This document shows, piece after piece, positions 1 through 64,000 of a stretch of DNA of 64,000 nt. The stretch's first letter is position 1, and every line of letters starts with the position of its first letter. Under the pieces are notes generated by a model, which worked only from the letters and a program-made list of their open reading frames with translations, was not told the origin of the DNA and did not search any database. The stretch covers positions 558,001-622,000 of the forward strand of contig NZ_CP061296.1 in the NCBI RefSeq assembly GCF_018687555.1. The letters run 5' to 3'. The stretch comes from Polynucleobacter sp. MWH-P3-07-1 (lineage in GTDB: Bacteria > Pseudomonadota > Gammaproteobacteria > Burkholderiales > Burkholderiaceae). The position numbers and the translations under genes were made by a program.

Positions 1-2
1 AA

Positions 3-794
3 ATAACTCCAGAAGTCTTGAAGGATTGGCTCAACACAGAAAGAACCACCAGACCTAACAATGCAAGGCAAGGCTTTCAAATGTTTAGAACTTTTTGGAA
101 TTGGTGTGCCAAGGATAAAAATTACAAAGACATTGTGAATAAGGATGCAGTAGCCGAAGATAGTCTCTTGGCTATCCTACCCAGCAAAAACAGCAAGAAG
201 GATGGCGATGTCTTGCGAAAAAATAATATTGCCGACTGGTTTAAGGCAGTTCAAAAAATATCCAATAAGGTTATCTCTGTATATCTCCAATGCCTATTGA
301 TTACAGGGGCTAGAAGGGGCGAATTGATTGCCCTTAAATGGGCTGATGTGGACTTCAAAGCCAAGACAGTTTGGCTAAAGGACAAGATTAAGACTGAGGG
401 TCGCTATATTCCATTAAACCGATACATGGAGCAGTTGATTGACTCACTACCAAGGCGAAATGAGTTTGTATTCAGTAGCCTAGAGGCGAAAGATGGATTC
501 ATTACCGAGCCAAGAATTGCTCACAATCAAGCCATAAATCTGGCTGGCATCCCCCACTTATCTATTCATGGTCTAAGAAGGTCTTTTGCATCTTTATTTA
601 TTTGGGCTGAACAACCTGATGGTGCTGGGGCTAGGATTCAAGGTCATGCTCCACAAAGTATTAGAGATAAGCATTACTTGGAGATTCCAATTGAGTTGCT
701 TGCGAAGTGGCATGATGGTTATGTGAATTGGCTTTTAACTGAGGCTGGTATTCCTTTGCCAACAGAAGTATTACAAGAAGTTAAGCAAACTTAA
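3..794 (+). CDS. Tyrosine recombinase (integrase) of element 1, N-terminus outside window
   Basis: The reading frame is open from the first bases, so the true start lies upstream of the window. The visible part is the core-binding and catalytic domain of a phage/P4-type integrase. Catalytic landmarks are TGARRGEL (first Arg), HGLRRSF (His-x-x-Arg), GHAP (second His) and HYLEI with the nucleophilic Tyr. All are present, so the enzyme looks intact. It aligns by eye along this whole stretch with the integrase at 7037-8485 (shared NNARQGFQMFRTFW-like, TGARR, VFSSL, TEP, HGLRRSF blocks). Both elements use the same tRNA-fMet target, which fits their relationship. It probably catalyses integration and excision at that tRNA. 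Confidence 0.88.
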   Translation: MTPEVLKDWLNTERTTRPNNARQGFQMFRTFWNWCAKDKNYKDIVNKDAVAEDSLLAILPSKNSKKDGDVLRKNNIADWFKAVQKISNKVISVYLQCLLITGARRGELIALKWADVDFKAKTVWLKDKIKTEGRYIPLNRYMEQLIDSLPRRNEFVFSSLEAKDGFITEPRIAHNQAINLAGIPHLSIHGLRRSFASLFIWAEQPDGAGARIQGHAPQSIRDKHYLEIPIELLAKWHDGYVNWLLTEAGIPLPTEVLQEVKQT

Positions 795-797
795 TAA

Positions 798-848
798 ATT
801 ATTTTTGAAATAAACATGACCAGACATTGAAAAACTGGAATAGTTGTT
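798..848. repeat. Possible integrase arm-site repeat, copy 1
   Basis: ATTATTTTTGAAATAA at 798-813 recurs exactly at 6943-6958, just before the second integrase gene. A second match follows each copy (AACTGGAATAGTTGT near 829-843, AACTGGAATATTTGT near 6957-6971) at a different spacing. Short repeated blocks beside two related integrases fit arm-type integrase or excisionase sites. The function is inferred. Confidence 0.35.
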
Positions 849-993
849 TACAATTAACCCATGGCATGAAGTGATATGCCTACATAAGATAAAAGTTTCA
901 TCGAAGTAGCACTTCTTTAAGTGCCTTCACACAACAAGACAAGACTAGATTCCCCCATGTGGCGAGGAATCAACTGCTTTATGTGTGGAGTAA

Positions 994-1218
994 ATGATGA
1001 ACACAGAAATTCCAGATGGTTTGCGAAAAATTGCCAATGGTAGAGATTTGCTATTGGCGACAGAGGTCGGACTGGTAACCAATACCCAAGTCCAGACAAT
1101 TAGAAAGAAGATTTGCCAGACAGGCTCTTTTCATGGTGCAAAGCCAGTAAAGATAGGCGGTAGATTGCAGTTTGCAGTTGAAGATATTGCAAAGTTGCTA
1201 AGAGGGGAATCACTATGA
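994..1218 (+). CDS. AlpA-like helix-turn-helix regulator/excisionase
   Basis: This is a 74-residue protein with a small winged-helix DNA-binding fold. A helix-turn-helix (LATEVGLVTNTQVQTIRKKI) is followed by KIGGRLQFAVEDIAKLLRG, the usual C-terminal wing of AlpA/MerR-like excisionase domains. Two ATGs in tandem (994 and 997) follow GGAG. AlpA proteins of P4-like elements and satellites activate excision or the integrase/replication genes. It is the first gene of the replication operon, and its stop overlaps the next start (ATGA). A 6-bp inverted repeat GCACTT/AAGTGC at 909-924 lies upstream and could be its operator. Confidence 0.7.
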   Translation: MMNTEIPDGLRKIANGRDLLLATEVGLVTNTQVQTIRKKICQTGSFHGAKPVKIGGRLQFAVEDIAKLLRGESL

Positions 1219-1388
1219 GACCCCAAATAAAAAAGCCTAGTGGCGGACTAGGCTTAGTTACTACAACTAACAGTCTCAATTTTAAAGCAAAACTCAAACA
1301 AGTAGTAGTGCAATTGGCTTGCTATGGATTGATTCCATTGTGCCTAGCTGACTGGTTAATTTCAGTCGGAGGTTTGAGTGATGAATAA
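1215..1388 (+). CDS. Small hypothetical protein between AlpA and primase
   Basis: This 57-codon ORF is tightly packed: its ATG overlaps the AlpA stop (ATGA) and its TAA lies just inside the primase start region (ATGAATAA). The sequence begins MRPQIKKPSGGLGLVTTTN and ends ADWLISVGGLSDE. Small ORFs with a similar hydrophobic C-terminal segment and a GGL ending are common ahead of primase genes in P4-like elements. The function is unknown. The overlaps on both sides are the main reason to call it real. Confidence 0.6.
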   Translation: MRPQIKKPSGGLGLVTTTNSLNFKAKLKQVVVQLACYGLIPLCLADWLISVGGLSDE

Positions 1389-2205
1389 CTTCCAAGATTT
1401 CATTCGGTCTCATGGGTTTGAACCAAAGTCTGAAATTCATGCTGGCAAATTCATTCGATTTGGTCGCAACAATTCAGTCTCAGCAAAATTATTTGATGAT
1501 GGTCTTGCTGGCTATCTGCATGATTGGCGAACCAATGAGAAATTCTTTTGGTTTGCAGACCAAGATTCAGCCAACCCAAGTGATTATGCAAAGCGAAAGC
1601 AAGAATCAGAAAGGCTTAAACAAGCCCATGATGCGAAACAAAGAATCGCTTATGCCAATGCTTCAAAAGAGGCAGTAGAACTCTTTAGCAAGGCTTTAAA
1701 TGCCCCTGAGAGTCATCCCTACTTGGTTAAGAAGAAGGTTAAGCCTTATGGAATAAAAGCACTTGATGGATATTTGTTGATTCCTGTTTATTCAGTCTTA
1801 GGCGACTTTCAATCTATTCAATTCATTGATGCGAATGGTGGCAAGAAGTTTCTAAGGGGTGGACAGATGCAAGGTGGATGTCACTTTATTGGTGAGATTC
1901 GGCAAGGCAAGCCCATTTACATATGCGAGGGATATGCAACTTCTGCCTCTGTTTATGAAGATACCCAATGCCTAACTATTGTGGCTTTCAATGCTGGCAA
2001 CTTAATTAAGGTCGCAACCGAATTAAGAAAGCAACTTCCACAAGTCCAGATTGTGATTGCTGGAGATGCTGATTCTGTTGGTAGGGAATATGCAGAAAAG
2101 GCATCCAAGGCAGTCAATGGCTCAACCCTAATTCCAGAGTTCGGTGAAAACCCACAAGGCTTTACCGATTGGAATGATTACTTCTCTCATGGGGTGACTT
2201 TATGA
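1381..2205 (+). CDS. TOPRIM-domain DNA primase (satellite replication)
   Basis: The 274-residue protein matches the short primase type found in prophages and satellites. The N-terminal part (HDWRTNEKFFWF) resembles the P4-alpha-like primase zinc-ribbon region, but without clear zinc cysteines. The TOPRIM fold follows: ICEGYATSAS with the acidic residue near 183, and IAGDAD with Asp near 229 and 231. These are the metal-binding positions for RNA primer synthesis. ATG 1381 is preferred over GTG 1378. The stop overlaps the helicase start (ATGA), so primase and helicase are probably translationally coupled and act together at the element's origin. Confidence 0.8.
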   Translation: MNNFQDFIRSHGFEPKSEIHAGKFIRFGRNNSVSAKLFDDGLAGYLHDWRTNEKFFWFADQDSANPSDYAKRKQESERLKQAHDAKQRIAYANASKEAVELFSKALNAPESHPYLVKKKVKPYGIKALDGYLLIPVYSVLGDFQSIQFIDANGGKKFLRGGQMQGGCHFIGEIRQGKPIYICEGYATSASVYEDTQCLTIVAFNAGNLIKVATELRKQLPQVQIVIAGDADSVGREYAEKASKAVNGSTLIPEFGENPQGFTDWNDYFSHGVTL

Positions 2206-3248
2206 GCCAACTTGAAAAATTACTGGAGCAAAAAGTTGTTTTTCTAAACAGCGACCCATTTAAAGGACTTTTATCCATGGAAGTTACTGAAGAAATTATT
2301 CAAAACATTGCCGATGCCAAGTTTGCATGGCGACAACTCATCCCTGAAGGGCATATGGTGGTTATTTGCAGCAAAGCCAATGGGGGTAAAACCACCTTAA
2401 TGGTTCATATTGCTGGAGAGATGGCAAAGGCTGGTTACAGGGTTATGTATATCAATGCCGATGCCTCAGCCAGTGATATTAAGGATTACAAGTTTCATGC
2501 GATGGAATATGGATATAGCCTCATCAATCCAGACCTAACCAATGGGACTGCCGAAAAGGTCACAGAGGAATTGCGACAAATATCACTTGCTGAAGGCGAC
2601 TTCTCAAAAGTGGTCATTGTCTTGGACACCCTAAAGAAATTTGGGGACATGATGAATAAGACCAAATCTAAGCAATTTAATTCTCTGTTAAGAACATTGA
2701 CTGCCAAAGGCATCACAGTTATTTGCTTGGCTCATACCAATAAGCATGATGACAAAGAGGGCAAGCCAATATTTGAAGGCACGGGCGACCTTAGGAATGA
2801 TTTTGATGAGTTGATTTACCTCATCTCTGTTAGAAATCCTGATGGGACTATTACAGTCTCCACCCTCAAAGATAAAACTAGGGCTGATATTCGAGATGAA
2901 AGTTTCTTGATTACTTCAGATAGAGAGGTTAAGAGGCTTGACCACCATGTTGATACCTTGGCAATCAATGAGTATCAAAAGAACCTAGCAGATGACCAAC
3001 AAGTGATTAAGTTCATCTTGGAGCATATAACCCCTATATCCAAGACTGCTACTGAGTTGCGAACCATTGCAATAGATAACAAGGTTGGCTTTAGTCGAAG
3101 TCGCATTGATGCAGTTCTTAGAAGATATTGTGCTGGCAAGTCTCCAGACCCAAAGTGGACAGCAAGCCCAGCCTCAACTATTGGCTTTAAGTATGGAGTC
3201 ATTGACCCAGACTATGCAGAGCAGTTGCGGAAAGAGTGGGGGGTCTAA
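2202..3248 (+). CDS. RepA-like replicative helicase (RecA-fold AAA ATPase)
   Basis: The protein has 348 residues. A Walker A motif (SKANGGKTT, Lys near 63) is followed by VVIVLDTLKKF as Walker B and TVICLAHTNK, a sensor-like segment typical of the RSF1010 RepA/DnaB-like hexameric helicases. The C-terminal ~90 residues look like a winged-helix tail (TATELRTIAIDNKVGFSRSRIDAVLRRY). It follows the primase with a 4-base overlap and is followed at once by the 9-bp repeat arrays, so a primase-helicase-origin module is likely. It is probably needed for autonomous replication of element 1 after excision. Confidence 0.8.
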   Translation: MSQLEKLLEQKVVFLNSDPFKGLLSMEVTEEIIQNIADAKFAWRQLIPEGHMVVICSKANGGKTTLMVHIAGEMAKAGYRVMYINADASASDIKDYKFHAMEYGYSLINPDLTNGTAEKVTEELRQISLAEGDFSKVVIVLDTLKKFGDMMNKTKSKQFNSLLRTLTAKGITVICLAHTNKHDDKEGKPIFEGTGDLRNDFDELIYLISVRNPDGTITVSTLKDKTRADIRDESFLITSDREVKRLDHHVDTLAINEYQKNLADDQQVIKFILEHITPISKTATELRTIAIDNKVGFSRSRIDAVLRRYCAGKSPDPKWTASPASTIGFKYGVIDPDYAEQLRKEWGV

Positions 3249-3257
3249 AAACATGGA

Positions 3258-3348
3258 ACTTCTACAACTTCTAAAACCTCTAAAACTTCTAAAACTATCA
3301 GTAGATATAAGGAAGTTTCATAAGTTTCAGGACTTTCAATACTTTCAT
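3258..3348. repeat. Two arrays of four 9-bp tandem repeats (candidate replication origin)
   Basis: At 3258-3293 four consecutive 9-mers read ACTTCTACA, ACTTCTAAA, ACCTCTAAA, ACTTCTAAA. At 3313-3348 four more read AAGTTTCAT, AAGTTTCAG, GACTTTCAA, TACTTTCAT. The arrays lie directly downstream of the helicase gene in AT-rich DNA. Iterons downstream of the replication gene are known for SaPI-type satellites. An open frame (ATG 3253 to 3516) crosses them, but its start is only the repeat translated (LLQLLKPLKLLKL), so a non-coding role is preferred. Confidence 0.5.
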
Positions 3349-3505
3349 AAGTTACTGAATATTTATGTTTTGACTACACCCCCATCCATTCAATCACTAA
3401 TGGCTTGGAAGTTAAAAGACAGGCTAGAAACTAAAAAATATTGGGGCAGTTTCTTAAGCAAGTCGGCTACCAATCTTCTGCAAATGTCCAATTCAAGGAA
3501 AAATC

Positions 3506-3979
3506 ATGCGATATAAAACACCCATCGAAATTAGAAAAGCACTCAACATTAGAGTCAAAACCAAGTTAGCTGAAATTCCAGCCGATATGAGAAAGCCTAT
3601 CCCCAAAGCTGATTGGGTTGATGACCCAAAAGCCTTTAATAAGTTGAAATTTGTAGAAGAAACAATGAATTTCATTGATAGGGTCTATGGTTTTGAACTT
3701 CCATCCCACCAATATCAAGTCTATTTCTTGGCTTGTGAGATGCAAACCTACTGCGATGCTATAGCTGGCTTTATTGATGCTGGCTCTGAGATAGTGGTCA
3801 ATGGCAAGAAGAATCCTTGGCTAAAGGTTGCAGATATAGCAACTCAGAACATTATCAAGTTAAGCAGAGAGCTTGGCTTGACCCCAGCAAGCAGACTGCC
3901 AACTACAACCATTCAAATGCCTGAAAAGTCGGTATTCGACATCCTGCCATTCCCATATACAAAAAAAGATAAGACCTAA
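3506..3979 (+). CDS. P27-family phage small terminase subunit
   Basis: The protein has 157 residues. Its C-terminal half carries the typical P27 small-terminase layout: a long helix with YQVYFLACEMQTYCDAIAGF, then GSEIVVNGKKNPWLKVAD, then IIKLSRELGLTPASR. Small terminases recognise the pac/cos site and direct DNA to the large subunit. No large terminase follows, so this gene would have to act with a helper phage's motor, as in satellites that hijack packaging. It could instead be a leftover of a decayed prophage, but the intact replication genes argue against that. Confidence 0.75.
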   Translation: MRYKTPIEIRKALNIRVKTKLAEIPADMRKPIPKADWVDDPKAFNKLKFVEETMNFIDRVYGFELPSHQYQVYFLACEMQTYCDAIAGFIDAGSEIVVNGKKNPWLKVADIATQNIIKLSRELGLTPASRLPTTTIQMPEKSVFDILPFPYTKKDKT

Positions 3980-4030
3980 TTAACCCAAGTCCTTGAGCCT
4001 TTCTGGGACTTAAATTTAAAGGATTGTTTT

Positions 4031-4513
4031 ATGAAATTAACTCACCTAGAAGAAGTAAGCCTGATGAGAAGAAGTTGTGCCATTCATGGCATTACTGTTG
4101 CTGAACTCAAAAGGTTATTGGAATCGAAAAGTAAGGCTGACTCTGCCAAGGCTGATGCAGTAGCCAAGACAAATGCTCAACTCAAATCCATGCAGATGCT
4201 TAAAAAGACTGAGATTCGGTCTGACAAGCAATCGAGAACCATAGTCAAAGCCTTATCTAGCAAATTAAATCCTTATGAGGAGTTTGTTGCTCAGACCAAA
4301 AGCCCAGAGGAGGTTAAGAAGTATGGATGGGTTAAATCCATTTTTGAAAAAGGGAAGGCAACTCAAGCCGAATCAATAGCCTTGCTAACCCAATCTTGCA
4401 TCTCATCAATGAAACAACTTGACCCCTATCAAGTTCAAAGAGTTCATCTGCATTGTGATGAGGGAATTAAGAGGGTGGCATTGAACTTCAGCAAAAGGTT
4501 CAACTTACTTTAA
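4031..4513 (+). CDS. Hypothetical protein, Lys-rich, element 1
   Basis: I do not recognise a family for these 160 residues. The N-terminal part is charged and helical, with an Ala/Lys/Ser-rich stretch (SKADSAKADAVAKTNAQ) suggesting a coiled coil. The C-terminal half has mixed character with HLHCDEGIKRVALNF. There is no signal peptide or membrane segment. It sits 51 bases after the terminase gene and precedes a stem-loop, so it probably ends the early operon of the satellite. A capsid-size or packaging interference role would be possible by position only. Confidence 0.6.
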   Translation: MKLTHLEEVSLMRRSCAIHGITVAELKRLLESKSKADSAKADAVAKTNAQLKSMQMLKKTEIRSDKQSRTIVKALSSKLNPYEEFVAQTKSPEEVKKYGWVKSIFEKGKATQAESIALLTQSCISSMKQLDPYQVQRVHLHCDEGIKRVALNFSKRFNLL

Positions 4514-4534
4514 TAACTAGTGCTTGCCTGATGT

Positions 4535-4571
4535 GCTTTTAGGTTTTTTTGATATTCCTTACCTAAAAAGC
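4535..4571 (+). terminator. Stem-loop after the first satellite operon
   Basis: GCTTTTAGGT (4535-4544) pairs with ACCTAAAAAGC (4561-4571) with one bulged A. The loop is T-rich. It lies between the genes ending at 4513 and starting at 4626. No clean T tract follows on the plus strand, so termination is only probable. Confidence 0.35.
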
Positions 4572-4625
4572 CCAAGTGAGTGATTCACAAGGGCAATCGG
4601 GCAATAATAACTAATTGGAGAAATT

Positions 4626-5297
4626 ATGAATAAGCAAGAATTTGAAACATTGAAAAAGATTTTTAGTGCTGGTGAATTTGATGGTGTGAAAGTCAATGTA
4701 GTGAACACCCCCAGATTCTATGTAAAGGTTGGTGCAAATAATGAAATGTGGCTTGATGGTAAGCATGGTCTGGCTAATAGTCGAGACAACAATAGAGACT
4801 GGGTTCTTAAAAAGCTAAAAGCTGCCCTGACTACTTCTCATCACCTTGGCGAATCGTTTGCTTGGGTATGTGCCGACAGGGTTACTTCAGAAACAGAAAA
4901 TGGTTCTTTGCAACTTGTATTGGGTCACTATGGCGTGGATGAATATAGTGGGACTCTAAAGACTAAAAGGCTTGCAACTCTAGTCGCATTAAATGAGGGC
5001 TCTATTGAAAGCGTTGAGGCAACCATTGGGCTTAATCAAAGCCAGAACAATCGACTGGTATTTAATCTGGCTGGTAGTGAAGCTTGCTCTACCAAGACAG
5101 GCTACGACAGGGTGAAGAGGGGTAGGTTTGCAATTGTGTATCTCAACTCCAATACTGGTGATTATTGGGCTGAGAAAACCGAGGCTTGCAAAAAGGAATA
5201 TGCACCTTTAGCCCATCTAAAGGCTTCCGATATATCGGATGAGGATTTGGTTAGGGCAATGGGTTTTGCACCTAGCTCTGAAATCTATCGGGTTTGA
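4626..5297 (+). CDS. Hypothetical protein, element 1
   Basis: The 223-residue soluble protein has no family that I recognise. It has aromatic and Asn/Gly-rich segments (KVGANNEMWLDGKHGLANSRDNNRDW) and a C-terminal segment SDISDEDLVRAMGF-like that could be a small helical domain. It has no signal peptide. A good ribosome site (GGAG, then AAATT) precedes ATG 4626. It is convergent with the XRE repressor gene, with a hairpin terminator between them. Confidence 0.6.
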   Translation: MNKQEFETLKKIFSAGEFDGVKVNVVNTPRFYVKVGANNEMWLDGKHGLANSRDNNRDWVLKKLKAALTTSHHLGESFAWVCADRVTSETENGSLQLVLGHYGVDEYSGTLKTKRLATLVALNEGSIESVEATIGLNQSQNNRLVFNLAGSEACSTKTGYDRVKRGRFAIVYLNSNTGDYWAEKTEACKKEYAPLAHLKASDISDEDLVRAMGFAPSSEIYRV

Positions 5298-5307
5298 TTT
5301 GTAGACC

Positions 5308-5326
5308 AAGGGGGGGAGACCCCCTT
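5308..5326. terminator. Bidirectional hairpin terminator
   Basis: AAGGGGG (5308-5314) pairs with CCCCCTT (5320-5326) around a 5-base loop. It sits exactly between two convergent genes and touches the stop codon of the minus-strand XRE gene, so it could end transcription from both sides. Confidence 0.55.
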
Positions 5327-5603
5327 ATTCCAATACTTGTTTTTCAGTTGCCATGATTAGTTTTGATGGCTTGATATTTAGTGCTGATGCAAGTTTGAAA
5401 ACTACTGAAATTGATGGCTGATTTCTGCCTAATTCAATGAGGCTGACATAGTTTCTTTCAATTCCAGCCTCAAAAGCTAACTCCTCTTGGGTAAAGCCTG
5501 CCTTTTTTCGGAATTCCCTCAGGGAAATACCAAAAGCCGTAGTGGGGGAGGATGGTTTATTTTTGCCCAACATAATGGGCAAACTTTGACTTAGTTGATA
5601 CAC
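5325..5603 (-). CDS. XRE/Cro-family helix-turn-helix repressor
   Basis: The 92-residue protein carries a classic XRE domain: ISLREFRKKAGFTQEELAFEAGIERNYVSLIELGRNQPSISVVFKLASALNI, residues ~26-80. GTG at 5603 is the longest start; ATG at 5573 is an alternative without a clear ribosome site. It is the only gene of element 1 on the minus strand in the window, and it is flanked upstream by two inverted repeats that look like operators. A role as the satellite's master repressor, comparable to Stl in SaPIs, is an inference from position and domain. Confidence 0.85.
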   Translation of the reverse strand: MYQLSQSLPIMLGKNKPSSPTTAFGISLREFRKKAGFTQEELAFEAGIERNYVSLIELGRNQPSISVVFKLASALNIKPSKLIMATEKQVLE

Positions 5604-5627
5604 TAAGTCTTCACAATATATTGTGAA
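5589..5627. promoter_or_regulatory. Paired operator-like palindromes at the XRE gene
   Basis: A perfect 18-bp palindrome, TTCACAATATATTGTGAA, lies at 5610-5627. Beside it, ACTTAG (5589-5594) and CTAAGT (5603-5608) form a second inverted repeat overlapping the repressor's start. The site sits between the repressor gene and the divergent gene at 5665, so one protein could control both directions. Confidence 0.6.
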
Positions 5628-5664
5628 TTAAAGAATTCATTATTAATTAGCCAAGGTTTTCAAT

Positions 5665-6321
5665 ATGAAAAAACTTATCTGTTTATTTCTGCTTGCATTG
5701 ACTATTGGTTGTGCGACTACAGAGCAGAGAATGATGGAGTATCTGACTAGATACAGTAATGAGAATCTTGCCAAAGCCGAAGCAGGGCAAATTCAATGGA
5801 GCGATTACTACCAAGGGATGTTAGAAAAGGTTCAAAGACTTCCCGATACTGTCCCAAGCAAATCATTCATGGTGACTACATATTCAGAGGGCATCGTGAT
5901 GGCTAAGCAGTATGAGTCTGGAAAAATGAGTAAGGCTGATTTTTATACTTGGCGACAAAATGCCAATCAACAAGGAAAAGATAAAGGCTCTCAGATGGCT
6001 AGATTTCAAGCTGAGTGCCAGTATGAGGCAGTATCCAGAGCCAATCCAAATAGTTCGGTTGAATACAACGGAGCGAATGTAAATAGACAGTTCAGTTCTG
6101 CAATTGTTGGTGGGATTGAGGTGGGTATGCGACAGAATGAAATTTTTAATCTTTGCATTAACTCAAAGATGAAGGCTCTTGATAATGAGGCAAGTGTATC
6201 TAAATCAACGGCAAGCTCCAATACTGCAAGCATGGAGCAAGCAAAGGGGAAGTGTATTGAATTAGGATTTAAAGCTGGCACTGAGTCTTTTGGTCAATGT
6301 GTTTTAAAGATGGCGAAATGA
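5665..6321 (+). CDS. Putative lipoprotein, element 1
   Basis: The 218-residue protein starts with MKKLICLFLLALTIGCATTEQ, a lipoprotein signal with lipobox LTIGC, so Cys16 is the expected lipidation site. The rest is mostly helical and polar, with a Ser/Thr-rich stretch (SKSTASSNTASMEQAKGK). Cys residues at QAECQYEA, NLCINSK, GKCIEL and GQCVLK could form disulfides. The family is not recognised. It is co-transcribed with the next gene (4-base overlap). Surface or envelope genes at the end of a satellite are usual places for cargo. Confidence 0.65.
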   Translation: MKKLICLFLLALTIGCATTEQRMMEYLTRYSNENLAKAEAGQIQWSDYYQGMLEKVQRLPDTVPSKSFMVTTYSEGIVMAKQYESGKMSKADFYTWRQNANQQGKDKGSQMARFQAECQYEAVSRANPNSSVEYNGANVNRQFSSAIVGGIEVGMRQNEIFNLCINSKMKALDNEASVSKSTASSNTASMEQAKGKCIELGFKAGTESFGQCVLKMAK

Positions 6322-6734
6322 AATTCAAGCCCTCCTTAATCGGCCTATATATTCTGCTTATGCCAACCCTCTTTCTTGGCAATGCAAATGCCGACTGGAA
6401 AAAAGAGACCTCAACCAATTTCAAGGGTGAGAAAAATACCTTCTTAGTTAAAAAGGCAGGCAATGGGGCTGAGATTTGGATTGACCCCCAGCAAGAGCAG
6501 ATTGTCTTTCGGCATAGAGGAATGGTGCTGAATTCGTTAAAGGGCATTAAGGTCGATGGTAAATACTTTGAGGACTATGTAGGCTCTCAGGGCGACAAAA
6601 TGGACACCTTAGTGTTTTGTGGTCGTTCTTATATGCCTGATTGCTACGATGCCATCCTAGGGGCTAAAAAAATTGAACTTCAGACCGACTACTTTAGGCG
6701 AGGTGAAATTGTGAATACTTTCTTTATAAAGTAA
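6318..6734 (+). CDS. Exported hypothetical protein, element 1
   Basis: ATG 6318 overlaps the stop of the upstream lipoprotein gene (ATGA). The 138-residue product has a signal peptide (MKFKPSLIGLYILLMPTLFLGNANA) and a mature part beginning DWKKE. Two Cys (FCGRSYMPDCY) may form a disulfide. The order of beta-like segments recalls small periplasmic surface-adhesin-E-like proteins, but I cannot assign it. It is the last gene before the attachment-site repeat. Confidence 0.6.
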   Translation: MKFKPSLIGLYILLMPTLFLGNANADWKKETSTNFKGEKNTFLVKKAGNGAEIWIDPQQEQIVFRHRGMVLNSLKGIKVDGKYFEDYVGSQGDKMDTLVFCGRSYMPDCYDAILGAKKIELQTDYFRRGEIVNTFFIK

Positions 6735-6788
6735 CAATATTCCCAAAAAATGCCTACACTGTGCCTACACAATGCCCAAAAATCAAAA

Positions 6789-6873
<85 letters not shown>

Positions 6874-6942
6874 ACCTGTTATAAATGAAATTCAAATCAA
6901 TAGAAATCAACCCTGTAATTCCATAAATAACTGATTTATCTG

Positions 6943-6975
6943 ATTATTTTTGAAATAACTGGAATATTTGTATTC
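6943..6975. repeat. Possible integrase arm-site repeat, copy 2
   Basis: Exact second copy of ATTATTTTTGAAATAA (6943-6958), followed by AACTGGAATATTTGT. It lies between the attachment repeat and the second integrase gene, where arm-type sites are expected. Confidence 0.35.
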
Positions 6976-7036
6976 CCGTGAATTCCTAAGTTACTCCAAT
7001 ATAAGGTTACTATAGGGTTACTTTTTGGAGTTTAGT

Positions 7037-8485
7037 ATGGCTAATTGGGAAAATTTCACTGCAGGACGAGTAGCAGCATTTGCCTGCCCTGAAGGGAGGG
7101 CTGATTGTTTTTATTGGGATGGGAAGGTTCCATCACTGGGAGTGAAGGTTTATGCCTCGGGTCGGAAGTCATTCATCTTTCAAACCAAAGCTTCAGGCAG
7201 AACTATCCGCATAACTATTGGCGATGTTCGAGTCTGGTCGATCGGTAAGGCGCAGGCTGAAGCAACTAAATTAAAAACGCTCACGGATCAAGGTTTGGAC
7301 CCTAGAGAGTTAAATAAAACTAAAAATGCCGAATCAGCTTCAAAGCGTGCCCACGAGAAAGCTAAGACGTTGTTGGTCCAGGATGCTTGGGGGGTGTATT
7401 TGGCCTATCAAAAGGACAAAATGTCACGCCCTCACATAGAGCGAGGAAAAAAGTGGGGAGAGCGCCACCTCCAGGATCACGAGAGACTATCCCAAAAAGG
7501 TGGTGAATTAAAGATTAGAGGCAAAGGATTAACCAAGCAAGGTGTCCTCTATCCGATTCTGTCTATGAAGATGGGGGATATATCTGCCGATGTTTTGGTG
7601 CATTGGCAACAACAAGAGGCAAAGGAGAGGGCGAATAAGGCTCGTCAGGGCTTCGAGATGTTCCGTACTTTTTGGCGGTGGTGCGCCCAAAATCCCGAAT
7701 ACAAGCTCATCATTGATGCTGATGCTATTGATGCTCGGGCTTTGCGTGATGAGGTACCAAGCCGAAAGAGCAGGCGAAATGATTCGCTTGAGCGGGGGCA
7801 TTTAGCTTTATGGTTTCAGGTTGTTTGTAGTCTTGAGAGCCGAAACTTTAAGAGAGGTGAGGTCGAGCGCCAATCAGGTGGAGCAAGAAATCAAAATAAT
7901 CAGATTGCTAAAACTTATCTCCAAGCCCTTCTCCTTACCGGTGCGAGAAGAGAGGAAATGGCGCCTTTACGCTGGGAGGATGTCTCCTTTGAGCGTAACT
8001 CTTTATGGATTAAAGATAAGGTCGAAGGTGATAATAAGGAGGCGGGAGAGGGTCGTAGGATTCCTCTTACTCCCTACCTCAAGACATTACTGATGGCTTT
8101 ACCAAAGCGTAATAAATACGTCTTTAGTTCACTCGGTTCGAATTGTGGATATATTACTGAGCCATCAAGTACACACAACCGCGCTCTAGATAAGGCCATA
8201 GCAATCTCAGCTGATTTTCCTCGGGTAACCGTGCACGGACTTAGGAGATCATTTATTTCTTTAAGTGAGTGGGTGGAAATTCCTGTGGGGGTTATTGCGC
8301 AGATTGTGGGGCATAAACCAAGCGGAACAGCAGAACGACACTATAAGCACCGTCCTCTGGAGTTGCTTGAGGCTTGGCACTCGAAATATGAGAGTTGGTT
8401 ACTTAAAGAGGCAGGCATTGAATTTAAAAATAATTTAGTTGCGTTGAATGAAATAGGGTCAATTAATAGCGTCGCAATAGATTGA
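7037..8485 (+). CDS. Tyrosine recombinase (integrase) of element 2
   Basis: This is a full-length 482-residue P4-type integrase. ATG 7037 is chosen because GGAG lies 6 bases upstream; an in-frame TTG at 7025 is less likely. Residues ~20-100 form the arm-binding DUF4102-like domain (LGVKVYASGRKSFIFQTK). The middle part is the core-binding domain (ANKARQGFEMFRTFWRW), and the catalytic domain has TGARREE, HGLRRSF, GHKP and HYKH with the nucleophilic Tyr. It is a homologue of the element 1 integrase. The gene sits 164 bases right of the attachment repeat and is expected to integrate the element into tRNA-fMet. Confidence 0.93.
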   Translation: MANWENFTAGRVAAFACPEGRADCFYWDGKVPSLGVKVYASGRKSFIFQTKASGRTIRITIGDVRVWSIGKAQAEATKLKTLTDQGLDPRELNKTKNAESASKRAHEKAKTLLVQDAWGVYLAYQKDKMSRPHIERGKKWGERHLQDHERLSQKGGELKIRGKGLTKQGVLYPILSMKMGDISADVLVHWQQQEAKERANKARQGFEMFRTFWRWCAQNPEYKLIIDADAIDARALRDEVPSRKSRRNDSLERGHLALWFQVVCSLESRNFKRGEVERQSGGARNQNNQIAKTYLQALLLTGARREEMAPLRWEDVSFERNSLWIKDKVEGDNKEAGEGRRIPLTPYLKTLLMALPKRNKYVFSSLGSNCGYITEPSSTHNRALDKAIAISADFPRVTVHGLRRSFISLSEWVEIPVGVIAQIVGHKPSGTAERHYKHRPLELLEAWHSKYESWLLKEAGIEFKNNLVALNEIGSINSVAID

Positions 8486-9160
8486 GAAATCCGTAAGAGT
8501 AATATTTTCCTAAAAGCGATCCCAGGGAATGCTTAACTTTTCTAGGCCGAATGATTGAGTTCATACTTCAGGCTTGAGCTACAGTCCCTCTACTGAATAA
8601 ATACTGTCATCCCGTCCTATTCCGGATGGCTAGATGGCAATATCTTAGTAGATCACTAAATTTGGGATTTGAACGAGCGTTGATTGGTAGTGATTGGGAT
8701 TTCTTTTAATTCACTCGATTAAATATTCTATCCAGCAATATCCCAAAATTGGTATAGCATGCCCCCAAATTTGACCCCCTATTTTTTTTGAATTGCTGGG
8801 TAATTGACATTGCTCGGTCTTTTATTGGCAAGACTAAGAATCGAGTGGCAGTAATGGCCATATTGCATTTGGGTCTAATAAAACTAACAATCTTGTATCA
8901 ATGGTGGGTTCAGCTTTGTACGCACAAGACACTTTTTCGCAACCCCCTTACAACCCCGATGAATAGTCGCAAAGTCGTGGCCACGCTTTTTACGACCGTC
9001 TAGAGCCCCTCAATTTCATCATAAAAGATAGGCGATCAAATTATTTTAAGAAATAGTGCAAATTAAATTAAAGTTTTTGGAAATTATGCCGTTAAGGAGA
9101 GTATGGAGCTAGGTAAAACTAGCTCCCAAACTTTCATAAACGGGATTGGATAATAAAAAA
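8486..9160. other. Intergenic stretch without a supported gene
   Basis: About 670 bases between the integrase and the AlpA-like gene. A 71-codon frame at 8788-9003 starts with a poor context and has no recognisable features, so I do not call it. CGTGGCCACG (8976-8985) followed by CTTTTT could be a weak stem. The remainder shows nothing that I can interpret. It may hold excisionase or integrase sites. Confidence 0.4.
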
Positions 9161-9439
9161 ATGAATCAAGTCATTGGCGATAAAAAAGCAGCCCTATTAA
9201 CTAAAGGCAACAGTGCTGCTAGCAATTTAACAGCTCCAGAAACGCAAGAGAAGGACTTAGAGTTACCCGAGTTGCTAACTACAAGTAATGCAGCAAAATA
9301 TCTCAATCGAGCTCCCCAAACTCTTCGAAAGTGGGCGTGCCTCGGAATTGGTCCAATTCAGCCAATTAGAATTTTTGGACGCTTATCTTGGAGAAGATCT
9401 GACTTGCTCGCGCTGCTTGGGGGGAACCATGGGGGCTGA
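9161..9439 (+). CDS. AlpA/MerR-like helix-turn-helix protein
   Basis: The protein has 92 residues from ATG 9161; a TTG at 9146 would add five. The first half is polar and disordered-looking. Residues ~45-90 form the excisionase-type domain: LLTTSNAAKYLNRAPQTLRKWACLG, then RIFGRLSWRRSDLLALLGGN. It probably controls excision or the following gene. Its end overlaps the start of the next ORF by 11 bases, which indicates translational coupling. Confidence 0.7.
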   Translation: MNQVIGDKKAALLTKGNSAASNLTAPETQEKDLELPELLTTSNAAKYLNRAPQTLRKWACLGIGPIQPIRIFGRLSWRRSDLLALLGGNHGG

Positions 9440-9899
9440 TGTTAACGAGAGATCCTACAAAAAAGATAAATTCTCGAAGCATAAGCAGAAAAAAAGGACA
9501 GATCCGTTCGTCATGATCGGCTCAGAAATATTGAATTCGAGCGCCTACAAGGACTTAAGTTATTCGGGCCGATCAATGTTGGTTGAGTTATTGCATTTCT
9601 ATTCTGGCACGAATAACGGACAAATTTGGATTGCGCCAACCATGCTTGATGAGAGAGGGTTTTCAAAAAATACGGCCACGCGAGCGCTTAAGGAATTGCG
9701 TGTCCATGGATTTATATATATGACAAAACGCGGCGGAAATCTGCGTGGGGGGTGTTCTTGGTTTGCATTAACTTGGCGCCCCATTGACAGGTCTGATGGG
9801 CAACATCTAGAAAACTATAGACCTAATGCTTATTTGAAATGGGCTAAAAGTCCAGAAAATCAAATCGGCATTAATGGGAGTAGTGGGTGTATCAAGTAG
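9429..9899 (+). CDS. Winged-helix replication/regulatory protein (putative)
   Basis: ATG 9429 lies inside the end of the AlpA-like gene. The 156-residue protein has a winged-helix core: MIGSEILNSSAYKDLSYSGRSMLVELLHFY, then TMLDERGFSKNTATRALKELRVHGFIYMTKRGG, then a beta hairpin with CSWFALTWRPID. This pattern is common in phage and plasmid proteins annotated as helix-turn-helix or replication-initiator-like. Direct coupling to an AlpA-like regulator supports a replication or excision role. No catalytic motif is visible. Confidence 0.6.
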   Translation: MGADVNERSYKKDKFSKHKQKKRTDPFVMIGSEILNSSAYKDLSYSGRSMLVELLHFYSGTNNGQIWIAPTMLDERGFSKNTATRALKELRVHGFIYMTKRGGNLRGGCSWFALTWRPIDRSDGQHLENYRPNAYLKWAKSPENQIGINGSSGCIK

Positions 9900-10025
9900 A
9901 GATTTTAGTTGTTTGACTCTGTCGTTGTGGTCTAAGTTACTACTCGCTGATGTCGTTATGGATTACTGCATTTAGAGCGCCGCTTTGGAGTCGATGCAGC
10001 ATCATCATTTTGAGAGCAAAATTAA

Positions 10026-10727
10026 ATGAATTATTTGGATATGAACTACGAACAAGCAAAAGAGAAAGAAGTATTTTCAATTAACTCGGAAAATAAAATT
10101 GAAGTTTGCAGCTTCAAAGACTACTTAATTAACCTGATGCAGGGAAGAAATAGTTTAGTTCCTGTGGTGGAGATAAATGACGATACTTGGTTAGAAGTCA
10201 ATTATTTTGACGAAAGCAATGATCTCTATAAGGCTCCTGCCCTTTTTATGTGCGCAGACCAAGCAAAAATGAAGGCATTGCAAATTGAGGGAGCCGGCAG
10301 TGTTCCCCCTCAAATAACGAAAGTTAGTCGAGTATCCGAATATGACGGCGAGGAACTTATTCTTATAGATATTGAGGAGAAGTTATTTAATTACTTTTCA
10401 AATATTTGTAACGCAGAATATTGGGACGAACCTGGATTTTTAAGGTGCACTGAGACAAGAGAAGAGCAATATTCGATGATGCAAGTAGCTTATGCAGAGG
10501 ATGATTTGCATTACCAAGATTTCATACAAAAAAATAATAGACATCGTAAGAATGCATTCATCCTAGCTTTAATATTAGCTATACAGGCGCCAGATGAAGA
10601 AAGAGCTAATCGTGCCGTCGATTTAGCTGAGCAACTAGCGATTGAGTTGTCTACGGCTGAAGTTGAATCAGGAAAGAGCGAAGCCCTTTTGCGCCTAGAA
10701 GCCGATGACTGGCCAAAGCTTAGTTAA
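10026..10727 (+). CDS. Hypothetical acidic protein, element 2
   Basis: The 233-residue soluble protein is rich in Asp/Glu. No domain is recognised and there is no signal peptide. The C-terminal third (ANRAVDLAEQLAIELSTAEVESGKSEALLRLEADDW) is helical. The Shine-Dalgarno sequence is weak (GAGAGC, long spacing). A stem-loop that looks like a terminator follows, so it is probably a single-gene unit. Confidence 0.6.
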   Translation: MNYLDMNYEQAKEKEVFSINSENKIEVCSFKDYLINLMQGRNSLVPVVEINDDTWLEVNYFDESNDLYKAPALFMCADQAKMKALQIEGAGSVPPQITKVSRVSEYDGEELILIDIEEKLFNYFSNICNAEYWDEPGFLRCTETREEQYSMMQVAYAEDDLHYQDFIQKNNRHRKNAFILALILAIQAPDEERANRAVDLAEQLAIELSTAEVESGKSEALLRLEADDWPKLS

Positions 10728-10735
10728 AAACTAAG

Positions 10736-10772
10736 GATGGCGACTGAAGGTACTCAGCGCCATCTGACTGCT
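10736..10772 (+). terminator. Probable intrinsic terminator
   Basis: GATGGCG (10736-10742) pairs with CGCCATC (10758-10764), extended inside by CTGA (10744-10747) and TCAG (10754-10757). TGACTGCTTTT follows. It lies 8 bases after the stop of the upstream gene. Confidence 0.55.
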
Positions 10773-10864
10773 TTTCAGTTAATTGCAGTCCTTCAAATTA
10801 GTCCTTTTAGGGGCTCGTAAAGGTCAAAATTCGGCCAATAAGAGGCGGTAGTGTCACCTCTTTT

Positions 10865-11263
10865 TTACTTCACGGGTAGCGATAATTTATTTAAGATCCC
10901 GCAGTGTGCTGAGTCCTGATTCGCATGACATTGTTTTCTGAGCAGCTTTAATTGTCGCTCAAGTTGGCGTAGCTCATTAATTCGATTGCTTACACCTTCA
11001 ATATGGGCATCAAGCAATTCATTTACTGCATCACAGTTTTCATCGGGCAAATCTTTTAAGCGAAGTAATTGACGAATTTCACTTAAGGTCATGTCCAGCG
11101 AGCGGCAGTGGCGAATAAATGTAAGGCGTTGCAGGTGCTGATCCCCGTAGATTCGGAAGTTACCCTCAGATCGAGCCGGTTTTGCTAACAAACCCTCTTG
11201 CTCATAAAACCGAATAGTTTCCACTTGAGTGCCTGTGGCTGTTGCTAGTTCACCAATTCTCAT
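10865..11263 (-). CDS. cadR: MerR-family heavy-metal regulator, CadR/PbrR type
   Basis: The 132-residue protein has the MerR domain MRIGELATATGTQVETIRFYEQEGLL with the wing following. The dimerisation helix leads into a C-terminal metal site. Cys77 (DENC), Cys112 (RKQC) and Cys121 (SAHC) match the three ligands of the Cd/Pb-sensing CadR/PbrR group in number and spacing. The gene is divergent from the P-type ATPase gene, and the shared intergenic region holds a MerR-type promoter. Binding of Cd, Pb or Zn would switch on the ATPase gene. Which metal it prefers cannot be told from sequence. Confidence 0.88.
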   Translation of the reverse strand: MRIGELATATGTQVETIRFYEQEGLLAKPARSEGNFRIYGDQHLQRLTFIRHCRSLDMTLSEIRQLLRLKDLPDENCDAVNELLDAHIEGVSNRINELRQLERQLKLLRKQCHANQDSAHCGILNKLSLPVK

Positions 11264-11299
11264 TTGACCTCCAAGTTTTTACATTTTTATTCTAATCCC

Positions 11300-11330
11300 T
11301 TGACTCTATAGTTACTATAGGGTGTTAAAT
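11300..11330 (+). promoter_or_regulatory. MerR-type promoter/operator of the metal ATPase gene
   Basis: -35 TTGACT (11300-11305) and -10 TTAAAT (11325-11330) are separated by 19 bases, the elongated spacer typical of MerR-activated promoters. The spacer holds an imperfect dyad, ACTCTATAGT-TAC-TATAGGGT, where the regulator would bind and underwind the DNA. Confidence 0.8.
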
Positions 11331-11361
11331 GTTCTATGTCTTCATCATTTAGGTTTCCGCT

Positions 11362-13542
11362 ATGAGCGAATGCAATACCTCCTGTAGTTGTTCTACATCA
11401 ACCCCTGTGACAAAGGCTTCTGAGATACGGAGCAAGAATAAGGCCATCTATCGCATTGAAAATATGGACTGCCCAACTGAAGAGGCGCTTATTCGCAAAA
11501 AGCTAGTTAGTGTAAGCGGCATTGAGTCGCTGGACTTTAACTTAATGCAAAGGATACTCACGGTTGGTCACAATCTCAACTCACTTGACGCTATCGAGTC
11601 CGCTTTGGGTTCAATTGGAATGCAGGCGGTGCTACAAAGTGGTCAGACTTCTACAAAGGACAGCTCGATTGAGCCTATACCTAAAACAAATTGGTGGCCA
11701 TTGGCTGTTGCAGGTATCACTGCAACCTTGGCTGAAATCATGGAATTGCTGCAACTTGGTAATCAGTGGATTGTCATTGCTCTAGTAATCGCCTCAATTG
11801 CTTCAGGTGGCCTGACCACCTATAAAAAGGGCTGGATTGCATTAAAGAATGGCAATCTCAATATCAATGCCTTAATGTCAATTGCAGTCACAGGCGCGAT
11901 GGCGATTGGAAGTTGGCCAGAAGCCGCCATGGTGATGTTCTTATTTACTCTAGCTGAAGTAATTGAAGCCAAGTCATTAGATCGTGCTCGTAATGCGATT
12001 CGTGGCTTATTAGACCTCACCCCTGAAACCGCAACCGTTCAGCAAGCCGATGGCTCTTGGGTGCTAACGGATGTAAAGGCTATTGCTTTAGGTGCTTTAG
12101 TTCGAGTGCGTCCTGGAGAGCGAATAGCTTTAGACGGCATATTAATAAGTGGTAACTCGGCAGTAAATCAAGCGCCAATCACGGGTGAGAGCCTACCCGT
12201 CGATAAGATAGTTGGCGATGAGGTATTTGCAGGAACGATCAATCAGACAGGATCGTTCGAATACAAAGTTACTGCAGAAGCGACTCATTCAACGCTAGCT
12301 CGAATTATTCATGCAGTTGAAGCAGCGCAAGGAAGTCGTGCGCCCACCCAGCGTTTTGTTGATCAATTCGCCAAGATCTATACGCCAGCTGTTTTTTTGC
12401 TTGCGGTATTAGTCGCTGTTTTGCCTCCATTGTTAATGGCGCAGTCATGGCAAGAGTGGATCTATAAAGCATTAGTCATGTTAGTGATTGCCTGCCCTTG
12501 TGCTTTGGTGATCTCAACACCAGTAACGATTGTGAGTGGCTTAGCAGCCGCTGCAAGAAAAGGCATCTTAATTAAAGGAGGCGCTTTTTTAGAAGCAGGA
12601 CGGAGCATGAAGGTCTTAGCAGTAGATAAGACAGGGACACTAACCTACGGGAAGCCTGCACAAACGGACTTTTTTGCATTAAGTAGCAATGACAAGCATA
12701 TTCACGAAATTGCCATCAGTCTTGCAGCGCGATCTGATCATCCCGTATCTCTAGCAATTGCCCATGCTAATCAAGAGCAAAAGAATGATTTAAAGACTGT
12801 AGATAGCTTTGAGGCGATTCTGGGTCGCGGTGTCAAAGGCGTTATTGAGGGTAATTTGTATTACCTTGGCAATCATCGACTGATTGAAGAATTGGGTTTG
12901 TGCTCTGATGATATTGAGAATCGTTTATTACCACTAGAGCAGCAAGGCAAAACGGCCGTATTGCTTACCAACCAAACAGAGGTTTTAGCCATTATTGCGG
13001 TGGCCGATACTGTTAGAGAAACAAGCAAGCAGGCTATTGATGAGCTTCACCAATTAGGCGTGACTACCATCATGCTCACTGGTGACAATCAGCACACCGC
13101 TAAGGCAATAGGTAAACAGGTGGGTGTCGATGAGATTATGGGTAATTTATTGCCTGAAGATAAGCTCAAAATAATTGACAGTCGCCTAAAAAAGGATCCC
13201 AATGTAAAGGTAGGCATGGTTGGAGATGGCATTAATGATGCCCCCGCTTTAGCAAGAGCAAGTATTGGATTTGCGATGGGGGCGGCTGGAACCGATACTG
13301 CGATAGAGACTGCTGATGTTGCGCTAATGGATGATGATTTACGCAAGATTGCTACCTTTATTCGGCTATCCAAATCAACCGCTCTAATTCTGACTCAAAA
13401 CATTGTTCTTGCTCTTGGCATTAAAGCTATTTTCCTTGTGCTTACCTTTACAGGGCAAGCCACGATGTGGATGGCGGTATTTGCGGATATGGGTGCGAGC
13501 TTGCTAGTAGTGGCAAATGGATTGCGGTTATTAAGAAGCTAG
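11362..13542 (+). CDS. cadA: Heavy-metal P-type ATPase (Cd/Zn/Pb exporter)
   Basis: This is a 726-residue P1B ATPase in the inner membrane. A Cys-rich N-terminus (Cys4, Cys8, Cys10) is followed by a heavy-metal-associated domain with MDCPTEE (Cys37). The membrane metal site is CPC (residues 378-380). The phosphorylated Asp is in DKTGTLT (Asp422), followed by TGDN and GDGINDAPALARA. CPC with this regulator type fits divalent Cd, Zn or Pb export (CadA/ZntA group) rather than copper. The length is usual for the family. It is driven by the CadR-type promoter and probably gives metal tolerance as island cargo. Confidence 0.93.
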   Translation: MSECNTSCSCSTSTPVTKASEIRSKNKAIYRIENMDCPTEEALIRKKLVSVSGIESLDFNLMQRILTVGHNLNSLDAIESALGSIGMQAVLQSGQTSTKDSSIEPIPKTNWWPLAVAGITATLAEIMELLQLGNQWIVIALVIASIASGGLTTYKKGWIALKNGNLNINALMSIAVTGAMAIGSWPEAAMVMFLFTLAEVIEAKSLDRARNAIRGLLDLTPETATVQQADGSWVLTDVKAIALGALVRVRPGERIALDGILISGNSAVNQAPITGESLPVDKIVGDEVFAGTINQTGSFEYKVTAEATHSTLARIIHAVEAAQGSRAPTQRFVDQFAKIYTPAVFLLAVLVAVLPPLLMAQSWQEWIYKALVMLVIACPCALVISTPVTIVSGLAAAARKGILIKGGAFLEAGRSMKVLAVDKTGTLTYGKPAQTDFFALSSNDKHIHEIAISLAARSDHPVSLAIAHANQEQKNDLKTVDSFEAILGRGVKGVIEGNLYYLGNHRLIEELGLCSDDIENRLLPLEQQGKTAVLLTNQTEVLAIIAVADTVRETSKQAIDELHQLGVTTIMLTGDNQHTAKAIGKQVGVDEIMGNLLPEDKLKIIDSRLKKDPNVKVGMVGDGINDAPALARASIGFAMGAAGTDTAIETADVALMDDDLRKIATFIRLSKSTALILTQNIVLALGIKAIFLVLTFTGQATMWMAVFADMGASLLVVANGLRLLRS

Positions 13543-13583
13543 GTGTTAGTTCATATCAAGCAGTTAACTCAAGGAGTACTAAA

Positions 13584-14084
13584 ATGAAAAAGCTAGGATG
13601 GGTTGCGATTTTAAGTTTAGGTGTTTTACTAAGTGCGCCCGTTTTGGCGCAAACAGCAGGGGCGGGCACTAAAGCCTCACAGACACAACAAAAAAATGTT
13701 GATGTAGCGGAGTTTGATAAGCAAGCCGCTCAAATTCAAGAGAACTTTAAAAAGATGCAACAGCAGATGGATCAGATCCGTGCAACTCAAGATCCGCAAG
13801 AAAGGCAAAAGCTGATGCAGGCTCACTGGAGCACAATGCAGGGCAACATGAATATGATGCAAGGCATGTGGGGTTCGGGAATGATGGGTTGTTGTGGTGG
13901 TAACGGCGGCATGATGGGTGGACACATGATGGGTTGGAATGGTATGGGCCCCTATTACTCTAAATTAACACCTGAGCAGTTAAAGCAACGCCAATACATG
14001 ATGGATCAATACATGGGTATGCAGCAGAACATGATGAACCAAATGATGCAGCAGAACTATATGTGGATGGATCGGTCAAGGTAG
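13584..14084 (+). CDS. Met-rich periplasmic protein next to the metal ATPase
   Basis: ATG 13584 has AAGGAG 7 bases upstream. The signal peptide is MKKLGWVAILSLGVLLSAPVLA. The 166-residue product is then rich in Gln and Met, with a Gly/Met/Cys/His cluster (GMMGCCGGNGGMMGGHMMG) and an LTPEQLKQRQYM segment like the LTxxQ motif of Spy/CpxP proteins. It lies 41 bases after the ATPase gene in the same direction, so it is probably part of the metal-responsive operon. Periplasmic metal binding or chaperone activity is an inference. Confidence 0.7.
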   Translation: MKKLGWVAILSLGVLLSAPVLAQTAGAGTKASQTQQKNVDVAEFDKQAAQIQENFKKMQQQMDQIRATQDPQERQKLMQAHWSTMQGNMNMMQGMWGSGMMGCCGGNGGMMGGHMMGWNGMGPYYSKLTPEQLKQRQYMMDQYMGMQQNMMNQMMQQNYMWMDRSR

Positions 14085-14168
14085 TAACACACTAGGGGGA
14101 TGAGTTACTGGACTTGTCCTCCAAGGTCTCCCTTGGGTCGGATTGAGCCTATCGCTCATTAAGCCGGC

Positions 14169-14201
14169 AACTGCCCGCTTTTAACGCATAAGCGGACAGT
14201 T
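14169..14201. terminator. Hairpin between convergent genes
   Basis: AACTGCCCGCTT (14169-14180) pairs with AAGCGGACAGTT (14190-14201) with one mismatch. No T tract follows. It lies between the metal operon and the convergent gene ending at 14231, so it may separate them. It may also be a short intergenic repeat of the REP kind. Confidence 0.4.
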
Positions 14202-14230
14202 TCCAGATGGCTCTCTAGGCTAATTCCAGC

Positions 14231-15889
14231 TTAGACGGTGTTTGCAACGATATGCGCTACAACATGGTCAATTTGCAGAGGGGAGGGGTTAACAAGAATG
14301 TATCGGTTTGGTATTAGTGGCGCTGAACCAGGGGCCTCCCAATTAATAATTAAATGACTACTCATCAAAATGAGTAAACGACCTACGAATAATCGAGCTG
14401 CTTGTTCGACACCTTTAGTATGGCTTTGAAGGATATCTTTCGAGCCAAAAAAGAATGCTTTTTGTTCCCACTGAACGATATAAGTGGAATAATTCCTAGA
14501 CTTCATTATCTCGCCATCTATACGAGGTATAGCACGTCTGTAATTCATCCCAAATAATCCTAATTGACCCATCGATGAGTTTTTCTCAAGGTAGTGCATC
14601 ACCCAGTCTGGATAGCCTTCGAGATTGACTTTGTTTTCAGCGTTGATTGTGGCTAAATAGTTAATAGCATTAGCAAACGATAAGAAGCTAGAGCCCTTAC
14701 CATTTTTAGAATCGGCAAAATGTGCGCTCATTGGAGATGGAAGTATTCTACGTAACTGCCAAGAGCCATCGGTCGTAAGGCGGCTCAAACCAAGGAGGGT
14801 TTCATGTGGCAGAGAAAGTTGCGTTAGGGATGCAGTAGCACTTTGCCCATTAAGCATCAAATCATGGATTTTCTCCAAGTTATCAGCGCTAATGTGAAAA
14901 CTATCTGATGCCTTTCTAATTAGTTCAGCAGACTGGGTTTGGTACCCATTACTCATTGGTGAGTGATCCTTGCATAGGCGCGCTATTAGAGGGGTGATGA
15001 AACATTTGTCATTTACATCCACTTTGCTTAGATGCAGGATGGGGGTTAGCTCTGCTAATGCATCCAGGATAAATTGCCCGAATGATTTTGACCTACCACT
15101 AATATTGCTGACTTCTAGTGATAGAAATTTGTCGCCAAACTTTTCAGTTTTAAATAAATCTATCTTTCGTTGACGGCGAGCCAGATAGCTTGGCCTTGCA
15201 GATGCAAATCCACCGCCATCCACAAATTGCGAATCAGGGCGAAACGAAAAGACTTCAACCCAAATTGATAGGTCACCCAATTGCACAACAAAATCACAGC
15301 TTAGAGGTTGTCTTGCATTGTTAAGTCGCTTATTAAATGGATAGGGCGCTTGGCAGGTAAAACTAGCTCCCTCTGGCAATAGTTCTGTGAGTAGGTTGGC
15401 CACGATGAGCTCGTATTTGGACCGGCAAGCATGTCCACCAGAGCTAATGGAGTATGCCGTCATAGGAAATAACTGAAGAATTTGATTCTTCCAGCCCTGG
15501 GATGTAATCCATTCATTGAGTTTGCTGGGTAATTTAGCAATACCATCAATGTTGTGCTTTTCAATGAACCCGCATACCTCCTTATAAGTCATGCCATGAT
15601 AAATAGTTGGCTTGCCATCCGCAATTCCAGATTCAACATAAATTTGTTTTCTGGCATTCTCAATTTCACGCCATGTAGTATTTGGCATGTGCTTATTAAA
15701 AAACTCCTTCATCCTAGGATGTAATGAGGGATATTCTTTATTGAGATAACTAACATTAGGTGCAAGTTGATTATTCTCACTCTTGTACTGTGAAACTTTA
15801 GAAATTAACTCTCTAATAATGAGTTCACGGTATTCAACCAATGTGAGGTTGGACATATTGTTACTGCAATGGGGTAAGAATGAGGACAT
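14231..15889 (-). CDS. Putative PD-(D/E)XK-fold nuclease
   Basis: The 552-residue protein starts at ATG 15889, with AGGA 7 bases upstream. Residues ~150-260 resemble the VSR/TnsA-like PD-(D/E)XK fold: a helix with Glu (SKYELIVANLLTELL), an Asp strand (LSCDFVVQLG), a strand with WVEVFSF, then Arg/Lys-rich YLARRQRKIDLFK and FLSLEV. The usual Lys of ExK is Phe here, and a Lys from the following helix could replace it. The C-terminal 250 residues are unfamiliar. No methyltransferase or partner gene is adjacent, so it could be a lone defence effector. The assignment is by motif only. Confidence 0.5.
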   Translation of the reverse strand: MSSFLPHCSNNMSNLTLVEYRELIIRELISKVSQYKSENNQLAPNVSYLNKEYPSLHPRMKEFFNKHMPNTTWREIENARKQIYVESGIADGKPTIYHGMTYKEVCGFIEKHNIDGIAKLPSKLNEWITSQGWKNQILQLFPMTAYSISSGGHACRSKYELIVANLLTELLPEGASFTCQAPYPFNKRLNNARQPLSCDFVVQLGDLSIWVEVFSFRPDSQFVDGGGFASARPSYLARRQRKIDLFKTEKFGDKFLSLEVSNISGRSKSFGQFILDALAELTPILHLSKVDVNDKCFITPLIARLCKDHSPMSNGYQTQSAELIRKASDSFHISADNLEKIHDLMLNGQSATASLTQLSLPHETLLGLSRLTTDGSWQLRRILPSPMSAHFADSKNGKGSSFLSFANAINYLATINAENKVNLEGYPDWVMHYLEKNSSMGQLGLFGMNYRRAIPRIDGEIMKSRNYSTYIVQWEQKAFFFGSKDILQSHTKGVEQAARLFVGRLLILMSSHLIINWEAPGSAPLIPNRYILVNPSPLQIDHVVAHIVANTV

Positions 15890-15953
15890 ATTGTGTTCCT
15901 ATATAAAGGGACTGCATTAAAAAACATAGAGTTAATACTTGGGTGGGATCTAG

Positions 15954-16820
15954 TTATCGATCCGTGGAGTCCTCCGAAGTTGCGGCTGCAATACGTATCA
16001 ATGCAGCCTTCGTTTCTGGATCTTTAAGATTTTGAGAGAGTGACTGAGTCAAGATCATTGAGTCCAACCTTGTTCTAGCTTTTGCGATTAGGCTACGAAG
16101 GTCATCTAGAGCTCTTTTTTGGGTAGCTAAAGATGACTGGAGTGGGGGTAGTTCCTTAGTGGCGGTACTAATTGCAGCATCAAGCGCTGCCCACTCCTTG
16201 CGTTTAATATTCTCAAAATCAGACAGAATCGATTCTTTGGCCGCTAATTTTTTGTCGATTGACTCAGTCTCGCTATATAGCTCTTTCTGGTTCTTTCTCA
16301 ATATAGAAACAGCTTGATCATGATGGGTACGAATTTGCACCTCAAGTTTCTTATAGTGCGCCTCTAAGCCATTAAAGATCGCAATGGCAGGCCCGAGGAC
16401 AAAAACTAGGAGAAGCCAACCAGCGGCAAGTATTGATAGCGCAAGACAAGTCAACACGAATATTTTTAAGCCTAATATTGGCCCGGCTATCGTTGTATTG
16501 CCACTCGTAAAGCCCGCACGTTTTGCTGCAATACCTGTAGCCATGACTGAGCTAGGACAGACTGCTAGATATGCCTCACAAGCCTCTAGCTTGGCAACCT
16601 CAATCTCCATTTCTGCTCTATAGGCGCGGTCGCGTTCCAGTTGAAGTGTGAGGTATGAGTTTTTAAAGCGATCCTCAGTGTTAGACACCCCCTCGTTGAA
16701 TCCCTGTTCGTAGGGTGTGAGTGGTTTTGGTGGGTGAGAAGATTGATCGCATCCAGTTAGCGATAGCATGGTTGCCAGCACTAGAGATGTTGTAATTACA
16801 GTTTGGATTTGTATACGCAT
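15954..16820 (-). CDS. Lipoprotein-like membrane protein with coiled coil
   Basis: The 288-residue protein starts with a signal ending LSLTGCDQS (lipobox, Cys24). Residues ~115-150 form a membrane segment (GLKIFVLTCLALSILAAGWLLLVFVLGPAIAIF). The C-terminal ~130 residues are a long charged coiled coil. GGAG lies 7 bases before ATG 16820. Its start lies inside the upstream replication-relaxation-like gene (25-base overlap), so the two are co-expressed. I do not recognise the family. The topology suggests an envelope protein with a long helical arm. Confidence 0.6.
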   Translation of the reverse strand: MRIQIQTVITTSLVLATMLSLTGCDQSSHPPKPLTPYEQGFNEGVSNTEDRFKNSYLTLQLERDRAYRAEMEIEVAKLEACEAYLAVCPSSVMATGIAAKRAGFTSGNTTIAGPILGLKIFVLTCLALSILAAGWLLLVFVLGPAIAIFNGLEAHYKKLEVQIRTHHDQAVSILRKNQKELYSETESIDKKLAAKESILSDFENIKRKEWAALDAAISTATKELPPLQSSLATQKRALDDLRSLIAKARTRLDSMILTQSLSQNLKDPETKAALIRIAAATSEDSTDR

Positions 16821-17608
16821 ATCAATTTCTCCAGAAGGTGTTTTGGGATTGAGAATGACTGGGCTTTAAGAGTCCAACGCCCTTGTTGGTTTTTGAACCA
16901 GAGTGGAACTGAGCCTGAGTTCATGGCCGCGGTATATCTATCGCAAATAGATTGGCGGTCAGTTAGTAATAAAAAACGATCCACTTTTTTATCGATTAGA
17001 GCAACGCAAACGTTGTAGATAAATTGGTCAAGAGATCTTCCAAATTTAGGCGTTAATTCAACCTCTAAACCAGTTCGAGTTCCATCCGCATGAATCCAAA
17101 TGCAATCAGCAATTTTTGTATTTTCTTTGTGCGGCACGGTATTTAGGTGCTCGGGAATGTAATCAGAAATATTTCCGTCACGCAAATTTTCAAATGTGAA
17201 GTCTTGTGCAATTAAGTCATGACGTAATTTGTCTTGACGAATTTTTGCCGGGTCAACTAATTTAGAAATAATGGATTCATCAAGGCCACCTTGCTGTAAA
17301 AAATCTAAGCCCAATTTTGTGAGAGTGGTAATGAAGCGGGCGGTGCCTCTAACGTAACCACCACTGGCAGTTTTAGTTTTTTTAAGTAACCCCTTCTCGA
17401 CTAGCTTTTGACAGACGCCTAGACGGGTCGCCCCTGAAACTTTGTCTATCAAAGATGGCGTGCTTACGCCCCAACGCAATACCCAGTAGCACATAGCAAA
17501 CGCTCTCTTGCGGCTGTATTCCAGCGTAGTTAGCCCATTCAGTGCTTTGGTACGGCTAGCCAATAGCGCCATTTGATTTTCGCTGATGGCCTTGGCTCTA
17601 TCTACCAT
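16796..17608 (-). CDS. Replication-relaxation-like protein
   Basis: The 270-residue protein has an N-terminal winged-helix region (ETLEYSRKRAFAM...VSGATRLGVCQKLVEKGLLKKTKT) and a C-terminal fold with LRHDLIAQDFTF, IPEHLN, KIADCIWI and TGLEVELTPK. That succession (H-D, PE, Asp-containing strand, ExE strand) is the pattern of the replication-relaxation/MobC-like family of plasmids and mobilizable elements, whose fold resembles PD-(D/E)XK nucleases. It heads a three-gene minus-strand operon with the genes at 17598 and 15954. The structured DNA upstream (18060-18397) could be its target. Confidence 0.6.
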   Translation of the reverse strand: MVDRAKAISENQMALLASRTKALNGLTTLEYSRKRAFAMCYWVLRWGVSTPSLIDKVSGATRLGVCQKLVEKGLLKKTKTASGGYVRGTARFITTLTKLGLDFLQQGGLDESIISKLVDPAKIRQDKLRHDLIAQDFTFENLRDGNISDYIPEHLNTVPHKENTKIADCIWIHADGTRTGLEVELTPKFGRSLDQFIYNVCVALIDKKVDRFLLLTDRQSICDRYTAAMNSGSVPLWFKNQQGRWTLKAQSFSIPKHLLEKLICVYKSKL

Positions 17609-17774
17609 AGTCTGACTCCGCAGCAGATTGAGTCGACGCTGCCACTTGGTAAGTCCTTAAGTCATCGAAATCAATTTTGGTTTGCTGATACCAGCTGTCG
17701 ATAGCTGATGAAAAGCCATTCTTTAGGCTACTCGGTAGCCATAAAGGCCGGGTTTGGTGTCGATCTAATTGCAT
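17598..17774 (-). CDS. Small hypothetical protein ahead of the relaxation-like gene
   Basis: ATG 17774 has GGAG 7 bases upstream and gives 58 residues (MQLDRHQTRPLWLPSSLKNG...). A TTG at 17810 would give 70. Its end overlaps the next start by 11 bases, which argues for a real translated ORF in an operon. No domain is recognised. Small genes in this position in mobile elements are often accessory DNA-binding proteins. Confidence 0.5.
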   Translation of the reverse strand: MQLDRHQTRPLWLPSSLKNGFSSAIDSWYQQTKIDFDDLRTYQVAASTQSAAESDYGR

Positions 17775-18059
17775 AAAGGCGCTCCAAGGTTTTATGTAAG
17801 AGTTTTCCAAAAGCAGATGCTTCGGAAATCACCCACCGATACTGTCTAGTGGATGCACTTCATAAAAATCCGGGAGGCCGGGTATTACTGCATATTTCTT
17901 ATTTATGGCTTGGTGACCATAAATTTAAAAATTAGCCACATACTTACTTAACGGCTATTTTTCCGAAAACTTTAATTTATTTTTCATTTATTTTTAATAA
18001 GAGATATTTGAGCTAATGTTTTCTGCCCACTTACTTCTAGTGAGTGATCAAAAGCAGGG

Positions 18060-18397
18060 GAGCCAAAAAGTGTGGTCACGGCCTAGTGGCTCACGACAGG
18101 AAAAATCACCCAAGTGATTTAGCAGTCCCAACTGCGATTTTCTGTTTTGGGGGCGCAGCCCGCCGCGCGAGTAAAGCCGCGCAAAGATAAGAACAGAGTC
18201 GGATGATCACCCTAAGGTGAGATGGCCAGCGTACTCGTTTGAGGAGTATCCGAAAAGCGAGGCTGATTCTTGTCTTTGCGCGGCTTTAGACGGCGGCCTG
18301 CAAGCTGGCTTTTTCAGCGCGCAACTTTGTGAAGCTAAATTGGATGAGCGTCCAGCGTGAAGGGTAATTAAACTCCTTTGGAGCGCGTCCAGCGTGG
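18060..18397. other. Strongly structured intergenic DNA (possible oriT or origin)
   Basis: A 21-bp inverted repeat (18172-18192 and 18268-18288, one mismatch) encloses a 75-base loop. It is extended by CCGCCG (18160-18165) against CGGCGG (18291-18296). Inside are TCACC/GGTGA and TACTC/GAGTA hairpins. To the left are AAATCACCCAAGTGATTT (18103-18120) and GCAGT/ACTGC hairpins. To the right is a direct repeat GCGTCCAGCGTG at 18348-18359 and 18385-18396. The DNA is GC-rich in an AT-rich surrounding. It lies upstream of the replication-relaxation-like operon. No known nic sequence was recognised, and a structured RNA is an alternative. Confidence 0.5.
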
Positions 18398-18511
18398 CAC
18401 AGCCATTAATTTACCGACCAATTGCCTTTAATGCATCTCTTTAGTGAGTGCAAATTCGATAGCATTTTTTTTTAAGAAGTAATAGCATTTTTGCTAGCAT
18501 GTCCAAATGCT

Positions 18512-18797
18512 ATGAATATGCCAGGAAATAATCGTGATTTAGAGGAGGAGTTGGCGATAAATTACTCGACTGAGTGATGCAGAATACTTTGCCAAAGTCC
18601 CTTTTATAGTAACTAGATTGCGCGCATGGCGTAGATTAAAATCATCCGAAGGGGTGACTCAACCCAATATGACAATTACAAAGGTTATTGCGCTGGCATT
18701 TGCAAATAGCGTTTTAAATAGTGTCATCAAATGCTGTCGTGATTATCGTAATAATCACGACACAGAGACGGATAGGAGTAGCATTAACACATGTTAA
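18512..18797 (+). pseudogene. Broken or frameshifted small gene
   Basis: One frame starts at ATG 18512 (MNMPGNNRDLEEELAINY) and stops at 18575-18577. Another frame continues from about 18561 (TRLSDAEYFAKVPFIVTRLRAW) to a TAA at 18795-18797. Joined by a one-base shift they make one plausible protein of about 95 residues. The final TAA overlaps the next gene's ATG (ATGTTAA), which supports a once-translated gene. A strong GAGGAGGAG at 18542-18550 lies within it, so translation from an unusual ATT at 18561 is an alternative. Confidence 0.35.
18735..18762. promoter_or_regulatory. Perfect 12-bp inverted repeat before the winged-helix gene
   Basis: TGTCGTGATTAT (18735-18746) and ATAATCACGACA (18751-18762) are exact inverted copies around CGTA. 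The site lies 28 bases before ATG 18791. It could be an operator or an RNA hairpin that controls this gene. Confidence 0.5.
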
Positions 18798-19147
18798 AAC
18801 CTAATTCTTATATTCGGTTTCTCAAGTTGGTTGATGCATTAAATACTAAAAGTAGCATCCGCAAATTGGACTCTATTGAGGCCTTGCTTCTAAATTGCAT
18901 CATGATCGATGACCAGGCCGGCCGTTCTTTTCTTGTCGGGGATCTGATTAATCTAAAATTATTGGGCTCTCAAGCTACTCTGCACAAACGAGTAACGAAT
19001 CTTCGGTCACTTGGCTACATCAGCCTCATAGCTCAGAGTGATGCTCGCAAGAAGAGGGTGATACCAACAAAACTCTCGTACAAGAGGCTTGAATCTCTTT
19101 CAAGTTGTCTGGAGCGAGCTACAAAAGCTCTTACTTCTAGGACTTAA
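18791..19147 (+). CDS. MarR-like winged-helix protein
   Basis: The 118-residue protein has helices followed by FLVGDLINLKLLGSQATLHKRVTNLRSLGYISLIAQSDARKKRVIPTKLSYKRLESLS. That is a winged-helix layout with a wing (SDARKKRVI) close to the MarR pattern. It is likely a DNA-binding regulator of the element. It sits behind a perfect inverted repeat and its end overlaps the convergent gene by 11 bases. Confidence 0.6.
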   Translation: MLKPNSYIRFLKLVDALNTKSSIRKLDSIEALLLNCIMIDDQAGRSFLVGDLINLKLLGSQATLHKRVTNLRSLGYISLIAQSDARKKRVIPTKLSYKRLESLSSCLERATKALTSRT

Positions 19148-19565
19148 AGCGCTGACGCACTGTTTTTTCGACTGGGATTGCTTGCGCTCTCCCCCTGTTT
19201 TCTCTTTGTTGATCTTCTACCGCTTTTGCGAACTCAATCTCAGAAATTGCTTTTTGTTCAGCCTGCTTGCCTAGTTCTGAGGCTGGGATAACTTCGCCTA
19301 GGGCTTTAAGCGTATCAACGGTAGGTTTCCCCGTCTTAATTATTCCGGAAGGGGGATTCATCATTTTATGTAGTGTTGTCGCAAGGATCTTGCCATCTGC
19401 ATCCAGGACTGATTCCTGTACTCCGAACCAGTTGTTGATGACTGTCGCACCTAGAGCCTCAATGCTCTCAAGAGTTCTGTAATAAATCGAATGTTCTTCT
19501 TGACCAGTTTTTGGGTTGATTCGTTTCGAAGAGTAGACGCGAATGGTGTTAGCTGGACTATTCAT
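19137..19565 (-). CDS. Hypothetical protein, element 2
   Basis: The 142-residue protein begins MNSPANTIRVYSSKRINPKTG, with a possible small beta domain (SIYYRTLESIEALGATVINNW), and ends in a charged helical tail (AEQKAISEIEFAKAVEDQQREN). There is no signal or membrane segment and the family is not recognised. It lies 19 bases downstream of the DUF3293-like gene, probably in the same operon. Confidence 0.55.
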   Translation of the reverse strand: MNSPANTIRVYSSKRINPKTGQEEHSIYYRTLESIEALGATVINNWFGVQESVLDADGKILATTLHKMMNPPSGIIKTGKPTVDTLKALGEVIPASELGKQAEQKAISEIEFAKAVEDQQRENRGRAQAIPVEKTVRQRFKS

Positions 19566-19584
19566 TATTAAAAAAGATCAATAA

Positions 19585-20292
19585 CTAGCGGGCAATAGCT
19601 ACTTGACCAGCAGCGATTATCTTAAATATTCTATCTAGCTCTGTTCCTATGCCCATTGAGCTTCCATCAGGCTTAGCTAGTGGCCAAGGCTTATTTAGAT
19701 CCCAGTCAGCGGGCGATAGCCAGTGAGCCTGTTCTCGATCGGATACTGTCATTAACCATGCTTTCTCAGTCTTGCTTAACTTAGCTGCCTCTAATTGCTG
19801 CTTGCTTGATAGGCCAACAACCCACGTATTGATATCTTCATCGGAAGGTGCATCTATTGGCCGGCGCAATCGTAGTGAAACATACGCATCTCTTGTTCCA
19901 ATCCAGACAAATGCATTCTGAGAATATTTATCGGATAAGTGCTCAGCTTGGCTCTCCGTAATGCCGAGAATCAGTACGCTATCTTCTTTTGGCCATTCTT
20001 CAGCTACATCCTGTCCGTAACCATCAATATATTTGAAACCAAGAGCAACTACATCGCGAATTAAGCTGGATTGAGCCTTTGCGTTGTCGACATCCGTGAA
20101 CTTGTCGCTGTAAGGGTTGTGCGCAGTGATAAATGCAGCTGTAGTAACGCCTTGCGCGATAAGCAGTCTAGATAACTCAAGATTACTTTGCCCAACGAAT
20201 AGGGCTAATGGCTTTGAGTCATTCACTACAAACTTAGCCTCGCGATAAGCGCGAATTAGGAATGGTGGGATACCTGAAATAGGTGAGGTCAT
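19585..20292 (-). CDS. DUF3293-like protein
   Basis: ATG 20292 has AGGAG 6 bases upstream; the upstream in-frame ATGs lack one. The 235-residue product has ALFVGQSNLELSRLLIAQG, then FITAHNPYSDKFTDVDNAKAQSSLIRDV, GYGQD, EEWPKEDSVLILGIT and SQNAFVWIG. This matches the DUF3293 pattern (T-x-x-NP, N-x-x-x-x-x-L, acidic strand, QNA). DUF3293 has no established biochemical role. The C-terminal ~100 residues have no known match. Confidence 0.55.
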   Translation of the reverse strand: MTSPISGIPPFLIRAYREAKFVVNDSKPLALFVGQSNLELSRLLIAQGVTTAAFITAHNPYSDKFTDVDNAKAQSSLIRDVVALGFKYIDGYGQDVAEEWPKEDSVLILGITESQAEHLSDKYSQNAFVWIGTRDAYVSLRLRRPIDAPSDEDINTWVVGLSSKQQLEAAKLSKTEKAWLMTVSDREQAHWLSPADWDLNKPWPLAKPDGSSMGIGTELDRIFKIIAAGQVAIAR

Positions 20293-20378
20293 ACATTTCT
20301 CCTGTTTAGCCATTTTGACAAAAGTCTGGGTATGGCAATTCGGAATAACTCCACCCAACGGCTAAATCTTATATGGTG

Positions 20379-21429
20379 GATTCAACTACGAAGTGCAACT
20401 TTGAACAACTAGTTAAGGAGGCTAAGGATGTTTTAGTATCCAAAGCTTCTAGACCTGCAAGTCAAAGTAGCCATGACCTATCAACACCTTAGCCAAACTG
20501 AACGATATCAGATTTATATCCTCATGAAAGACGGAAAAACCCAAACTCAAATAGCCCAACTGATGGATCGGCATAAGTCGACCATTAGCCGAGAGCTTGC
20601 TCGCAATACGGGGCTCAAAGGTTACCGTCCCAAGCAAGCCTGCCTGTTGGCAGAAGAACGCTCATTAGGCTGCCGTAATGCCGCCCAAATAACAGCCGAT
20701 CAATGGAATCAGACAGAAGATTGCCTCTTAGCTCAGTGGAGCCTCGTCCAAATTGCCAATCAGGTTGGCATTAGTCATGAGACCATCTACCGCCATGTCT
20801 ACGCCGATAAAGCCGCTGGCGGCAATCTTTACCAGCAGCTGCGTTGCCAAAAAAAGCGCAAGAAACGCTATGCCAGCGGCCGTGATCGCAGAGGCCAAAT
20901 AGTAGGTAGGCGGCCGATCAGTGAGCGCCCAGCGCACATTGAGACAAGATCCCAAGTCGGCCACTGGGAAGGCGATACTGTAATTGGAGCGGCCCACAAG
21001 CAAGCTGTTGTGACCTTGGTTGAGCGCAAGAGTGGCTATGCCGTTTTGGCTAAGGTCAAGAACAAGACGTCGGATTTAGTCAGTAGCGCCATCATCACTA
21101 AATTAAACGCCGTGACCCCACTCGTTAAAACCCTGACTTTTGACAACGGCAAGGAATTTGCCGAGCACGCCAGGATTGATACAGCTCTTCAATCAACGAC
21201 GTACTTTGCGGATCCGTTTGCTAGTTGGCAACGTGGATCAAATGAAAACTTCAATGGTCTATTGCGGCAATACATCCCCAAAAAGAGACCGCTATCTACT
21301 GTGACCGATAAGGAGCTTAGAATGATCCAAGACCGTTTAAACAACCGACCTAGAAAACGATTAGGATTTAAAACCCCCAATGAAGTATTTATGCAGTCCT
21401 TAAACCGTGTTGCACTTCGTGTTTGAATC
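20379..21429 (+). mobile_element. IS30-family insertion sequence
   Basis: The left end reads GATTCAACTACGAAGTGCAA and the right end, read inward, GATTCAAACACGAAGTGCAA: 20 positions with two differences. Between them lies one intact transposase gene. No clear short target duplication was seen. It separates the DUF3293-like operon from the minus-strand genes at 21442-22435. Confidence 0.85.
20473..21426 (+). CDS. IS30-family transposase
   Basis: The 317-residue protein has an N-terminal helix-turn-helix (LSQTERYQIYILMKDGKTQ... HKSTISRELARN) and a DDE catalytic core. Catalytic residues are in HWEGDTVIG (Asp), TFDNGKEFAEH (Asp) and RGSNENFNGLLRQYIPK (Glu). Length and motifs are those of IS30 enzymes. 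It appears intact and probably active. Confidence 0.95.
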   Translation: MTYQHLSQTERYQIYILMKDGKTQTQIAQLMDRHKSTISRELARNTGLKGYRPKQACLLAEERSLGCRNAAQITADQWNQTEDCLLAQWSLVQIANQVGISHETIYRHVYADKAAGGNLYQQLRCQKKRKKRYASGRDRRGQIVGRRPISERPAHIETRSQVGHWEGDTVIGAAHKQAVVTLVERKSGYAVLAKVKNKTSDLVSSAIITKLNAVTPLVKTLTFDNGKEFAEHARIDTALQSTTYFADPFASWQRGSNENFNGLLRQYIPKKRPLSTVTDKELRMIQDRLNNRPRKRLGFKTPNEVFMQSLNRVALRV

Positions 21430-21441
21430 TACGTATCAATA

Positions 21442-21669
21442 CTATTTTCTAATCAATCTAAATAGCTTAAGGACTACGAATACGGCAATGCTCACTACAA
21501 AGATAAATAGGAAAGAAAGTGGATACGAAACTCCAGCTACGATTGCGTCTTGATCGGTGTAATTCGGCGGAAGAATTCTATATTGATTCTTAAAGATATA
21601 CGAGAGAGCGCATAAGATTACAAACAATATTATTGAATAGCGAAGGGATCTATCTGGTTTATTGATCAT
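21442..21669 (-). CDS. Small membrane protein, two helices
   Basis: The 75-residue product has two hydrophobic segments (YSIILFVILCALSYIF and YPLSFLFIFVVSIAVFVVLKLF) joined by a polar loop with QYRILPPNY, and a positively charged end (RLIRK). Its start overlaps the upstream gene's stop (ATGA). The function is unknown. The downstream IS30 insertion may have removed further genes. Confidence 0.55.
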   Translation of the reverse strand: MINKPDRSLRYSIILFVILCALSYIFKNQYRILPPNYTDQDAIVAGVSYPLSFLFIFVVSIAVFVVLKLFRLIRK

Positions 21670-22136
21670 GAAAAACTCAGTGAGAGATGTTGCAGCGGTA
21701 TTCGGGTCAAATCTTCTATATTTCGCAGGGCATCATCCTTGCAGTCTAGACGCATCCATAAACTTAGCTCCCTGTGGCTGCGCAATGCAGTAGCGATGCC
21801 ATTCAAGTACGGCTCACTTTCTACTCGAAGGAAGACGGAGGCTATTAACTCATCTTTACTCCTGGTAAGAGTTAGTTCCTGGCAGCTATTTTTACCAGCA
21901 AACTCAGCATGCCCACAGTAAGCAACAATCTTTAAAGGTAGATCACTAAAGAGCTTTGCAGCATTGGGACAACTCTCGTTGGGCGGAGCGATTAATAAAT
22001 CCGCTATCTCAAGCCAGGCGCCTTGTCTGTCGATCTCTCTAACTGCATTTTTGGCTATAGAGTCAAATACATAGGGGGTTAGTTCTGCTTCAATTAGCAA
22101 CTTTTTGAAGATGAGACTAGCTTCGTTCATCACCAT
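21666..22136 (-). CDS. Hypothetical protein, element 2
   Basis: The 156-residue soluble protein has Asp/Glu- and Leu-rich helices and a strand region (LKIVAYCGHAEFAGKNSCQELTLTRSK). No domain is recognised. The ATG lies within the last codons of the upstream secreted-protein gene and its own end overlaps the next gene, so the three form one operon (22435 to 21442). Confidence 0.5.
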   Translation of the reverse strand: MVMNEASLIFKKLLIEAELTPYVFDSIAKNAVREIDRQGAWLEIADLLIAPPNESCPNAAKLFSDLPLKIVAYCGHAEFAGKNSCQELTLTRSKDELIASVFLRVESEPYLNGIATALRSHRELSLWMRLDCKDDALRNIEDLTRIPLQHLSLSFS

Positions 22137-22435
22137 CCCTTCATTACTGGAGCTTGTGGAGCTTGGCGGGGAGTATTGATCGTGGTATTCGGCATAGCGG
22201 GGGCCGGGGTAGCCGTGGCAGTGCCTTGATAGGCGCCAGCGGGTGAGTAGTAGTTAGTCTGTCCGTTATCCACCTGAGAAGACCCAACGCTTTGTCCTTG
22301 GGGGGTATAAGTTGTAGTTACGCCACTCGGGGAGGTCTGCTGGTAGCCTTTGTAGGCTCCGTTAGCGTCATAGATTGCTTGTGCGCTGGCAATGACGGGG
22401 CTAAATGCAATTAATAAACCAATAACGTATTTCAT
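22130..22435 (-). CDS. Small secreted Tyr/Thr-rich protein
   Basis: The 101-residue product has a signal peptide (MKYVIGLLIAFSPVIASAQA). The mature part has low-complexity repeats of Gly-Ala-Tyr and Thr (ANGAYKGYQQTSPSG, SPAGAYQGTATATPAPAMP). GGAG lies 6 bases before ATG 22435. It is first in an operon of three. The function is unknown; similar small periplasmic repeat proteins are common in betaproteobacteria. Confidence 0.6.
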   Translation of the reverse strand: MKYVIGLLIAFSPVIASAQAIYDANGAYKGYQQTSPSGVTTTYTPQGQSVGSSQVDNGQTNYYSPAGAYQGTATATPAPAMPNTTINTPRQAPQAPVMKGW

Positions 22436-22497
22436 GGAGGGCTCCAGGTTAGAAGTAGCTACTATCGCTAAAAAAAGATACGTATTTTTAGGTAATG

Positions 22498-22511
22498 AAC
22501 TATTTATAGTT
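22498..22511. promoter_or_regulatory. Palindrome before the methyltransferase operon
   Basis: AACTAT-TT-ATAGTT is a perfect 6-bp inverted repeat in the AT-rich region between the divergent units at 22435 and 22586. It is a candidate operator, but no dedicated regulator gene is adjacent. Confidence 0.3.
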
Positions 22512-22585
22512 ATTAGTCTAATCCGTTCCCCCTAAGTTAAACTAAAAACCAATAATTAATACTCAAAAGTGGGCTTATTTAACGC

Positions 22586-23923
22586 ATGGCAATTAATCAG
22601 GCAAACATCCTTATCGATTTAGAAAAGCTCGTGAATCCAGTGGATAAGAAGGAGTTTGCTTATGGGTTCTTAACTGCATACGGCTATTCAAAGGCTACGA
22701 TTACCCGATTACGCAGTTCCGATGGTAGAAACCTAGCAGCAAATCCTGAATTTGGTGAGATTGCCTTTAAAAAAGGCGTTTATTTCAAACCAGTAGAGCC
22801 CGGACATAATATTCACGAAATTGTTGACCATCTGAGAGTTAGCGCTGATGTAACAAGAAATAATATTAGATTCGTCATTGCAACAGATTGGATTGATTTT
22901 GTTGCCTATGATCTAAAAGCAGATGAGCGCCTAGAGTGCTTGCTGACCACACTCCCAGAGAACTACACGTTCTTTTTACCATTGGCTGGCTTTGAAAAAG
23001 CGACTATCTATTCAGAGAATCCAGCAGATGTTAAGGCGGCTGAGCAAATGGGGCGCCTCTTTGATTTAATTAAAGAGAAGAATCAGCCGAAGTCCCCCGA
23101 GGAAGTTCATGCTCTAAACGTCTTCTTAACTAGACTCTTATTCTGCTTTTTTGCTGAAGATACGGGGATTTTTGAAAAATCTCAAATGAGTAATTCGGTT
23201 GCCTCATTTACCAGCGAAGATGGATCAGACGTTGCGACGTTCTTCAAAGAATTGTTTGAGGTGCTAAATGAAAATGATAGCTCTTCGATTCGTAAATCCA
23301 AGCCCGCATATCTGAAAAGTTTTCCATATGTAAATGGCGGATTATTTAAGAGCAAAGTGCCCGTTCCAGAATTTGGCGCAAAAGCTCGCAGGGTTCTCCT
23401 AGATTGCAGCACTCTTAAGTGGTCTGAGATTAATCCTGATATTTTCGGCTCGATGTTTCAATCTGTTATCGACGAAGATCAGAGGGGTAACTTAGGACAG
23501 CATTACACATCGGTTACCAATATCATGAAGGTTATACAGCCTTTATTTTTAGACAAGCTGGAAGCTGCCTTAGAAGATTCAAAAAAGAGTGAGTCAAAAC
23601 TAAAGACATTGCTGGATAGAATTTCGAAAATAAAAATATTTGATCCAGCTTGCGGTTCTGGTAACTTTTTGATTATTGCTTATAAAGAGTTGCGCAAAAT
23701 TGAGATGGCTGTTTTTAAGGCACTTAATGAAGTGAGCGAGCAGGATGTGATGTTCATGAGCAACATTAAGCTATCTCAGTTTTATGGGATAGAAATTGAT
23801 GACTTTGCTCACGAAATTGCCTTGTTGTCTTTATGGCTAACAGAGCATCAAATGAATCAAGCATTTAAGGGTGAGTTTGGTTATGCCCCCCTTCCTTGCC
23901 CCTTAGGGATTCTGGCAACATAG
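22586..23923 (+). CDS. MmeI-like DNA methyltransferase, N-terminal part (frameshifted)
   Basis: The 445 residues cover the N-terminal helical domain and the first half of the methyltransferase domain. The SAM-binding motif FDPACGSGNF lies at 352-361 and is followed by YGIEIDDFAHEIALLSLWL. The frame ends at 23923, just after a C6 run (23886-23891), in PLPCPLGILAT. The catalytic NPPF motif is in the next frame, at 23998. One extra C in the run would restore a single protein of about 905 residues, the usual size for MmeI-like enzymes. The N-terminal EAKQ nuclease motif of true MmeI enzymes is not seen, so this looks methylation-only. Confidence 0.8.
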   Translation: MAINQANILIDLEKLVNPVDKKEFAYGFLTAYGYSKATITRLRSSDGRNLAANPEFGEIAFKKGVYFKPVEPGHNIHEIVDHLRVSADVTRNNIRFVIATDWIDFVAYDLKADERLECLLTTLPENYTFFLPLAGFEKATIYSENPADVKAAEQMGRLFDLIKEKNQPKSPEEVHALNVFLTRLLFCFFAEDTGIFEKSQMSNSVASFTSEDGSDVATFFKELFEVLNENDSSSIRKSKPAYLKSFPYVNGGLFKSKVPVPEFGAKARRVLLDCSTLKWSEINPDIFGSMFQSVIDEDQRGNLGQHYTSVTNIMKVIQPLFLDKLEAALEDSKKSESKLKTLLDRISKIKIFDPACGSGNFLIIAYKELRKIEMAVFKALNEVSEQDVMFMSNIKLSQFYGIEIDDFAHEIALLSLWLTEHQMNQAFKGEFGYAPLPCPLGILAT

Positions 23924-25299
23924 CATGTGACAATAGTCTGAGGTTGGATTGGGATAAGTTCTGTACAAATATTGCATCAGAAGTGTACGTCTGCGGAAAC
24001 CCGCCGTTCTTGGGCTCTAAGAATCGCTCCGAGGAGCAGAACAATGATATGGATGAAGTCTTTAGTGATTTTGAAAAGCATCGCTATCTTGATTTTGTTG
24101 CCTGTTGGTTCTGGAAGGGTGCGCAATATATTGCAGGCACAAATTCTGAGCTTTCATTTGTAGCCACGAATTCTCTATGCCAAGGCGAGCAGGTTGCATT
24201 GTTATGGCCAAGGATTTCTACTCTGAATATATCAATGCATATAGCCTACCAATCCTTCCCCTGGAAAAATAATGCAAAAAATAATGCGGGTGTACACGTT
24301 GTAATTATTGGCCTCTCGTGTTTTGCAAGGAAAAAATTTATATTTAGCAATCAAAAAGATATTTTTTTATCAAAAGAGGTTTCTGAGATAAGCCCATATT
24401 TACTTGAAGGAAATAATAGCTATGTAATTAGCAGGGCTAAACCTTTATGTAGTGTGTCTCAAATGGTTTATGGAAATAAACCTGTTGATGGCGGACACCT
24501 GATACTGGATAAAAGACAATACGAGTCTCTTATAGAATCCGAGCCAAGCTCTAGAAGATGGATCAAAAGATTATACGGAGCCGATGATTTTCTTAATGGA
24601 AAAGAGCGATATTGTTTATGGCTATTGGGTATATCGTCTGATGAAATCAATTCCATGCCAGAAGTATTACGTAGAGTTGAGCAGGTGAAGTTGACCAGGC
24701 TTGCCAGCCCGAAGGCCGCAACCAGAAAGCTCTCAGAGGTTCCCCATTTATTTGGCGAAATTAGACAGCAAATGGGCGGGCACTATATCTTGATACCTAG
24801 AGTTTCTTCAGAACGACGAATCTATATGCCAACTGCTTTTCTGGATTCTGAAATTATTTCTACTGATGGAAATCAAACAATTCCCAATGGAACTCTCTAT
24901 GATTTTGGAATCATAAATTCGTCAATGCATTTAGACTGGATGAGAACAGTTTGCGGACGACTGGAAAGTCGATTTAATTATTCCGCCACAATTGTTTACA
25001 ACACTTTTCCTTGGCCAAATGCATCATCGATACAAAAGAAGGAAATAGAAAGTCTCTCTGAGAAGATTTTACTGGTACGAGAGAATTTTCCTCAAAAAAC
25101 TTTAGCTCAATTATATGATCCAGACTTAATGCCTGCCGAATTGCTAGAGGCTCATCAAGCCCTGGATGTTGCGGTTGAAAAGCTCTATCGAGAGAGGCCA
25201 TTTAAAGGCTCTTCTGAGCGTCTTGAGCACTTATTTAAACTTTATGAGAAATTAACCTCCAACAATTCTGATAATCAAGCTAATGGTGAATTATGGTAG
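23896..25299 (+). CDS. MmeI-like DNA methyltransferase, C-terminal part
   Basis: The 467-residue frame overlaps the N-terminal part. It contains the adenine-methylase motif IV (NPPFLGSKN, residues 35-38 being NPPF) and the C-terminal target-recognition region (GHYILIPRVSSERRIYMPTAF, WLKR-like segment RRWIKRLYGADDF). In this family the last part (ESRFNYSATIVYNTFPWP) is typical of the substrate-specific region. The TTG at 23896 is unlikely to be a real start. The end overlaps the helicase start by 7 bases, so the gene belongs to the three-part defence-like operon. Confidence 0.8.
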   Translation: MPLRDSGNIACDNSLRLDWDKFCTNIASEVYVCGNPPFLGSKNRSEEQNNDMDEVFSDFEKHRYLDFVACWFWKGAQYIAGTNSELSFVATNSLCQGEQVALLWPRISTLNISMHIAYQSFPWKNNAKNNAGVHVVIIGLSCFARKKFIFSNQKDIFLSKEVSEISPYLLEGNNSYVISRAKPLCSVSQMVYGNKPVDGGHLILDKRQYESLIESEPSSRRWIKRLYGADDFLNGKERYCLWLLGISSDEINSMPEVLRRVEQVKLTRLASPKAATRKLSEVPHLFGEIRQQMGGHYILIPRVSSERRIYMPTAFLDSEIISTDGNQTIPNGTLYDFGIINSSMHLDWMRTVCGRLESRFNYSATIVYNTFPWPNASSIQKKEIESLSEKILLVRENFPQKTLAQLYDPDLMPAELLEAHQALDVAVEKLYRERPFKGSSERLEHLFKLYEKLTSNNSDNQANGELW

Positions 25300-27314
25300 A
25301 TCTAGTTAGAGTTGAATACGCCCAAACAGGCAAGAGCTCATCGCTTAATCCGATGGGGATGCGTGAAATGCAAGCCCGTGCATACGAGGCTAGATATGCG
25401 CAATACTTGCTATTAAAGGCGCCACCAGCATCTGGAAAATCACGAGCCTTAATGTTCCTTGGTTTGGATAAGTTAAAAAATCAAGGGATTAAGAAGGTAA
25501 TTGTCTCTGTACCTGAAACTTCTATCGGCAGCTCATTCAAAGACGTGAAGTTAACTAACGATGGCTTCTTCTCTGATTGGCATGTTGAGGATAGAAATAA
25601 TCTATGCGTTGGCGGAGAGTCTGGAAAAGTAAACGCTTTCATAGCATTTCTCAGGCATCCAACAGATGAGATCTTAGTATGCACTCATGCAACATTACGA
25701 TTCGCATACGAAAAGCTTACCCCGTCCGACTTTAACGATACATTAGTTGCTATTGATGAATTTCACCACGTCTCTGCGGGTGAAGAAAGCAAATTAGGGC
25801 AACTCATTGACGGCCTCATTAAGGGCTCAAACGCCCATATCGTAGCGATGACCGGCTCATATTTCCGCGGTGATGCTGTACCTATCTTGCTCCCTGAAGA
25901 TGAAGCCCTATTCAAGCAAGTTACATATTCTTACTACGAACAATTAAATGGCTATCAATATCTCAAGTCTCTTGGCATTGGTTACCACTTTTATAAAGGG
26001 CGTTACCTCGAGGCCTTGCACGAGGTTCTAGATCCGAATAAGAAAACTATTATTCATATTCCCAACGTAAATGCTATTGAGTCTACAAAAGACAAGTATC
26101 GGGAAGTTGATGACATCTTAGGTGTCATCGGTACTGATCCAGTTAAGAACTCTCAAACTGGAATAATTACGATTACGGCCCCCAACGGAAAAATACTTAA
26201 AGTTGCCGATCTGGTTGATGACAATGAGATGCGACCTGAAGTTCAGAAATACTTAAGAGGTGTTGAGTCAGCAGATGATATTGACATCATCATTGCCCTG
26301 GGTATGGCTAAAGAAGGTTTTGATTGGCCGTGGTGCGAGCATGTCTTAACTATTGGCTATCGCAGCTCAATGACGGAAATTGTTCAAATTATTGGACGCG
26401 CTACTCGTGATTGTAAAGGCAAGTCTCATGCTCAATTCACGAACCTAATTGCGCAGCCAGACGCTGAAGATGGAGACGTTAAGGTCTCTGTAAACAATAT
26501 GCTCAAGGCCATAACAGTTTCACTGTTGATGGAAAACGTATTAGCACCAAACATTAACTTCAGGCCACGCTCAAGACTGTTGCCTGACGAGCAATTGCCT
26601 CCCGGCACTGTCATCATTGAGGATGTAACAGCCCCTGTCTCCGATAGCGTATTACAAGCCCTAGATAACTTAGATAATATCAGGGCCGCATTGATTCAAA
26701 AGCCTGAAGTAGCTGCGGCAGCCGTAGTCCAAACTCCGCCAGAGGTGATTAATGAGTATGAGCTCCCTAAAATCATTGAAACAATGTATCCGGATCTCAC
26801 CCCTGCCGAAGTGAATACTGTTAAAGAGGCAATTCTTACCCAAATGGTTGTGCAAAATGGCGGAGGTTTATTTGAAGGTGGAGACTTGCCGCCTGGTGCA
26901 GAAATATTTGTTCCGCCTGGCACTAAAACACACACAGGCGATCCTGTGGATGTAAATAGCCTGCCCAAAGCTGGTCAGCAGTTCGTAAAAATGGGCAATA
27001 AGTTCATCAATATCGAACATCTAAATATTGACCTCATTGGCCAAGTCAACCCTTTCCAAGGAGCCTACGAGATTCTTTCAAAAGCATTTACTGCTGAAAT
27101 GCTTAAATCCATCCAGGAGGTCGTTGTTGGGATGCGTGCAACGGTTACCGACGAAGAGGCAGTTATTTTTTGGCCGAAGATTGAGGAGTTCTTTAGAGAG
27201 CACGGCAAAGAGCCGAGCATTACTTCTAGCAATCTTTTAGAGAAGAGGTATGCAGAAGTATTAGCGTTCATGAGGCGTAAAAAACAAGAGGGTATGAGTA
27301 AGAATGGTGATTAA
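25293..27314 (+). CDS. DEAD/DEAH-box helicase of a restriction-like system
   Basis: The 673-residue superfamily 2 helicase has a Q-like region at 22-31 (GMREMQARAY), Walker A APPASGKS (43-50), motif II DEFH (155-158), a motif III-like MTGSY and motif VI QIIGRATRDC (365-374). The architecture recalls type I/III restriction translocases. The last 200 residues have no known domain and are rich in Pro and Gly in part (PPGAEIFVPPGTK). It overlaps both neighbours (7 and 11 bases), which strongly suggests one translated unit with the methyltransferase and the nuclease. Confidence 0.85.
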   Translation: MVDLVRVEYAQTGKSSSLNPMGMREMQARAYEARYAQYLLLKAPPASGKSRALMFLGLDKLKNQGIKKVIVSVPETSIGSSFKDVKLTNDGFFSDWHVEDRNNLCVGGESGKVNAFIAFLRHPTDEILVCTHATLRFAYEKLTPSDFNDTLVAIDEFHHVSAGEESKLGQLIDGLIKGSNAHIVAMTGSYFRGDAVPILLPEDEALFKQVTYSYYEQLNGYQYLKSLGIGYHFYKGRYLEALHEVLDPNKKTIIHIPNVNAIESTKDKYREVDDILGVIGTDPVKNSQTGIITITAPNGKILKVADLVDDNEMRPEVQKYLRGVESADDIDIIIALGMAKEGFDWPWCEHVLTIGYRSSMTEIVQIIGRATRDCKGKSHAQFTNLIAQPDAEDGDVKVSVNNMLKAITVSLLMENVLAPNINFRPRSRLLPDEQLPPGTVIIEDVTAPVSDSVLQALDNLDNIRAALIQKPEVAAAAVVQTPPEVINEYELPKIIETMYPDLTPAEVNTVKEAILTQMVVQNGGGLFEGGDLPPGAEIFVPPGTKTHTGDPVDVNSLPKAGQQFVKMGNKFINIEHLNIDLIGQVNPFQGAYEILSKAFTAEMLKSIQEVVVGMRATVTDEEAVIFWPKIEEFFREHGKEPSITSSNLLEKRYAEVLAFMRRKKQEGMSKNGD

Positions 27315-28548
27315 GCATGATGGCGCCAATGGCACTAAAAGGCTGACGCTAGATGAAATATTCGATAGGCCAGATGAGTTTGGTTTATTGATCGTAAAAC
27401 AAAAATCAAGCTCCTCTCCAAAATCCATTGAAGCTGCTAAGTTCGAAGAGATTAATCAATTTATTGATAAGAACCAAAGACTCCCAGAAGTTGATGCAGA
27501 CAACATTATGGAGAAGCAGCTTGCACATAGATTCAATAGCTTTAAAAAATCCAATGTATCTGAGGCAATACGAGCCTTAGACAGACACTCAATCCTTCCG
27601 CCAATAGCTGAAGCTGCGGTAGAAAGTGAACCAGCACCGATAAAAAAAGAAGTCACTTCTATCTCAGATATATTAAGTTCGGATAGTTTGGGATTACTCA
27701 ATACACCTGATCTAGGTATCTTTGACTTAAAGCATGTGCCCGCAATACCAAGAGAAATGCCGGATGAAATTGCGGAGAGAAAGAGATGCGAGGATTTTTA
27801 TAAGTTCCAATCGATTTTTAGGCAGTCTCACGAGAGATTAGATACTCGTCAGGTTGAGGTTATACCGTTCAAGCAGGGCTCCCAAATCAACGAGGGGGAT
27901 GTGTTTATCCTGCGCGGAATGCTTTGTCTAGTTGATGAAGTAGGTGAATTTAGTAGCTCTAGTGAGCCATACAACCCGCGCTTAAGGGTTATTTTTGAGA
28001 ATGGTACCGAGTCCAACTTGCTACTTCGATCCCTTGCCGCAGCCCTTTACAAGGATGAGCACGGACGTAGATTGCTAGGTAGTGCAGAAGATGTTGAAAA
28101 GAAACTCAACAATATTACCCATAAAGACAAGCGCTCGGGTGTGGTTTATATCGTTAGAACGTTAAGCGAGAATCCGGTTCTAAAGAATGTGCCAAATTTA
28201 TACAAGATTGGTTATACAGAGCTAACTGTTGAGGAGAGAACCAAGAATGCTGAGCGAGATACGGCATTTCTTGAGTCGCCCATTAAGATTGTTGCCTCTA
28301 TTGAGTGCTTCAATATGAACCCCCAAAAATTTGAGAGCCTAATTCATGCCTTTTTGGCTGCTCAACGCCTGGTCATGGAGTTGACGGGCAGGGATGGAAG
28401 GAAATACCACCCCAAGGAGTGGTTCTCAGTTCCGCTGGATACCGCAAGGGAGGTCATACGACGAATTATTGATGGAACCATCATTCAATATCGTATTGAC
28501 AATACAACCGGCCAAATAATTCAGAAAAATAACCTGCTACCAAAATAA
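27304..28548 (+). CDS. GIY-YIG family nuclease
   Basis: The 414-residue protein ends in a T5orf172/MUG113-type GIY-YIG domain, residues ~278-375: GVVYIVRTLSENP, NLYKIGYTELTVEERTKNAERD, then a Glu-containing helix FESLIHAFLAAQ. These give the Tyr, Tyr, Arg and Glu catalytic positions. The first 270 residues are a separate region (helical, with the module EINQFIDKNQRLPEVD typical of helicase-associated segments). The helicase gene ends within it by 11 bases. Probable function: DNA cleavage driven by the helicase, with self protected by methylation. Confidence 0.85.
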   Translation: MVIKHDGANGTKRLTLDEIFDRPDEFGLLIVKQKSSSSPKSIEAAKFEEINQFIDKNQRLPEVDADNIMEKQLAHRFNSFKKSNVSEAIRALDRHSILPPIAEAAVESEPAPIKKEVTSISDILSSDSLGLLNTPDLGIFDLKHVPAIPREMPDEIAERKRCEDFYKFQSIFRQSHERLDTRQVEVIPFKQGSQINEGDVFILRGMLCLVDEVGEFSSSSEPYNPRLRVIFENGTESNLLLRSLAAALYKDEHGRRLLGSAEDVEKKLNNITHKDKRSGVVYIVRTLSENPVLKNVPNLYKIGYTELTVEERTKNAERDTAFLESPIKIVASIECFNMNPQKFESLIHAFLAAQRLVMELTGRDGRKYHPKEWFSVPLDTAREVIRRIIDGTIIQYRIDNTTGQIIQKNNLLPK

Positions 28549-28692
28549 GCGACGTCTGATCTAAAACGTTTTAACTGCTGGCGAATCGGTGGCTCGAAAT
28601 AATTTGCCTATCAATAATAAGGACTAGTATCAACAGTATTACCTAGAAAATTGGGTCCACGCATCAGTTTTGACTTGAAAGCGACCCGATCA

Positions 28693-28917
28693 ATGCTTAA
28701 ATTTCTACTATTAACTCCGTTATTGCTTGTTTTTGGTTGTGCAACACACGTTGTTAGCTCATCCCCGCGCTCTGTAGTTGTTGAATCCCAATCTCTAAAT
28801 GCAGCTGAGGCTCAGACTCAGGCGGATCAAGAATGCGCAAAGTATAAAAAGTTCGCTCAAATGACTTCAAAAGGGAGTTACTGGGAGCGAAATTACATCT
28901 TCACTTGTGTTGATTGA
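28693..28917 (+). CDS. Small putative lipoprotein
   Basis: The 74-residue product from ATG 28693 starts MLKFLLLTPLLLVFGCATHV, a lipoprotein signal with Cys16. A short polar mature part follows, with two more Cys (DQECAKY and FTCVD). An earlier TTG (28651) would put 14 extra residues before the signal, which is unlikely. The function is unknown. Confidence 0.55.
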   Translation: MLKFLLLTPLLLVFGCATHVVSSSPRSVVVESQSLNAAEAQTQADQECAKYKKFAQMTSKGSYWERNYIFTCVD

Positions 28918-28975
28918 TCTACGGCTTTATTTAGGCTGAACTGGCCGGCTCCAGACTCCATAAAAGGGAAAGTAA

Positions 28976-29458
28976 ATGGGATTTATCAATAGGCATCGCA
29001 GACCTGCTTCATATTCACTATTTGGCAAGCCGAAAAAATCAAATACCAAGAAAGCTGAAGCGCCAAGCTCAACAGGATCGTCGGGGACGCGTCCGGGGCT
29101 TTTGGTTATGGTTGCATTCGCTGTAATTTCCGTCATATTAATAGTCATCTTTAGTGGCAATACTCCGCCCAAGGTTATGCGTGACAAGACTCTGGGGGAA
29201 ATGTCGGCCTCTGAATATGCCACTTATTTACAGGAAGAAAAGCAGGGAGTAACACTTAGGTTTTCCGATCCGGCAGAAAAGGCACGCTACATCAGAGAAT
29301 CCAAAGAGGTCATGGGCAACTTAAGGGGTGCGGAATACAGGTTAAATGACATCTCTTCTAATGAATCAACGAAAGCGCGGCAAGAGCGATATGAAAACGC
29401 TCTTGAGGCAGTCAAGGAATTTAACAAAACCTATCGGCCTCTAGTTGAGGCGCATTAA
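28976..29458 (+). CDS. Hypothetical single-span membrane protein
   Basis: The 160-residue protein has a Lys/Ser-rich cytoplasmic N-terminus (FGKPKKSNTKKAEAPSSTGSSG), a membrane helix at ~42-61 (LLVMVAFAVISVILIVIFSG) and a charged helical outer domain (EYATYLQEEKQGVTLRFSDPAEKARY). AAAGGGAAAG precedes ATG 28976. No family is recognised. It lies downstream of the lipoprotein gene in the same direction. Confidence 0.6.
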   Translation: MGFINRHRRPASYSLFGKPKKSNTKKAEAPSSTGSSGTRPGLLVMVAFAVISVILIVIFSGNTPPKVMRDKTLGEMSASEYATYLQEEKQGVTLRFSDPAEKARYIRESKEVMGNLRGAEYRLNDISSNESTKARQERYENALEAVKEFNKTYRPLVEAH

Positions 29459-29470
29459 GAGCAATAAGAA

Positions 29471-29671
29471 GCTTTGCATAAAAAGTGCTCTAAATCTGCA
29501 TAATAGAACTAGTAGCAAACCAATAGAAACAAGGGGTTACGAGCCCCTGATGACTAATTCTATTATGCAAATTAATACTTGTAAGTCATTAATTTATATG
29601 AAGAAAGTGTCACTCAAGTACATTGGCTACGAACCAAGGGGTCGTGGGTTCAATTCCTGCCAGCCGCACCA
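29471..29671 (+). repeat. ~200-bp direct repeat with tRNA-Arg 3' fragment, copy A
   Basis: The block is nearly identical to 32345-32545. It begins TTGCATAAAAAGTGCTCTAA, holds TGCATAATAGAA (29497) and its inverse TTCTATTATGCA (29558) flanking GGGGTTACGAGCCCC, and ends with a tRNA-Arg(ACG) 3' half (29622-29671): loop CTACGAA, T-arm GTTCAATTC and an encoded CCA. No matching 5' half is present, so no functional tRNA. A former attachment site is the likely origin. Confidence 0.75.
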
Positions 29672-29679
29672 TACTACAT

Positions 29680-29708
29680 AAGGGTCTCCCGTCAGGGAGG
29701 CCCTTTCT
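29680..29708 (+). terminator. Intrinsic terminator after tRNA-Arg fragment
   Basis: AGGGTCTCCC (29681-29690) pairs with GGGAGGCCCT (29695-29704) around GTCA, flanked by A and TTTCT. It directly follows the tRNA-Arg fragment and was probably captured with it. Confidence 0.7.
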
Positions 29709-29711
29709 ATT

Positions 29712-30042
29712 TGCATAATAAAATGAATTTTGCATAATAGAATCTACTTTTTAGGTCTCTATTGCCTAATTTACCGCCTGCAGAGCCATATAGAATATGA
29801 GCCCTCTATTAATCTTGCTTTAATTGGCTTGCATAATAGAATTAATCTGCATTTTAAATTTCCCACAATTATTTTCTTCAATCTCCCAAGAATTAAGTCC
29901 CATGCTTTGGTGATTATTTTTGTTATTTTTAATTGCATCACGACTACATATGGCCGCTTTTGTATCTAGAGCAGTCTTTCAAAGTAGGTGATTTTTAGGG
30001 TTCTGACGGGCAGAGAACGGCCAATAACGGCCTGTCGAAACT
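29712..30042. repeat. AT-rich intergenic DNA with TGCATAATAGAA copies
   Basis: No gene is supported. Three copies of a TGCATAATA-based 12-mer lie at 29712 (ending AAA), 29731 and 29830, all in the same orientation. Together with those in the two ~200-bp repeats (four more) they form a dispersed family that looks like recombinase- or regulator-binding sites. Confidence 0.5.
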
Positions 30043-30741
30043 TTATGGTCTACTCTTAAATAACAAATTTAATGATTCGGAATATTGAGCGGAATCAATT
30101 GCTTTTTCATCCATAAATACGCTTTGTACACTAAAGCCGGGTATGACCAATCCAAAGAGGGCTACGGATAGCTGTTGAGTATTTTTATTCTTTTTCATCT
30201 TGCCTTTTTTCATTAAGAGAATAATTTTTTGCTCTAAGCCGCTACGAATCTGTTCAAAGTAGATCAACATGGTTTTACGTACCTCAGGTTCAACCATCGA
30301 CATTGACCATACATGAAACGCAATCCCCTTACCGGGACCTTTGGTAATTTCTTCGGCAAAACTGGCTAACTCTTCAATGATCTCTAATAAGCTCAAATCA
30401 CGCGCATCGGATTCTTTGAGAATGGTCTCGATACGATCACTGAATCGACCTAGGTTCTGCTCAGTAATAAGTTGAACAATTTCTTCTTTGGCTTTGAAGT
30501 GGTGATACAAGTTTCCACGGGAACAGTCTGCGGCCAATTGAATATCTTTCATGGAGGTGCCAGCAAAGCCTTGTTTGGCAAAGCAGGCCCGAGCCGCCAT
30601 CAAAATCTTCTCTCTGCCTTTGATAAGGTCTTCTTTTGTGGCATTTAGTAGACGCTTTTTAAGCGTGGTGCCTTGACCTGTTCTAGCAACAGGAGAGTTT
30701 GATTTATGTAGGGGTTTGGATACTTTTTGCTTACTTGCCAT
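30043..30741 (-). CDS. TetR-family transcriptional regulator
   Basis: The protein has 232 residues from ATG 30741; GTG 30747 is also possible. A basic N-terminal tail precedes the TetR DNA-binding domain: GREKILMAARACFAKQGFAGTSMKDIQLAADCSRGNLYHHFKAKEEI. The C-terminal ligand domain is helical (RSGLEQKIILLMKKGKMKKNKN). It is divergent from the two secreted-protein genes at 30971 and 31397, with a 17-bp direct repeat between. It probably represses itself and perhaps those genes. Confidence 0.9.
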   Translation of the reverse strand: MASKQKVSKPLHKSNSPVARTGQGTTLKKRLLNATKEDLIKGREKILMAARACFAKQGFAGTSMKDIQLAADCSRGNLYHHFKAKEEIVQLITEQNLGRFSDRIETILKESDARDLSLLEIIEELASFAEEITKGPGKGIAFHVWSMSMVEPEVRKTMLIYFEQIRSGLEQKIILLMKKGKMKKNKNTQQLSVALFGLVIPGFSVQSVFMDEKAIDSAQYSESLNLLFKSRP

Positions 30742-30755
30742 AGTCACTTTCTCTC

Positions 30756-30863
30756 AAAACCGACCGCTTGATTCAAATTTAGTAATTGTTCCCAGTATTA
30801 GCCTTAGTAGCCTTATTCGGCTACCCTTCATGGCTAAACCGCTTAAAAAACCGACCGCTTGAT
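30756..30863. promoter_or_regulatory. Repeated AAAACCGACCGCTTGAT, candidate TetR operator
   Basis: The 17-mer AAAACCGACCGCTTGAT occurs at about 30757-30773 and again at about 30847-30863, both just upstream of the TetR gene. ACCGACCG is a common half-site in TetR-family operators, although each copy is not a full palindrome. Two copies 90 bases apart suggest control of both divergent units. Confidence 0.5.
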
Positions 30864-30970
30864 CCTAAAAATTAAATTGACCTTAGTTTATATATATATT
30901 TTAATCGCATTAGCTCTAAAGCAAATAGCTTTGAGGCTAATATTTGACATAAATAAACCTAAGGAAAAAC

Positions 30971-31354
30971 ATGTCTAAGATATCCAAATATTGTGTTGCT
31001 GCTGCAATACTTTTTCCTGTACTTGCTTTTGCTGGTGGTGGTTATGGAGGCGGTGGAAATGTAAAGTCTGCTGCAGTGCAAAATACTGTAGTCACTTCCG
31101 CTTCTGGTGGGGGTACAGCGGTAGCTGGGGGTCTTGGTATCGCCTACGCCGGTCGTACGCCAATTGCCGGTAGTATTGGTGCCGCTCAATCTGATACTAG
31201 CAAATGCATGAGCCCATGTACTGCAGCTGCAGCCGTTAACACAACCACTGTATCTACTAATGCGTCTGGTCTTCATTCTCTGAGGGGTTTATATCCAGCT
31301 AAGATTGTCTCTATTGGCGTTGTAACTAACTTAGCCCCAATTGCACCAAATTAA
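30971..31354 (+). CDS. Secreted Gly/Ala-rich small protein
   Basis: The 127-residue product has a signal peptide (MSKISKYCVAAAILFPVLAFA) and then GGGYGGGGNVKSAAVQNTVV. A Cys pair (SKCMSPCTAAAAV) lies in the middle. Low-complexity Gly, Ala, Ser and Thr dominate. AAGGAAAAAC precedes ATG 30971. The next gene, 42 bases on, is similar in style, so both may be parts of one surface or matrix structure. The family is not recognised. Confidence 0.6.
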   Translation: MSKISKYCVAAAILFPVLAFAGGGYGGGGNVKSAAVQNTVVTSASGGGTAVAGGLGIAYAGRTPIAGSIGAAQSDTSKCMSPCTAAAAVNTTTVSTNASGLHSLRGLYPAKIVSIGVVTNLAPIAPN

Positions 31355-31396
31355 GCCAACTTATCAAGTGTTGTGCCCAGTAGTCCTCACGGATTA

Positions 31397-32077
31397 ATGC
31401 TTAGGTATCTCTTTGCCCTTTTTTGTTTGTTGATTGCACATCATGCAGTTAGTCAAACTGCAAGCACAGTCGGGACAGCCTCTGGGACTGCGAATTCATC
31501 TTTGGGGACGCAGGCCTTAAGTAATAGCTTTAGCACTACAACCAATGCATATTCGAGTGGAGCTGTTGCTTATTCCGGCTCATATACTGCTAGGACTACC
31601 GGCGCAGCAATGTTGGGTGGTTTTTCAGGCTCATTTAGCTCGGATTATTGTGGTGCAACTGCTCAAGCCGGTGTTGGTGGAATTGGTTTTTCTTTTGGTG
31701 CTGGCGGTCCGGTAATCGATAACGGCTGTTTAATGCTTCGCAGTTTTGAGCGAATACAGCAAGCAGCCTCAGCACTTGGCCCCAGCGATCCTGAAGGAGC
31801 GGCCTTATTGAGGAGTGCATCTTTAGAGGTATTGGCAGAAGTTGATCCTAGGATTCGTAACATTTTTGTTAACAAAGGTCTCATAGTTTCTCCGGAAGTA
31901 AAAGCACTTGCCTCTAACGGCAGTTCGCTTGTTGGAGCGGATCCTCAGTTGGGGAAGGATCTCACGGTAAAACAAATTCGGCCAATTAATCAACCAGCAA
32001 TTTCCTCGATTAACAAGACTGGGGCTGATGAAAATGAAACTAGCAAAATGAAATCTTCAGCTGCATTTGCAAAATAG
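31397..32077 (+). CDS. Secreted Ser/Ala/Thr-rich protein
   Basis: ATG 31397 puts the signal peptide (MLRYLFALFCLLIAHHAVSQ) at the start; a GTG at 31373 would add eight residues. The 226-residue product has a low-complexity N-terminal half (ASTVGTASGTANSSLGTQALS) and a Cys pair around SSDYCGATAQAG and IDNGCLMLRS. A more ordered C-terminal half has a helical part (ALGPSDPEGAALLRSASLEVLAEVD). Probably exported. The function is unknown. Confidence 0.6.
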   Translation: MLRYLFALFCLLIAHHAVSQTASTVGTASGTANSSLGTQALSNSFSTTTNAYSSGAVAYSGSYTARTTGAAMLGGFSGSFSSDYCGATAQAGVGGIGFSFGAGGPVIDNGCLMLRSFERIQQAASALGPSDPEGAALLRSASLEVLAEVDPRIRNIFVNKGLIVSPEVKALASNGSSLVGADPQLGKDLTVKQIRPINQPAISSINKTGADENETSKMKSSAAFAK

Positions 32078-32132
32078 TTTAATTATTTGAATAAGTTGGA
32101 CTTCTTCTGCTACTAATATAAAGACCACTACA

Positions 32133-32157
32133 TGAACTGACCCCTGGGGTCAGTTCA
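32133..32157. repeat. Perfect inverted repeat TGAACTGACCCC
   Basis: TGAACTGACCCC (32133-32144), one T, then its exact inverse GGGGTCAGTTCA (32146-32157). An outer ACCAC/GTGGT pair and a following TTTTT make it a possible terminator for the secreted-protein genes. Motifs like this are also seen at insertion-sequence ends, so two fused ends are an alternative. Confidence 0.5.
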
Positions 32158-32344
32158 TTCGGGTGGTTTTTCTTTGATAGTCTGCTTTGGGTCGGACTCT
32201 GCCGATTAGACTTGGATAGGGTGATGGCCTGCTTTGGATTTAAAAGCCGCCCGATGTATTCTTTGCGCGTCCAACATTGAGTGTGAGTCTGAAGGAAAGG
32301 GCTAACTCTTACTGCCAATTTAAATGCACTAAAGAAAAGGGAAT
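32158..32344. other. Intergenic stretch, nothing recognised
   Basis: The segment between the palindrome and the second ~200-bp repeat holds no supported gene. A 79-codon minus-strand frame here has no features and crosses the palindrome, so it is not called. Bases 32546-32814 beyond the repeat also lack a convincing gene. Confidence 0.35.
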
Positions 32345-32545
32345 GCTTGCATAAAAAAGTGCTCTAAATCTGCATAATAGAACTAGTAGCAAACCAATAG
32401 AAACAAGGGGTTACGAGCCCCTGAGCGCCAATTCTATTATGCAAATTACTACTTGTAAGTCATTGATTCATATAGATAAAGTGTCACTCAAGAACATTGG
32501 CTACGAACCAAGGGGTCGTAAGTTCAAATCCTGATAGCCGCTCCA
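32345..32545 (+). repeat. ~200-bp direct repeat with tRNA-Arg 3' fragment, copy B
   Basis: The second copy of the block at 29471-29671, about 2.87 kb to the right. Divergence is concentrated at the centre (GAGCGCC for GATGACT) and in the T-arm and acceptor (GTAAGTTCAAATCCTGAT, then CGCTCCA), so this copy has decayed more than copy A. TGCATAATAGAA lies at 32371 and its inverse at 32432. It marks the right end of the TetR/secreted-protein segment. Confidence 0.75.
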
Positions 32546-32814
32546 AATATGAGAACCTCCTGTCCGCATCCTTAATATCTCTTCCTTATTAACCATCGTG
32601 CTTATAGCGCCCGGTGGTTCAGTAAACCAAATGCCCCACAGCAAAGAAAAACCAGTCTTACGCCAAGTTATTACAACCTCGAACGGGGTCTTAAGGGTTA
32701 AGCTAAGTCCTGAGGGTCCGAATTTGGTCGTCTTTACCTTGGAGTTGATGTGGCAGGAGAGGTTGCGACGGCTGGTTAATCTCTTACTTTCGGCTTACTT
32801 AAGCCTAGAAAAGT

Positions 32815-32849
32815 AAAAAGGCTTTCAAGCCGATTGACCTGAAAGCCTT
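32815..32849 (-). terminator. Terminator of tRNA-fMet
   Basis: AAGGCTTTCA (32818-32827) and TGAAAGCCTT (32840-32849) form a perfect 10-bp stem. On the minus strand a run of T follows (AAAAA on the plus strand). It ends the tRNA transcript 9 bases after CCA. Confidence 0.8.
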
Positions 32850-32857
32850 ATATATAC

Positions 32858-32934
<77 letters not shown>

Positions 32935-32946
32935 TCTGAGCCTTAG

Positions 32947-32976
32947 ATTCTACCATTTTTCCCCGCACCCTGTCCA
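32947..32976 (-). promoter_or_regulatory. Promoter of tRNA-fMet
   Basis: On the minus strand, -35 TGGACA (32971-32976) and -10 TAGAAT (32947-32952) are separated by 18 bases, 12 bases upstream of the tRNA 5' end. The promoter lies outside the integrated DNA, so insertions leave expression unchanged. Confidence 0.6.
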
Positions 32977-33103
32977 GCTACCCCGCCGTACTTGGTCTAA
33001 GGCTACCCTAAAAGATTGCGTTTTTGACTGGCTAAAGCGCCTTATTTCAGGAGTAATATATCGCCACGCAGCATGATGATCATCAATCTCCTTGGGAAGA
33101 CCT

Positions 33104-35044
33104 ATGTCAGTTAGCAAACCTGAATTTTCAGAATCTGATCTACTTAATCCAGTAGCAATTGAATATGCCGAAGTAAATAAAAAGAGTGGGCTTGCTACCT
33201 TAGCACTGGGTGCAATAGGAGTTGTTTTCGGAGATATCGGTACCAGTCCGCTTTATGCGCTTAAAGCCTGCTTTGACCCCACAACTGGGATTCCGATGAC
33301 ACAAGAATCCATTTTTGGCGTGATCTCGATGGTCTTTTGGGCCTTCATCGTTGTGGTCTCTTTAAAGTACGTGTGGTTTGTGATGCGCGCCAATAACCAT
33401 GGAGAGGGCGGCATTCTGTCATTGATGGCCCTAGCGATGAGAACCTCCAGAACGGATACTAAGAGAGGCTTTCTTTTAATTCTGATTGGCGTCCTCGGGG
33501 CCTGTCTTTTTTACGGCGATGCTGTAATTACACCTGCGATTTCTGTTCTTTCGGCAATTGAAGGGACGGTAGTTGTCTCTAGTGACTTTACCCCTTATGT
33601 GCTTCCGATCACGATTGCGATTTTATTTTGCCTATTTTTGATTGAAAAGAAGGGCACCTCGGTGGTTGGCGCTTTATTTGGACCAATCATGTTGGTTTGG
33701 TTTTCGATCATCGCCCTAATGGGGCTTTACCAAATTCAAGATGCCCCACAAATTCTGCAGGCATTAAACCCCATATACGCCATTACCTTCATGTCCAAAG
33801 ACGCCACGATTGCATTTGCTGTTACTGGTTCCATCTTTTTGGTGTTGACTGGAGCGGAGGCACTCTACGCAGATATGGGCCACTTTGGTATTCGCCCCAT
33901 TAAGCTGGCTTGGTTCGCATTGGTGATGCCATGTTTATTGTTGAACTATCTGGGACAGGGCGCAATGTTATTAACGCATCCTGAGACCATTTCAAACCCT
34001 TTCTTCTTGATGGTTCCTGAAGCCTATACCTTTGCATTGGTGATATTGGCTACCATTGCTACTGTCATCGCATCTCAAGCCTGTATTTCTGGGGCTTACT
34101 CAATGACGAGCGAGGCGATTTTGTTGGGCTTTTTGCCTAGAATGAAAATTCTATTTACTTCTGCCAAAGAAAAAGGCCAGATCTATGTTCCATTCATTAA
34201 CTGGATGCTTTGCTTTGTAGTGATCGCTATTGTTTTGTCATTCAAAAAATCTGACAATCTTGCTGCTGCTTACGGAATTGCTGTTTCCACCACGATGTTG
34301 ATGACGACGATTTTGGTGGCAGTTGTGATGAAGTCGGTTTGGAAATGGAATCCTATTTTCATTGCCCTTGTCATCGGTACATTTCTGATTGTTGATTTCG
34401 GCTTCTTCGCAGCCAATCTCGGTAAGGTACTTGAGGGCGGCTGGTTCCCCTTGGTGATTGGTTCAATCTGCTTCTTACTGATGATGACTTGGTATCAAGG
34501 GCGTCAAATTGTTCGTAAACGCCTTTTGGATGATGGTATTCGTCTCGATACCTTCATTACTAGCCTGCTAAAAAATCCTCCACATCGTGTTGAAGGCACC
34601 GCAGTCTTCTTGACTGCTCATGTGGATTACTTGCCGGTTTCCTTTTTGCACAATCTCAAACATAACCATGTCTTACATGATCGGGTGTTCTTCCTCAAGA
34701 TCAGCATTTGGGATGTGCCCTATGTTGCTGATGAAAAGAGGCTCACCTTAAAGGAGCTTGGCCCCAATATTTATGTTGTCCGTGCAGTCTACGGCTTCAA
34801 AGAGACGCCAGACTCTAACCAAATTCTCGACTTGCTTGAAAGTCATTTCGGTATGAAGATTGATAGGATGAATACCTCTTATTTCTTATCGAGAGATACG
34901 ATTGTTCCAACCGAGCTACCAGGTATGGCAATTTGGCGCGAAGTGCTCTTTGCTTGGATGTACCAGAATGCTGGCAGACAATCCGACTTCTTCAGAATTC
35001 CAGCAAACCGTTTGGTTGAGTTGGGTTCAAAGGTTGAGATTTGA
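33104..35044 (+). CDS. kup: Low-affinity potassium transporter Kup
   Basis: The 646-residue inner-membrane protein belongs to the KUP/HAK potassium:proton symporter family. The N-terminal motif [14 protein letters not shown] is diagnostic, and about 12 hydrophobic helices span residues ~30-470. The C-terminal ~150 residues are a soluble domain ([30 protein letters not shown]-like). ATG 33104 gives a usual family length; TTG 33092 would add four residues. It is the first chromosomal gene beyond the tRNA. Its stop overlaps the next start (TTGA). Confidence 0.95.
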
Positions 35045-35544
35045 CGAAACTGACTGGCCTGCGCTTAAGGGTATTTCTACTCTTTGCTTCTTGCTGCCTT
35101 AGTGCTCTGGCATTCGCAACGCCCGAGGAGGAGGCTCAGCTTGACTCTCTCGATAAAATCGATCAGCAGCTTGAGCTGCAGCGTGATTGGGCCAAGTATC
35201 GCTGGGAAAAAGCGCAAAACGAATGCTATAAGCATTACTGGGTGAGCTATTGCCTCAGTAGTGCCCGCTCCGATTATCGTAAGGCAATTGATCCTATCGG
35301 CACTCAACAAGTTGCCCTGCATGCTGAGCAAAGAAAGATCCGCGAGAGCGTAAAGGATCAACGAGATGCTCAAAAAATCGCTGATCGAGCTTCCCCAGAA
35401 AAAGCTGCTGAACGAGCTGAAAACAAGCAGAAGTATGAGCAAAAGCAAAAAGACGCTGCAACGAGGGCAGCAGATTTAGAGCAACGCCGCAAAGATGCAC
35501 CCAAGCGTTCTCAAGAAAACAAAGCTGGCACTCAGCTTGATTAA
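35041..35544 (+). CDS. Secreted coiled-coil protein
   Basis: A TTG start overlaps the kup stop by four bases. The 167-residue product has a signal peptide ([18 protein letters not shown]) and a charged helical mature part ([25 protein letters not shown], then [31 protein letters not shown]). Two Cys in [12 protein letters not shown] may pair. The family is unnamed to me; genes like this follow metabolic operons in Polynucleobacter-like genomes. It probably acts in the periplasm. Confidence 0.65.
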
Positions 35545-35581
35545 TCTGTAAATACTTTCATCCTTTTTATTAGGTTATTCC

Positions 35582-36946
35582 TTGGCTAAAGCTAAAACGA
35601 TTTATATCTGTCAGTCTTGTGGCGGCACTTCTGCCAAATGGCAAGGGCAGTGTCCTGCTTGTCAGGCTTGGAACACCATGGAGGAGGGGCTTCCAGAGTC
35701 CAGCACGCCATCCCGTTTTCAGGGCTTAGCCCAATCCTTGCCCAGACAAAAACTGGCGGCAATTACTGCGGAAGATTTGCCCCGCTTTAGCACGGGAGTT
35801 GAGGAGTTTGATCGGGTGCTCGGCGGCGGCTTAGTTCCGGGTGGTGTCGTTTTGTTGGGCGGTGACCCTGGTATCGGTAAGTCAACTCTGTTACTCCAAG
35901 CTTTGGCCGAGATGAGTTCGGCCGGCATGCATGTGCTGTATAGCAGTGGAGAAGAATCTGCTGCGCAAATTGCATTGCGGGCTAAACGGATTGCTTTAGA
36001 TGCGCCTGCGCTTGAAGTGCTGGCTGAGATTCAGTTGGAAAAACTATTATCAATTATGGAAACAGTGAAGCCTCAAGTGCTGGTAGTAGATTCCATTCAA
36101 ACTCTGTATTCAGAAGCCTTCAGCTCTGCGCCAGGTTCGGTTGCTCAGGTTCGCGAGTGTGCTGCGCAACTTACTAGAGCTGCTAAATCTAGTGGGATCT
36201 GCGTTTTGATGGTGGGGCACGTGACGAAAGATGGCCATCTTGCTGGGCCTCGAGTCCTAGAGCACATTGTGGATACGGTTTTGTATTTTGAGGGAGATAC
36301 CCACTCTTCATTTAGATTGGTGCGCTCGATCAAGAATCGCTTTGGTGCCGTCAATGAACTCGGTGTTTTTGCGATGACTGAAAAGGGTCTGCGGGGCGTA
36401 TCGAATCCATCAGCGATTTTCTTGTCACAGCACGAGCAGATGGTGCCCGGCGCTTGTGTCTTAGTGACTCAAGAAGGCACAAGACCGCTCTTGGTAGAGA
36501 TTCAGGCGCTCGTCGATACTGCGCACATTCCTAATCCAAGAAGATTGGCGGTGGGTCTAGAGCAGCATCGTTTGGCGATGTTGCTGGCAGTCTTGCATCG
36601 TCATGCTGGAGTCGCTTGTTTTGATCAAGATGTATTTCTGAATGCAGTCGGCGGAGTCAAAATTACTGAGCCTGCTGCTGACTTGGCGGTATTGCTAGCC
36701 ATTCAATCCTCCATTCGTAATCGCGCACTGCCAAAAGAGTTGATTGTCTTTGGCGAAGTAGGTTTAGCAGGAGAGATTCGTCCTTGTCCTCGTGGTCAGG
36801 AGCGACTCAAGGAGGCTGCTAAATTAGGCTTTAAGTTGGCGATTATTCCAAAAGCCAATATGCCCAAGAATAAAATTCCAGGACTCAAGGTGATCCCTGT
36901 AGAGAGAATCGATCAGGCAATTGCTGCGGCGAATGAGCTTAGTTAA
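35582..36946 (+). CDS. radA: DNA repair protein RadA
   Basis: The 454-residue RecA-like protein promotes branch migration in recombination. The N-terminal zinc finger is Cys10, Cys13, Cys24, Cys27. Walker A is GGDPGIGKST, Walker B VLVVDSIQTLYSE, and the RadA-specific KNRFG motif is in KNRFGAVNELGVF. The C-terminal part is Lon-protease-like without the catalytic Ser/Lys dyad use. It starts TTG GCT AAA, matching the usual MAKAK N-terminus. Confidence 0.96.
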   Translation: MAKAKTIYICQSCGGTSAKWQGQCPACQAWNTMEEGLPESSTPSRFQGLAQSLPRQKLAAITAEDLPRFSTGVEEFDRVLGGGLVPGGVVLLGGDPGIGKSTLLLQALAEMSSAGMHVLYSSGEESAAQIALRAKRIALDAPALEVLAEIQLEKLLSIMETVKPQVLVVDSIQTLYSEAFSSAPGSVAQVRECAAQLTRAAKSSGICVLMVGHVTKDGHLAGPRVLEHIVDTVLYFEGDTHSSFRLVRSIKNRFGAVNELGVFAMTEKGLRGVSNPSAIFLSQHEQMVPGACVLVTQEGTRPLLVEIQALVDTAHIPNPRRLAVGLEQHRLAMLLAVLHRHAGVACFDQDVFLNAVGGVKITEPAADLAVLLAIQSSIRNRALPKELIVFGEVGLAGEIRPCPRGQERLKEAAKLGFKLAIIPKANMPKNKIPGLKVIPVERIDQAIAAANELS

Positions 36947-37842
36947 GCTAGTAGATCTTCTGCCTGAATGAGTAAGACCTGCTGATCACCTGCTGAAACC
37001 TCCATCCAAATTACTGGGATTTGCGGAAAGGCATTCTTAAAGTGTTCATATTCATTGCCAATTTCAAGCAGAAGTGCGCCACGATCAGTTAAATAATCTG
37101 GAGCGCCAGCAATAATCTTTCTAATTAAATCCATACCGTCTTCACCACCCGCTAGCGCAAGAGCAGGTTCAGCCAAGTATTCTGCGGGGAGCTTACTCAT
37201 TGAATCAGCATTGACATAAGGAGGGTTGCAAATGATGAGGTCAAAACGATCCTCTTCATTGGGCTCAGGCAATGCTTCCCACAGGTCGCCATTGAGCAAA
37301 TCAATCTGCTCGCTTAGACCATGACGATCTAGGTTACGTGAAGCTAAAGCCAACGCTGGTAGGCTGATATCGCAAGCGCTTACCTGAATATCGGGACAGG
37401 CCAAGGCCAGCAAAATCGCAAGTGAGCCGTTGCCAGTGCAAAGATCAAGAGCCCGGCCATCAGCAGGCAACCAGGGCTCAAGATCTCCATTGACGATCAA
37501 TTCTGCAATCCACGAGCGCGGCACGATGCTCTGTTCGTTGCTATAAAAAGGGACACCCATTAACCAGGCTTCCCCCAAGAGGTAGGCGAGTGGTTTTTGT
37601 GAATCAATTCGGCGTTGTGCCAGCTCAAGGGCTTTTGCATGGCTCTCGGCAGTAATCACTTGCTCAAGTTGATCTAGGGCATCGGTGGGACTGAGATCTA
37701 GTTGCTTACTAACAATCCAAAGGGCCTCACTTTGAGCATCGCTGGCTCCATGTCCGTAATGGAGCTTTGCTTTTTCCAGTAACTGAGCGACTTGCTCAAT
37801 ACTGTGATCGACTGTTAGTTGGGGCTGAGGCTCAGGGTCCAT
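36943..37842 (-). CDS. prmB: Ribosomal protein L3 glutamine methyltransferase PrmB
   Basis: The 299-residue class I methyltransferase has LDLCTGNGSLAILLAL as the SAM motif and LIICNPPYVNADSM as the catalytic NPPY. NPPYVN with the following LPAEYLAEPALALAGGEDGMDLI is characteristic of PrmB rather than PrmC. It modifies a glutamine in L3. It ends four bases inside radA's stop region (convergent) and lies downstream of dapE. Confidence 0.93.
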   Translation of the reverse strand: MDPEPQPQLTVDHSIEQVAQLLEKAKLHYGHGASDAQSEALWIVSKQLDLSPTDALDQLEQVITAESHAKALELAQRRIDSQKPLAYLLGEAWLMGVPFYSNEQSIVPRSWIAELIVNGDLEPWLPADGRALDLCTGNGSLAILLALACPDIQVSACDISLPALALASRNLDRHGLSEQIDLLNGDLWEALPEPNEEDRFDLIICNPPYVNADSMSKLPAEYLAEPALALAGGEDGMDLIRKIIAGAPDYLTDRGALLLEIGNEYEHFKNAFPQIPVIWMEVSAGDQQVLLIQAEDLLA

Positions 37843-37871
37843 GATCGAGAGTGTATTGAAGAGGGAATAGC

Positions 37872-39023
37872 TTAAGCAACCAATTGCTCAAGTGTGAGAC
37901 GGTAAATATTTTTGAGTGGCTCCACATCATCCACATTGACGCACTCATCGATCTTATGGCTCGTGGCATTGATAGGGCCGAATTCAACTACTTCTTTGCA
38001 GATTTTCGAGATGAAGCGAGCATCGCTGGTTCCACCAGTAGTCGATAGTTCTGTTTCTATATGCACTTCTTTTTGAATAGACGAGCGCAAGGCATTGGCT
38101 AGCGCGCCATCGCCAGTCAGAAATGGACTTGCACCGAGATGCCAGTCAAGCGCATAGTCCAGATTCTCCGATTGAAGAATCTGCTCTACTTTTGCCTGCA
38201 ATTGTTCAGGAGTGCTTTCAGTAGAGAAGCGGAAATTGAAATCAATTTTCAACTCGCCTGGAATGACGTTATTTGCGCCAGTTCCAGCATGAATATTGGA
38301 GATCTGAAAACTGGTGGGTTGGAAGAAAGTATTTCCCTGATCCCACTTTGTCTCACTTAACTTTTGAATTGCCCCTGCCGCTAAGTGAATCGGATTTTTA
38401 CCTAAATGAGGATAAGCAATATGAGCCTGGACCCCTTTGACGGTTAGCTTGCCGGAGAGGGATCCGCGGCGACCATTCTTAATCATGTCACCGAGTTGAT
38501 CAACGGAAGTTGGTTCGCCTACGATGCAGTAGTCCAAATTTTGTTTATCTCGTTTGAGGCGCTCACACAAAATCACAGTGCCATCATGGCCGGGACCTTC
38601 TTCATCGCTAGTGATTAAAAAAGCAATTGAGCCAGCGTGATGAGGATGAGCGGTAATAAATTCTTCGGTAGCAACCACAAAGCTAGCAAGCGAGGTTTTC
38701 ATATCGGCAGCTCCGCGGCCGTATAAATAACCATCACGAATCGTCGGGGTAAAAGGGTCGTTAGTCCATTTTTCGAGAGGGCCAGTAGGGACTACATCGG
38801 TGTGCCCAGCAAAGACAAAGACTTTGCCCTGGTCACCTAACTGCCCTTTTTTGATTGCCCACAAATTGGTGACTCTGAAGTCATCTGGCCCGCTCACAAT
38901 GCTCTCAGTATGAAAACCAAGCGCTTGCAGACGCTGGGCAATCAGCTCTTGGCAGCCACCATCGGCTGGGGTGACTGATTTGCAGGCGATCAGTGCTTCG
39001 GTGAGGTCAAGGGCTGCGCTCAT
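37872..39023 (-). CDS. dapE: Succinyl-diaminopimelate desuccinylase
   Basis: The 383-residue M20-family zinc peptidase-fold enzyme has [26 protein letters not shown] and [12 protein letters not shown] as metal-binding blocks, and [13 protein letters not shown] near the end. It removes succinate from N-succinyl-LL-diaminopimelate in lysine and peptidoglycan synthesis. Its neighbour dapD makes the succinylated intermediate of the same pathway, 6 bases upstream. Confidence 0.96.
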
Positions 39024-39029
39024 CGTAAT

Positions 39030-39857
39030 TTAGTCGCGGAGCAATTCGTTAATAGCAGTTTTGGCGCGGGTTTGCGCATCCACTTTTTTCACAATGATGG
39101 CTGCATAGAGGCTGTACTTTCCATTGCTCGCTGGAATAGAGCCCGGCACCACTACTGAACCGGCTGGCACACGACCGTAATGCACTTCACCCGTCTCGCG
39201 ATCATAAATTTTGGTGCTTTGACCAATGTAGACGCCCATCGATAAAACGCTATTCTCTTCAATCACTACACCCTCGACTACCTCGGAGCGAGCACCGATA
39301 AAGCAGTTGTCTTCAATGATGACGGGGCCGGCTTGAATCGGCTCTAAAACACCGCCAATGCCAACGCCGCCAGAGAGGTGGACATTCTTACCAATTTGCG
39401 CGCATGAGCCCACGGTTGCCCAGGTATCGACCATTGTGCCTTCACCAACATAGGCCCCAATATTCACGTAAGAGGGCATTAAAACAGCGTTCTTGCCAAT
39501 AAAGGAGCCACGGCGAGCTATGGCAGGTGGAACGACTCGAAACCCGCCTGCAGCAAAGTCTGCTTCAGTGTAGTTCTCGAACTTGCTGGGAACCTTGTCA
39601 TAGAACTGGGTATAGCCGCCAGCAGCCATTGGCTTGTTGTCTTCGAGGCGAAAGGACAATAGGACAGCCTTCTTTACCCACTGATTAACCTCCCACTTAC
39701 CGACGCTTTGACGTTCAGCAACCCGAATGGTCCCTGAATTAAGGCCTTCAAGCACGGCATTCACAGCCTGGCGGATATCTGCAGAAACGGCCTGTGGAGA
39801 GAGGTTGGCGCGGTTTTCCCAGGCTTGTTCGATGGTGTTTTGGATGGATTGGCTCAT
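39030..39857 (-). CDS. dapD: Tetrahydrodipicolinate N-succinyltransferase
   Basis: The 275-residue trimeric left-handed beta-helix enzyme transfers succinyl from succinyl-CoA to tetrahydrodipicolinate. N-terminal helices are followed by hexapeptide repeats ([58 protein letters not shown]). Length is exactly usual for the family. It heads the dapD-dapE-prmB operon. Confidence 0.97.
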
Positions 39858-39913
39858 GCTTTTTAGTTAACTATAGGATTGTTAAGGGATTTTGCCCTGA
39901 ATGTCGATTTATC

Positions 39914-39949
39914 ATTATATCGATGGGCCAAAAACGGGTGTAAACACCC
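39914..39949 (-). promoter_or_regulatory. Probable promoter of the dapD operon
   Basis: On the minus strand TATAAT (39914-39919) lies about 18-19 bases from a TTTACA/TTACAC -35. The -35 region falls within an inverted repeat GGGTGT-AA-ACACCC (39936-39949), which could be an operator. It is 57 bases upstream of the dapD start. Confidence 0.45.
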
Positions 39950-40031
39950 CCAAGCTTGCTATCATCATCCCACCTTAGCTGTAAATTTTTGACCCTTTAT
40001 TTAAACCCCTTTTTATCCTGCAAAGTACGCC

Positions 40032-43000
40032 GTGCATCTGAAATCCATCAAACTTTCCGGCTTTAAGTCATTCGTAGATCCAACCCATTTTGAAATGCCG
40101 GGACAGTTAATTGGGGTGGTTGGCCCAAATGGTTGCGGAAAGTCCAACATTATTGATGCGGTTCGTTGGGTTTTAGGTGAGTCTCGTGCGAGTGAGCTGC
40201 GTGGCGAATCGATGCAGGACGTTATTTTTAATGGCTCCGGTTTACGTAAGCCAGCTGGTCGTGCCAGTGTCGAACTAATTTTTGATAATTCAGATGGACG
40301 CGCACAAGGCCAGTGGGGCGCATTTACTGAGTTATCAGTCAAACGCGTGTTGACCCGCGATGGCAACTCGAGTTACTACATCAACAATCAAGTAGTGCGT
40401 CGTAAAGACATTCAAGATATTTTCTTAGGCACCGGCATGGGTCCAAGAGGGTACGCCATTATTGGTCAGGGTACGATCAACCGCATCCTAGAATCCAAGC
40501 CTGAAGAGTTGAGAGTCTTCTTGGAGGAGGCTGCAGGGGTTTCTAAATATAAAGAACGCCGCAAAGAAACTGCATCCCGACTGGAAGATACCAAAGAGAA
40601 CCTTACCCGGGTTGAAGATATCCTGCGTGAACTCGATCAACAACTCACCCGCCTTGAGAAGCAGGCGACTGTAGCTGAACGCCATGCCCAGCTGTCTGGA
40701 GAAATGAAATCACAGCAGCAGTTGTTGTGGTTTGTGCGCCAAACTGAAGCTGGTAAAGAGCAGGAGCGTCATGCTAATGCGATTCGAGATACTCAAGTCA
40801 GCTTAGAAGAGCAGACAGCTAAGTTAAGGCATGCAGAGACCCAGCTAGAAGTGATGCGCACCGAGCAATACGCATTGCAAGATAAGGTTTCTCAAGCGCA
40901 GGGCGATCTTTACCAAACCAATTCAGATATCGCTCAAGTAGAGTCACAAATTCGATATGTGCAAGAAGGTCGTCAACGTCTTGCACAACAAATTCAGGAT
41001 TTGCAGTCGCAACTTCAGCGTTGGACTGTGCAAGAGACGGATGCTGCACAAGCCCAACGTACCGCTGAACATGAACTCGCTGCGACTTCAGAAAAAGAAC
41101 AGGCTTTGGTAGCCGATTTGAATGGCTTGCAAACCCAGTTACCTGGGCGCGAAGCGTCATATCAATCAGCGGTTCAAGCGCTGAATGTTGCCAGAGATAG
41201 TTTGGCAATAATTGAGCAGCGCTTAGCGAGTTTGGGTGAGCGCACGAAGGCATTGCTAGCAAAACAAGCAGAATTACAGAATCGTACAAGTCGACTAAAT
41301 GCCGAGTTAGATGGGATGCGCAAGCCTGACCCTGAGGCCTTGCAGATGGCTTTGGATCGTCAAGTGATGGCTCAGCGTAAGGTGGAAGAGTCTAAGCAAC
41401 GCGCCCTTGAAACTCAACAGCGTGTACCTGCCGCCGATGAAGCGCGTAACGCTGCGCAACAACAAATTCAGACAGCTAATCAAGACCTCGCTCAGACTGA
41501 AGCTAAGCTGACTGCGTTGACAGCTTTACAAGCCAGCGTGCAGGCGCAGGGGAAGATTGGACCTTGGTTGGAAAGTAAGGGTCTTAAAGAAAGTAAACGC
41601 CTCTGGCAGGAGCTGAAGGTCGAGTCTGGATGGGAAACTGCCTTAGAGTCCGTATTGCGCGAACGTCTTGCAGCAGTGACTGCGAAGAGTGTGCAAGAGA
41701 CGCTGGCATTAGCAAATGATGCGCCACCAAGTCGCCTCGCAATCTTATTAACTGAAGAGATTGCACCCGCCACCTCTCCAGTTCCGGCTGATTTCATTGC
41801 CTTGGTTTCTCGGGTGCAAAGCGCAGGGGCACCTCGTTTATCTACTGTTTTACAAGAATGGCTTGATAAGATTTATATCGCCGATAGTCTTGAAGATGCA
41901 TTGCGTCGCCGTGAAAAACTCCCAGCGGGTGGGGCATTGGTAACGCAACAAGGCCACCTAGTCAGCCGCGTTGGCGTTCAGTTATACGCAGCAGATTCTG
42001 AGCAGGCCGGAATGTTGGCTCGCGCTCAAGAGATGGAAGGTCTTGAGAAACAACTACGTGCTCAAAAATTGATCCAGAGCGAACTCCAGGGTGAGATGGA
42101 TCAGTGCATTGCAAATTATCAAGCAGCACATCAGGCGGCTGAACAAGCCCGCCTCAATGCTGAGCATGCAGTCAATGAGGCTCATGGCTTTGAAGTGGAG
42201 AGGATGCAACTGACTCAAGCTGAAGAGCAATACAGTCAAAGAGCTGCACAGATTCAGAATGATTTAGGCGAGTTGGCCAAGCAGCTTGAGCAGCTCACGG
42301 CCGAGCAAAACCAGGCAACTCAAGAGTTGCAGACTTCGGAGAGCGCCAAGCAAGACCTTCAACATAAGCTATCTGAAGCGAATCAACAACTAGAGCTTGC
42401 CAGTCAGCAGCGCGATCAACTTCGTGAAGCCTTGCGTGCTGCTGAGATGTCAGCCCAAGAGGCCGCTTTTGCAACACGCTCTCTTCAGCAGCGGATTGCA
42501 GACTTACAGCGCGATCAAAGTACTGCGCGTACCCAGATCATGGAGATTCAAGATAAGAATGCTTTAGCAGAGGATGAGCTCAAGGGCTTAAGTGACGAAG
42601 CTGCCCAGGAGCAATTACAAGGTCTATTGCTGACACGCAGCGAAAGAGAAGCTTTGTTGGCTGCTGCAAGAACGGAGCAGGATGCTTTGTTGCATACGCT
42701 GCGCGAAGCAGATGAGGAGCGTCTCCAGATTGAGCGCACCCTACAGCCAATGCGCGATAAGGTGGTGGATCTGCAGTTACGAGAGCAAGCAGCTCGTTTG
42801 AACTTCGAGCAGTTTGCCACCTTATTATCAGACGCTGAAGCGGACTTAATTGCGCTCGAAACCAGTTTTAGTCCAGACCTCAAGGTTGGAGCCCTGCAAA
42901 CCGAAGTGAATCGCTTAAATACCGAGATTCAGTCGCTGGGCCCAGTCAATATGGCAGCCTTAGATGAGTTAGCAAGCTCTCGCGAGCGTAAATCATTCTT

Positions 43001-43553
43001 AGATGCGCAGTCAGCAGACTTGAATGAAGCAATGCAAACCTTGACTGATGCGATTGCCAAGATTGATGCTGAAACACGTGATTTATTGCAAGGTACCTTT
43101 GATGAGGTGAATAAGCATTTTGGCAGATTGTTCCCAGAGCTATTTGGTGGTGGTCACGCCGAGTTAGTCATGACTGGCGAAGAAATCTTAGATGCTGGCG
43201 TTCAGGTTATGGCTCAGCCACCCGGTAAGAAGAACAGCACGATCTATTTATTATCTGGTGGAGAAAAAGCCCTTACTGCAATTGCCTTGGTTTTCTCTCT
43301 CTTCTTGCTCAACCCAGCCCCATTCTGTTTACTCGATGAGGTTGACGCGCCATTGGATGATGCGAATACCTTGCGCTATGCTGAAATGGTTGCCAGGATG
43401 GCAGATAAGACGCAGTTTGTCTTTATTTCACATAACAAGATCACCATGGAAATTGCCCATCAACTGATTGGTGTCACGATGCAAGAGCAGGGTGTATCCC
43501 GCATTGTTGCGGTCGATATCTCTTCTGCGGTGTCGATGGTAGAGGCGGCCTAA
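40032..43553 (+). CDS. smc: Chromosome segregation protein SMC
   Basis: The 1173-residue condensin subunit has Walker A GPNGCGKS at 31-38, two long coiled coils (about 170-500 and 660-1000) around a hinge at ~510-640, the C-terminal signature LSGGEKALTAIALVFSLF and Walker B FCLLDEVDAPLDD. It organises and segregates the chromosome. GTG 40032 is the start because HLKSIKLSGFKSFVDPT is the usual N-terminus. It is followed immediately by zipA. Confidence 0.97.
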   Translation: MHLKSIKLSGFKSFVDPTHFEMPGQLIGVVGPNGCGKSNIIDAVRWVLGESRASELRGESMQDVIFNGSGLRKPAGRASVELIFDNSDGRAQGQWGAFTELSVKRVLTRDGNSSYYINNQVVRRKDIQDIFLGTGMGPRGYAIIGQGTINRILESKPEELRVFLEEAAGVSKYKERRKETASRLEDTKENLTRVEDILRELDQQLTRLEKQATVAERHAQLSGEMKSQQQLLWFVRQTEAGKEQERHANAIRDTQVSLEEQTAKLRHAETQLEVMRTEQYALQDKVSQAQGDLYQTNSDIAQVESQIRYVQEGRQRLAQQIQDLQSQLQRWTVQETDAAQAQRTAEHELAATSEKEQALVADLNGLQTQLPGREASYQSAVQALNVARDSLAIIEQRLASLGERTKALLAKQAELQNRTSRLNAELDGMRKPDPEALQMALDRQVMAQRKVEESKQRALETQQRVPAADEARNAAQQQIQTANQDLAQTEAKLTALTALQASVQAQGKIGPWLESKGLKESKRLWQELKVESGWETALESVLRERLAAVTAKSVQETLALANDAPPSRLAILLTEEIAPATSPVPADFIALVSRVQSAGAPRLSTVLQEWLDKIYIADSLEDALRRREKLPAGGALVTQQGHLVSRVGVQLYAADSEQAGMLARAQEMEGLEKQLRAQKLIQSELQGEMDQCIANYQAAHQAAEQARLNAEHAVNEAHGFEVERMQLTQAEEQYSQRAAQIQNDLGELAKQLEQLTAEQNQATQELQTSESAKQDLQHKLSEANQQLELASQQRDQLREALRAAEMSAQEAAFATRSLQQRIADLQRDQSTARTQIMEIQDKNALAEDELKGLSDEAAQEQLQGLLLTRSEREALLAAARTEQDALLHTLREADEERLQIERTLQPMRDKVVDLQLREQAARLNFEQFATLLSDAEADLIALETSFSPDLKVGALQTEVNRLNTEIQSLGPVNMAALDELASSRERKSFLDAQSADLNEAMQTLTDAIAKIDAETRDLLQGTFDEVNKHFGRLFPELFGGGHAELVMTGEEILDAGVQVMAQPPGKKNSTIYLLSGGEKALTAIALVFSLFLLNPAPFCLLDEVDAPLDDANTLRYAEMVARMADKTQFVFISHNKITMEIAHQLIGVTMQEQGVSRIVAVDISSAVSMVEAA

Positions 43554-44603
43554 GTGTTCCTAGAGCAGATCATGACAAGCTTGGGTTTGTCAGACTTGCA
43601 GTTTGCTTTAGCAGTTATTGGTCTAGGTATTTTGATCCTGGTTGCATTGCTCAATTTGCGATATGCGCACCTCCGTAAAAAAGCAAAAACTAAGCATGCG
43701 CTAGAAAAACGTTTTGCCCCTGGATTTGCAGATCCCAACTCTACTCCGGTTGAGTTTGAACAAGAGCAGACTCAAGCCCCAATCATGCCGAGCCCGGAGG
43801 TGGCATCAATCGACCCGAGAATTGACTGCGTTATTTCTTTGCGTTTTGATGAACCCATTAGCGGCCAAGAAATTCTGAAAGAAATGGATGACTGGCAAAA
43901 TATTCCAGGTCCAGCAGGGGCTCAATGGATGTGTGAGGGCTTAAATGCGAATGCACATGAGATGGAGACTTGGGAGCCTCTTCAGAGCGAGGCAATGTAC
44001 TCTGAATTGCAACTAGCGATTCAGCTAGCGAGTCGGCGAGGCCCAATTGGGGTTTTGGAGCTATCGGATTTCTGTTCGCACGTCCAACTGCTTGCCGAAA
44101 CCTTGGGCTCCCAAATTGATATGCCAACTGTTAGCACGATGCTAGAGAGTGCCGCAGAGCTTGATCGAATGGCGGCGGAGAGTGACATTCAGCTCAGCAT
44201 TAATGTGGCATTTGATGAGCCCTGCTCTTGGAAAGATTTGGCGATTATTTTGCGTCAAAGAGGCTTTCAATTAAGTCGTAACGGACGATCCTATGAATTT
44301 GGCGGGCCTGAAGCCCTATTATTTAAAAGTGCCGAGCTCGTTCCCAATGAATTGGTGAAGCAATTTACTTTATTGTTGGAGTTTCCATTGGTACCTGAGG
44401 CCTCGCGCGCATTTGAAAGAATGTTAGCCGAAGGTGTCGCCATCGCTCAAACTGCGCATGGTCGTCTAGTTGACGATAGTGGTATGAATTTGAGTGAAGC
44501 AGCGGTAGCGAGTATTCGCCAGCATTTAGATGCTCTCTATATCAAGTTGGATCAGAGTGGCATCCCTGCTGGCTCATCCACTGCTATTAGGTTATTTAGT
44601 TAA
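43554..44603 (+). CDS. zipA: Cell division protein ZipA
   Basis: The 349-residue protein has an N-terminal membrane helix at ~16-36 (FALAVIGLGILILVALLNL), a short basic and variable linker, and a C-terminal ZipA-type FtsZ-binding domain (VISLRFDEPISGQEILKEM, MYSELQLAIQLASRRGPIGVLELSDF, LARTLGSQIDMPT-like). It starts with GTG directly after the smc stop; ATG 43572 is an alternative. It anchors FtsZ to the membrane. The smc-zipA-ligA order is usual in Burkholderiales. Confidence 0.85.
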   Translation: MFLEQIMTSLGLSDLQFALAVIGLGILILVALLNLRYAHLRKKAKTKHALEKRFAPGFADPNSTPVEFEQEQTQAPIMPSPEVASIDPRIDCVISLRFDEPISGQEILKEMDDWQNIPGPAGAQWMCEGLNANAHEMETWEPLQSEAMYSELQLAIQLASRRGPIGVLELSDFCSHVQLLAETLGSQIDMPTVSTMLESAAELDRMAAESDIQLSINVAFDEPCSWKDLAIILRQRGFQLSRNGRSYEFGGPEALLFKSAELVPNELVKQFTLLLEFPLVPEASRAFERMLAEGVAIAQTAHGRLVDDSGMNLSEAAVASIRQHLDALYIKLDQSGIPAGSSTAIRLFS

Positions 44604-49225
<4,622 letters not shown>

Positions 49226-49243
49226 GGCCAGAGTCTCAGAAGA

Positions 49244-50080
49244 CTATGCGCTAGCGGTTTCAGGCCTAAACACGAGACCTTTGACGCAATCGGGGGGAGG
49301 GTTGCTTCCAGAAGACCAAGTGAGGACCTCAACACCAGTTGCGGTCACTAAGAGTGTGTGCTCCCACTGTGCAGACAAACTACGGTCTTTTGTTTTCACT
49401 GTCCACTGATCAGGCATGGTCCGGATTTCACGACGGCCCGCGTTGATCATCGGCTCAATAGTGAAGGTCATACCTTGTTCTAATTTCTCCCCAGTTCCTG
49501 GGCGACCGTAATGCAAGATTTGTGGGTCCTGATGAAACACTTTGCCAATGCCGTGGCCACAATATTCCCTAACAACAGAGTAGCCCGCATTTTCAGCATG
49601 CGTTTGAATTACGTGGCCAATGTCCCCAAGCGATGCGCCAGGTTTTACTTGCGCAATACCAAGCCACATGCATTCAAAGGTAATTTGGGTCAAGCGTTTT
49701 GCCATAACAGACACTTCGCCCACCATAAACATGCGGCTGGTATCGCCGTAGTAACCATCGGGGGTAATCACAGTGATATCTAAATTGACAACGTCGCCAG
49801 TTTTAAGGATCTTCTCCCCTGGAATGCCATGACAAATCACATCATTGACTGAAGTACAGATGGATGCCGGAAAAGGCGGGTAGCCAGGAGGCTGGTAATT
49901 GAGCGGAGCGGGAATCGTCTTTTGTACATCCCGCATATAGGTATGGCAAATCCGATCAAGTTCAGCAGTGCTGACCCCTGCCTTGACGTGAGGGGCGACG
50001 TGGTCTAAGACTTCACTCGCTAAACGGCCTGCTTCCCGCATGCCTTGGATATCTTTTTCTGCTGTAAATACGCTATTCAT
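49244..50080 (-). CDS. map: Type I methionine aminopeptidase
   Basis: ATG 50080 gives 278 residues (MNSVFTAEKDIQGMREAG), the usual Map N-terminus and length. An in-frame ATG at 50161 would add 27 residues. Metal ligands are visible in NLDITVITPDGYYGDTSRMF (two Asp), GHGIG (His), FTIEPMIN (Glu) and QWEHTLLV (Glu). It removes the initiator Met from new proteins. It is divergent from rpsB, a common arrangement. Confidence 0.96.
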   Translation of the reverse strand: MNSVFTAEKDIQGMREAGRLASEVLDHVAPHVKAGVSTAELDRICHTYMRDVQKTIPAPLNYQPPGYPPFPASICTSVNDVICHGIPGEKILKTGDVVNLDITVITPDGYYGDTSRMFMVGEVSVMAKRLTQITFECMWLGIAQVKPGASLGDIGHVIQTHAENAGYSVVREYCGHGIGKVFHQDPQILHYGRPGTGEKLEQGMTFTIEPMINAGRREIRTMPDQWTVKTKDRSLSAQWEHTLLVTATGVEVLTWSSGSNPPPDCVKGLVFRPETASA

Positions 50081-50178
50081 GCCTTGATTATCAACGACTT
50101 GCCTTGCTGTGGTTAAGCGGATTTGCCCAATTTTGAGGCTTAAAGCCGACTCAGCCATCAATGGGAGTGAGCTAAACC

Positions 50179-50208
50179 TTGCTAGAGGCTTGATATTTAA
50201 GCTATAAT
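50179..50208 (+). promoter_or_regulatory. Promoter of the rpsB-tsf operon
   Basis: -35 TTGCTA (50179-50184) and -10 TATAAT (50203-50208) are separated by 18 bases. About 130 bases of leader follow before ATG 50341, which could hold an S2-type autoregulatory structure (GCGCTTTTGAGCGC at 50286-50299). Confidence 0.6.
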
Positions 50209-50340
50209 TTCGTTCTCAGGTCAGTCTGGACTCATTAAAAACAGTCCAAAGTGATCTGAAATAGCGAGTTAAGCCTTCCAGGGTGGCGCTTTTGAGCGCA
50301 GCTAGGACTTAACTTAAGAACCAACCCTTAGGAGAATTAC

Positions 50341-51090
50341 ATGTCAGTGACTATGCGTCAAATGCTGGAAGCCGGTTGCCATTTTGGTCACCAAACCCGT
50401 TTCTGGTCCCCAAAGATGGCCCCTTATATTTTCGGCCATCGCAACAAGATCCACATTATCAACTTGGAAAAAACTTTGCCAATGTTTCAGGACGCCCTGA
50501 AATTTGTCAAACAAGTTTCCGCTAATCGTGGCACCATTTTATTTGTTGGCACCAAGCGTCAGTCTCGCGAAATCATTGCTGAAGAAGCAACTCGTGCAGG
50601 CATGCCCTACATCGATAGCCGTTGGTTGGGTGGCACACTCACCAATTTCAAAACCGTTAAAGGTTCCCTCAAGCGCTTAAAAGATATGGAAGTTGCTAAA
50701 GAGGCAGGTGATTGGGAAAAGCTGTCTAAGAAAGAAGCTTTGACGAATGATCGTGATCTCGATAAGTTGCAAAAAGCTTTGGGTGGTATTAAAGATTTGA
50801 ATGGCGTACCCGATGCGATTTTTGTAGTTGACGTCGGTTATCACAAGATTGCGATTACTGAAGCGAACAAGCTTGGTATTCCTGTTATTGCAGTTGTGGA
50901 TACCAATCACTCTCCAGAAGGAATTGATTACATCATTCCTGGCAATGATGACTCCAGCAAAGCGGTCACCTTGTATGCACGTGGCGTTGCTGATGCCATC
51001 CTCGAAGGTAGAGCAAATGCAGTTCAAGAAATTTTGATCGCTGCTAAAGAGGGTGAAGAAGAGTTTGTTGAAGAAGGGAAGGCAGACTAA
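50341..51090 (+). CDS. rpsB: 30S ribosomal protein S2
   Basis: The 249-residue protein is unmistakable: [32 protein letters not shown] and [24 protein letters not shown]. It belongs to the small-subunit head. AGGAG is 7 bases upstream of ATG. It is co-transcribed with tsf, whose ATG overlaps its stop by one base. Confidence 0.99.
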
Positions 51091-51971
51091 TGGCCGCTAT
51101 TACCGCTGCAATGGTTGGCGAATTACGCGCCAAAACTGACGCACCCATGATGGAGTGCAAGAAGGCTCTGACTGAGGCTGATGGCGATATGGCTAAAGCA
51201 GAAGAGATTCTGCGTGTAAAGCTTGGTAGCAAAGCCGGTAAAGCCGCTTCCCGGGTCACTGCTGAGGGTATCGTGGCTTCATTCATCAACGGCACTACTG
51301 GTGCCTTGCTTGAAGTGAACTGCGAAACCGATTTCGTTTCTAAAAATGATGATTTCTTAGCCTTTGCTAATGCGTGCGTGAAGTTGATTGCTGAGCACAA
51401 TCCTGCTGACGTCACTGCTTTATTGGCGTTACCAATGAATGGTTCTACGGTTGATGAAGTACGTAGCGCCTTGATTGGCAAGATTGGTGAAAACATCATG
51501 CCACGTCGTTTCAAGCGTTTTGCTGGCAGCAATCAATTGGTTTCTTATCTCCACGGCACCCGCATTGGTGTCATGGTTGAATTTGAAGGTGATGAGACTG
51601 CTGCGAAGGATGTAGCAATGCATATTGCTGCCATGAAACCAATCGCTTTATCAATGGCTGACGTTCCTGCTGAATCGATTGCTGTGGAGCGCAGTGTTGC
51701 TGTGCAAAAAGCCGCTGAATCAGGCAAACCACCAGAGATCGTTGAAAAGATGGTTGAAGGTTCAATTCAGAAATACCTTAAAGAGGTTTCTTTATTGAAT
51801 CAGACTTTCGTGAAGAACGATAAGCAAACTGTTGAGCAAATGCTCAAAGCAGCCAACTCGACCATCAAAGGCTTTACGATGTTCGTTGTAGGCGAGGGCA
51901 TTGAGAAGCGCCAAGATGACTTTGCTGCTGAAGTTGCAGCTCAGGTTGCTGCTGCCAAAGCCACTGCTTAA
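51090..51971 (+). CDS. tsf: Elongation factor Ts
   Basis: The 293-residue guanine-nucleotide exchange factor for EF-Tu has an N-terminal UBA-like domain with [28 protein letters not shown] and the core with [13 protein letters not shown]. Length is normal. It is followed by a perfect hairpin terminator at 52017. Confidence 0.99.
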
Positions 51972-52016
51972 TCTCGGTAATCAGGCTTAGCCCTATCAGG
52001 CTTAGCTGTAGTATCC

Positions 52017-52051
52017 AAAGGGCATAGAAACCGTGTTTCTATGCCCTTTTC
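52017..52051 (+). terminator. Intrinsic terminator after tsf
   Basis: A perfect 14-bp stem (AAAGGGCATAGAAA, 52017-52030, with its inverse at 52036-52049) around CCGTG is followed by TTTCTTT. It is the strongest terminator in the window. Confidence 0.9.
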
Positions 52052-52158
52052 TTTGATCCTTGCCAAGCCCTTTATAATCTTTCCGAGATATAAAAAACAC
52101 TTAAAGATCAATAAGCTAAGTTCAGTACCGACTTAGTTAATACGGAAGATAGAAGAAA

Positions 52159-52869
52159 ATGCCAGCCTACAAAAGAGTACTCTTAAAACTATCTGGTGAA
52201 GCCTTGATGGGAGATGATGCCTTTGGTATCAATCCAGCGACGATTGATGCAATGGTTGGTGAAATTGCGCAAGTGGTCAATAGCGGTGTCGAGTTAGCAA
52301 TCGTGATCGGTGGCGGTAACATCTTCCGCGGCGTAGCGGGCGGTGCTGCTGGCATGGATCGCGCTACTGCAGACTACATGGGAATGCTGGCTACGATGAT
52401 GAATTCTTTGGCCCTGCAAGATGCCTTGCGTCAAAAAGGGGTCGAGGCTCGCGTGCAATCCGCTTTGAGAATGGACCAAGTTGTTGAGCCTTACATTCGT
52501 CCACGAGCGATCCGAGCAATGGGCGAGGGCAAGGTCGTTATTTTTGCCGCTGGTACAGGAAATCCATTCTTTACTACCGATACTGCTGCCGCATTACGAG
52601 GCGCTGAAATGGGTGTGGAAGTCATGCTCAAGGCCACTAAGGTTGACGGTATCTACAGCGCTGATCCTATGAAGGATCCTAGTGCAACCCTTTATAAAAC
52701 GATTACATTTGATGAGGCTCTCATCAAAAATTTACAGGTGATGGATGCTACTGCCTTTGCACTTTGCCGCGATCGCAAGTTGCCTATCAAAGTATTCTCG
52801 ATTCTCAAACCAGGCGCATTGATGCGGGTGGTTCAAGGTGAGTCAGAGGGTACCTTAGTACACGTTTAA
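52159..52869 (+). CDS. pyrH: UMP kinase
   Basis: The 236-residue amino-acid-kinase-fold enzyme converts UMP to [30 protein letters not shown] and [16 protein letters not shown] are the typical blocks. A TATAAT at 52073-52078 lies between the tsf terminator and this gene and probably starts the long pyrH-to-rnhB transcript. Confidence 0.98.
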
Positions 52870-52880
52870 CAGGAGGTCGG

Positions 52881-53441
52881 ATGTCTGCAGCAGAAATTAA
52901 AACCAATACTGATCAAAAGATGCAAAAGTCTCTCGAGGCTTTAAAAACCAATTTAGCCAAAATCCGATCGGGTCGTGCAAACCCTGGAATTTTGGAGCAC
53001 ATTCAAGTTGACTACTACGGAAACCCCACGCCCTTAAGTCAGGTCGCTAGCTTAGGCTTGGCCGATGCGCGCACGATTAACGTTCAGCCTTTTGAAAAAA
53101 CGATGGTTGCCGCAATTGAGAAGGCGATTCGTGATTCTGATTTAGGATTAAATCCAGCCTCACAAGGCACGGTGATTCGCGTGCCAATGCCTGCCCTTAC
53201 TGAAGAGCGCCGTCGTGAGCTCACTAAGGTCGTTAAATCTGAGGGTGAAGAGACTAAGATTGCAGTACGTAATTTACGTCGTGATGCTAACGAACATCTC
53301 AAACGCTTAACCAAAGATAAAGAGATTTCTGAGGATGAAGAGCGTCGCGCTACTGATGAAATTCAGAAGATGACGGATAAAGCGGTGGTTGATGTCGATA
53401 AGATCATTGCTGATAAAGAAAAAGAGATCATGACGGTTTAA
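52881..53441 (+). CDS. frr: Ribosome recycling factor
   Basis: The 186-residue protein is full length, with [26 protein letters not shown] and [15 protein letters not shown]. With EF-G it splits post-termination ribosomes. AGGAGGT is 5 bases upstream of its ATG, 11 bases after pyrH. Confidence 0.98.
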
Positions 53442-53475
53442 GACCGACTCTTTTCAATCTTCTGATTACTTATAG

Positions 53476-54249
53476 ATGACCCAGTACACGAGCTCTACCC
53501 TGGCGATCCCAGAGGTCAGCGCTGTTCCACGTCATGTTGCCATCATTATGGATGGCAATGGGCGCTGGGCTAGCAAGCGACATATGCCCAGAGTAGCAGG
53601 GCATTCCGAAGGCCTCACTGCAGTTCGCAAAATTGTTGCAGAGTGCCGTCGTCTCGGCGTGGAGTACTTAACGGTTTTTGCTTTTAGCTCAGAGAACTGG
53701 CGTCGACCACCTGAAGAAGTTGGCTTTTTGATGAAACTCTTTTTGAAGTCTTTAAAAGGTGAAGTGACTCGTTTGGCTGAAAACGATATTTGTCTCAAGT
53801 TAATAGGGGACTTAGAGCGCTTTGATTCTGACATTCAAAAGATGGTCTCATTTTCTGAGGAAAAAACGGCTCACTGTCAGGCGCTGATATTTACGATTGC
53901 TGCTAACTATGGTGGCCGCTGGGATATCTTGCAAGCGATGCGCAAATGTCTTATTGCCCATCCTCACTTAAAGCCAGAGCAGGTGAGTGAAGAGTTGATT
54001 CAGCCTTTCCTGTCGATGTCCTATGCCCCTGAGCCGGACTTATTCATTCGTACAGGTGGTGAGCAACGGGTAAGTAATTTTTTGCTATGGCAACTTGCAT
54101 ACACAGAACTGTATTTCACAGACGTTTTATGGCCAGACTTTGACGAAATCGAACTTCAGAAATCTTTCGAATGGTTTAGTCAACGCGAACGGCGCTTTGG
54201 CAGGACTAGTGCGCAAGTCATGTCTCAGAGCATGAGTGATGCGGTTTAA
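53476..54249 (+). CDS. uppS: Undecaprenyl diphosphate synthase
   Basis: The 257-residue cis-prenyltransferase has IIMDGNGRWASKR, GHSEGLTAVRKIV, FSSENWRRP and LFIRTGGEQRVSNFLLWQLAYTEL. It makes the C55 carrier lipid for peptidoglycan and other surface polymers. It is followed 18 bases on by cdsA. Confidence 0.98.
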   Translation: MTQYTSSTLAIPEVSAVPRHVAIIMDGNGRWASKRHMPRVAGHSEGLTAVRKIVAECRRLGVEYLTVFAFSSENWRRPPEEVGFLMKLFLKSLKGEVTRLAENDICLKLIGDLERFDSDIQKMVSFSEEKTAHCQALIFTIAANYGGRWDILQAMRKCLIAHPHLKPEQVSEELIQPFLSMSYAPEPDLFIRTGGEQRVSNFLLWQLAYTELYFTDVLWPDFDEIELQKSFEWFSQRERRFGRTSAQVMSQSMSDAV

Positions 54250-54267
54250 AACTTTGCAAACTTTCAA

Positions 54268-55095
54268 ATGCTAAAAACTCGAGTCATTACAGCAATCATT
54301 CTGCTCATGATTCTGCTGGTAGTTTTGTTTATGCTACCCCCTGTTTATTTAGGCGGATTTTTCCTATTACTCGTAATGGCCTCCGCATGGGAGTGGAGTC
54401 GATTAGTATTTCCTCATCGACCTTGGCTAGCGTATTTGAATGCTGGTGCTTGTCTATTGCTCATTGCTGGCTTAATGATCTTGCATCAACCTTTGGGGCC
54501 ATTCTCTCTCATGTCTACTGCCGGTATCTTCTGGTTGCTAATCGCCCCCTTGCTCTTATCTAAGGGCCTGAAGATCAATTTCCAAAAATGGTCAGTTCCC
54601 TATTTTGTCTTGGGGCTTGTTTTGCTCCCAGCAACTTGGTTTTCAGTCATGTTCCTCCGCGAAATCGGCTTGTTGTTTCTATTATCGACCATGGCGCTGG
54701 TTTGGATTGCGGATATTGGTGCTTACTTTTTTGGGAAGGCATTTGGGAAGCGCCGTCTTGCCCCAGAAATTAGTCCTGGTAAATCGATCGAAGGCGCTCT
54801 TGGTGGTCTTGCCCTTTGCTATGTTTATGCGGCCCTATGCGCTTTTTATTTAGCACCTACTGTGACTTTGTTTGGTGTTTGGGCATATCGCTTTGGTTGG
54901 TTGCCCATGTTTTTAATGGTCACTGCTTTAACTTGCCTCAGCATCTTTGGGGATTTATTTGAATCTCAACTTAAACGGTTGGCTGGAGTCAAAGACAGTA
55001 GTCATTTATTGCCAGGACATGGTGGCGTATTAGATCGGGTTGATGCATTAATCCCTGTAATGCCGATTGCAGTTCTGCTGATGGGATTTTTATGA
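54268..55095 (+). CDS. cdsA: Phosphatidate cytidylyltransferase
   Basis: The 275-residue membrane protein with about eight helices makes CDP-diacylglycerol. The C-terminal family signature SIFGDLFESQLKRLAGVKDSS...LLPGHGGVLDRVDALIP is complete. The stop overlaps the dxr start by four bases (ATGA). Confidence 0.97.
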   Translation: MLKTRVITAIILLMILLVVLFMLPPVYLGGFFLLLVMASAWEWSRLVFPHRPWLAYLNAGACLLLIAGLMILHQPLGPFSLMSTAGIFWLLIAPLLLSKGLKINFQKWSVPYFVLGLVLLPATWFSVMFLREIGLLFLLSTMALVWIADIGAYFFGKAFGKRRLAPEISPGKSIEGALGGLALCYVYAALCAFYLAPTVTLFGVWAYRFGWLPMFLMVTALTCLSIFGDLFESQLKRLAGVKDSSHLLPGHGGVLDRVDALIPVMPIAVLLMGFL

Positions 55096-56285
55096 GCAGT
55101 AAACAGCGTGTCACTATTTTAGGGTCCACTGGCTCCATTGGTACGAATACTTTGGATGTGATTCGGGCGCATCCCGAGCGCTTCGAAGTCGTTGCCCTCA
55201 CAGCGGCAAAACAAGTCGAGCGCTTGGCAGAGCAGTGTATTGAGTTCAAACCGCGACTTGCAGTAGTTGGTGATGCCGCATCAGCTATAAAACTTTCTGA
55301 ACTTCTTTTAGCAAAGCAAATCAGCACTACCGTTTTATATGGATCAGAAGCCTTGATTTCTGCGGTGCTCGAATCGGATTGCGATACCGTAATGGCGGCA
55401 ATTGTAGGGGCGGCAGGCTTGCTGCCCACTTTGGCTGCCGCTAAGGCCGGCAAAAGAGTCTTGCTTGCGAATAAAGAAGCGCTCGTCATGTCCGGTAAGT
55501 TATTTATGGATGCAATGCGCGAAGGTGGCGGAGCATTGCTGCCCATTGATAGTGAACATAATGCGATCTTTCAATGTTTGCCTGTCCATTTTTCAAAAAG
55601 TCCAAGCCTGCACCACGGTGTTGAAGAGCTATGGTTAACCGCCTCTGGCGGACCATTCAGAAACACACCTCTCTCTGAGTTGGGCCAAGCAACCCCCGAG
55701 CAGGCCTGTGCCCATCCAAATTGGGTCATGGGTAAAAAGATTTCTGTGGACTCGGCAACGATGATGAATAAGGGTCTAGAGGTAATCGAAGCTTATTGGC
55801 TATTTGGTTTGCCGATCGAAAAAATTCAGGTCTTGATTCATCCTCAAAGTGTGGTGCACTCGATGGTGCGCTATTGCGACGGCTCAGTGATTGCTCAGAT
55901 GGGTCAGCCTGATATGCGAACACCTATTGCTTATGGACTTGCCTGGCCCGACCGCATCGTTGCAGGCGTTGAACCATTGAATTTGACTCAATTGACTGCC
56001 CTCAATTTTACGGAACCTGATCTTCTGCGTTTCCCTTGTTTGTCGCTGGCATTTCAAGCGGGTAAGCAGGGTGGACTAGCCCCGGCGGTATTGAATGCAG
56101 CCAATGAGATTGCGGTCGCAGCATTTTTAGATAATGCGCTCGGATATGTGCAGATATCAGAGGTAGTGGAGCGGGTACTTAATGGGATTGAGCCTACTGT
56201 TGCGAGCTCGCTCGAAGATATTCTTGAGGCGGACGCTAAAGCAAGAACCATGGCTATTGATGTGATTCAGCATCTGCACTCCTAA
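55092..56285 (+). CDS. dxr: 1-deoxy-D-xylulose 5-phosphate reductoisomerase
   Basis: The 397-residue enzyme of the MEP isoprenoid pathway has the NADPH motif ILGSTGSIGTNTLDVI, LLANKEALVMSG, the metal/substrate motif PIDSEHNAIFQCL and VDSATMMNKGLEVIEA. It feeds isoprenoid precursors to uppS in the same operon. Confidence 0.98.
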   Translation: MSSKQRVTILGSTGSIGTNTLDVIRAHPERFEVVALTAAKQVERLAEQCIEFKPRLAVVGDAASAIKLSELLLAKQISTTVLYGSEALISAVLESDCDTVMAAIVGAAGLLPTLAAAKAGKRVLLANKEALVMSGKLFMDAMREGGGALLPIDSEHNAIFQCLPVHFSKSPSLHHGVEELWLTASGGPFRNTPLSELGQATPEQACAHPNWVMGKKISVDSATMMNKGLEVIEAYWLFGLPIEKIQVLIHPQSVVHSMVRYCDGSVIAQMGQPDMRTPIAYGLAWPDRIVAGVEPLNLTQLTALNFTEPDLLRFPCLSLAFQAGKQGGLAPAVLNAANEIAVAAFLDNALGYVQISEVVERVLNGIEPTVASSLEDILEADAKARTMAIDVIQHLHS

Positions 56286-56298
56286 TGAGGACATTCCT

Positions 56299-57411
56299 TT
56301 GCAGGCATTGATTACCTTCGCTGCATTTTTGTTAACCCTCTGCATTGTGGTTTGCTTTCATGAGTTCGGCCATTTTTTGGCTGCTCGCCTATGTGGCGTC
56401 AAAGTCTTGCGTTTTTCACTCGGTTTTGGCAAACCAATATTGACTTTCAAGTCAAAGCATTCTGCTACAGAGTGGACATTGGCGCCGATTCCTTTGGGCG
56501 GCTATGTCAAACTTCTGGATGGCAGGGATCCTCAACAAACCATTAGGGAATCAGAGCAAAGCCAAGCTTTTGATGCCAAGCCACTATGGAAACGATCATT
56601 GATTGTCTTCGCAGGCCCCTTAGCGAATTTCATCTTAGCTATCTTTCTATTAACGAGCATTTACGTTGCTGGAGTCGTTCAGTTACCAGCGCGTTTGCAG
56701 GCGCCTCCATTGGATTCTGTTGCTGCGAGCTTAGGCATTGTCCAAGGAGATCAAGTTCTAGCTTGGCGTATGCAAGCCGACAACGATTTTGAACCTGTGA
56801 TCAGTTGGAATGCGCTCCGCTGGAATGTGATGGATGCCATTACCTCAAAAGAGGGCTTTGTATTGAGGGTGCAGGATCCCTCAGGACGGCAATTTACAAC
56901 TGAATTTTTACCTTCCCAATTACCCTCGATGTCCTCGTCGGGAGACCCTTTTTCCCAGCTTGGCATTCTTCCAGTAATACCGCCAGTTTCTGAATACTGG
57001 AACCTTAAATTAGATCCTATGAGTGCCTGTCGATATGCCACCAGGCGGGTTTACTTGATTAGCAAAGTCTCTCTGAGGCTAATGGCGGGTTTATTGACTG
57101 GCGAGAGCTCTCTAAAACAGCTCGGGGGACCGCTCAGTATTGCTAATATGGCGGGGAGGACGGCCCAAGTAGGGTGGCAGGCTTACTTGGCATTCTTGTC
57201 GATTTTGAGCATTAGTATTGGCCTGCTGAATCTGGTGCCATTGCCAATGCTAGATGGGGGTCAGCTCCTGTATGATGCATGGGAGTTGGTCTCTGGGAAG
57301 CGGATTTCGACTTCATTGCAGGAGCAGTTCCAGAAAGTGGGCTTTATCTTGCTGATTTCCATTTCCCTCTTGGCCTTGTTTAATGATTTACAACGCTATT
57401 TTTCGCCTTGA
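56299..57411 (+). CDS. rseP: Site-2 protease RseP, short form
   Basis: The 370-residue membrane metalloprotease starts TTG CAG GCA. The zinc motif is HEFGH (CFHEFGHFLAAR) and the second motif is NLVPLPMLDGGQ. Between the first membrane segments and the last two lies one PDZ-like region (AASLGIVQGDQVLAWR). Typical proteobacterial RseP has about 450 residues and two PDZ domains, so one appears missing here. It cleaves anti-sigma factors and remnant signal peptides. Its stop overlaps the bamA start. Confidence 0.93.
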   Translation: MQALITFAAFLLTLCIVVCFHEFGHFLAARLCGVKVLRFSLGFGKPILTFKSKHSATEWTLAPIPLGGYVKLLDGRDPQQTIRESEQSQAFDAKPLWKRSLIVFAGPLANFILAIFLLTSIYVAGVVQLPARLQAPPLDSVAASLGIVQGDQVLAWRMQADNDFEPVISWNALRWNVMDAITSKEGFVLRVQDPSGRQFTTEFLPSQLPSMSSSGDPFSQLGILPVIPPVSEYWNLKLDPMSACRYATRRVYLISKVSLRLMAGLLTGESSLKQLGGPLSIANMAGRTAQVGWQAYLAFLSILSISIGLLNLVPLPMLDGGQLLYDAWELVSGKRISTSLQEQFQKVGFILLISISLLALFNDLQRYFSP

Positions 57412-59753
57412 TCCATCTGAATCCTTTTTTCTCTCGGTTTGCCCGATTTGCCGCACAGGTTGCACTGGTTTTTGCTAGCGTTTGTATCAGCGCTCACGCA
57501 GCCGACTCTTTTGTCATTAAAGATATTCGTCTTGAGGGTCTTCAGCGCGTAGAGCCGGGAACGGTTTTTAGTTATTTGCCTGTACAAGTCGGCGATACCT
57601 TCACCGATGAAAAGGGCGCTGATGCCATTCGGGCTCTTTATGAAACAGGCTTTTTTAGGGACGTTCAGATACAGGCTCAGGGCGATGTCCTGATTGTGAT
57701 TGTGGAGGAGCGTCCAACGATTTCCCGCATCGAATTTACCGGCATGAAAGAGTTCGATCAAGAGATCGTTCGCAAATCCCTCAAGTCAGTTGGCGTAGCA
57801 GAAGCCCGTTTTTATGACAAAGCACTGATAGATAAGGCTGAGCAAGAGCTCAAACGCCAGTACGTGAGTAAAGGGATGTACGCCGCTGAGGTGGTGGCTA
57901 CCGTGACACCGGTTGAACGCAATCAAGTGGCTATTTATTTCAATATTGATGAAGGCCCAGTGGCTAAGATTCAAGAGATTAATTTTATTGGTAACAAGGT
58001 ATTTAGCGAAAGCACCTTAACTGGCATGATGCAGTTGCAAGTTGGAGGCTGGCTTTCTTGGTATACCAAAGACAATCTCTATTCCAAGCAAAAACTCACG
58101 GCTGATCTTGAAACCATCCGCTCTTACTATATGAATCGCGGTTATCTGGAGTTTGTCATCGACTCAACCCAGGTTTCGATTACACCAGATAAAAAATCAA
58201 TTTATCTAACAATTAGCATTAAAGAGGGTCAGAAATTTACGGTGAGTAAAGTCAGCTTTGCAGGCGAACTGCTGGGGAAAGAGGCTGAGTTTATGCAATT
58301 GGTTCAACTCAAGCCCGGAGATACTTTTTCTTCAGCAAAATTAACCGAGAGCACTAAGGTGATTGCTGACTTGCTAGGTTCTTATGGCTATGCTTTTGCG
58401 ACGATTAATCCTCAACCTGATATCCATCGCGAACAAAGCGAAGTAGATTTGACCTTAGTGGTTGATCCTGGACGTAGGGTTTATGTTCGCCAAGTGAATA
58501 TTTCTGGCAATGCAAAAACCCGAGATGTTGTTATCCGCCGAGAAATGCGTCAGTTCGAAAGTTCTTGGTTCGATGGCGACAAGATTGAGTTATCTAAAAA
58601 GCGATTAGGCCGCCTAGGCTACTTTACTGAAAATAACGTAACTACTCAAGATGTGCCTGGCTCCCCAGACCAAGTCGACGTTAACGTCGATGTAAAAGAA
58701 AAACCTACCGGCGCTGTCTCTTTGGGTGCCGGTTACTCCAGCACTGAAAAAGTCATTTTAACAGCGGGTATCAATCAGGATAACGCCTTTGGAACTGGGC
58801 AGTCGATTGGCTTAAACGCAGCCTTGGGTAAGGTGAACCAAAGTTTAGCCCTCTCCAATTACGACCCTTACTTTACTGAGGATGGAATCAGTCGCTTTAG
58901 CGATATCTACTACCGCACTTCGAAGCCTTTGTATTACACGGGCGACCCCTCCTATCAAATAAGATCTGTGGGCACGGACCTCAAGTTTGGGGTGCCTTAC
59001 AGTGAAGTGGATAGGATCTTTTATGGAACGGCGCTTGAGTACTTCCAAATTAACACTACTTCAAATACTCCGCAGCCATACCTAAACTATGCCCAGTCTT
59101 ATGGGGTGCCAGCCCCGGGCTATCCTGGAACCTTAAACACTTACAACATTCCTCTGACCGCGGGCTGGTCTCGCGATGGCCGAGATAGCGCCTTAATTCC
59201 TTCTGAAGGTTCTTTGCAGCAATTGACTTCGGAGGTGGGAACGCCAGCCGGGAATATGACTTATTACCGTATGTATGGGCAGTATCAAAAATATCACTCT
59301 TTTAGCAAGGGAAATATTCTGTCTTTCAATGGTGAGGTAGGTTATGGCCAAGCCTACGGCACTTACCCCTTCCCAATTACTAAAAATTACTATGTCGGCG
59401 GTATTGGCTCTGTAAGGGGTTACGCCCCTGGTTCTCTGGGCCCCACCTACTACAACACCACCTATAACTCTTATCAACCCACTGGCGGTCAGTCGAAGAT
59501 TGTTACAAACGTAGAGTACACGGTGCCAGTACCAGGGTCTGGCACCGATAAAACGCTGCGGATGTTTACTTTCGTTGATGGCGGCAATGCTTTCGGCGAG
59601 AATATCAACTTGGTGTTGAGGTATTCTTACGGGGTGGGTATATCATGGATATCACCCCTTGGCCCCTTGAAATTTAGCTATGGTATTCCAATAAATTCTC
59701 AGCCAACGGATAATATTCAGCGTTTGCAGTTCCAGATCGGTACCGCGTTTTAA
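57408..59753 (+). CDS. bamA: Outer-membrane assembly factor BamA
   Basis: The 781-residue precursor starts with TTG, overlapping rseP by four bases. A signal peptide (VALVFASVCISAHA) is followed by five POTRA domains (to ~residue 445) and a 16-strand beta barrel with the SVRGYAPGSLGP conserved loop. The C-terminal strand ends QFQIGTAF with terminal Phe. It inserts beta-barrel proteins into the outer membrane. Confidence 0.97.
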   Translation: MIHLNPFFSRFARFAAQVALVFASVCISAHAADSFVIKDIRLEGLQRVEPGTVFSYLPVQVGDTFTDEKGADAIRALYETGFFRDVQIQAQGDVLIVIVEERPTISRIEFTGMKEFDQEIVRKSLKSVGVAEARFYDKALIDKAEQELKRQYVSKGMYAAEVVATVTPVERNQVAIYFNIDEGPVAKIQEINFIGNKVFSESTLTGMMQLQVGGWLSWYTKDNLYSKQKLTADLETIRSYYMNRGYLEFVIDSTQVSITPDKKSIYLTISIKEGQKFTVSKVSFAGELLGKEAEFMQLVQLKPGDTFSSAKLTESTKVIADLLGSYGYAFATINPQPDIHREQSEVDLTLVVDPGRRVYVRQVNISGNAKTRDVVIRREMRQFESSWFDGDKIELSKKRLGRLGYFTENNVTTQDVPGSPDQVDVNVDVKEKPTGAVSLGAGYSSTEKVILTAGINQDNAFGTGQSIGLNAALGKVNQSLALSNYDPYFTEDGISRFSDIYYRTSKPLYYTGDPSYQIRSVGTDLKFGVPYSEVDRIFYGTALEYFQINTTSNTPQPYLNYAQSYGVPAPGYPGTLNTYNIPLTAGWSRDGRDSALIPSEGSLQQLTSEVGTPAGNMTYYRMYGQYQKYHSFSKGNILSFNGEVGYGQAYGTYPFPITKNYYVGGIGSVRGYAPGSLGPTYYNTTYNSYQPTGGQSKIVTNVEYTVPVPGSGTDKTLRMFTFVDGGNAFGENINLVLRYSYGVGISWISPLGPLKFSYGIPINSQPTDNIQRLQFQIGTAF

Positions 59754-59770
59754 TTGTTAAGGAAAGTTTC

Positions 59771-60298
59771 ATGAAGCTCTATCACTCTTCTAAATGGATA
59801 TTATTAAGTCTTATTGCTCTGGCATCCGTCGCTTGCTTGCCTCAGGCATTTGCCCAAGAGGTTGGCACAAAAGTAGCGGTCGTTAATTCAGAAAAAGTTT
59901 TCAATGAATCTAACTTAGCCAAAGCAATGCAGACCCGTTTGCAAAATGAATTCACAAAGCGTCAGAATGATTTACGTGACAGCGCGCAAAAGATTAAATC
60001 CGCTGCCGAGAAGCTGGATCGCGATGCTGCCGTGATGTCTGAAGCAGACCGTATTCGTCGTCAGCGTGAGCTTGCTGACCAAGATCGTGAACTGCAGCGT
60101 AAGCAACGTGAGTTCACCGAAGATTTAAACCAGCGCACTTTTGAGGAGCGTGCCAAGATTGCTGAAAAGGCTAATCAGGTGCTCAAGCAAATTGCAGAGC
60201 AGCGTAAGATTGATGTCATTGTTCAAGAAGCGGCCTATGTTAGCCCTAAGTCCGATATTACCGATGATGTCATCAAGGCTTTAAATAACTCCAAATAA
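59771..60298 (+). CDS. skp: Periplasmic chaperone Skp/OmpH
   Basis: The 175-residue precursor has a signal peptide ([29 protein letters not shown]) and then [14 protein letters not shown] and a long charged coiled coil, the tentacles of the Skp trimer. It delivers unfolded outer-membrane proteins to BamA, its upstream neighbour. Confidence 0.94.
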
Positions 60299-60303
60299 GT
60301 TTT

Positions 60304-61380
60304 ATGCCCACCGCCATCGAGCTGGCCAAACAGTTTCAAGTGAGCTTGGTGGGGGAGAGCTCCCTCGTATTTGATAGCCTTGCTCCATTGGAGGGGGCAC
60401 AATCAACCCAGATTGGTTTTTTATCCAATCCTCTATATCGCCAAGAAGCAATACAGAGCTCTGCTGGCGCATTAATTTTGAGCCAAACGGATTTTGATTT
60501 CTTAAAAGATCAGACTCAAAGTCAAAACCCCAATCGGGTTTACTTCATATCCAATAATCCCTACGCGACCTTTGCCAAAATAGCGCAATTCTTTGCTAAG
60601 GTGTCGGCAACACAATATCCAGCCGGTATTCACGCTAGTGCTGTGATAGATCCCTCTGCTCAGGTACCAGTCTCTTGCCATATTGGGCCCTTTGTTCAAA
60701 TTGGTCCAGGGGTGCAGTTGGGTGAGCGGGTTTGTATTTTAGGAAATACCGTGATCGCCGAAAATAGTGTGATTGGCGCAGATAGTCTTGTGTATCCCCA
60801 AGTCTCCGTCTATCACAATGTTCACCTTGGCGAGCGTTGCATTATTCATAGTGGCGCAGTCATTGGTTCTGATGGCTTTGGTTTTGCACCGGATTTTTCT
60901 GCCAATGGCGGCGAGTGGGTGAAGATCCCCCAAACGGGTGGCGTTCGGATTGGGAGCGATGTTGAAATTGGTGCCTCCACTACGATTGATCGTGGAGCGA
61001 TGGCAAATACAGAAATTGGCGCGGGCACTAAGATCGATAATCAAGTGCAAATCGCACACAATGTCATTATTGGTAAGGCCTGCGTGATTGCAGGTTGCGC
61101 CGCAATCTCAGGTAGCACCAAAATCGGCAACTTTTGTATTATTGGCGGGGCAGCCAATTTTGCTGGACACCTGACCATCGCTGATAGAACAACAGTTTCT
61201 GGCAATACTTCTATTATTCGCTCGATCAATGAGCCAGGGCAGCACTTTACAGGGGTTTATCCCTCTATGTTGCATAGCGCCTGGGAGAAAAATGCTGCCA
61301 TCTTGCGCAGTCTAGATAAAATACGGCAACGCTTGCGTTTCATGGAGCAAAAGAAAAGTGATAACTCAGCTGTAGATTGA
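60304..61380 (+). CDS. lpxD: UDP-3-O-acylglucosamine N-acyltransferase
   Basis: The 358-residue enzyme adds the second acyl chain in lipid A synthesis. An N-terminal uridine-binding domain ([13 protein letters not shown]) is followed by hexapeptide repeats ([21 protein letters not shown]) and the catalytic region [17 protein letters not shown] with [14 protein letters not shown]. It is full length. Confidence 0.97.
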
Positions 61381-61402
61381 ATTGTTTTGAATTGGGCAAA
61401 TT

Positions 61403-61852
61403 ATGAGTAAATCAACTGGAATCGACATCAACAAAATATTAAAGTTGTTGCCGCACCGCTACCCATTTTTATTGGTAGACCGTGTATTAGAAATTACCCC
61501 CCGCGTAAGCATTACCGCTCTCAAGAATGTCACCATGAACGAGCCATTCTTTCAGGGGCATTTTCCGGATTTCCCGGTGATGCCTGGGGTGCTGATTATC
61601 GAGGCCTTGGCTCAAACAGCAGCGCTACTGACTTTTTCTGAAGAGCGCGCTGAAGATGCAGTCTATTACTTTGCCGGTATCGATGGTGCACGTTTCAAAA
61701 AACCCGTATTGCCTGGTGATCAACTCATCATGACAGCAACGTTGGAGCGTGAGCGGGCAGGCATTTATAAGTTTCAGGTTCAAGCCACGGTGGATGGTGA
61801 GCTTGCTGCAGAAGCCAATATTACTTGCGCAGTCCGTTCGAAAGGCGCGTAA
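61403..61852 (+). CDS. fabZ: 3-hydroxyacyl-ACP dehydratase FabZ
   Basis: The 149-residue hotdog-fold enzyme dehydrates beta-hydroxyacyl-ACP. [16 protein letters not shown] contains the catalytic His, and [26 protein letters not shown] the catalytic acidic residue. It draws on the same hydroxyacyl-ACP pool as LpxA/LpxD. The stop overlaps the lpxA ATG by one base. Confidence 0.98.
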
Positions 61853-62649
61853 TGAGTTTGATTCATGCGACAGCAATCGTCGACCCAAAAGCTGAGCTGG
61901 CTCAGAACGTAGAGCTCGGCCCGTATTGCGTTATTGGCCCAAACGTCAAGATTGGCGCAGGCAGTAAGATCGGATCGCACACCGTGATCGAAGGTCACAC
62001 GACTATCGGTAAAGACAATCATATTGCTAGCTTTGCGGCAATCGGTGGAGCTCCCCAAGATATGAAGTACCGTGGCGAGCCTACGCAACTCATCATTGGC
62101 GATCGCAATACCATCCGTGAGTTCACAACGATTCATACAGGTACAGCGCAAGATGCTGGTATTACCCGTATCGGAAACGATAACTGGATCATGGCTTATG
62201 TGCACATTGCACATGATTGTCAAATTGGTAACCACACTATTTTTTCAAGTAACGCTCAGATCGCTGGACATGTACAGGTCAATGATTGGGCCATTATGGG
62301 TGGCATGTCTGGGGTACATCAGTTTGTGCGGATAGGCCAGCATGTCATGCTGGGTGGCGCATCTGCCTTGGTTCAGGACATTCCACCGTTTGTGATTGCG
62401 GCAGGGGACAAAGCAACTCCACACGGTATTAATGTCGAAGGCCTAAAGCGCCGTGGTTTCTCAAGTGAAACAATTTCTGCATTACGACAAGCTTATAAAA
62501 CCTTATACAAGGATGGCCTAAGCTTTGAAGAGGCAAAGGTGGAGCTGCAAAAGATGGTGAGCAATCATGCAGCCGACCCAGCGACAGCAGAGAAGCTTTC
62601 TGAGTTTCATGACTTTATTGCCGCATCTACCCGCGGCATCATTCGGTAA
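61852..62649 (+). CDS. lpxA: UDP-N-acetylglucosamine acyltransferase
   Basis: ATG 61852 overlaps the fabZ stop and gives [20 protein letters not shown], the normal N-terminus. The 265-residue enzyme has the left-handed beta helix of hexapeptide repeats, catalytic His in [12 protein letters not shown], and [13 protein letters not shown]. It does the first step of lipid A synthesis. Confidence 0.98.
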
Positions 62650-62655
62650 AGTGAC

Positions 62656-63861
62656 TTGCCCAAATTAGCTTGCGTTGCTGGTGAGCCCTCTGGTGATTTG
62701 CTGGCAGCACCAGTGCTGAGTGCTTTAAATCAAATTCCAGATATGGCGGGTCTCGAGATGTATGGAATTGGGGGCCCGCTGATGCAGGCCCAAGGGTTTC
62801 GTTCCGATTGGCCAATGGAGACCTTGAGTGTCCGCGGCTATGTCGAAGCCCTTAAACAACTACCAGCGATCTTAAAAATTCGTAAAGCATTGGTTCAATC
62901 TTTGCTGACCTCGAATCGGCCCGATATCTTCTTAGGCATTGACGCTCCTGACTTTAATCTGGGTGTTGAAATGCAATTGCGCGAAGCGGGCATTCCGACT
63001 CTGCATTTTGTATCACCATCCATCTGGGCATGGCGAGCAGGACGTATTAAAAAAATTGCCAAAGCAGTGGATCGCATGCTGTGCATCTTTCCCTTTGAGG
63101 CCGAGATTTATGAGCGTGCTGGTATAGCTGCTACTTATGTTGGGCATCCTTTGGCGAGTGACATTCCTTTACAGCCTGATACATCGGGCGCTAGACAAAA
63201 GCTCTCTCAATTGATGCACTTTAGTCCAGATAAACTCGATGGGACTGTAGTCGCCGTGCTTCCTGGCAGTCGTGCATCCGAGATTGAATTAATTGCCCCT
63301 GTATTTTTTGAGACTATGGCTGTTTTAGCAAATAAGCTAAAAGGTCAAGCGCTCCATTTTTTAATTCCAGTGGCAACGGCTCGCTTGCGAGCTCCCCTTG
63401 AAACTCTCAAATCCCAATTACAAAATCAATATCCTGATGTTCAGATTCATCTGATCGATGGACAGGCTGACCTCATTCTTGAGGCTGCCGACGTTGTCCT
63501 GATTGCCAGTGGTACGGCAACCCTGCAAGCGGCGCTCTGGAAAAAACCTATGGTGATTTCATATAAGGTACCTTGGTTGACTGGACAAATAATGAAGCGT
63601 CAGGGATATCTTCCTTATGTGGGTTTGCCAAATATCCTCTGTGGTGAGTTTGTTGTGCCTGAACTGTTACAAAATGAGGCAACCCCAGATGCCCTCGCAA
63701 AGGCTTTAATGGTTTGGCTAGATCATCCTGCTAAAGTGACTCAACTACAAAGTCGCTTTGCCCAGATGCATGAAACCTTGCGCAGACCAACCGGCCTTTT
63801 GGTGGCACAAGCTGTAGCTCAAGAAATTAAATTCAAACAGACCAAAGCAACATCAATATGA
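62656..63861 (+). CDS. lpxB: Lipid A disaccharide synthase
   Basis: The 401-residue glycosyltransferase starts [37 protein letters not shown] and [11 protein letters not shown]... YVGHPLASD are the family blocks. It joins UDP-2,3-diacylglucosamine and lipid X. The stop overlaps the rnhB start by four bases. Confidence 0.97.
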
Positions 63862-64000
63862 GCACAATATGGATTTGTGGCGTTGATGAAGCGGGGCGTG
63901 GCCCCTTGGTGGGTTCTGTAGTAGCTGGAGCAGTGATTCTCGATCCGCTTCAACCTATTTTGGGTTTAAAAGATTCTAAGAAACTGTCTCCAACAAGGCG
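63858..64000 (+). CDS. rnhB: Ribonuclease HII, cut by the window edge
   Basis: Only the first ~47 residues are visible: [20 protein letters not shown] with the catalytic Asp and Glu, then [13 protein letters not shown]. It removes RNA from RNA-DNA hybrids. The C-terminal part is outside the window. Confidence 0.93.

What the first reader, a model, noticed from the sequence alone, without database searches (positions are those of the whole stretch)
22586..28548. Compact methyltransferase-helicase-GIY-YIG operon, a probable restriction-like defence system
The sequence shows one transcription unit with overlaps of 7 and 11 bases: a MmeI-like adenine methyltransferase (FDPACGSG and NPPF), an SF2 helicase (APPASGKS, DEFH, QIIGRATR) and a protein with a C-terminal T5orf172/MUG113-type GIY-YIG nuclease. 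True MmeI enzymes carry their own nuclease; here the N-terminal nuclease motif is not seen and cleavage is probably supplied in trans by the helicase plus nuclease. From known families this would be modification plus DNA translocation plus cleavage. The exact triplet does not match a standard type I, II or III system that I can name.
Basis: partly seen in the sequence, partly recalled or inferred. Interest (0 to 1): 0.85.

Follow-up and report, generated by a model that had tools for sequence, protein, structure and literature searches.

The report
Known DnmA-YeeB-YeeC locus, methyltransferase gene broken
These are three neighbouring genes of a widespread, already described bacterial DNA-modification and probable phage-defence set (DnmA-YeeB-YeeC), here carried on an inserted DNA island and with the DNA-modifying gene broken in two, so this copy is probably switched off.

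Summary
The triplet is real but not new: it is the DnmA(YeeA)-YeeB-YeeC cluster named in Bacillus subtilis, reported as conserved and defence-linked (PMC9973331, PMC7261158; passages read). Missed: the methyltransferase is not one gene. It is two ORFs in different frames (22586-23923 and 23896-25299), changing frame at a run of six C (23886-23891); 70 of 80 related loci hold one full-length ORF. Helicase and GIY-YIG nuclease are open, with all checked motif positions present. The gene order holds in 78 of 80 best relatives. Of 369 sampled genomes of the class, all 12 with the helicase have an MmeI-type recognition domain within 2.7 kb, against 26 of 357 without it. The locus sits in a 26-kb tRNA-Met island with an integrase; a related genome shows the empty site. 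Methyltransferase damage beside open helicase and nuclease recurs (7 of 97 assessable relatives), which fits restriction that needs the methyltransferase as its reader (Type I-like). Whether this copy is off in life, phase-variable or a sequencing error is undecided. New member of a known kind; modest interest.

The parts
22586..23923 (+). dnmA homologue, N-terminal piece (445 aa): MmeI_N without PD-(D/E)XK, helical spacer, methyltransferase motif I (FDPACGSG)
   Evidence: Pfam PF20464, PF20465, PF20473 positions 2-103 of 259; MmeI chain 5hr4_C E 2.9e-84; PADLOC PDLC03598
23875..25299 (+). dnmA homologue, C-terminal piece in another frame (open from 23875, first listed start TTG 23896, 467 aa from there): motif IV NPPF, target recognition domain, C-terminal domain
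   Evidence: Pfam PF20473 positions 104-258, PF20466 7e-75, PF20467; open from 23875
23886..23891 (+). run of six C where the frame changes; the only C or G run of 6 or more in the operon (the window has 3 such C runs and 7 such G runs; the operon also has 9 A and 3 T runs of 6 or 7 without a break)
25293..27314 (+). yeeB homologue, SF2 DNA translocase/helicase, 673 aa, open
27304..28548 (+). yeeC homologue, 414 aa, open: N-terminal helices, small SH3-like barrel (about residues 185-259, weak matches), C-terminal GIY-YIG (T5orf172/MUG113) nuclease
6829..32857 (.). integrated island (about 26 kb) that holds the operon, bounded by direct repeats of the tRNA-Met 3' end (6786-6876, 91% alike, and the tRNA gene 32858-32934)
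   Evidence: empty site in relative genome G303 (L122)
7025..8485 (+). tyrosine integrase next to the left repeat, probable integrase of the island
   Evidence: Pfam Phage_integrase 1.6e-9, Arm-DNA-bind_3 2.8e-9

Best explanation
A DnmA-YeeB-YeeC locus carried on a tRNA-Met integrative island. In an intact locus the MmeI-type methyltransferase puts N6-methyladenine on one strand of a short non-palindromic site and, through its recognition domain, is also the part that finds unmodified sites. YeeB, a two-RecA-lobe SF2 translocase, then moves on DNA, and YeeC cuts through its C-terminal GIY-YIG domain. The nuclease is not free-running: it needs the methyltransferase to be aimed, as in Type I or Type ISP restriction. 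In this genome the methyltransferase reading frame is broken at a C6 run, recently by the look of the rest of the gene, so the system is most likely neither modifying nor restricting here. Shown by computation: anatomy, conservation, co-occurrence, frame break as read, island. Inferred: translocation, cleavage, dependence on the methyltransferase, loss of function in life.
For: Domains. Order kept in 78 of 80 relatives, and all three genes in the same order in the 22 of 24 genome-sampled loci whose contig reaches the nuclease. Co-occurrence 12 of 12 versus 26 of 357. Nuclease Y282, K301, G303, R312, E344, H348 identical in 44 of 44 and helicase GKS, DEFH and TGS identical in 49 of 49 aligned. 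The MmeI E80 position is K and the K82 position G in the window, while a second MmeI homologue of the same genome keeps D, E and K. The YeeB model resembles RIG-I/MDA5, FANCM and RadD, Z about 19-21. Published: cluster conserved and defence-linked; Vibrio crassostreae homologues affect phage sensitivity, as cited in PMC9973331; deleting dnmA in B. subtilis gives no growth defect (PMC7261158), as expected if the nuclease needs it. Damaged methyltransferase beside open helicase and nuclease in 7 of 97 assessable relatives. Frame break.
Against: The B. subtilis locus gave no restriction of plasmid uptake and no protection against three phages, so restriction by the family rests on the Vibrio report that I saw only as cited. 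The lack of a growth defect on losing dnmA is equally expected if the B. subtilis nuclease is dead, which is how its authors read it. No complex of the three proteins was tested. Loci with a damaged methyltransferase may be dead throughout and so say nothing of dependence. Draft assemblies may carry false frame shifts. A C6 run at the same place occurs in an intact gene (L089), so the run alone is no defect.
Confidence: 0.6

Rival explanations
1. The frame break is a sequencing or assembly error at a homopolymer, and the strain has an intact, working DnmA-YeeB-YeeC system.
For: The change lies at the only C or G run of 6 or more in the operon. Both pieces otherwise stay open and diverge at about the rate of intact relatives: mean identity to 8 outgroups 0.518 for piece A against 0.522-0.545, and 0.460 for piece B against 0.425-0.494, in 9 relatives.
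Against: A single contig rated 100% complete; a run of six is short for common errors; 12 A or T runs of 6-7 in the operon show no break; piece A is the lowest of the ten compared. Reads were not available.
Confidence: 0.3
2. Relic: the methyltransferase of such clusters acts as an orphan regulator or not at all, and helicase and nuclease no longer restrict.
For: B. subtilis cluster inactive in the tests done; its authors call it a nonfunctional relic.
Against: Catalytic positions of helicase and nuclease are invariant over 49 and 44 relatives, the window's helicase and nuclease identities to outgroups are in the range of relatives, and Vibrio homologues affect phages as cited.
Confidence: 0.2
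3. Phase variation: slippage at the C run switches the methyltransferase, and with it the system, on and off.
For: Frame change at a homopolymer with both pieces well kept. A C5 or C6 run at the same place in 2 of 62 intact relatives examined (L044, L089).
Against: A run of six is short; the four other loci whose frame-change junctions were examined (L127, L131, L144, L091) show no C or G run of 5 or more and no short tandem repeat there (L127 has two A6 runs nearby); in 60 of 62 intact relatives examined the longest C or G run near the place is 4 or less (8 more could not be placed).
Confidence: 0.07
4. Split methyltransferase: the two pieces are translated separately and assemble into a working enzyme.
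For: The break falls between motif I and motif IV, both pieces open.
Against: 70 of 80 relatives have one ORF and the damaged ones are damaged at other places; the first start of piece B is a TTG with no ribosome site that I could see by eye.
Confidence: 0.05

Closest known systems
DnmA(YeeA)-YeeB-YeeC cluster (B. subtilis and relatives; PMC9973331, PMC7261158)
   Same: MmeI-type methyltransferase without nuclease motif, SF2 helicase first downstream, T5orf172/GIY-YIG protein second downstream, same strand.
   Different: Here the methyltransferase is frame-broken; the locus lies on a tRNA-Met island in a 1.7-Mb genome. Direct identity to the B. subtilis proteins was not measured.
MmeI and Type IIL/IIG single-chain enzymes
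   Same: Spacer, gamma-class methyltransferase, TRD and C-terminal domain in the same order.
   Different: PD-(D/E)XK residues not found; nuclease and translocase are separate genes. The same genome holds a separate MmeI homologue with the motif kept (L107 4915-7740).
Type I and Type ISP restriction (EcoR124I HsdR, LlaBIII)
   Same: Proposed logic: methyltransferase/TRD recognises, SF2 motor translocates, nuclease cuts; the YeeB model matches LlaBIII 4xqk and HsdR 2w00 among many SF2 proteins.
   Different: Nuclease is GIY-YIG in a third protein, no HsdS found in the operon, methyltransferase of MmeI type.
BREX, DISARM, ARMADA
   Same: Distant methyltransferase likeness (weaker PglX and DrmMI hits) and SF2 helicases in all.
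   Different: Helicase and nuclease gave no PglZ, BrxC or DrmA/B/C hit at E 0.1; YeeB hits PbeA only weakly (5.4e-7). ARMADA was seen only as passages of a preprint (PMC12458937).

Membership tests
DnmA-YeeB-YeeC cluster | MmeI-homologous adenine methyltransferase | tested here: met
   Five MmeI Pfam domains over the two pieces, as homology; activity not testable, and the frame is broken
DnmA-YeeB-YeeC cluster | N-terminal nuclease motif absent | tested here: met
   E80 position K and K82 position G in the window, D70 position gapped; of 71 sequences one has D at the E position, none E. Register of the alignment not certain
DnmA-YeeB-YeeC cluster | SF2 helicase gene first downstream and T5orf172/GIY-YIG gene second downstream, same strand | tested here: met
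   78 of 80 relatives keep the order, some with extra genes between
DnmA-YeeB-YeeC cluster | Intact methyltransferase reading frame | tested here: not met
   Two ORFs in two frames. A defect of this copy, not a different kind
DnmA-YeeB-YeeC cluster | m6A at a non-palindromic site | not testable with these tools
   needs a methylome
MmeI / Type IIL | PD-(D/E)XK nuclease in the same chain | tested here: not met
Type I restriction | HsdR, HsdM and HsdS subunits | tested here: not met
   No such trio in the operon; the methyltransferase is MmeI type
Type I restriction | Cleavage depends on the methyltransferase/specificity part | not testable with these tools
   Only indirect: recurrent methyltransferase loss
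BREX / DISARM | PglZ and BrxC, or DrmA/B/C | tested here: not met
   Not among the PADLOC hits listed for the operon genes (for piece A the best 25 of 50 hits were shown) nor for six ORFs of the island

The most novel reading that the evidence does not exclude
YeeB-YeeC keep a function of their own after the methyltransferase is lost. For example they may act as a Type IV-like system in which the SH3/Tudor-like barrel of YeeC (residues about 185-259) reads modified or otherwise foreign DNA. Then loci like this one, with a dead methyltransferase beside open helicase and nuclease ORFs, would be a functional state and not decay.
Probability: 0.06. Interest if true: 0.65.

Novelty: new member of a known kind. 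Interest (0 to 1): 0.3.

Why it matters
The family is widespread, yet I found no demonstrated mechanism for it in the searches named. Loci that lost the methyltransferase frame but kept helicase and nuclease ORFs are natural tests of whether the nuclease can act alone: a free-running Type II nuclease should kill such cells. The local case adds a clear island context and a warning that this copy should not be used as a working example.

Tried and rejected
Phage carriage: only 2 of 50,697 phage records matched the helicase, over 24% of it, so a phage home was dropped; plasmids hold it in 230 of 72,556 records at E 1e-30.

A loose pattern test for a residual nuclease motif (D, 6-16 residues, D/E-x-K in residues 31-120) was useless: 45 of 70 relatives and the window hit it; the window's hit starts at residue 101, past the aligned strand. 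I rely on the aligned positions, whose register is not certain.

Sequence search of solved structures gave nothing for YeeC by profile up to E 1 and one negligible hit by single sequence (E 0.76); for YeeB only weak helicase hits. Fold search of the YeeC model gave no match at E 0.001 or better, and small-barrel matches at Z about 4-6; its GIY-YIG part was barely tested by that search because the barrel filled the list. The YeeB C-terminal part (about 460-673) has low confidence in places and was not interpreted.

Long-lived pseudogene: not supported, because neither piece shows clear acceleration, though piece A is the lowest of ten. Shared phase-variation mechanism: not supported. Sigma-70 and terminator scans gave about what shuffles give.

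Papers: Morgan 2009 (PMC2731913) and a DOI that I recalled for the Vibrio crassostreae study were not held, so I know them only as cited in PMC7261158 and PMC9973331. Passages seen without use for this family: PMC6712171; no term found in PMC12839542. Searches for further work on this cluster gave nothing that I recognised in the listings; that I found no proven mechanism rests.
Full report
What is there. Pfam assigns MmeI_N, MmeI_hel and the first part of MmeI_Mtase to the first, and the rest of MmeI_Mtase, MmeI_TRD and MmeI_C to the second. ORF A runs on to a stop at 23923 and ORF B is open only from 23875. In tblastn, intact relatives align in two frames that meet around a run of six C at 23886-23891. 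So as read, no full-length methyltransferase is encoded.

Family. The helicase was used as bait in named genome records; the best 80 of 197 confirmed loci were kept. In 78 of 80 the order methyltransferase-helicase-nuclease holds on one strand; in the other two (L073, L079) no methyltransferase was found in the stretch held. The methyltransferase is a single ORF of 865 aa or more in 70 of 80, cut by a contig end or absent in 6, and shortened or split in 4. Against the bias of picking best matches, 369 genomes drawn from the class (the window's own among them) were searched with the helicase profile at E 1e-60 and, separately, with the MmeI_TRD family: 12 have the helicase, and all 12 have an MmeI_TRD match on the same contig, 260 to 2,688 bases away, against 26 of the 357 without the helicase (Fisher p 2.4e-13). 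One of the 12 is the window's own genome and one (G569) has a damaged TRD.

Redundancy. The 80 loci and the 24 genome-sampled loci below share no helicases at 95% identity or more; together the 104 fall into 88 groups at 95% and 72 at 90%. The counts are of loci, not of independent events.

What it is called. The triplet is the DnmA(YeeA)-YeeB-YeeC cluster. PMC9973331 (passages read) reports YeeB as an SF2 helicase and YeeC as a T5orf172 protein, the same gene order across species, citation of Makarova et al. for defence islands, no effect of single deletions on three phages in B. subtilis, and a cited Vibrio crassostreae study in which deletion of the dnmA and yeeB homologues raised sensitivity to some phages. 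PMC7261158 (passages read) reports m6A at GACGAG by DnmA, no growth defect and no clear change of transformation on deletion, and cites Morgan et al. 2009 for the missing nuclease motif and the suggestion of a Type I-like system. B. subtilis also shows up as a control genome for MmeI_TRD. I did not measure identity to the B. subtilis proteins.

The nuclease motif. MmeI uses D70, E80 and K82 (PMC4833311, passages read). The same genome holds a second MmeI homologue, L107 4915-7740, that keeps this motif (D66, E76, K78). Aligned to it, the window has a gap, K and G at the three positions, and the profile comparison gives the same register. Among 71 sequences (window plus 70 relatives) the E position is D once and otherwise not acidic.

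Helicase and nuclease. In alignments of 48 of 77 eligible relatives' helicases and 43 of 70 eligible nucleases, each with the window's own, Walker A GKS, DEFH, TGS and G, R, T, R of the QIIGRATR motif are identical in all 49, and Y282, K301, G303, R312, E344, H348 and EWF372-374 in all 44. The YeeB model (mean pLDDT 75.9) matches RIG-I/MDA5-type, FANCM and RadD SF2 proteins at Z 19-21 over residues about 20-460. The YeeC model (mean pLDDT 83.1, pTM 0.44) has N-terminal helices, a small barrel at about 185-259 with weak matches to EF-P, Tudor and KOW-like barrels, and the C-terminal GIY-YIG region.

Methyltransferase loss elsewhere. Besides the window, damaged methyltransferases were seen in L045 (N-terminal about 95 residues not found), L047 and L064 (only the C-terminal 300-360 residues found; the match starts 257 and 127 bases from the contig edge) and L091 (frame change). 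In the genome-sampled set of 24 loci (23, plus L121) they were seen in L127 (TRD stretch missing), L129 (interrupted near residue 140 in one frame), L131 (frame change) and L144 (several). That is 4 of 74 and 4 of 23 assessable (6 of the 80, and L132, were cut by a contig end or lacked the gene), 8 of 97 together. In 7 of these 8 the helicase and nuclease are open by ORF length; in L144 the helicase also looks damaged at its C-terminus. L064 counts as open in the two-ORF nuclease form that its five relatives L061-L063, L065 and L066 share. The converse also occurs: L048 (nuclease frame change) and L049 (helicase split, short nuclease) with intact methyltransferase; the bait was the helicase, so the two rates cannot be compared. 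Many of these are draft or metagenome assemblies. I read this as support, not proof, for a nuclease that does not run without the methyltransferase.

The run. C runs at the homologous place are not a mark of damage: of 62 intact relatives that could be placed, 60 have a longest C or G run of 4 or less, one has C5 (L044) and one C6 (L089). At the frame-change junctions of L127, L131, L144 and L091 there is no C or G run of 5 or more.

Age of the break. Mean identity to 8 outgroups compared with 9 intact relatives: piece A 0.518 (others 0.522-0.545), piece B 0.460 (0.425-0.494), helicase 0.576 (0.557-0.593), nuclease 0.372 (0.348-0.386). There is no clear acceleration, so the break is recent, an error, or not yet felt.

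Setting. In the genus, 2 of 186 genomes have a full helicase (a third match, G380, is a weak 66-residue piece); the other, G435, is at 60% over its best stretch and 45% overall, with all three genes in one ORF each and in order (L121). The 3' end of tRNA-Met (32858-32934, minus) is repeated at 6786-6876 and again at genome 557237-557287. In relative G303 the DNA left of the leftmost repeat and the DNA from window 32858 onward meet at one tRNA-Met (L122), that is, the empty site. The operon thus lies in an island of about 26 kb with a tyrosine integrase at 7025-8485, next to a second, smaller island in tandem. Base composition over 14-36 kb does not set the operon apart.

Verdict. New member of a known kind, with a broken methyltransferase in this assembly. 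Most likely mechanism of the intact family: methyltransferase-aimed, helicase-driven GIY-YIG cleavage. What this adds is the frame break, the island, and the count of methyltransferase-less loci.

Noticed in passing
genome L107 4915-7740 (G000:C1 about 404915-407740, minus): A second MmeI homologue in the same genome, 941 aa, with the nuclease motif kept: a probable complete single-chain Type IIL enzyme.
   Followed up: partly
window 1-6876 and genome about 557237-564876: A second, smaller island in tandem at the same tRNA-Met, with an integrase at window 18-794 and Toprim and AAA genes at 1378-3248.
   Followed up: partly
window 20376-21432: Insertion element, IS30-like by recall of its HTH_38 plus rve make-up: transposase 20473-21426 with 24-base inverted ends, 88% complementary.
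   Followed up: no
window 29480-29671 and 32354-32545: A 192-base direct repeat (91% alike) holding what looks like a tRNA 3' fragment, flanking a TetR regulator and a few small ORFs; perhaps another attachment-site pair.
   Followed up: no
L077, L082, L084, L086, L087, L096, L098; L071, L080, L090, L093, L097; L082, L086, L087: Between methyltransferase and helicase, mostly in Bacteroidota, extra gene families recur by BLAST clustering: a RhuM-like one (7 loci; Pfam run on one), a Schlafen AlbA_2-like one (5 loci; Pfam run on two) and an AAA_13 ATPase (3 loci with near-identical helicases; Pfam and PADLOC PDC-S06 run on one). From recall, Type I loci often carry such inserts too.
   Followed up: partly
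L061-L066 (Acinetobacter, Providencia): YeeC is two ORFs, 95 and 304-318 aa, in all six loci: a shared split between its N-terminal part and the rest.
   Followed up: no
window 10830-14140 and L118 7697-11007: 99.2% identical stretch (3,311 bases, with a heavy-metal P-type ATPase gene) in G315 of the same genus, whose genome is not among the three of 186 with a helicase match: probably a recent transfer.
   Followed up: no
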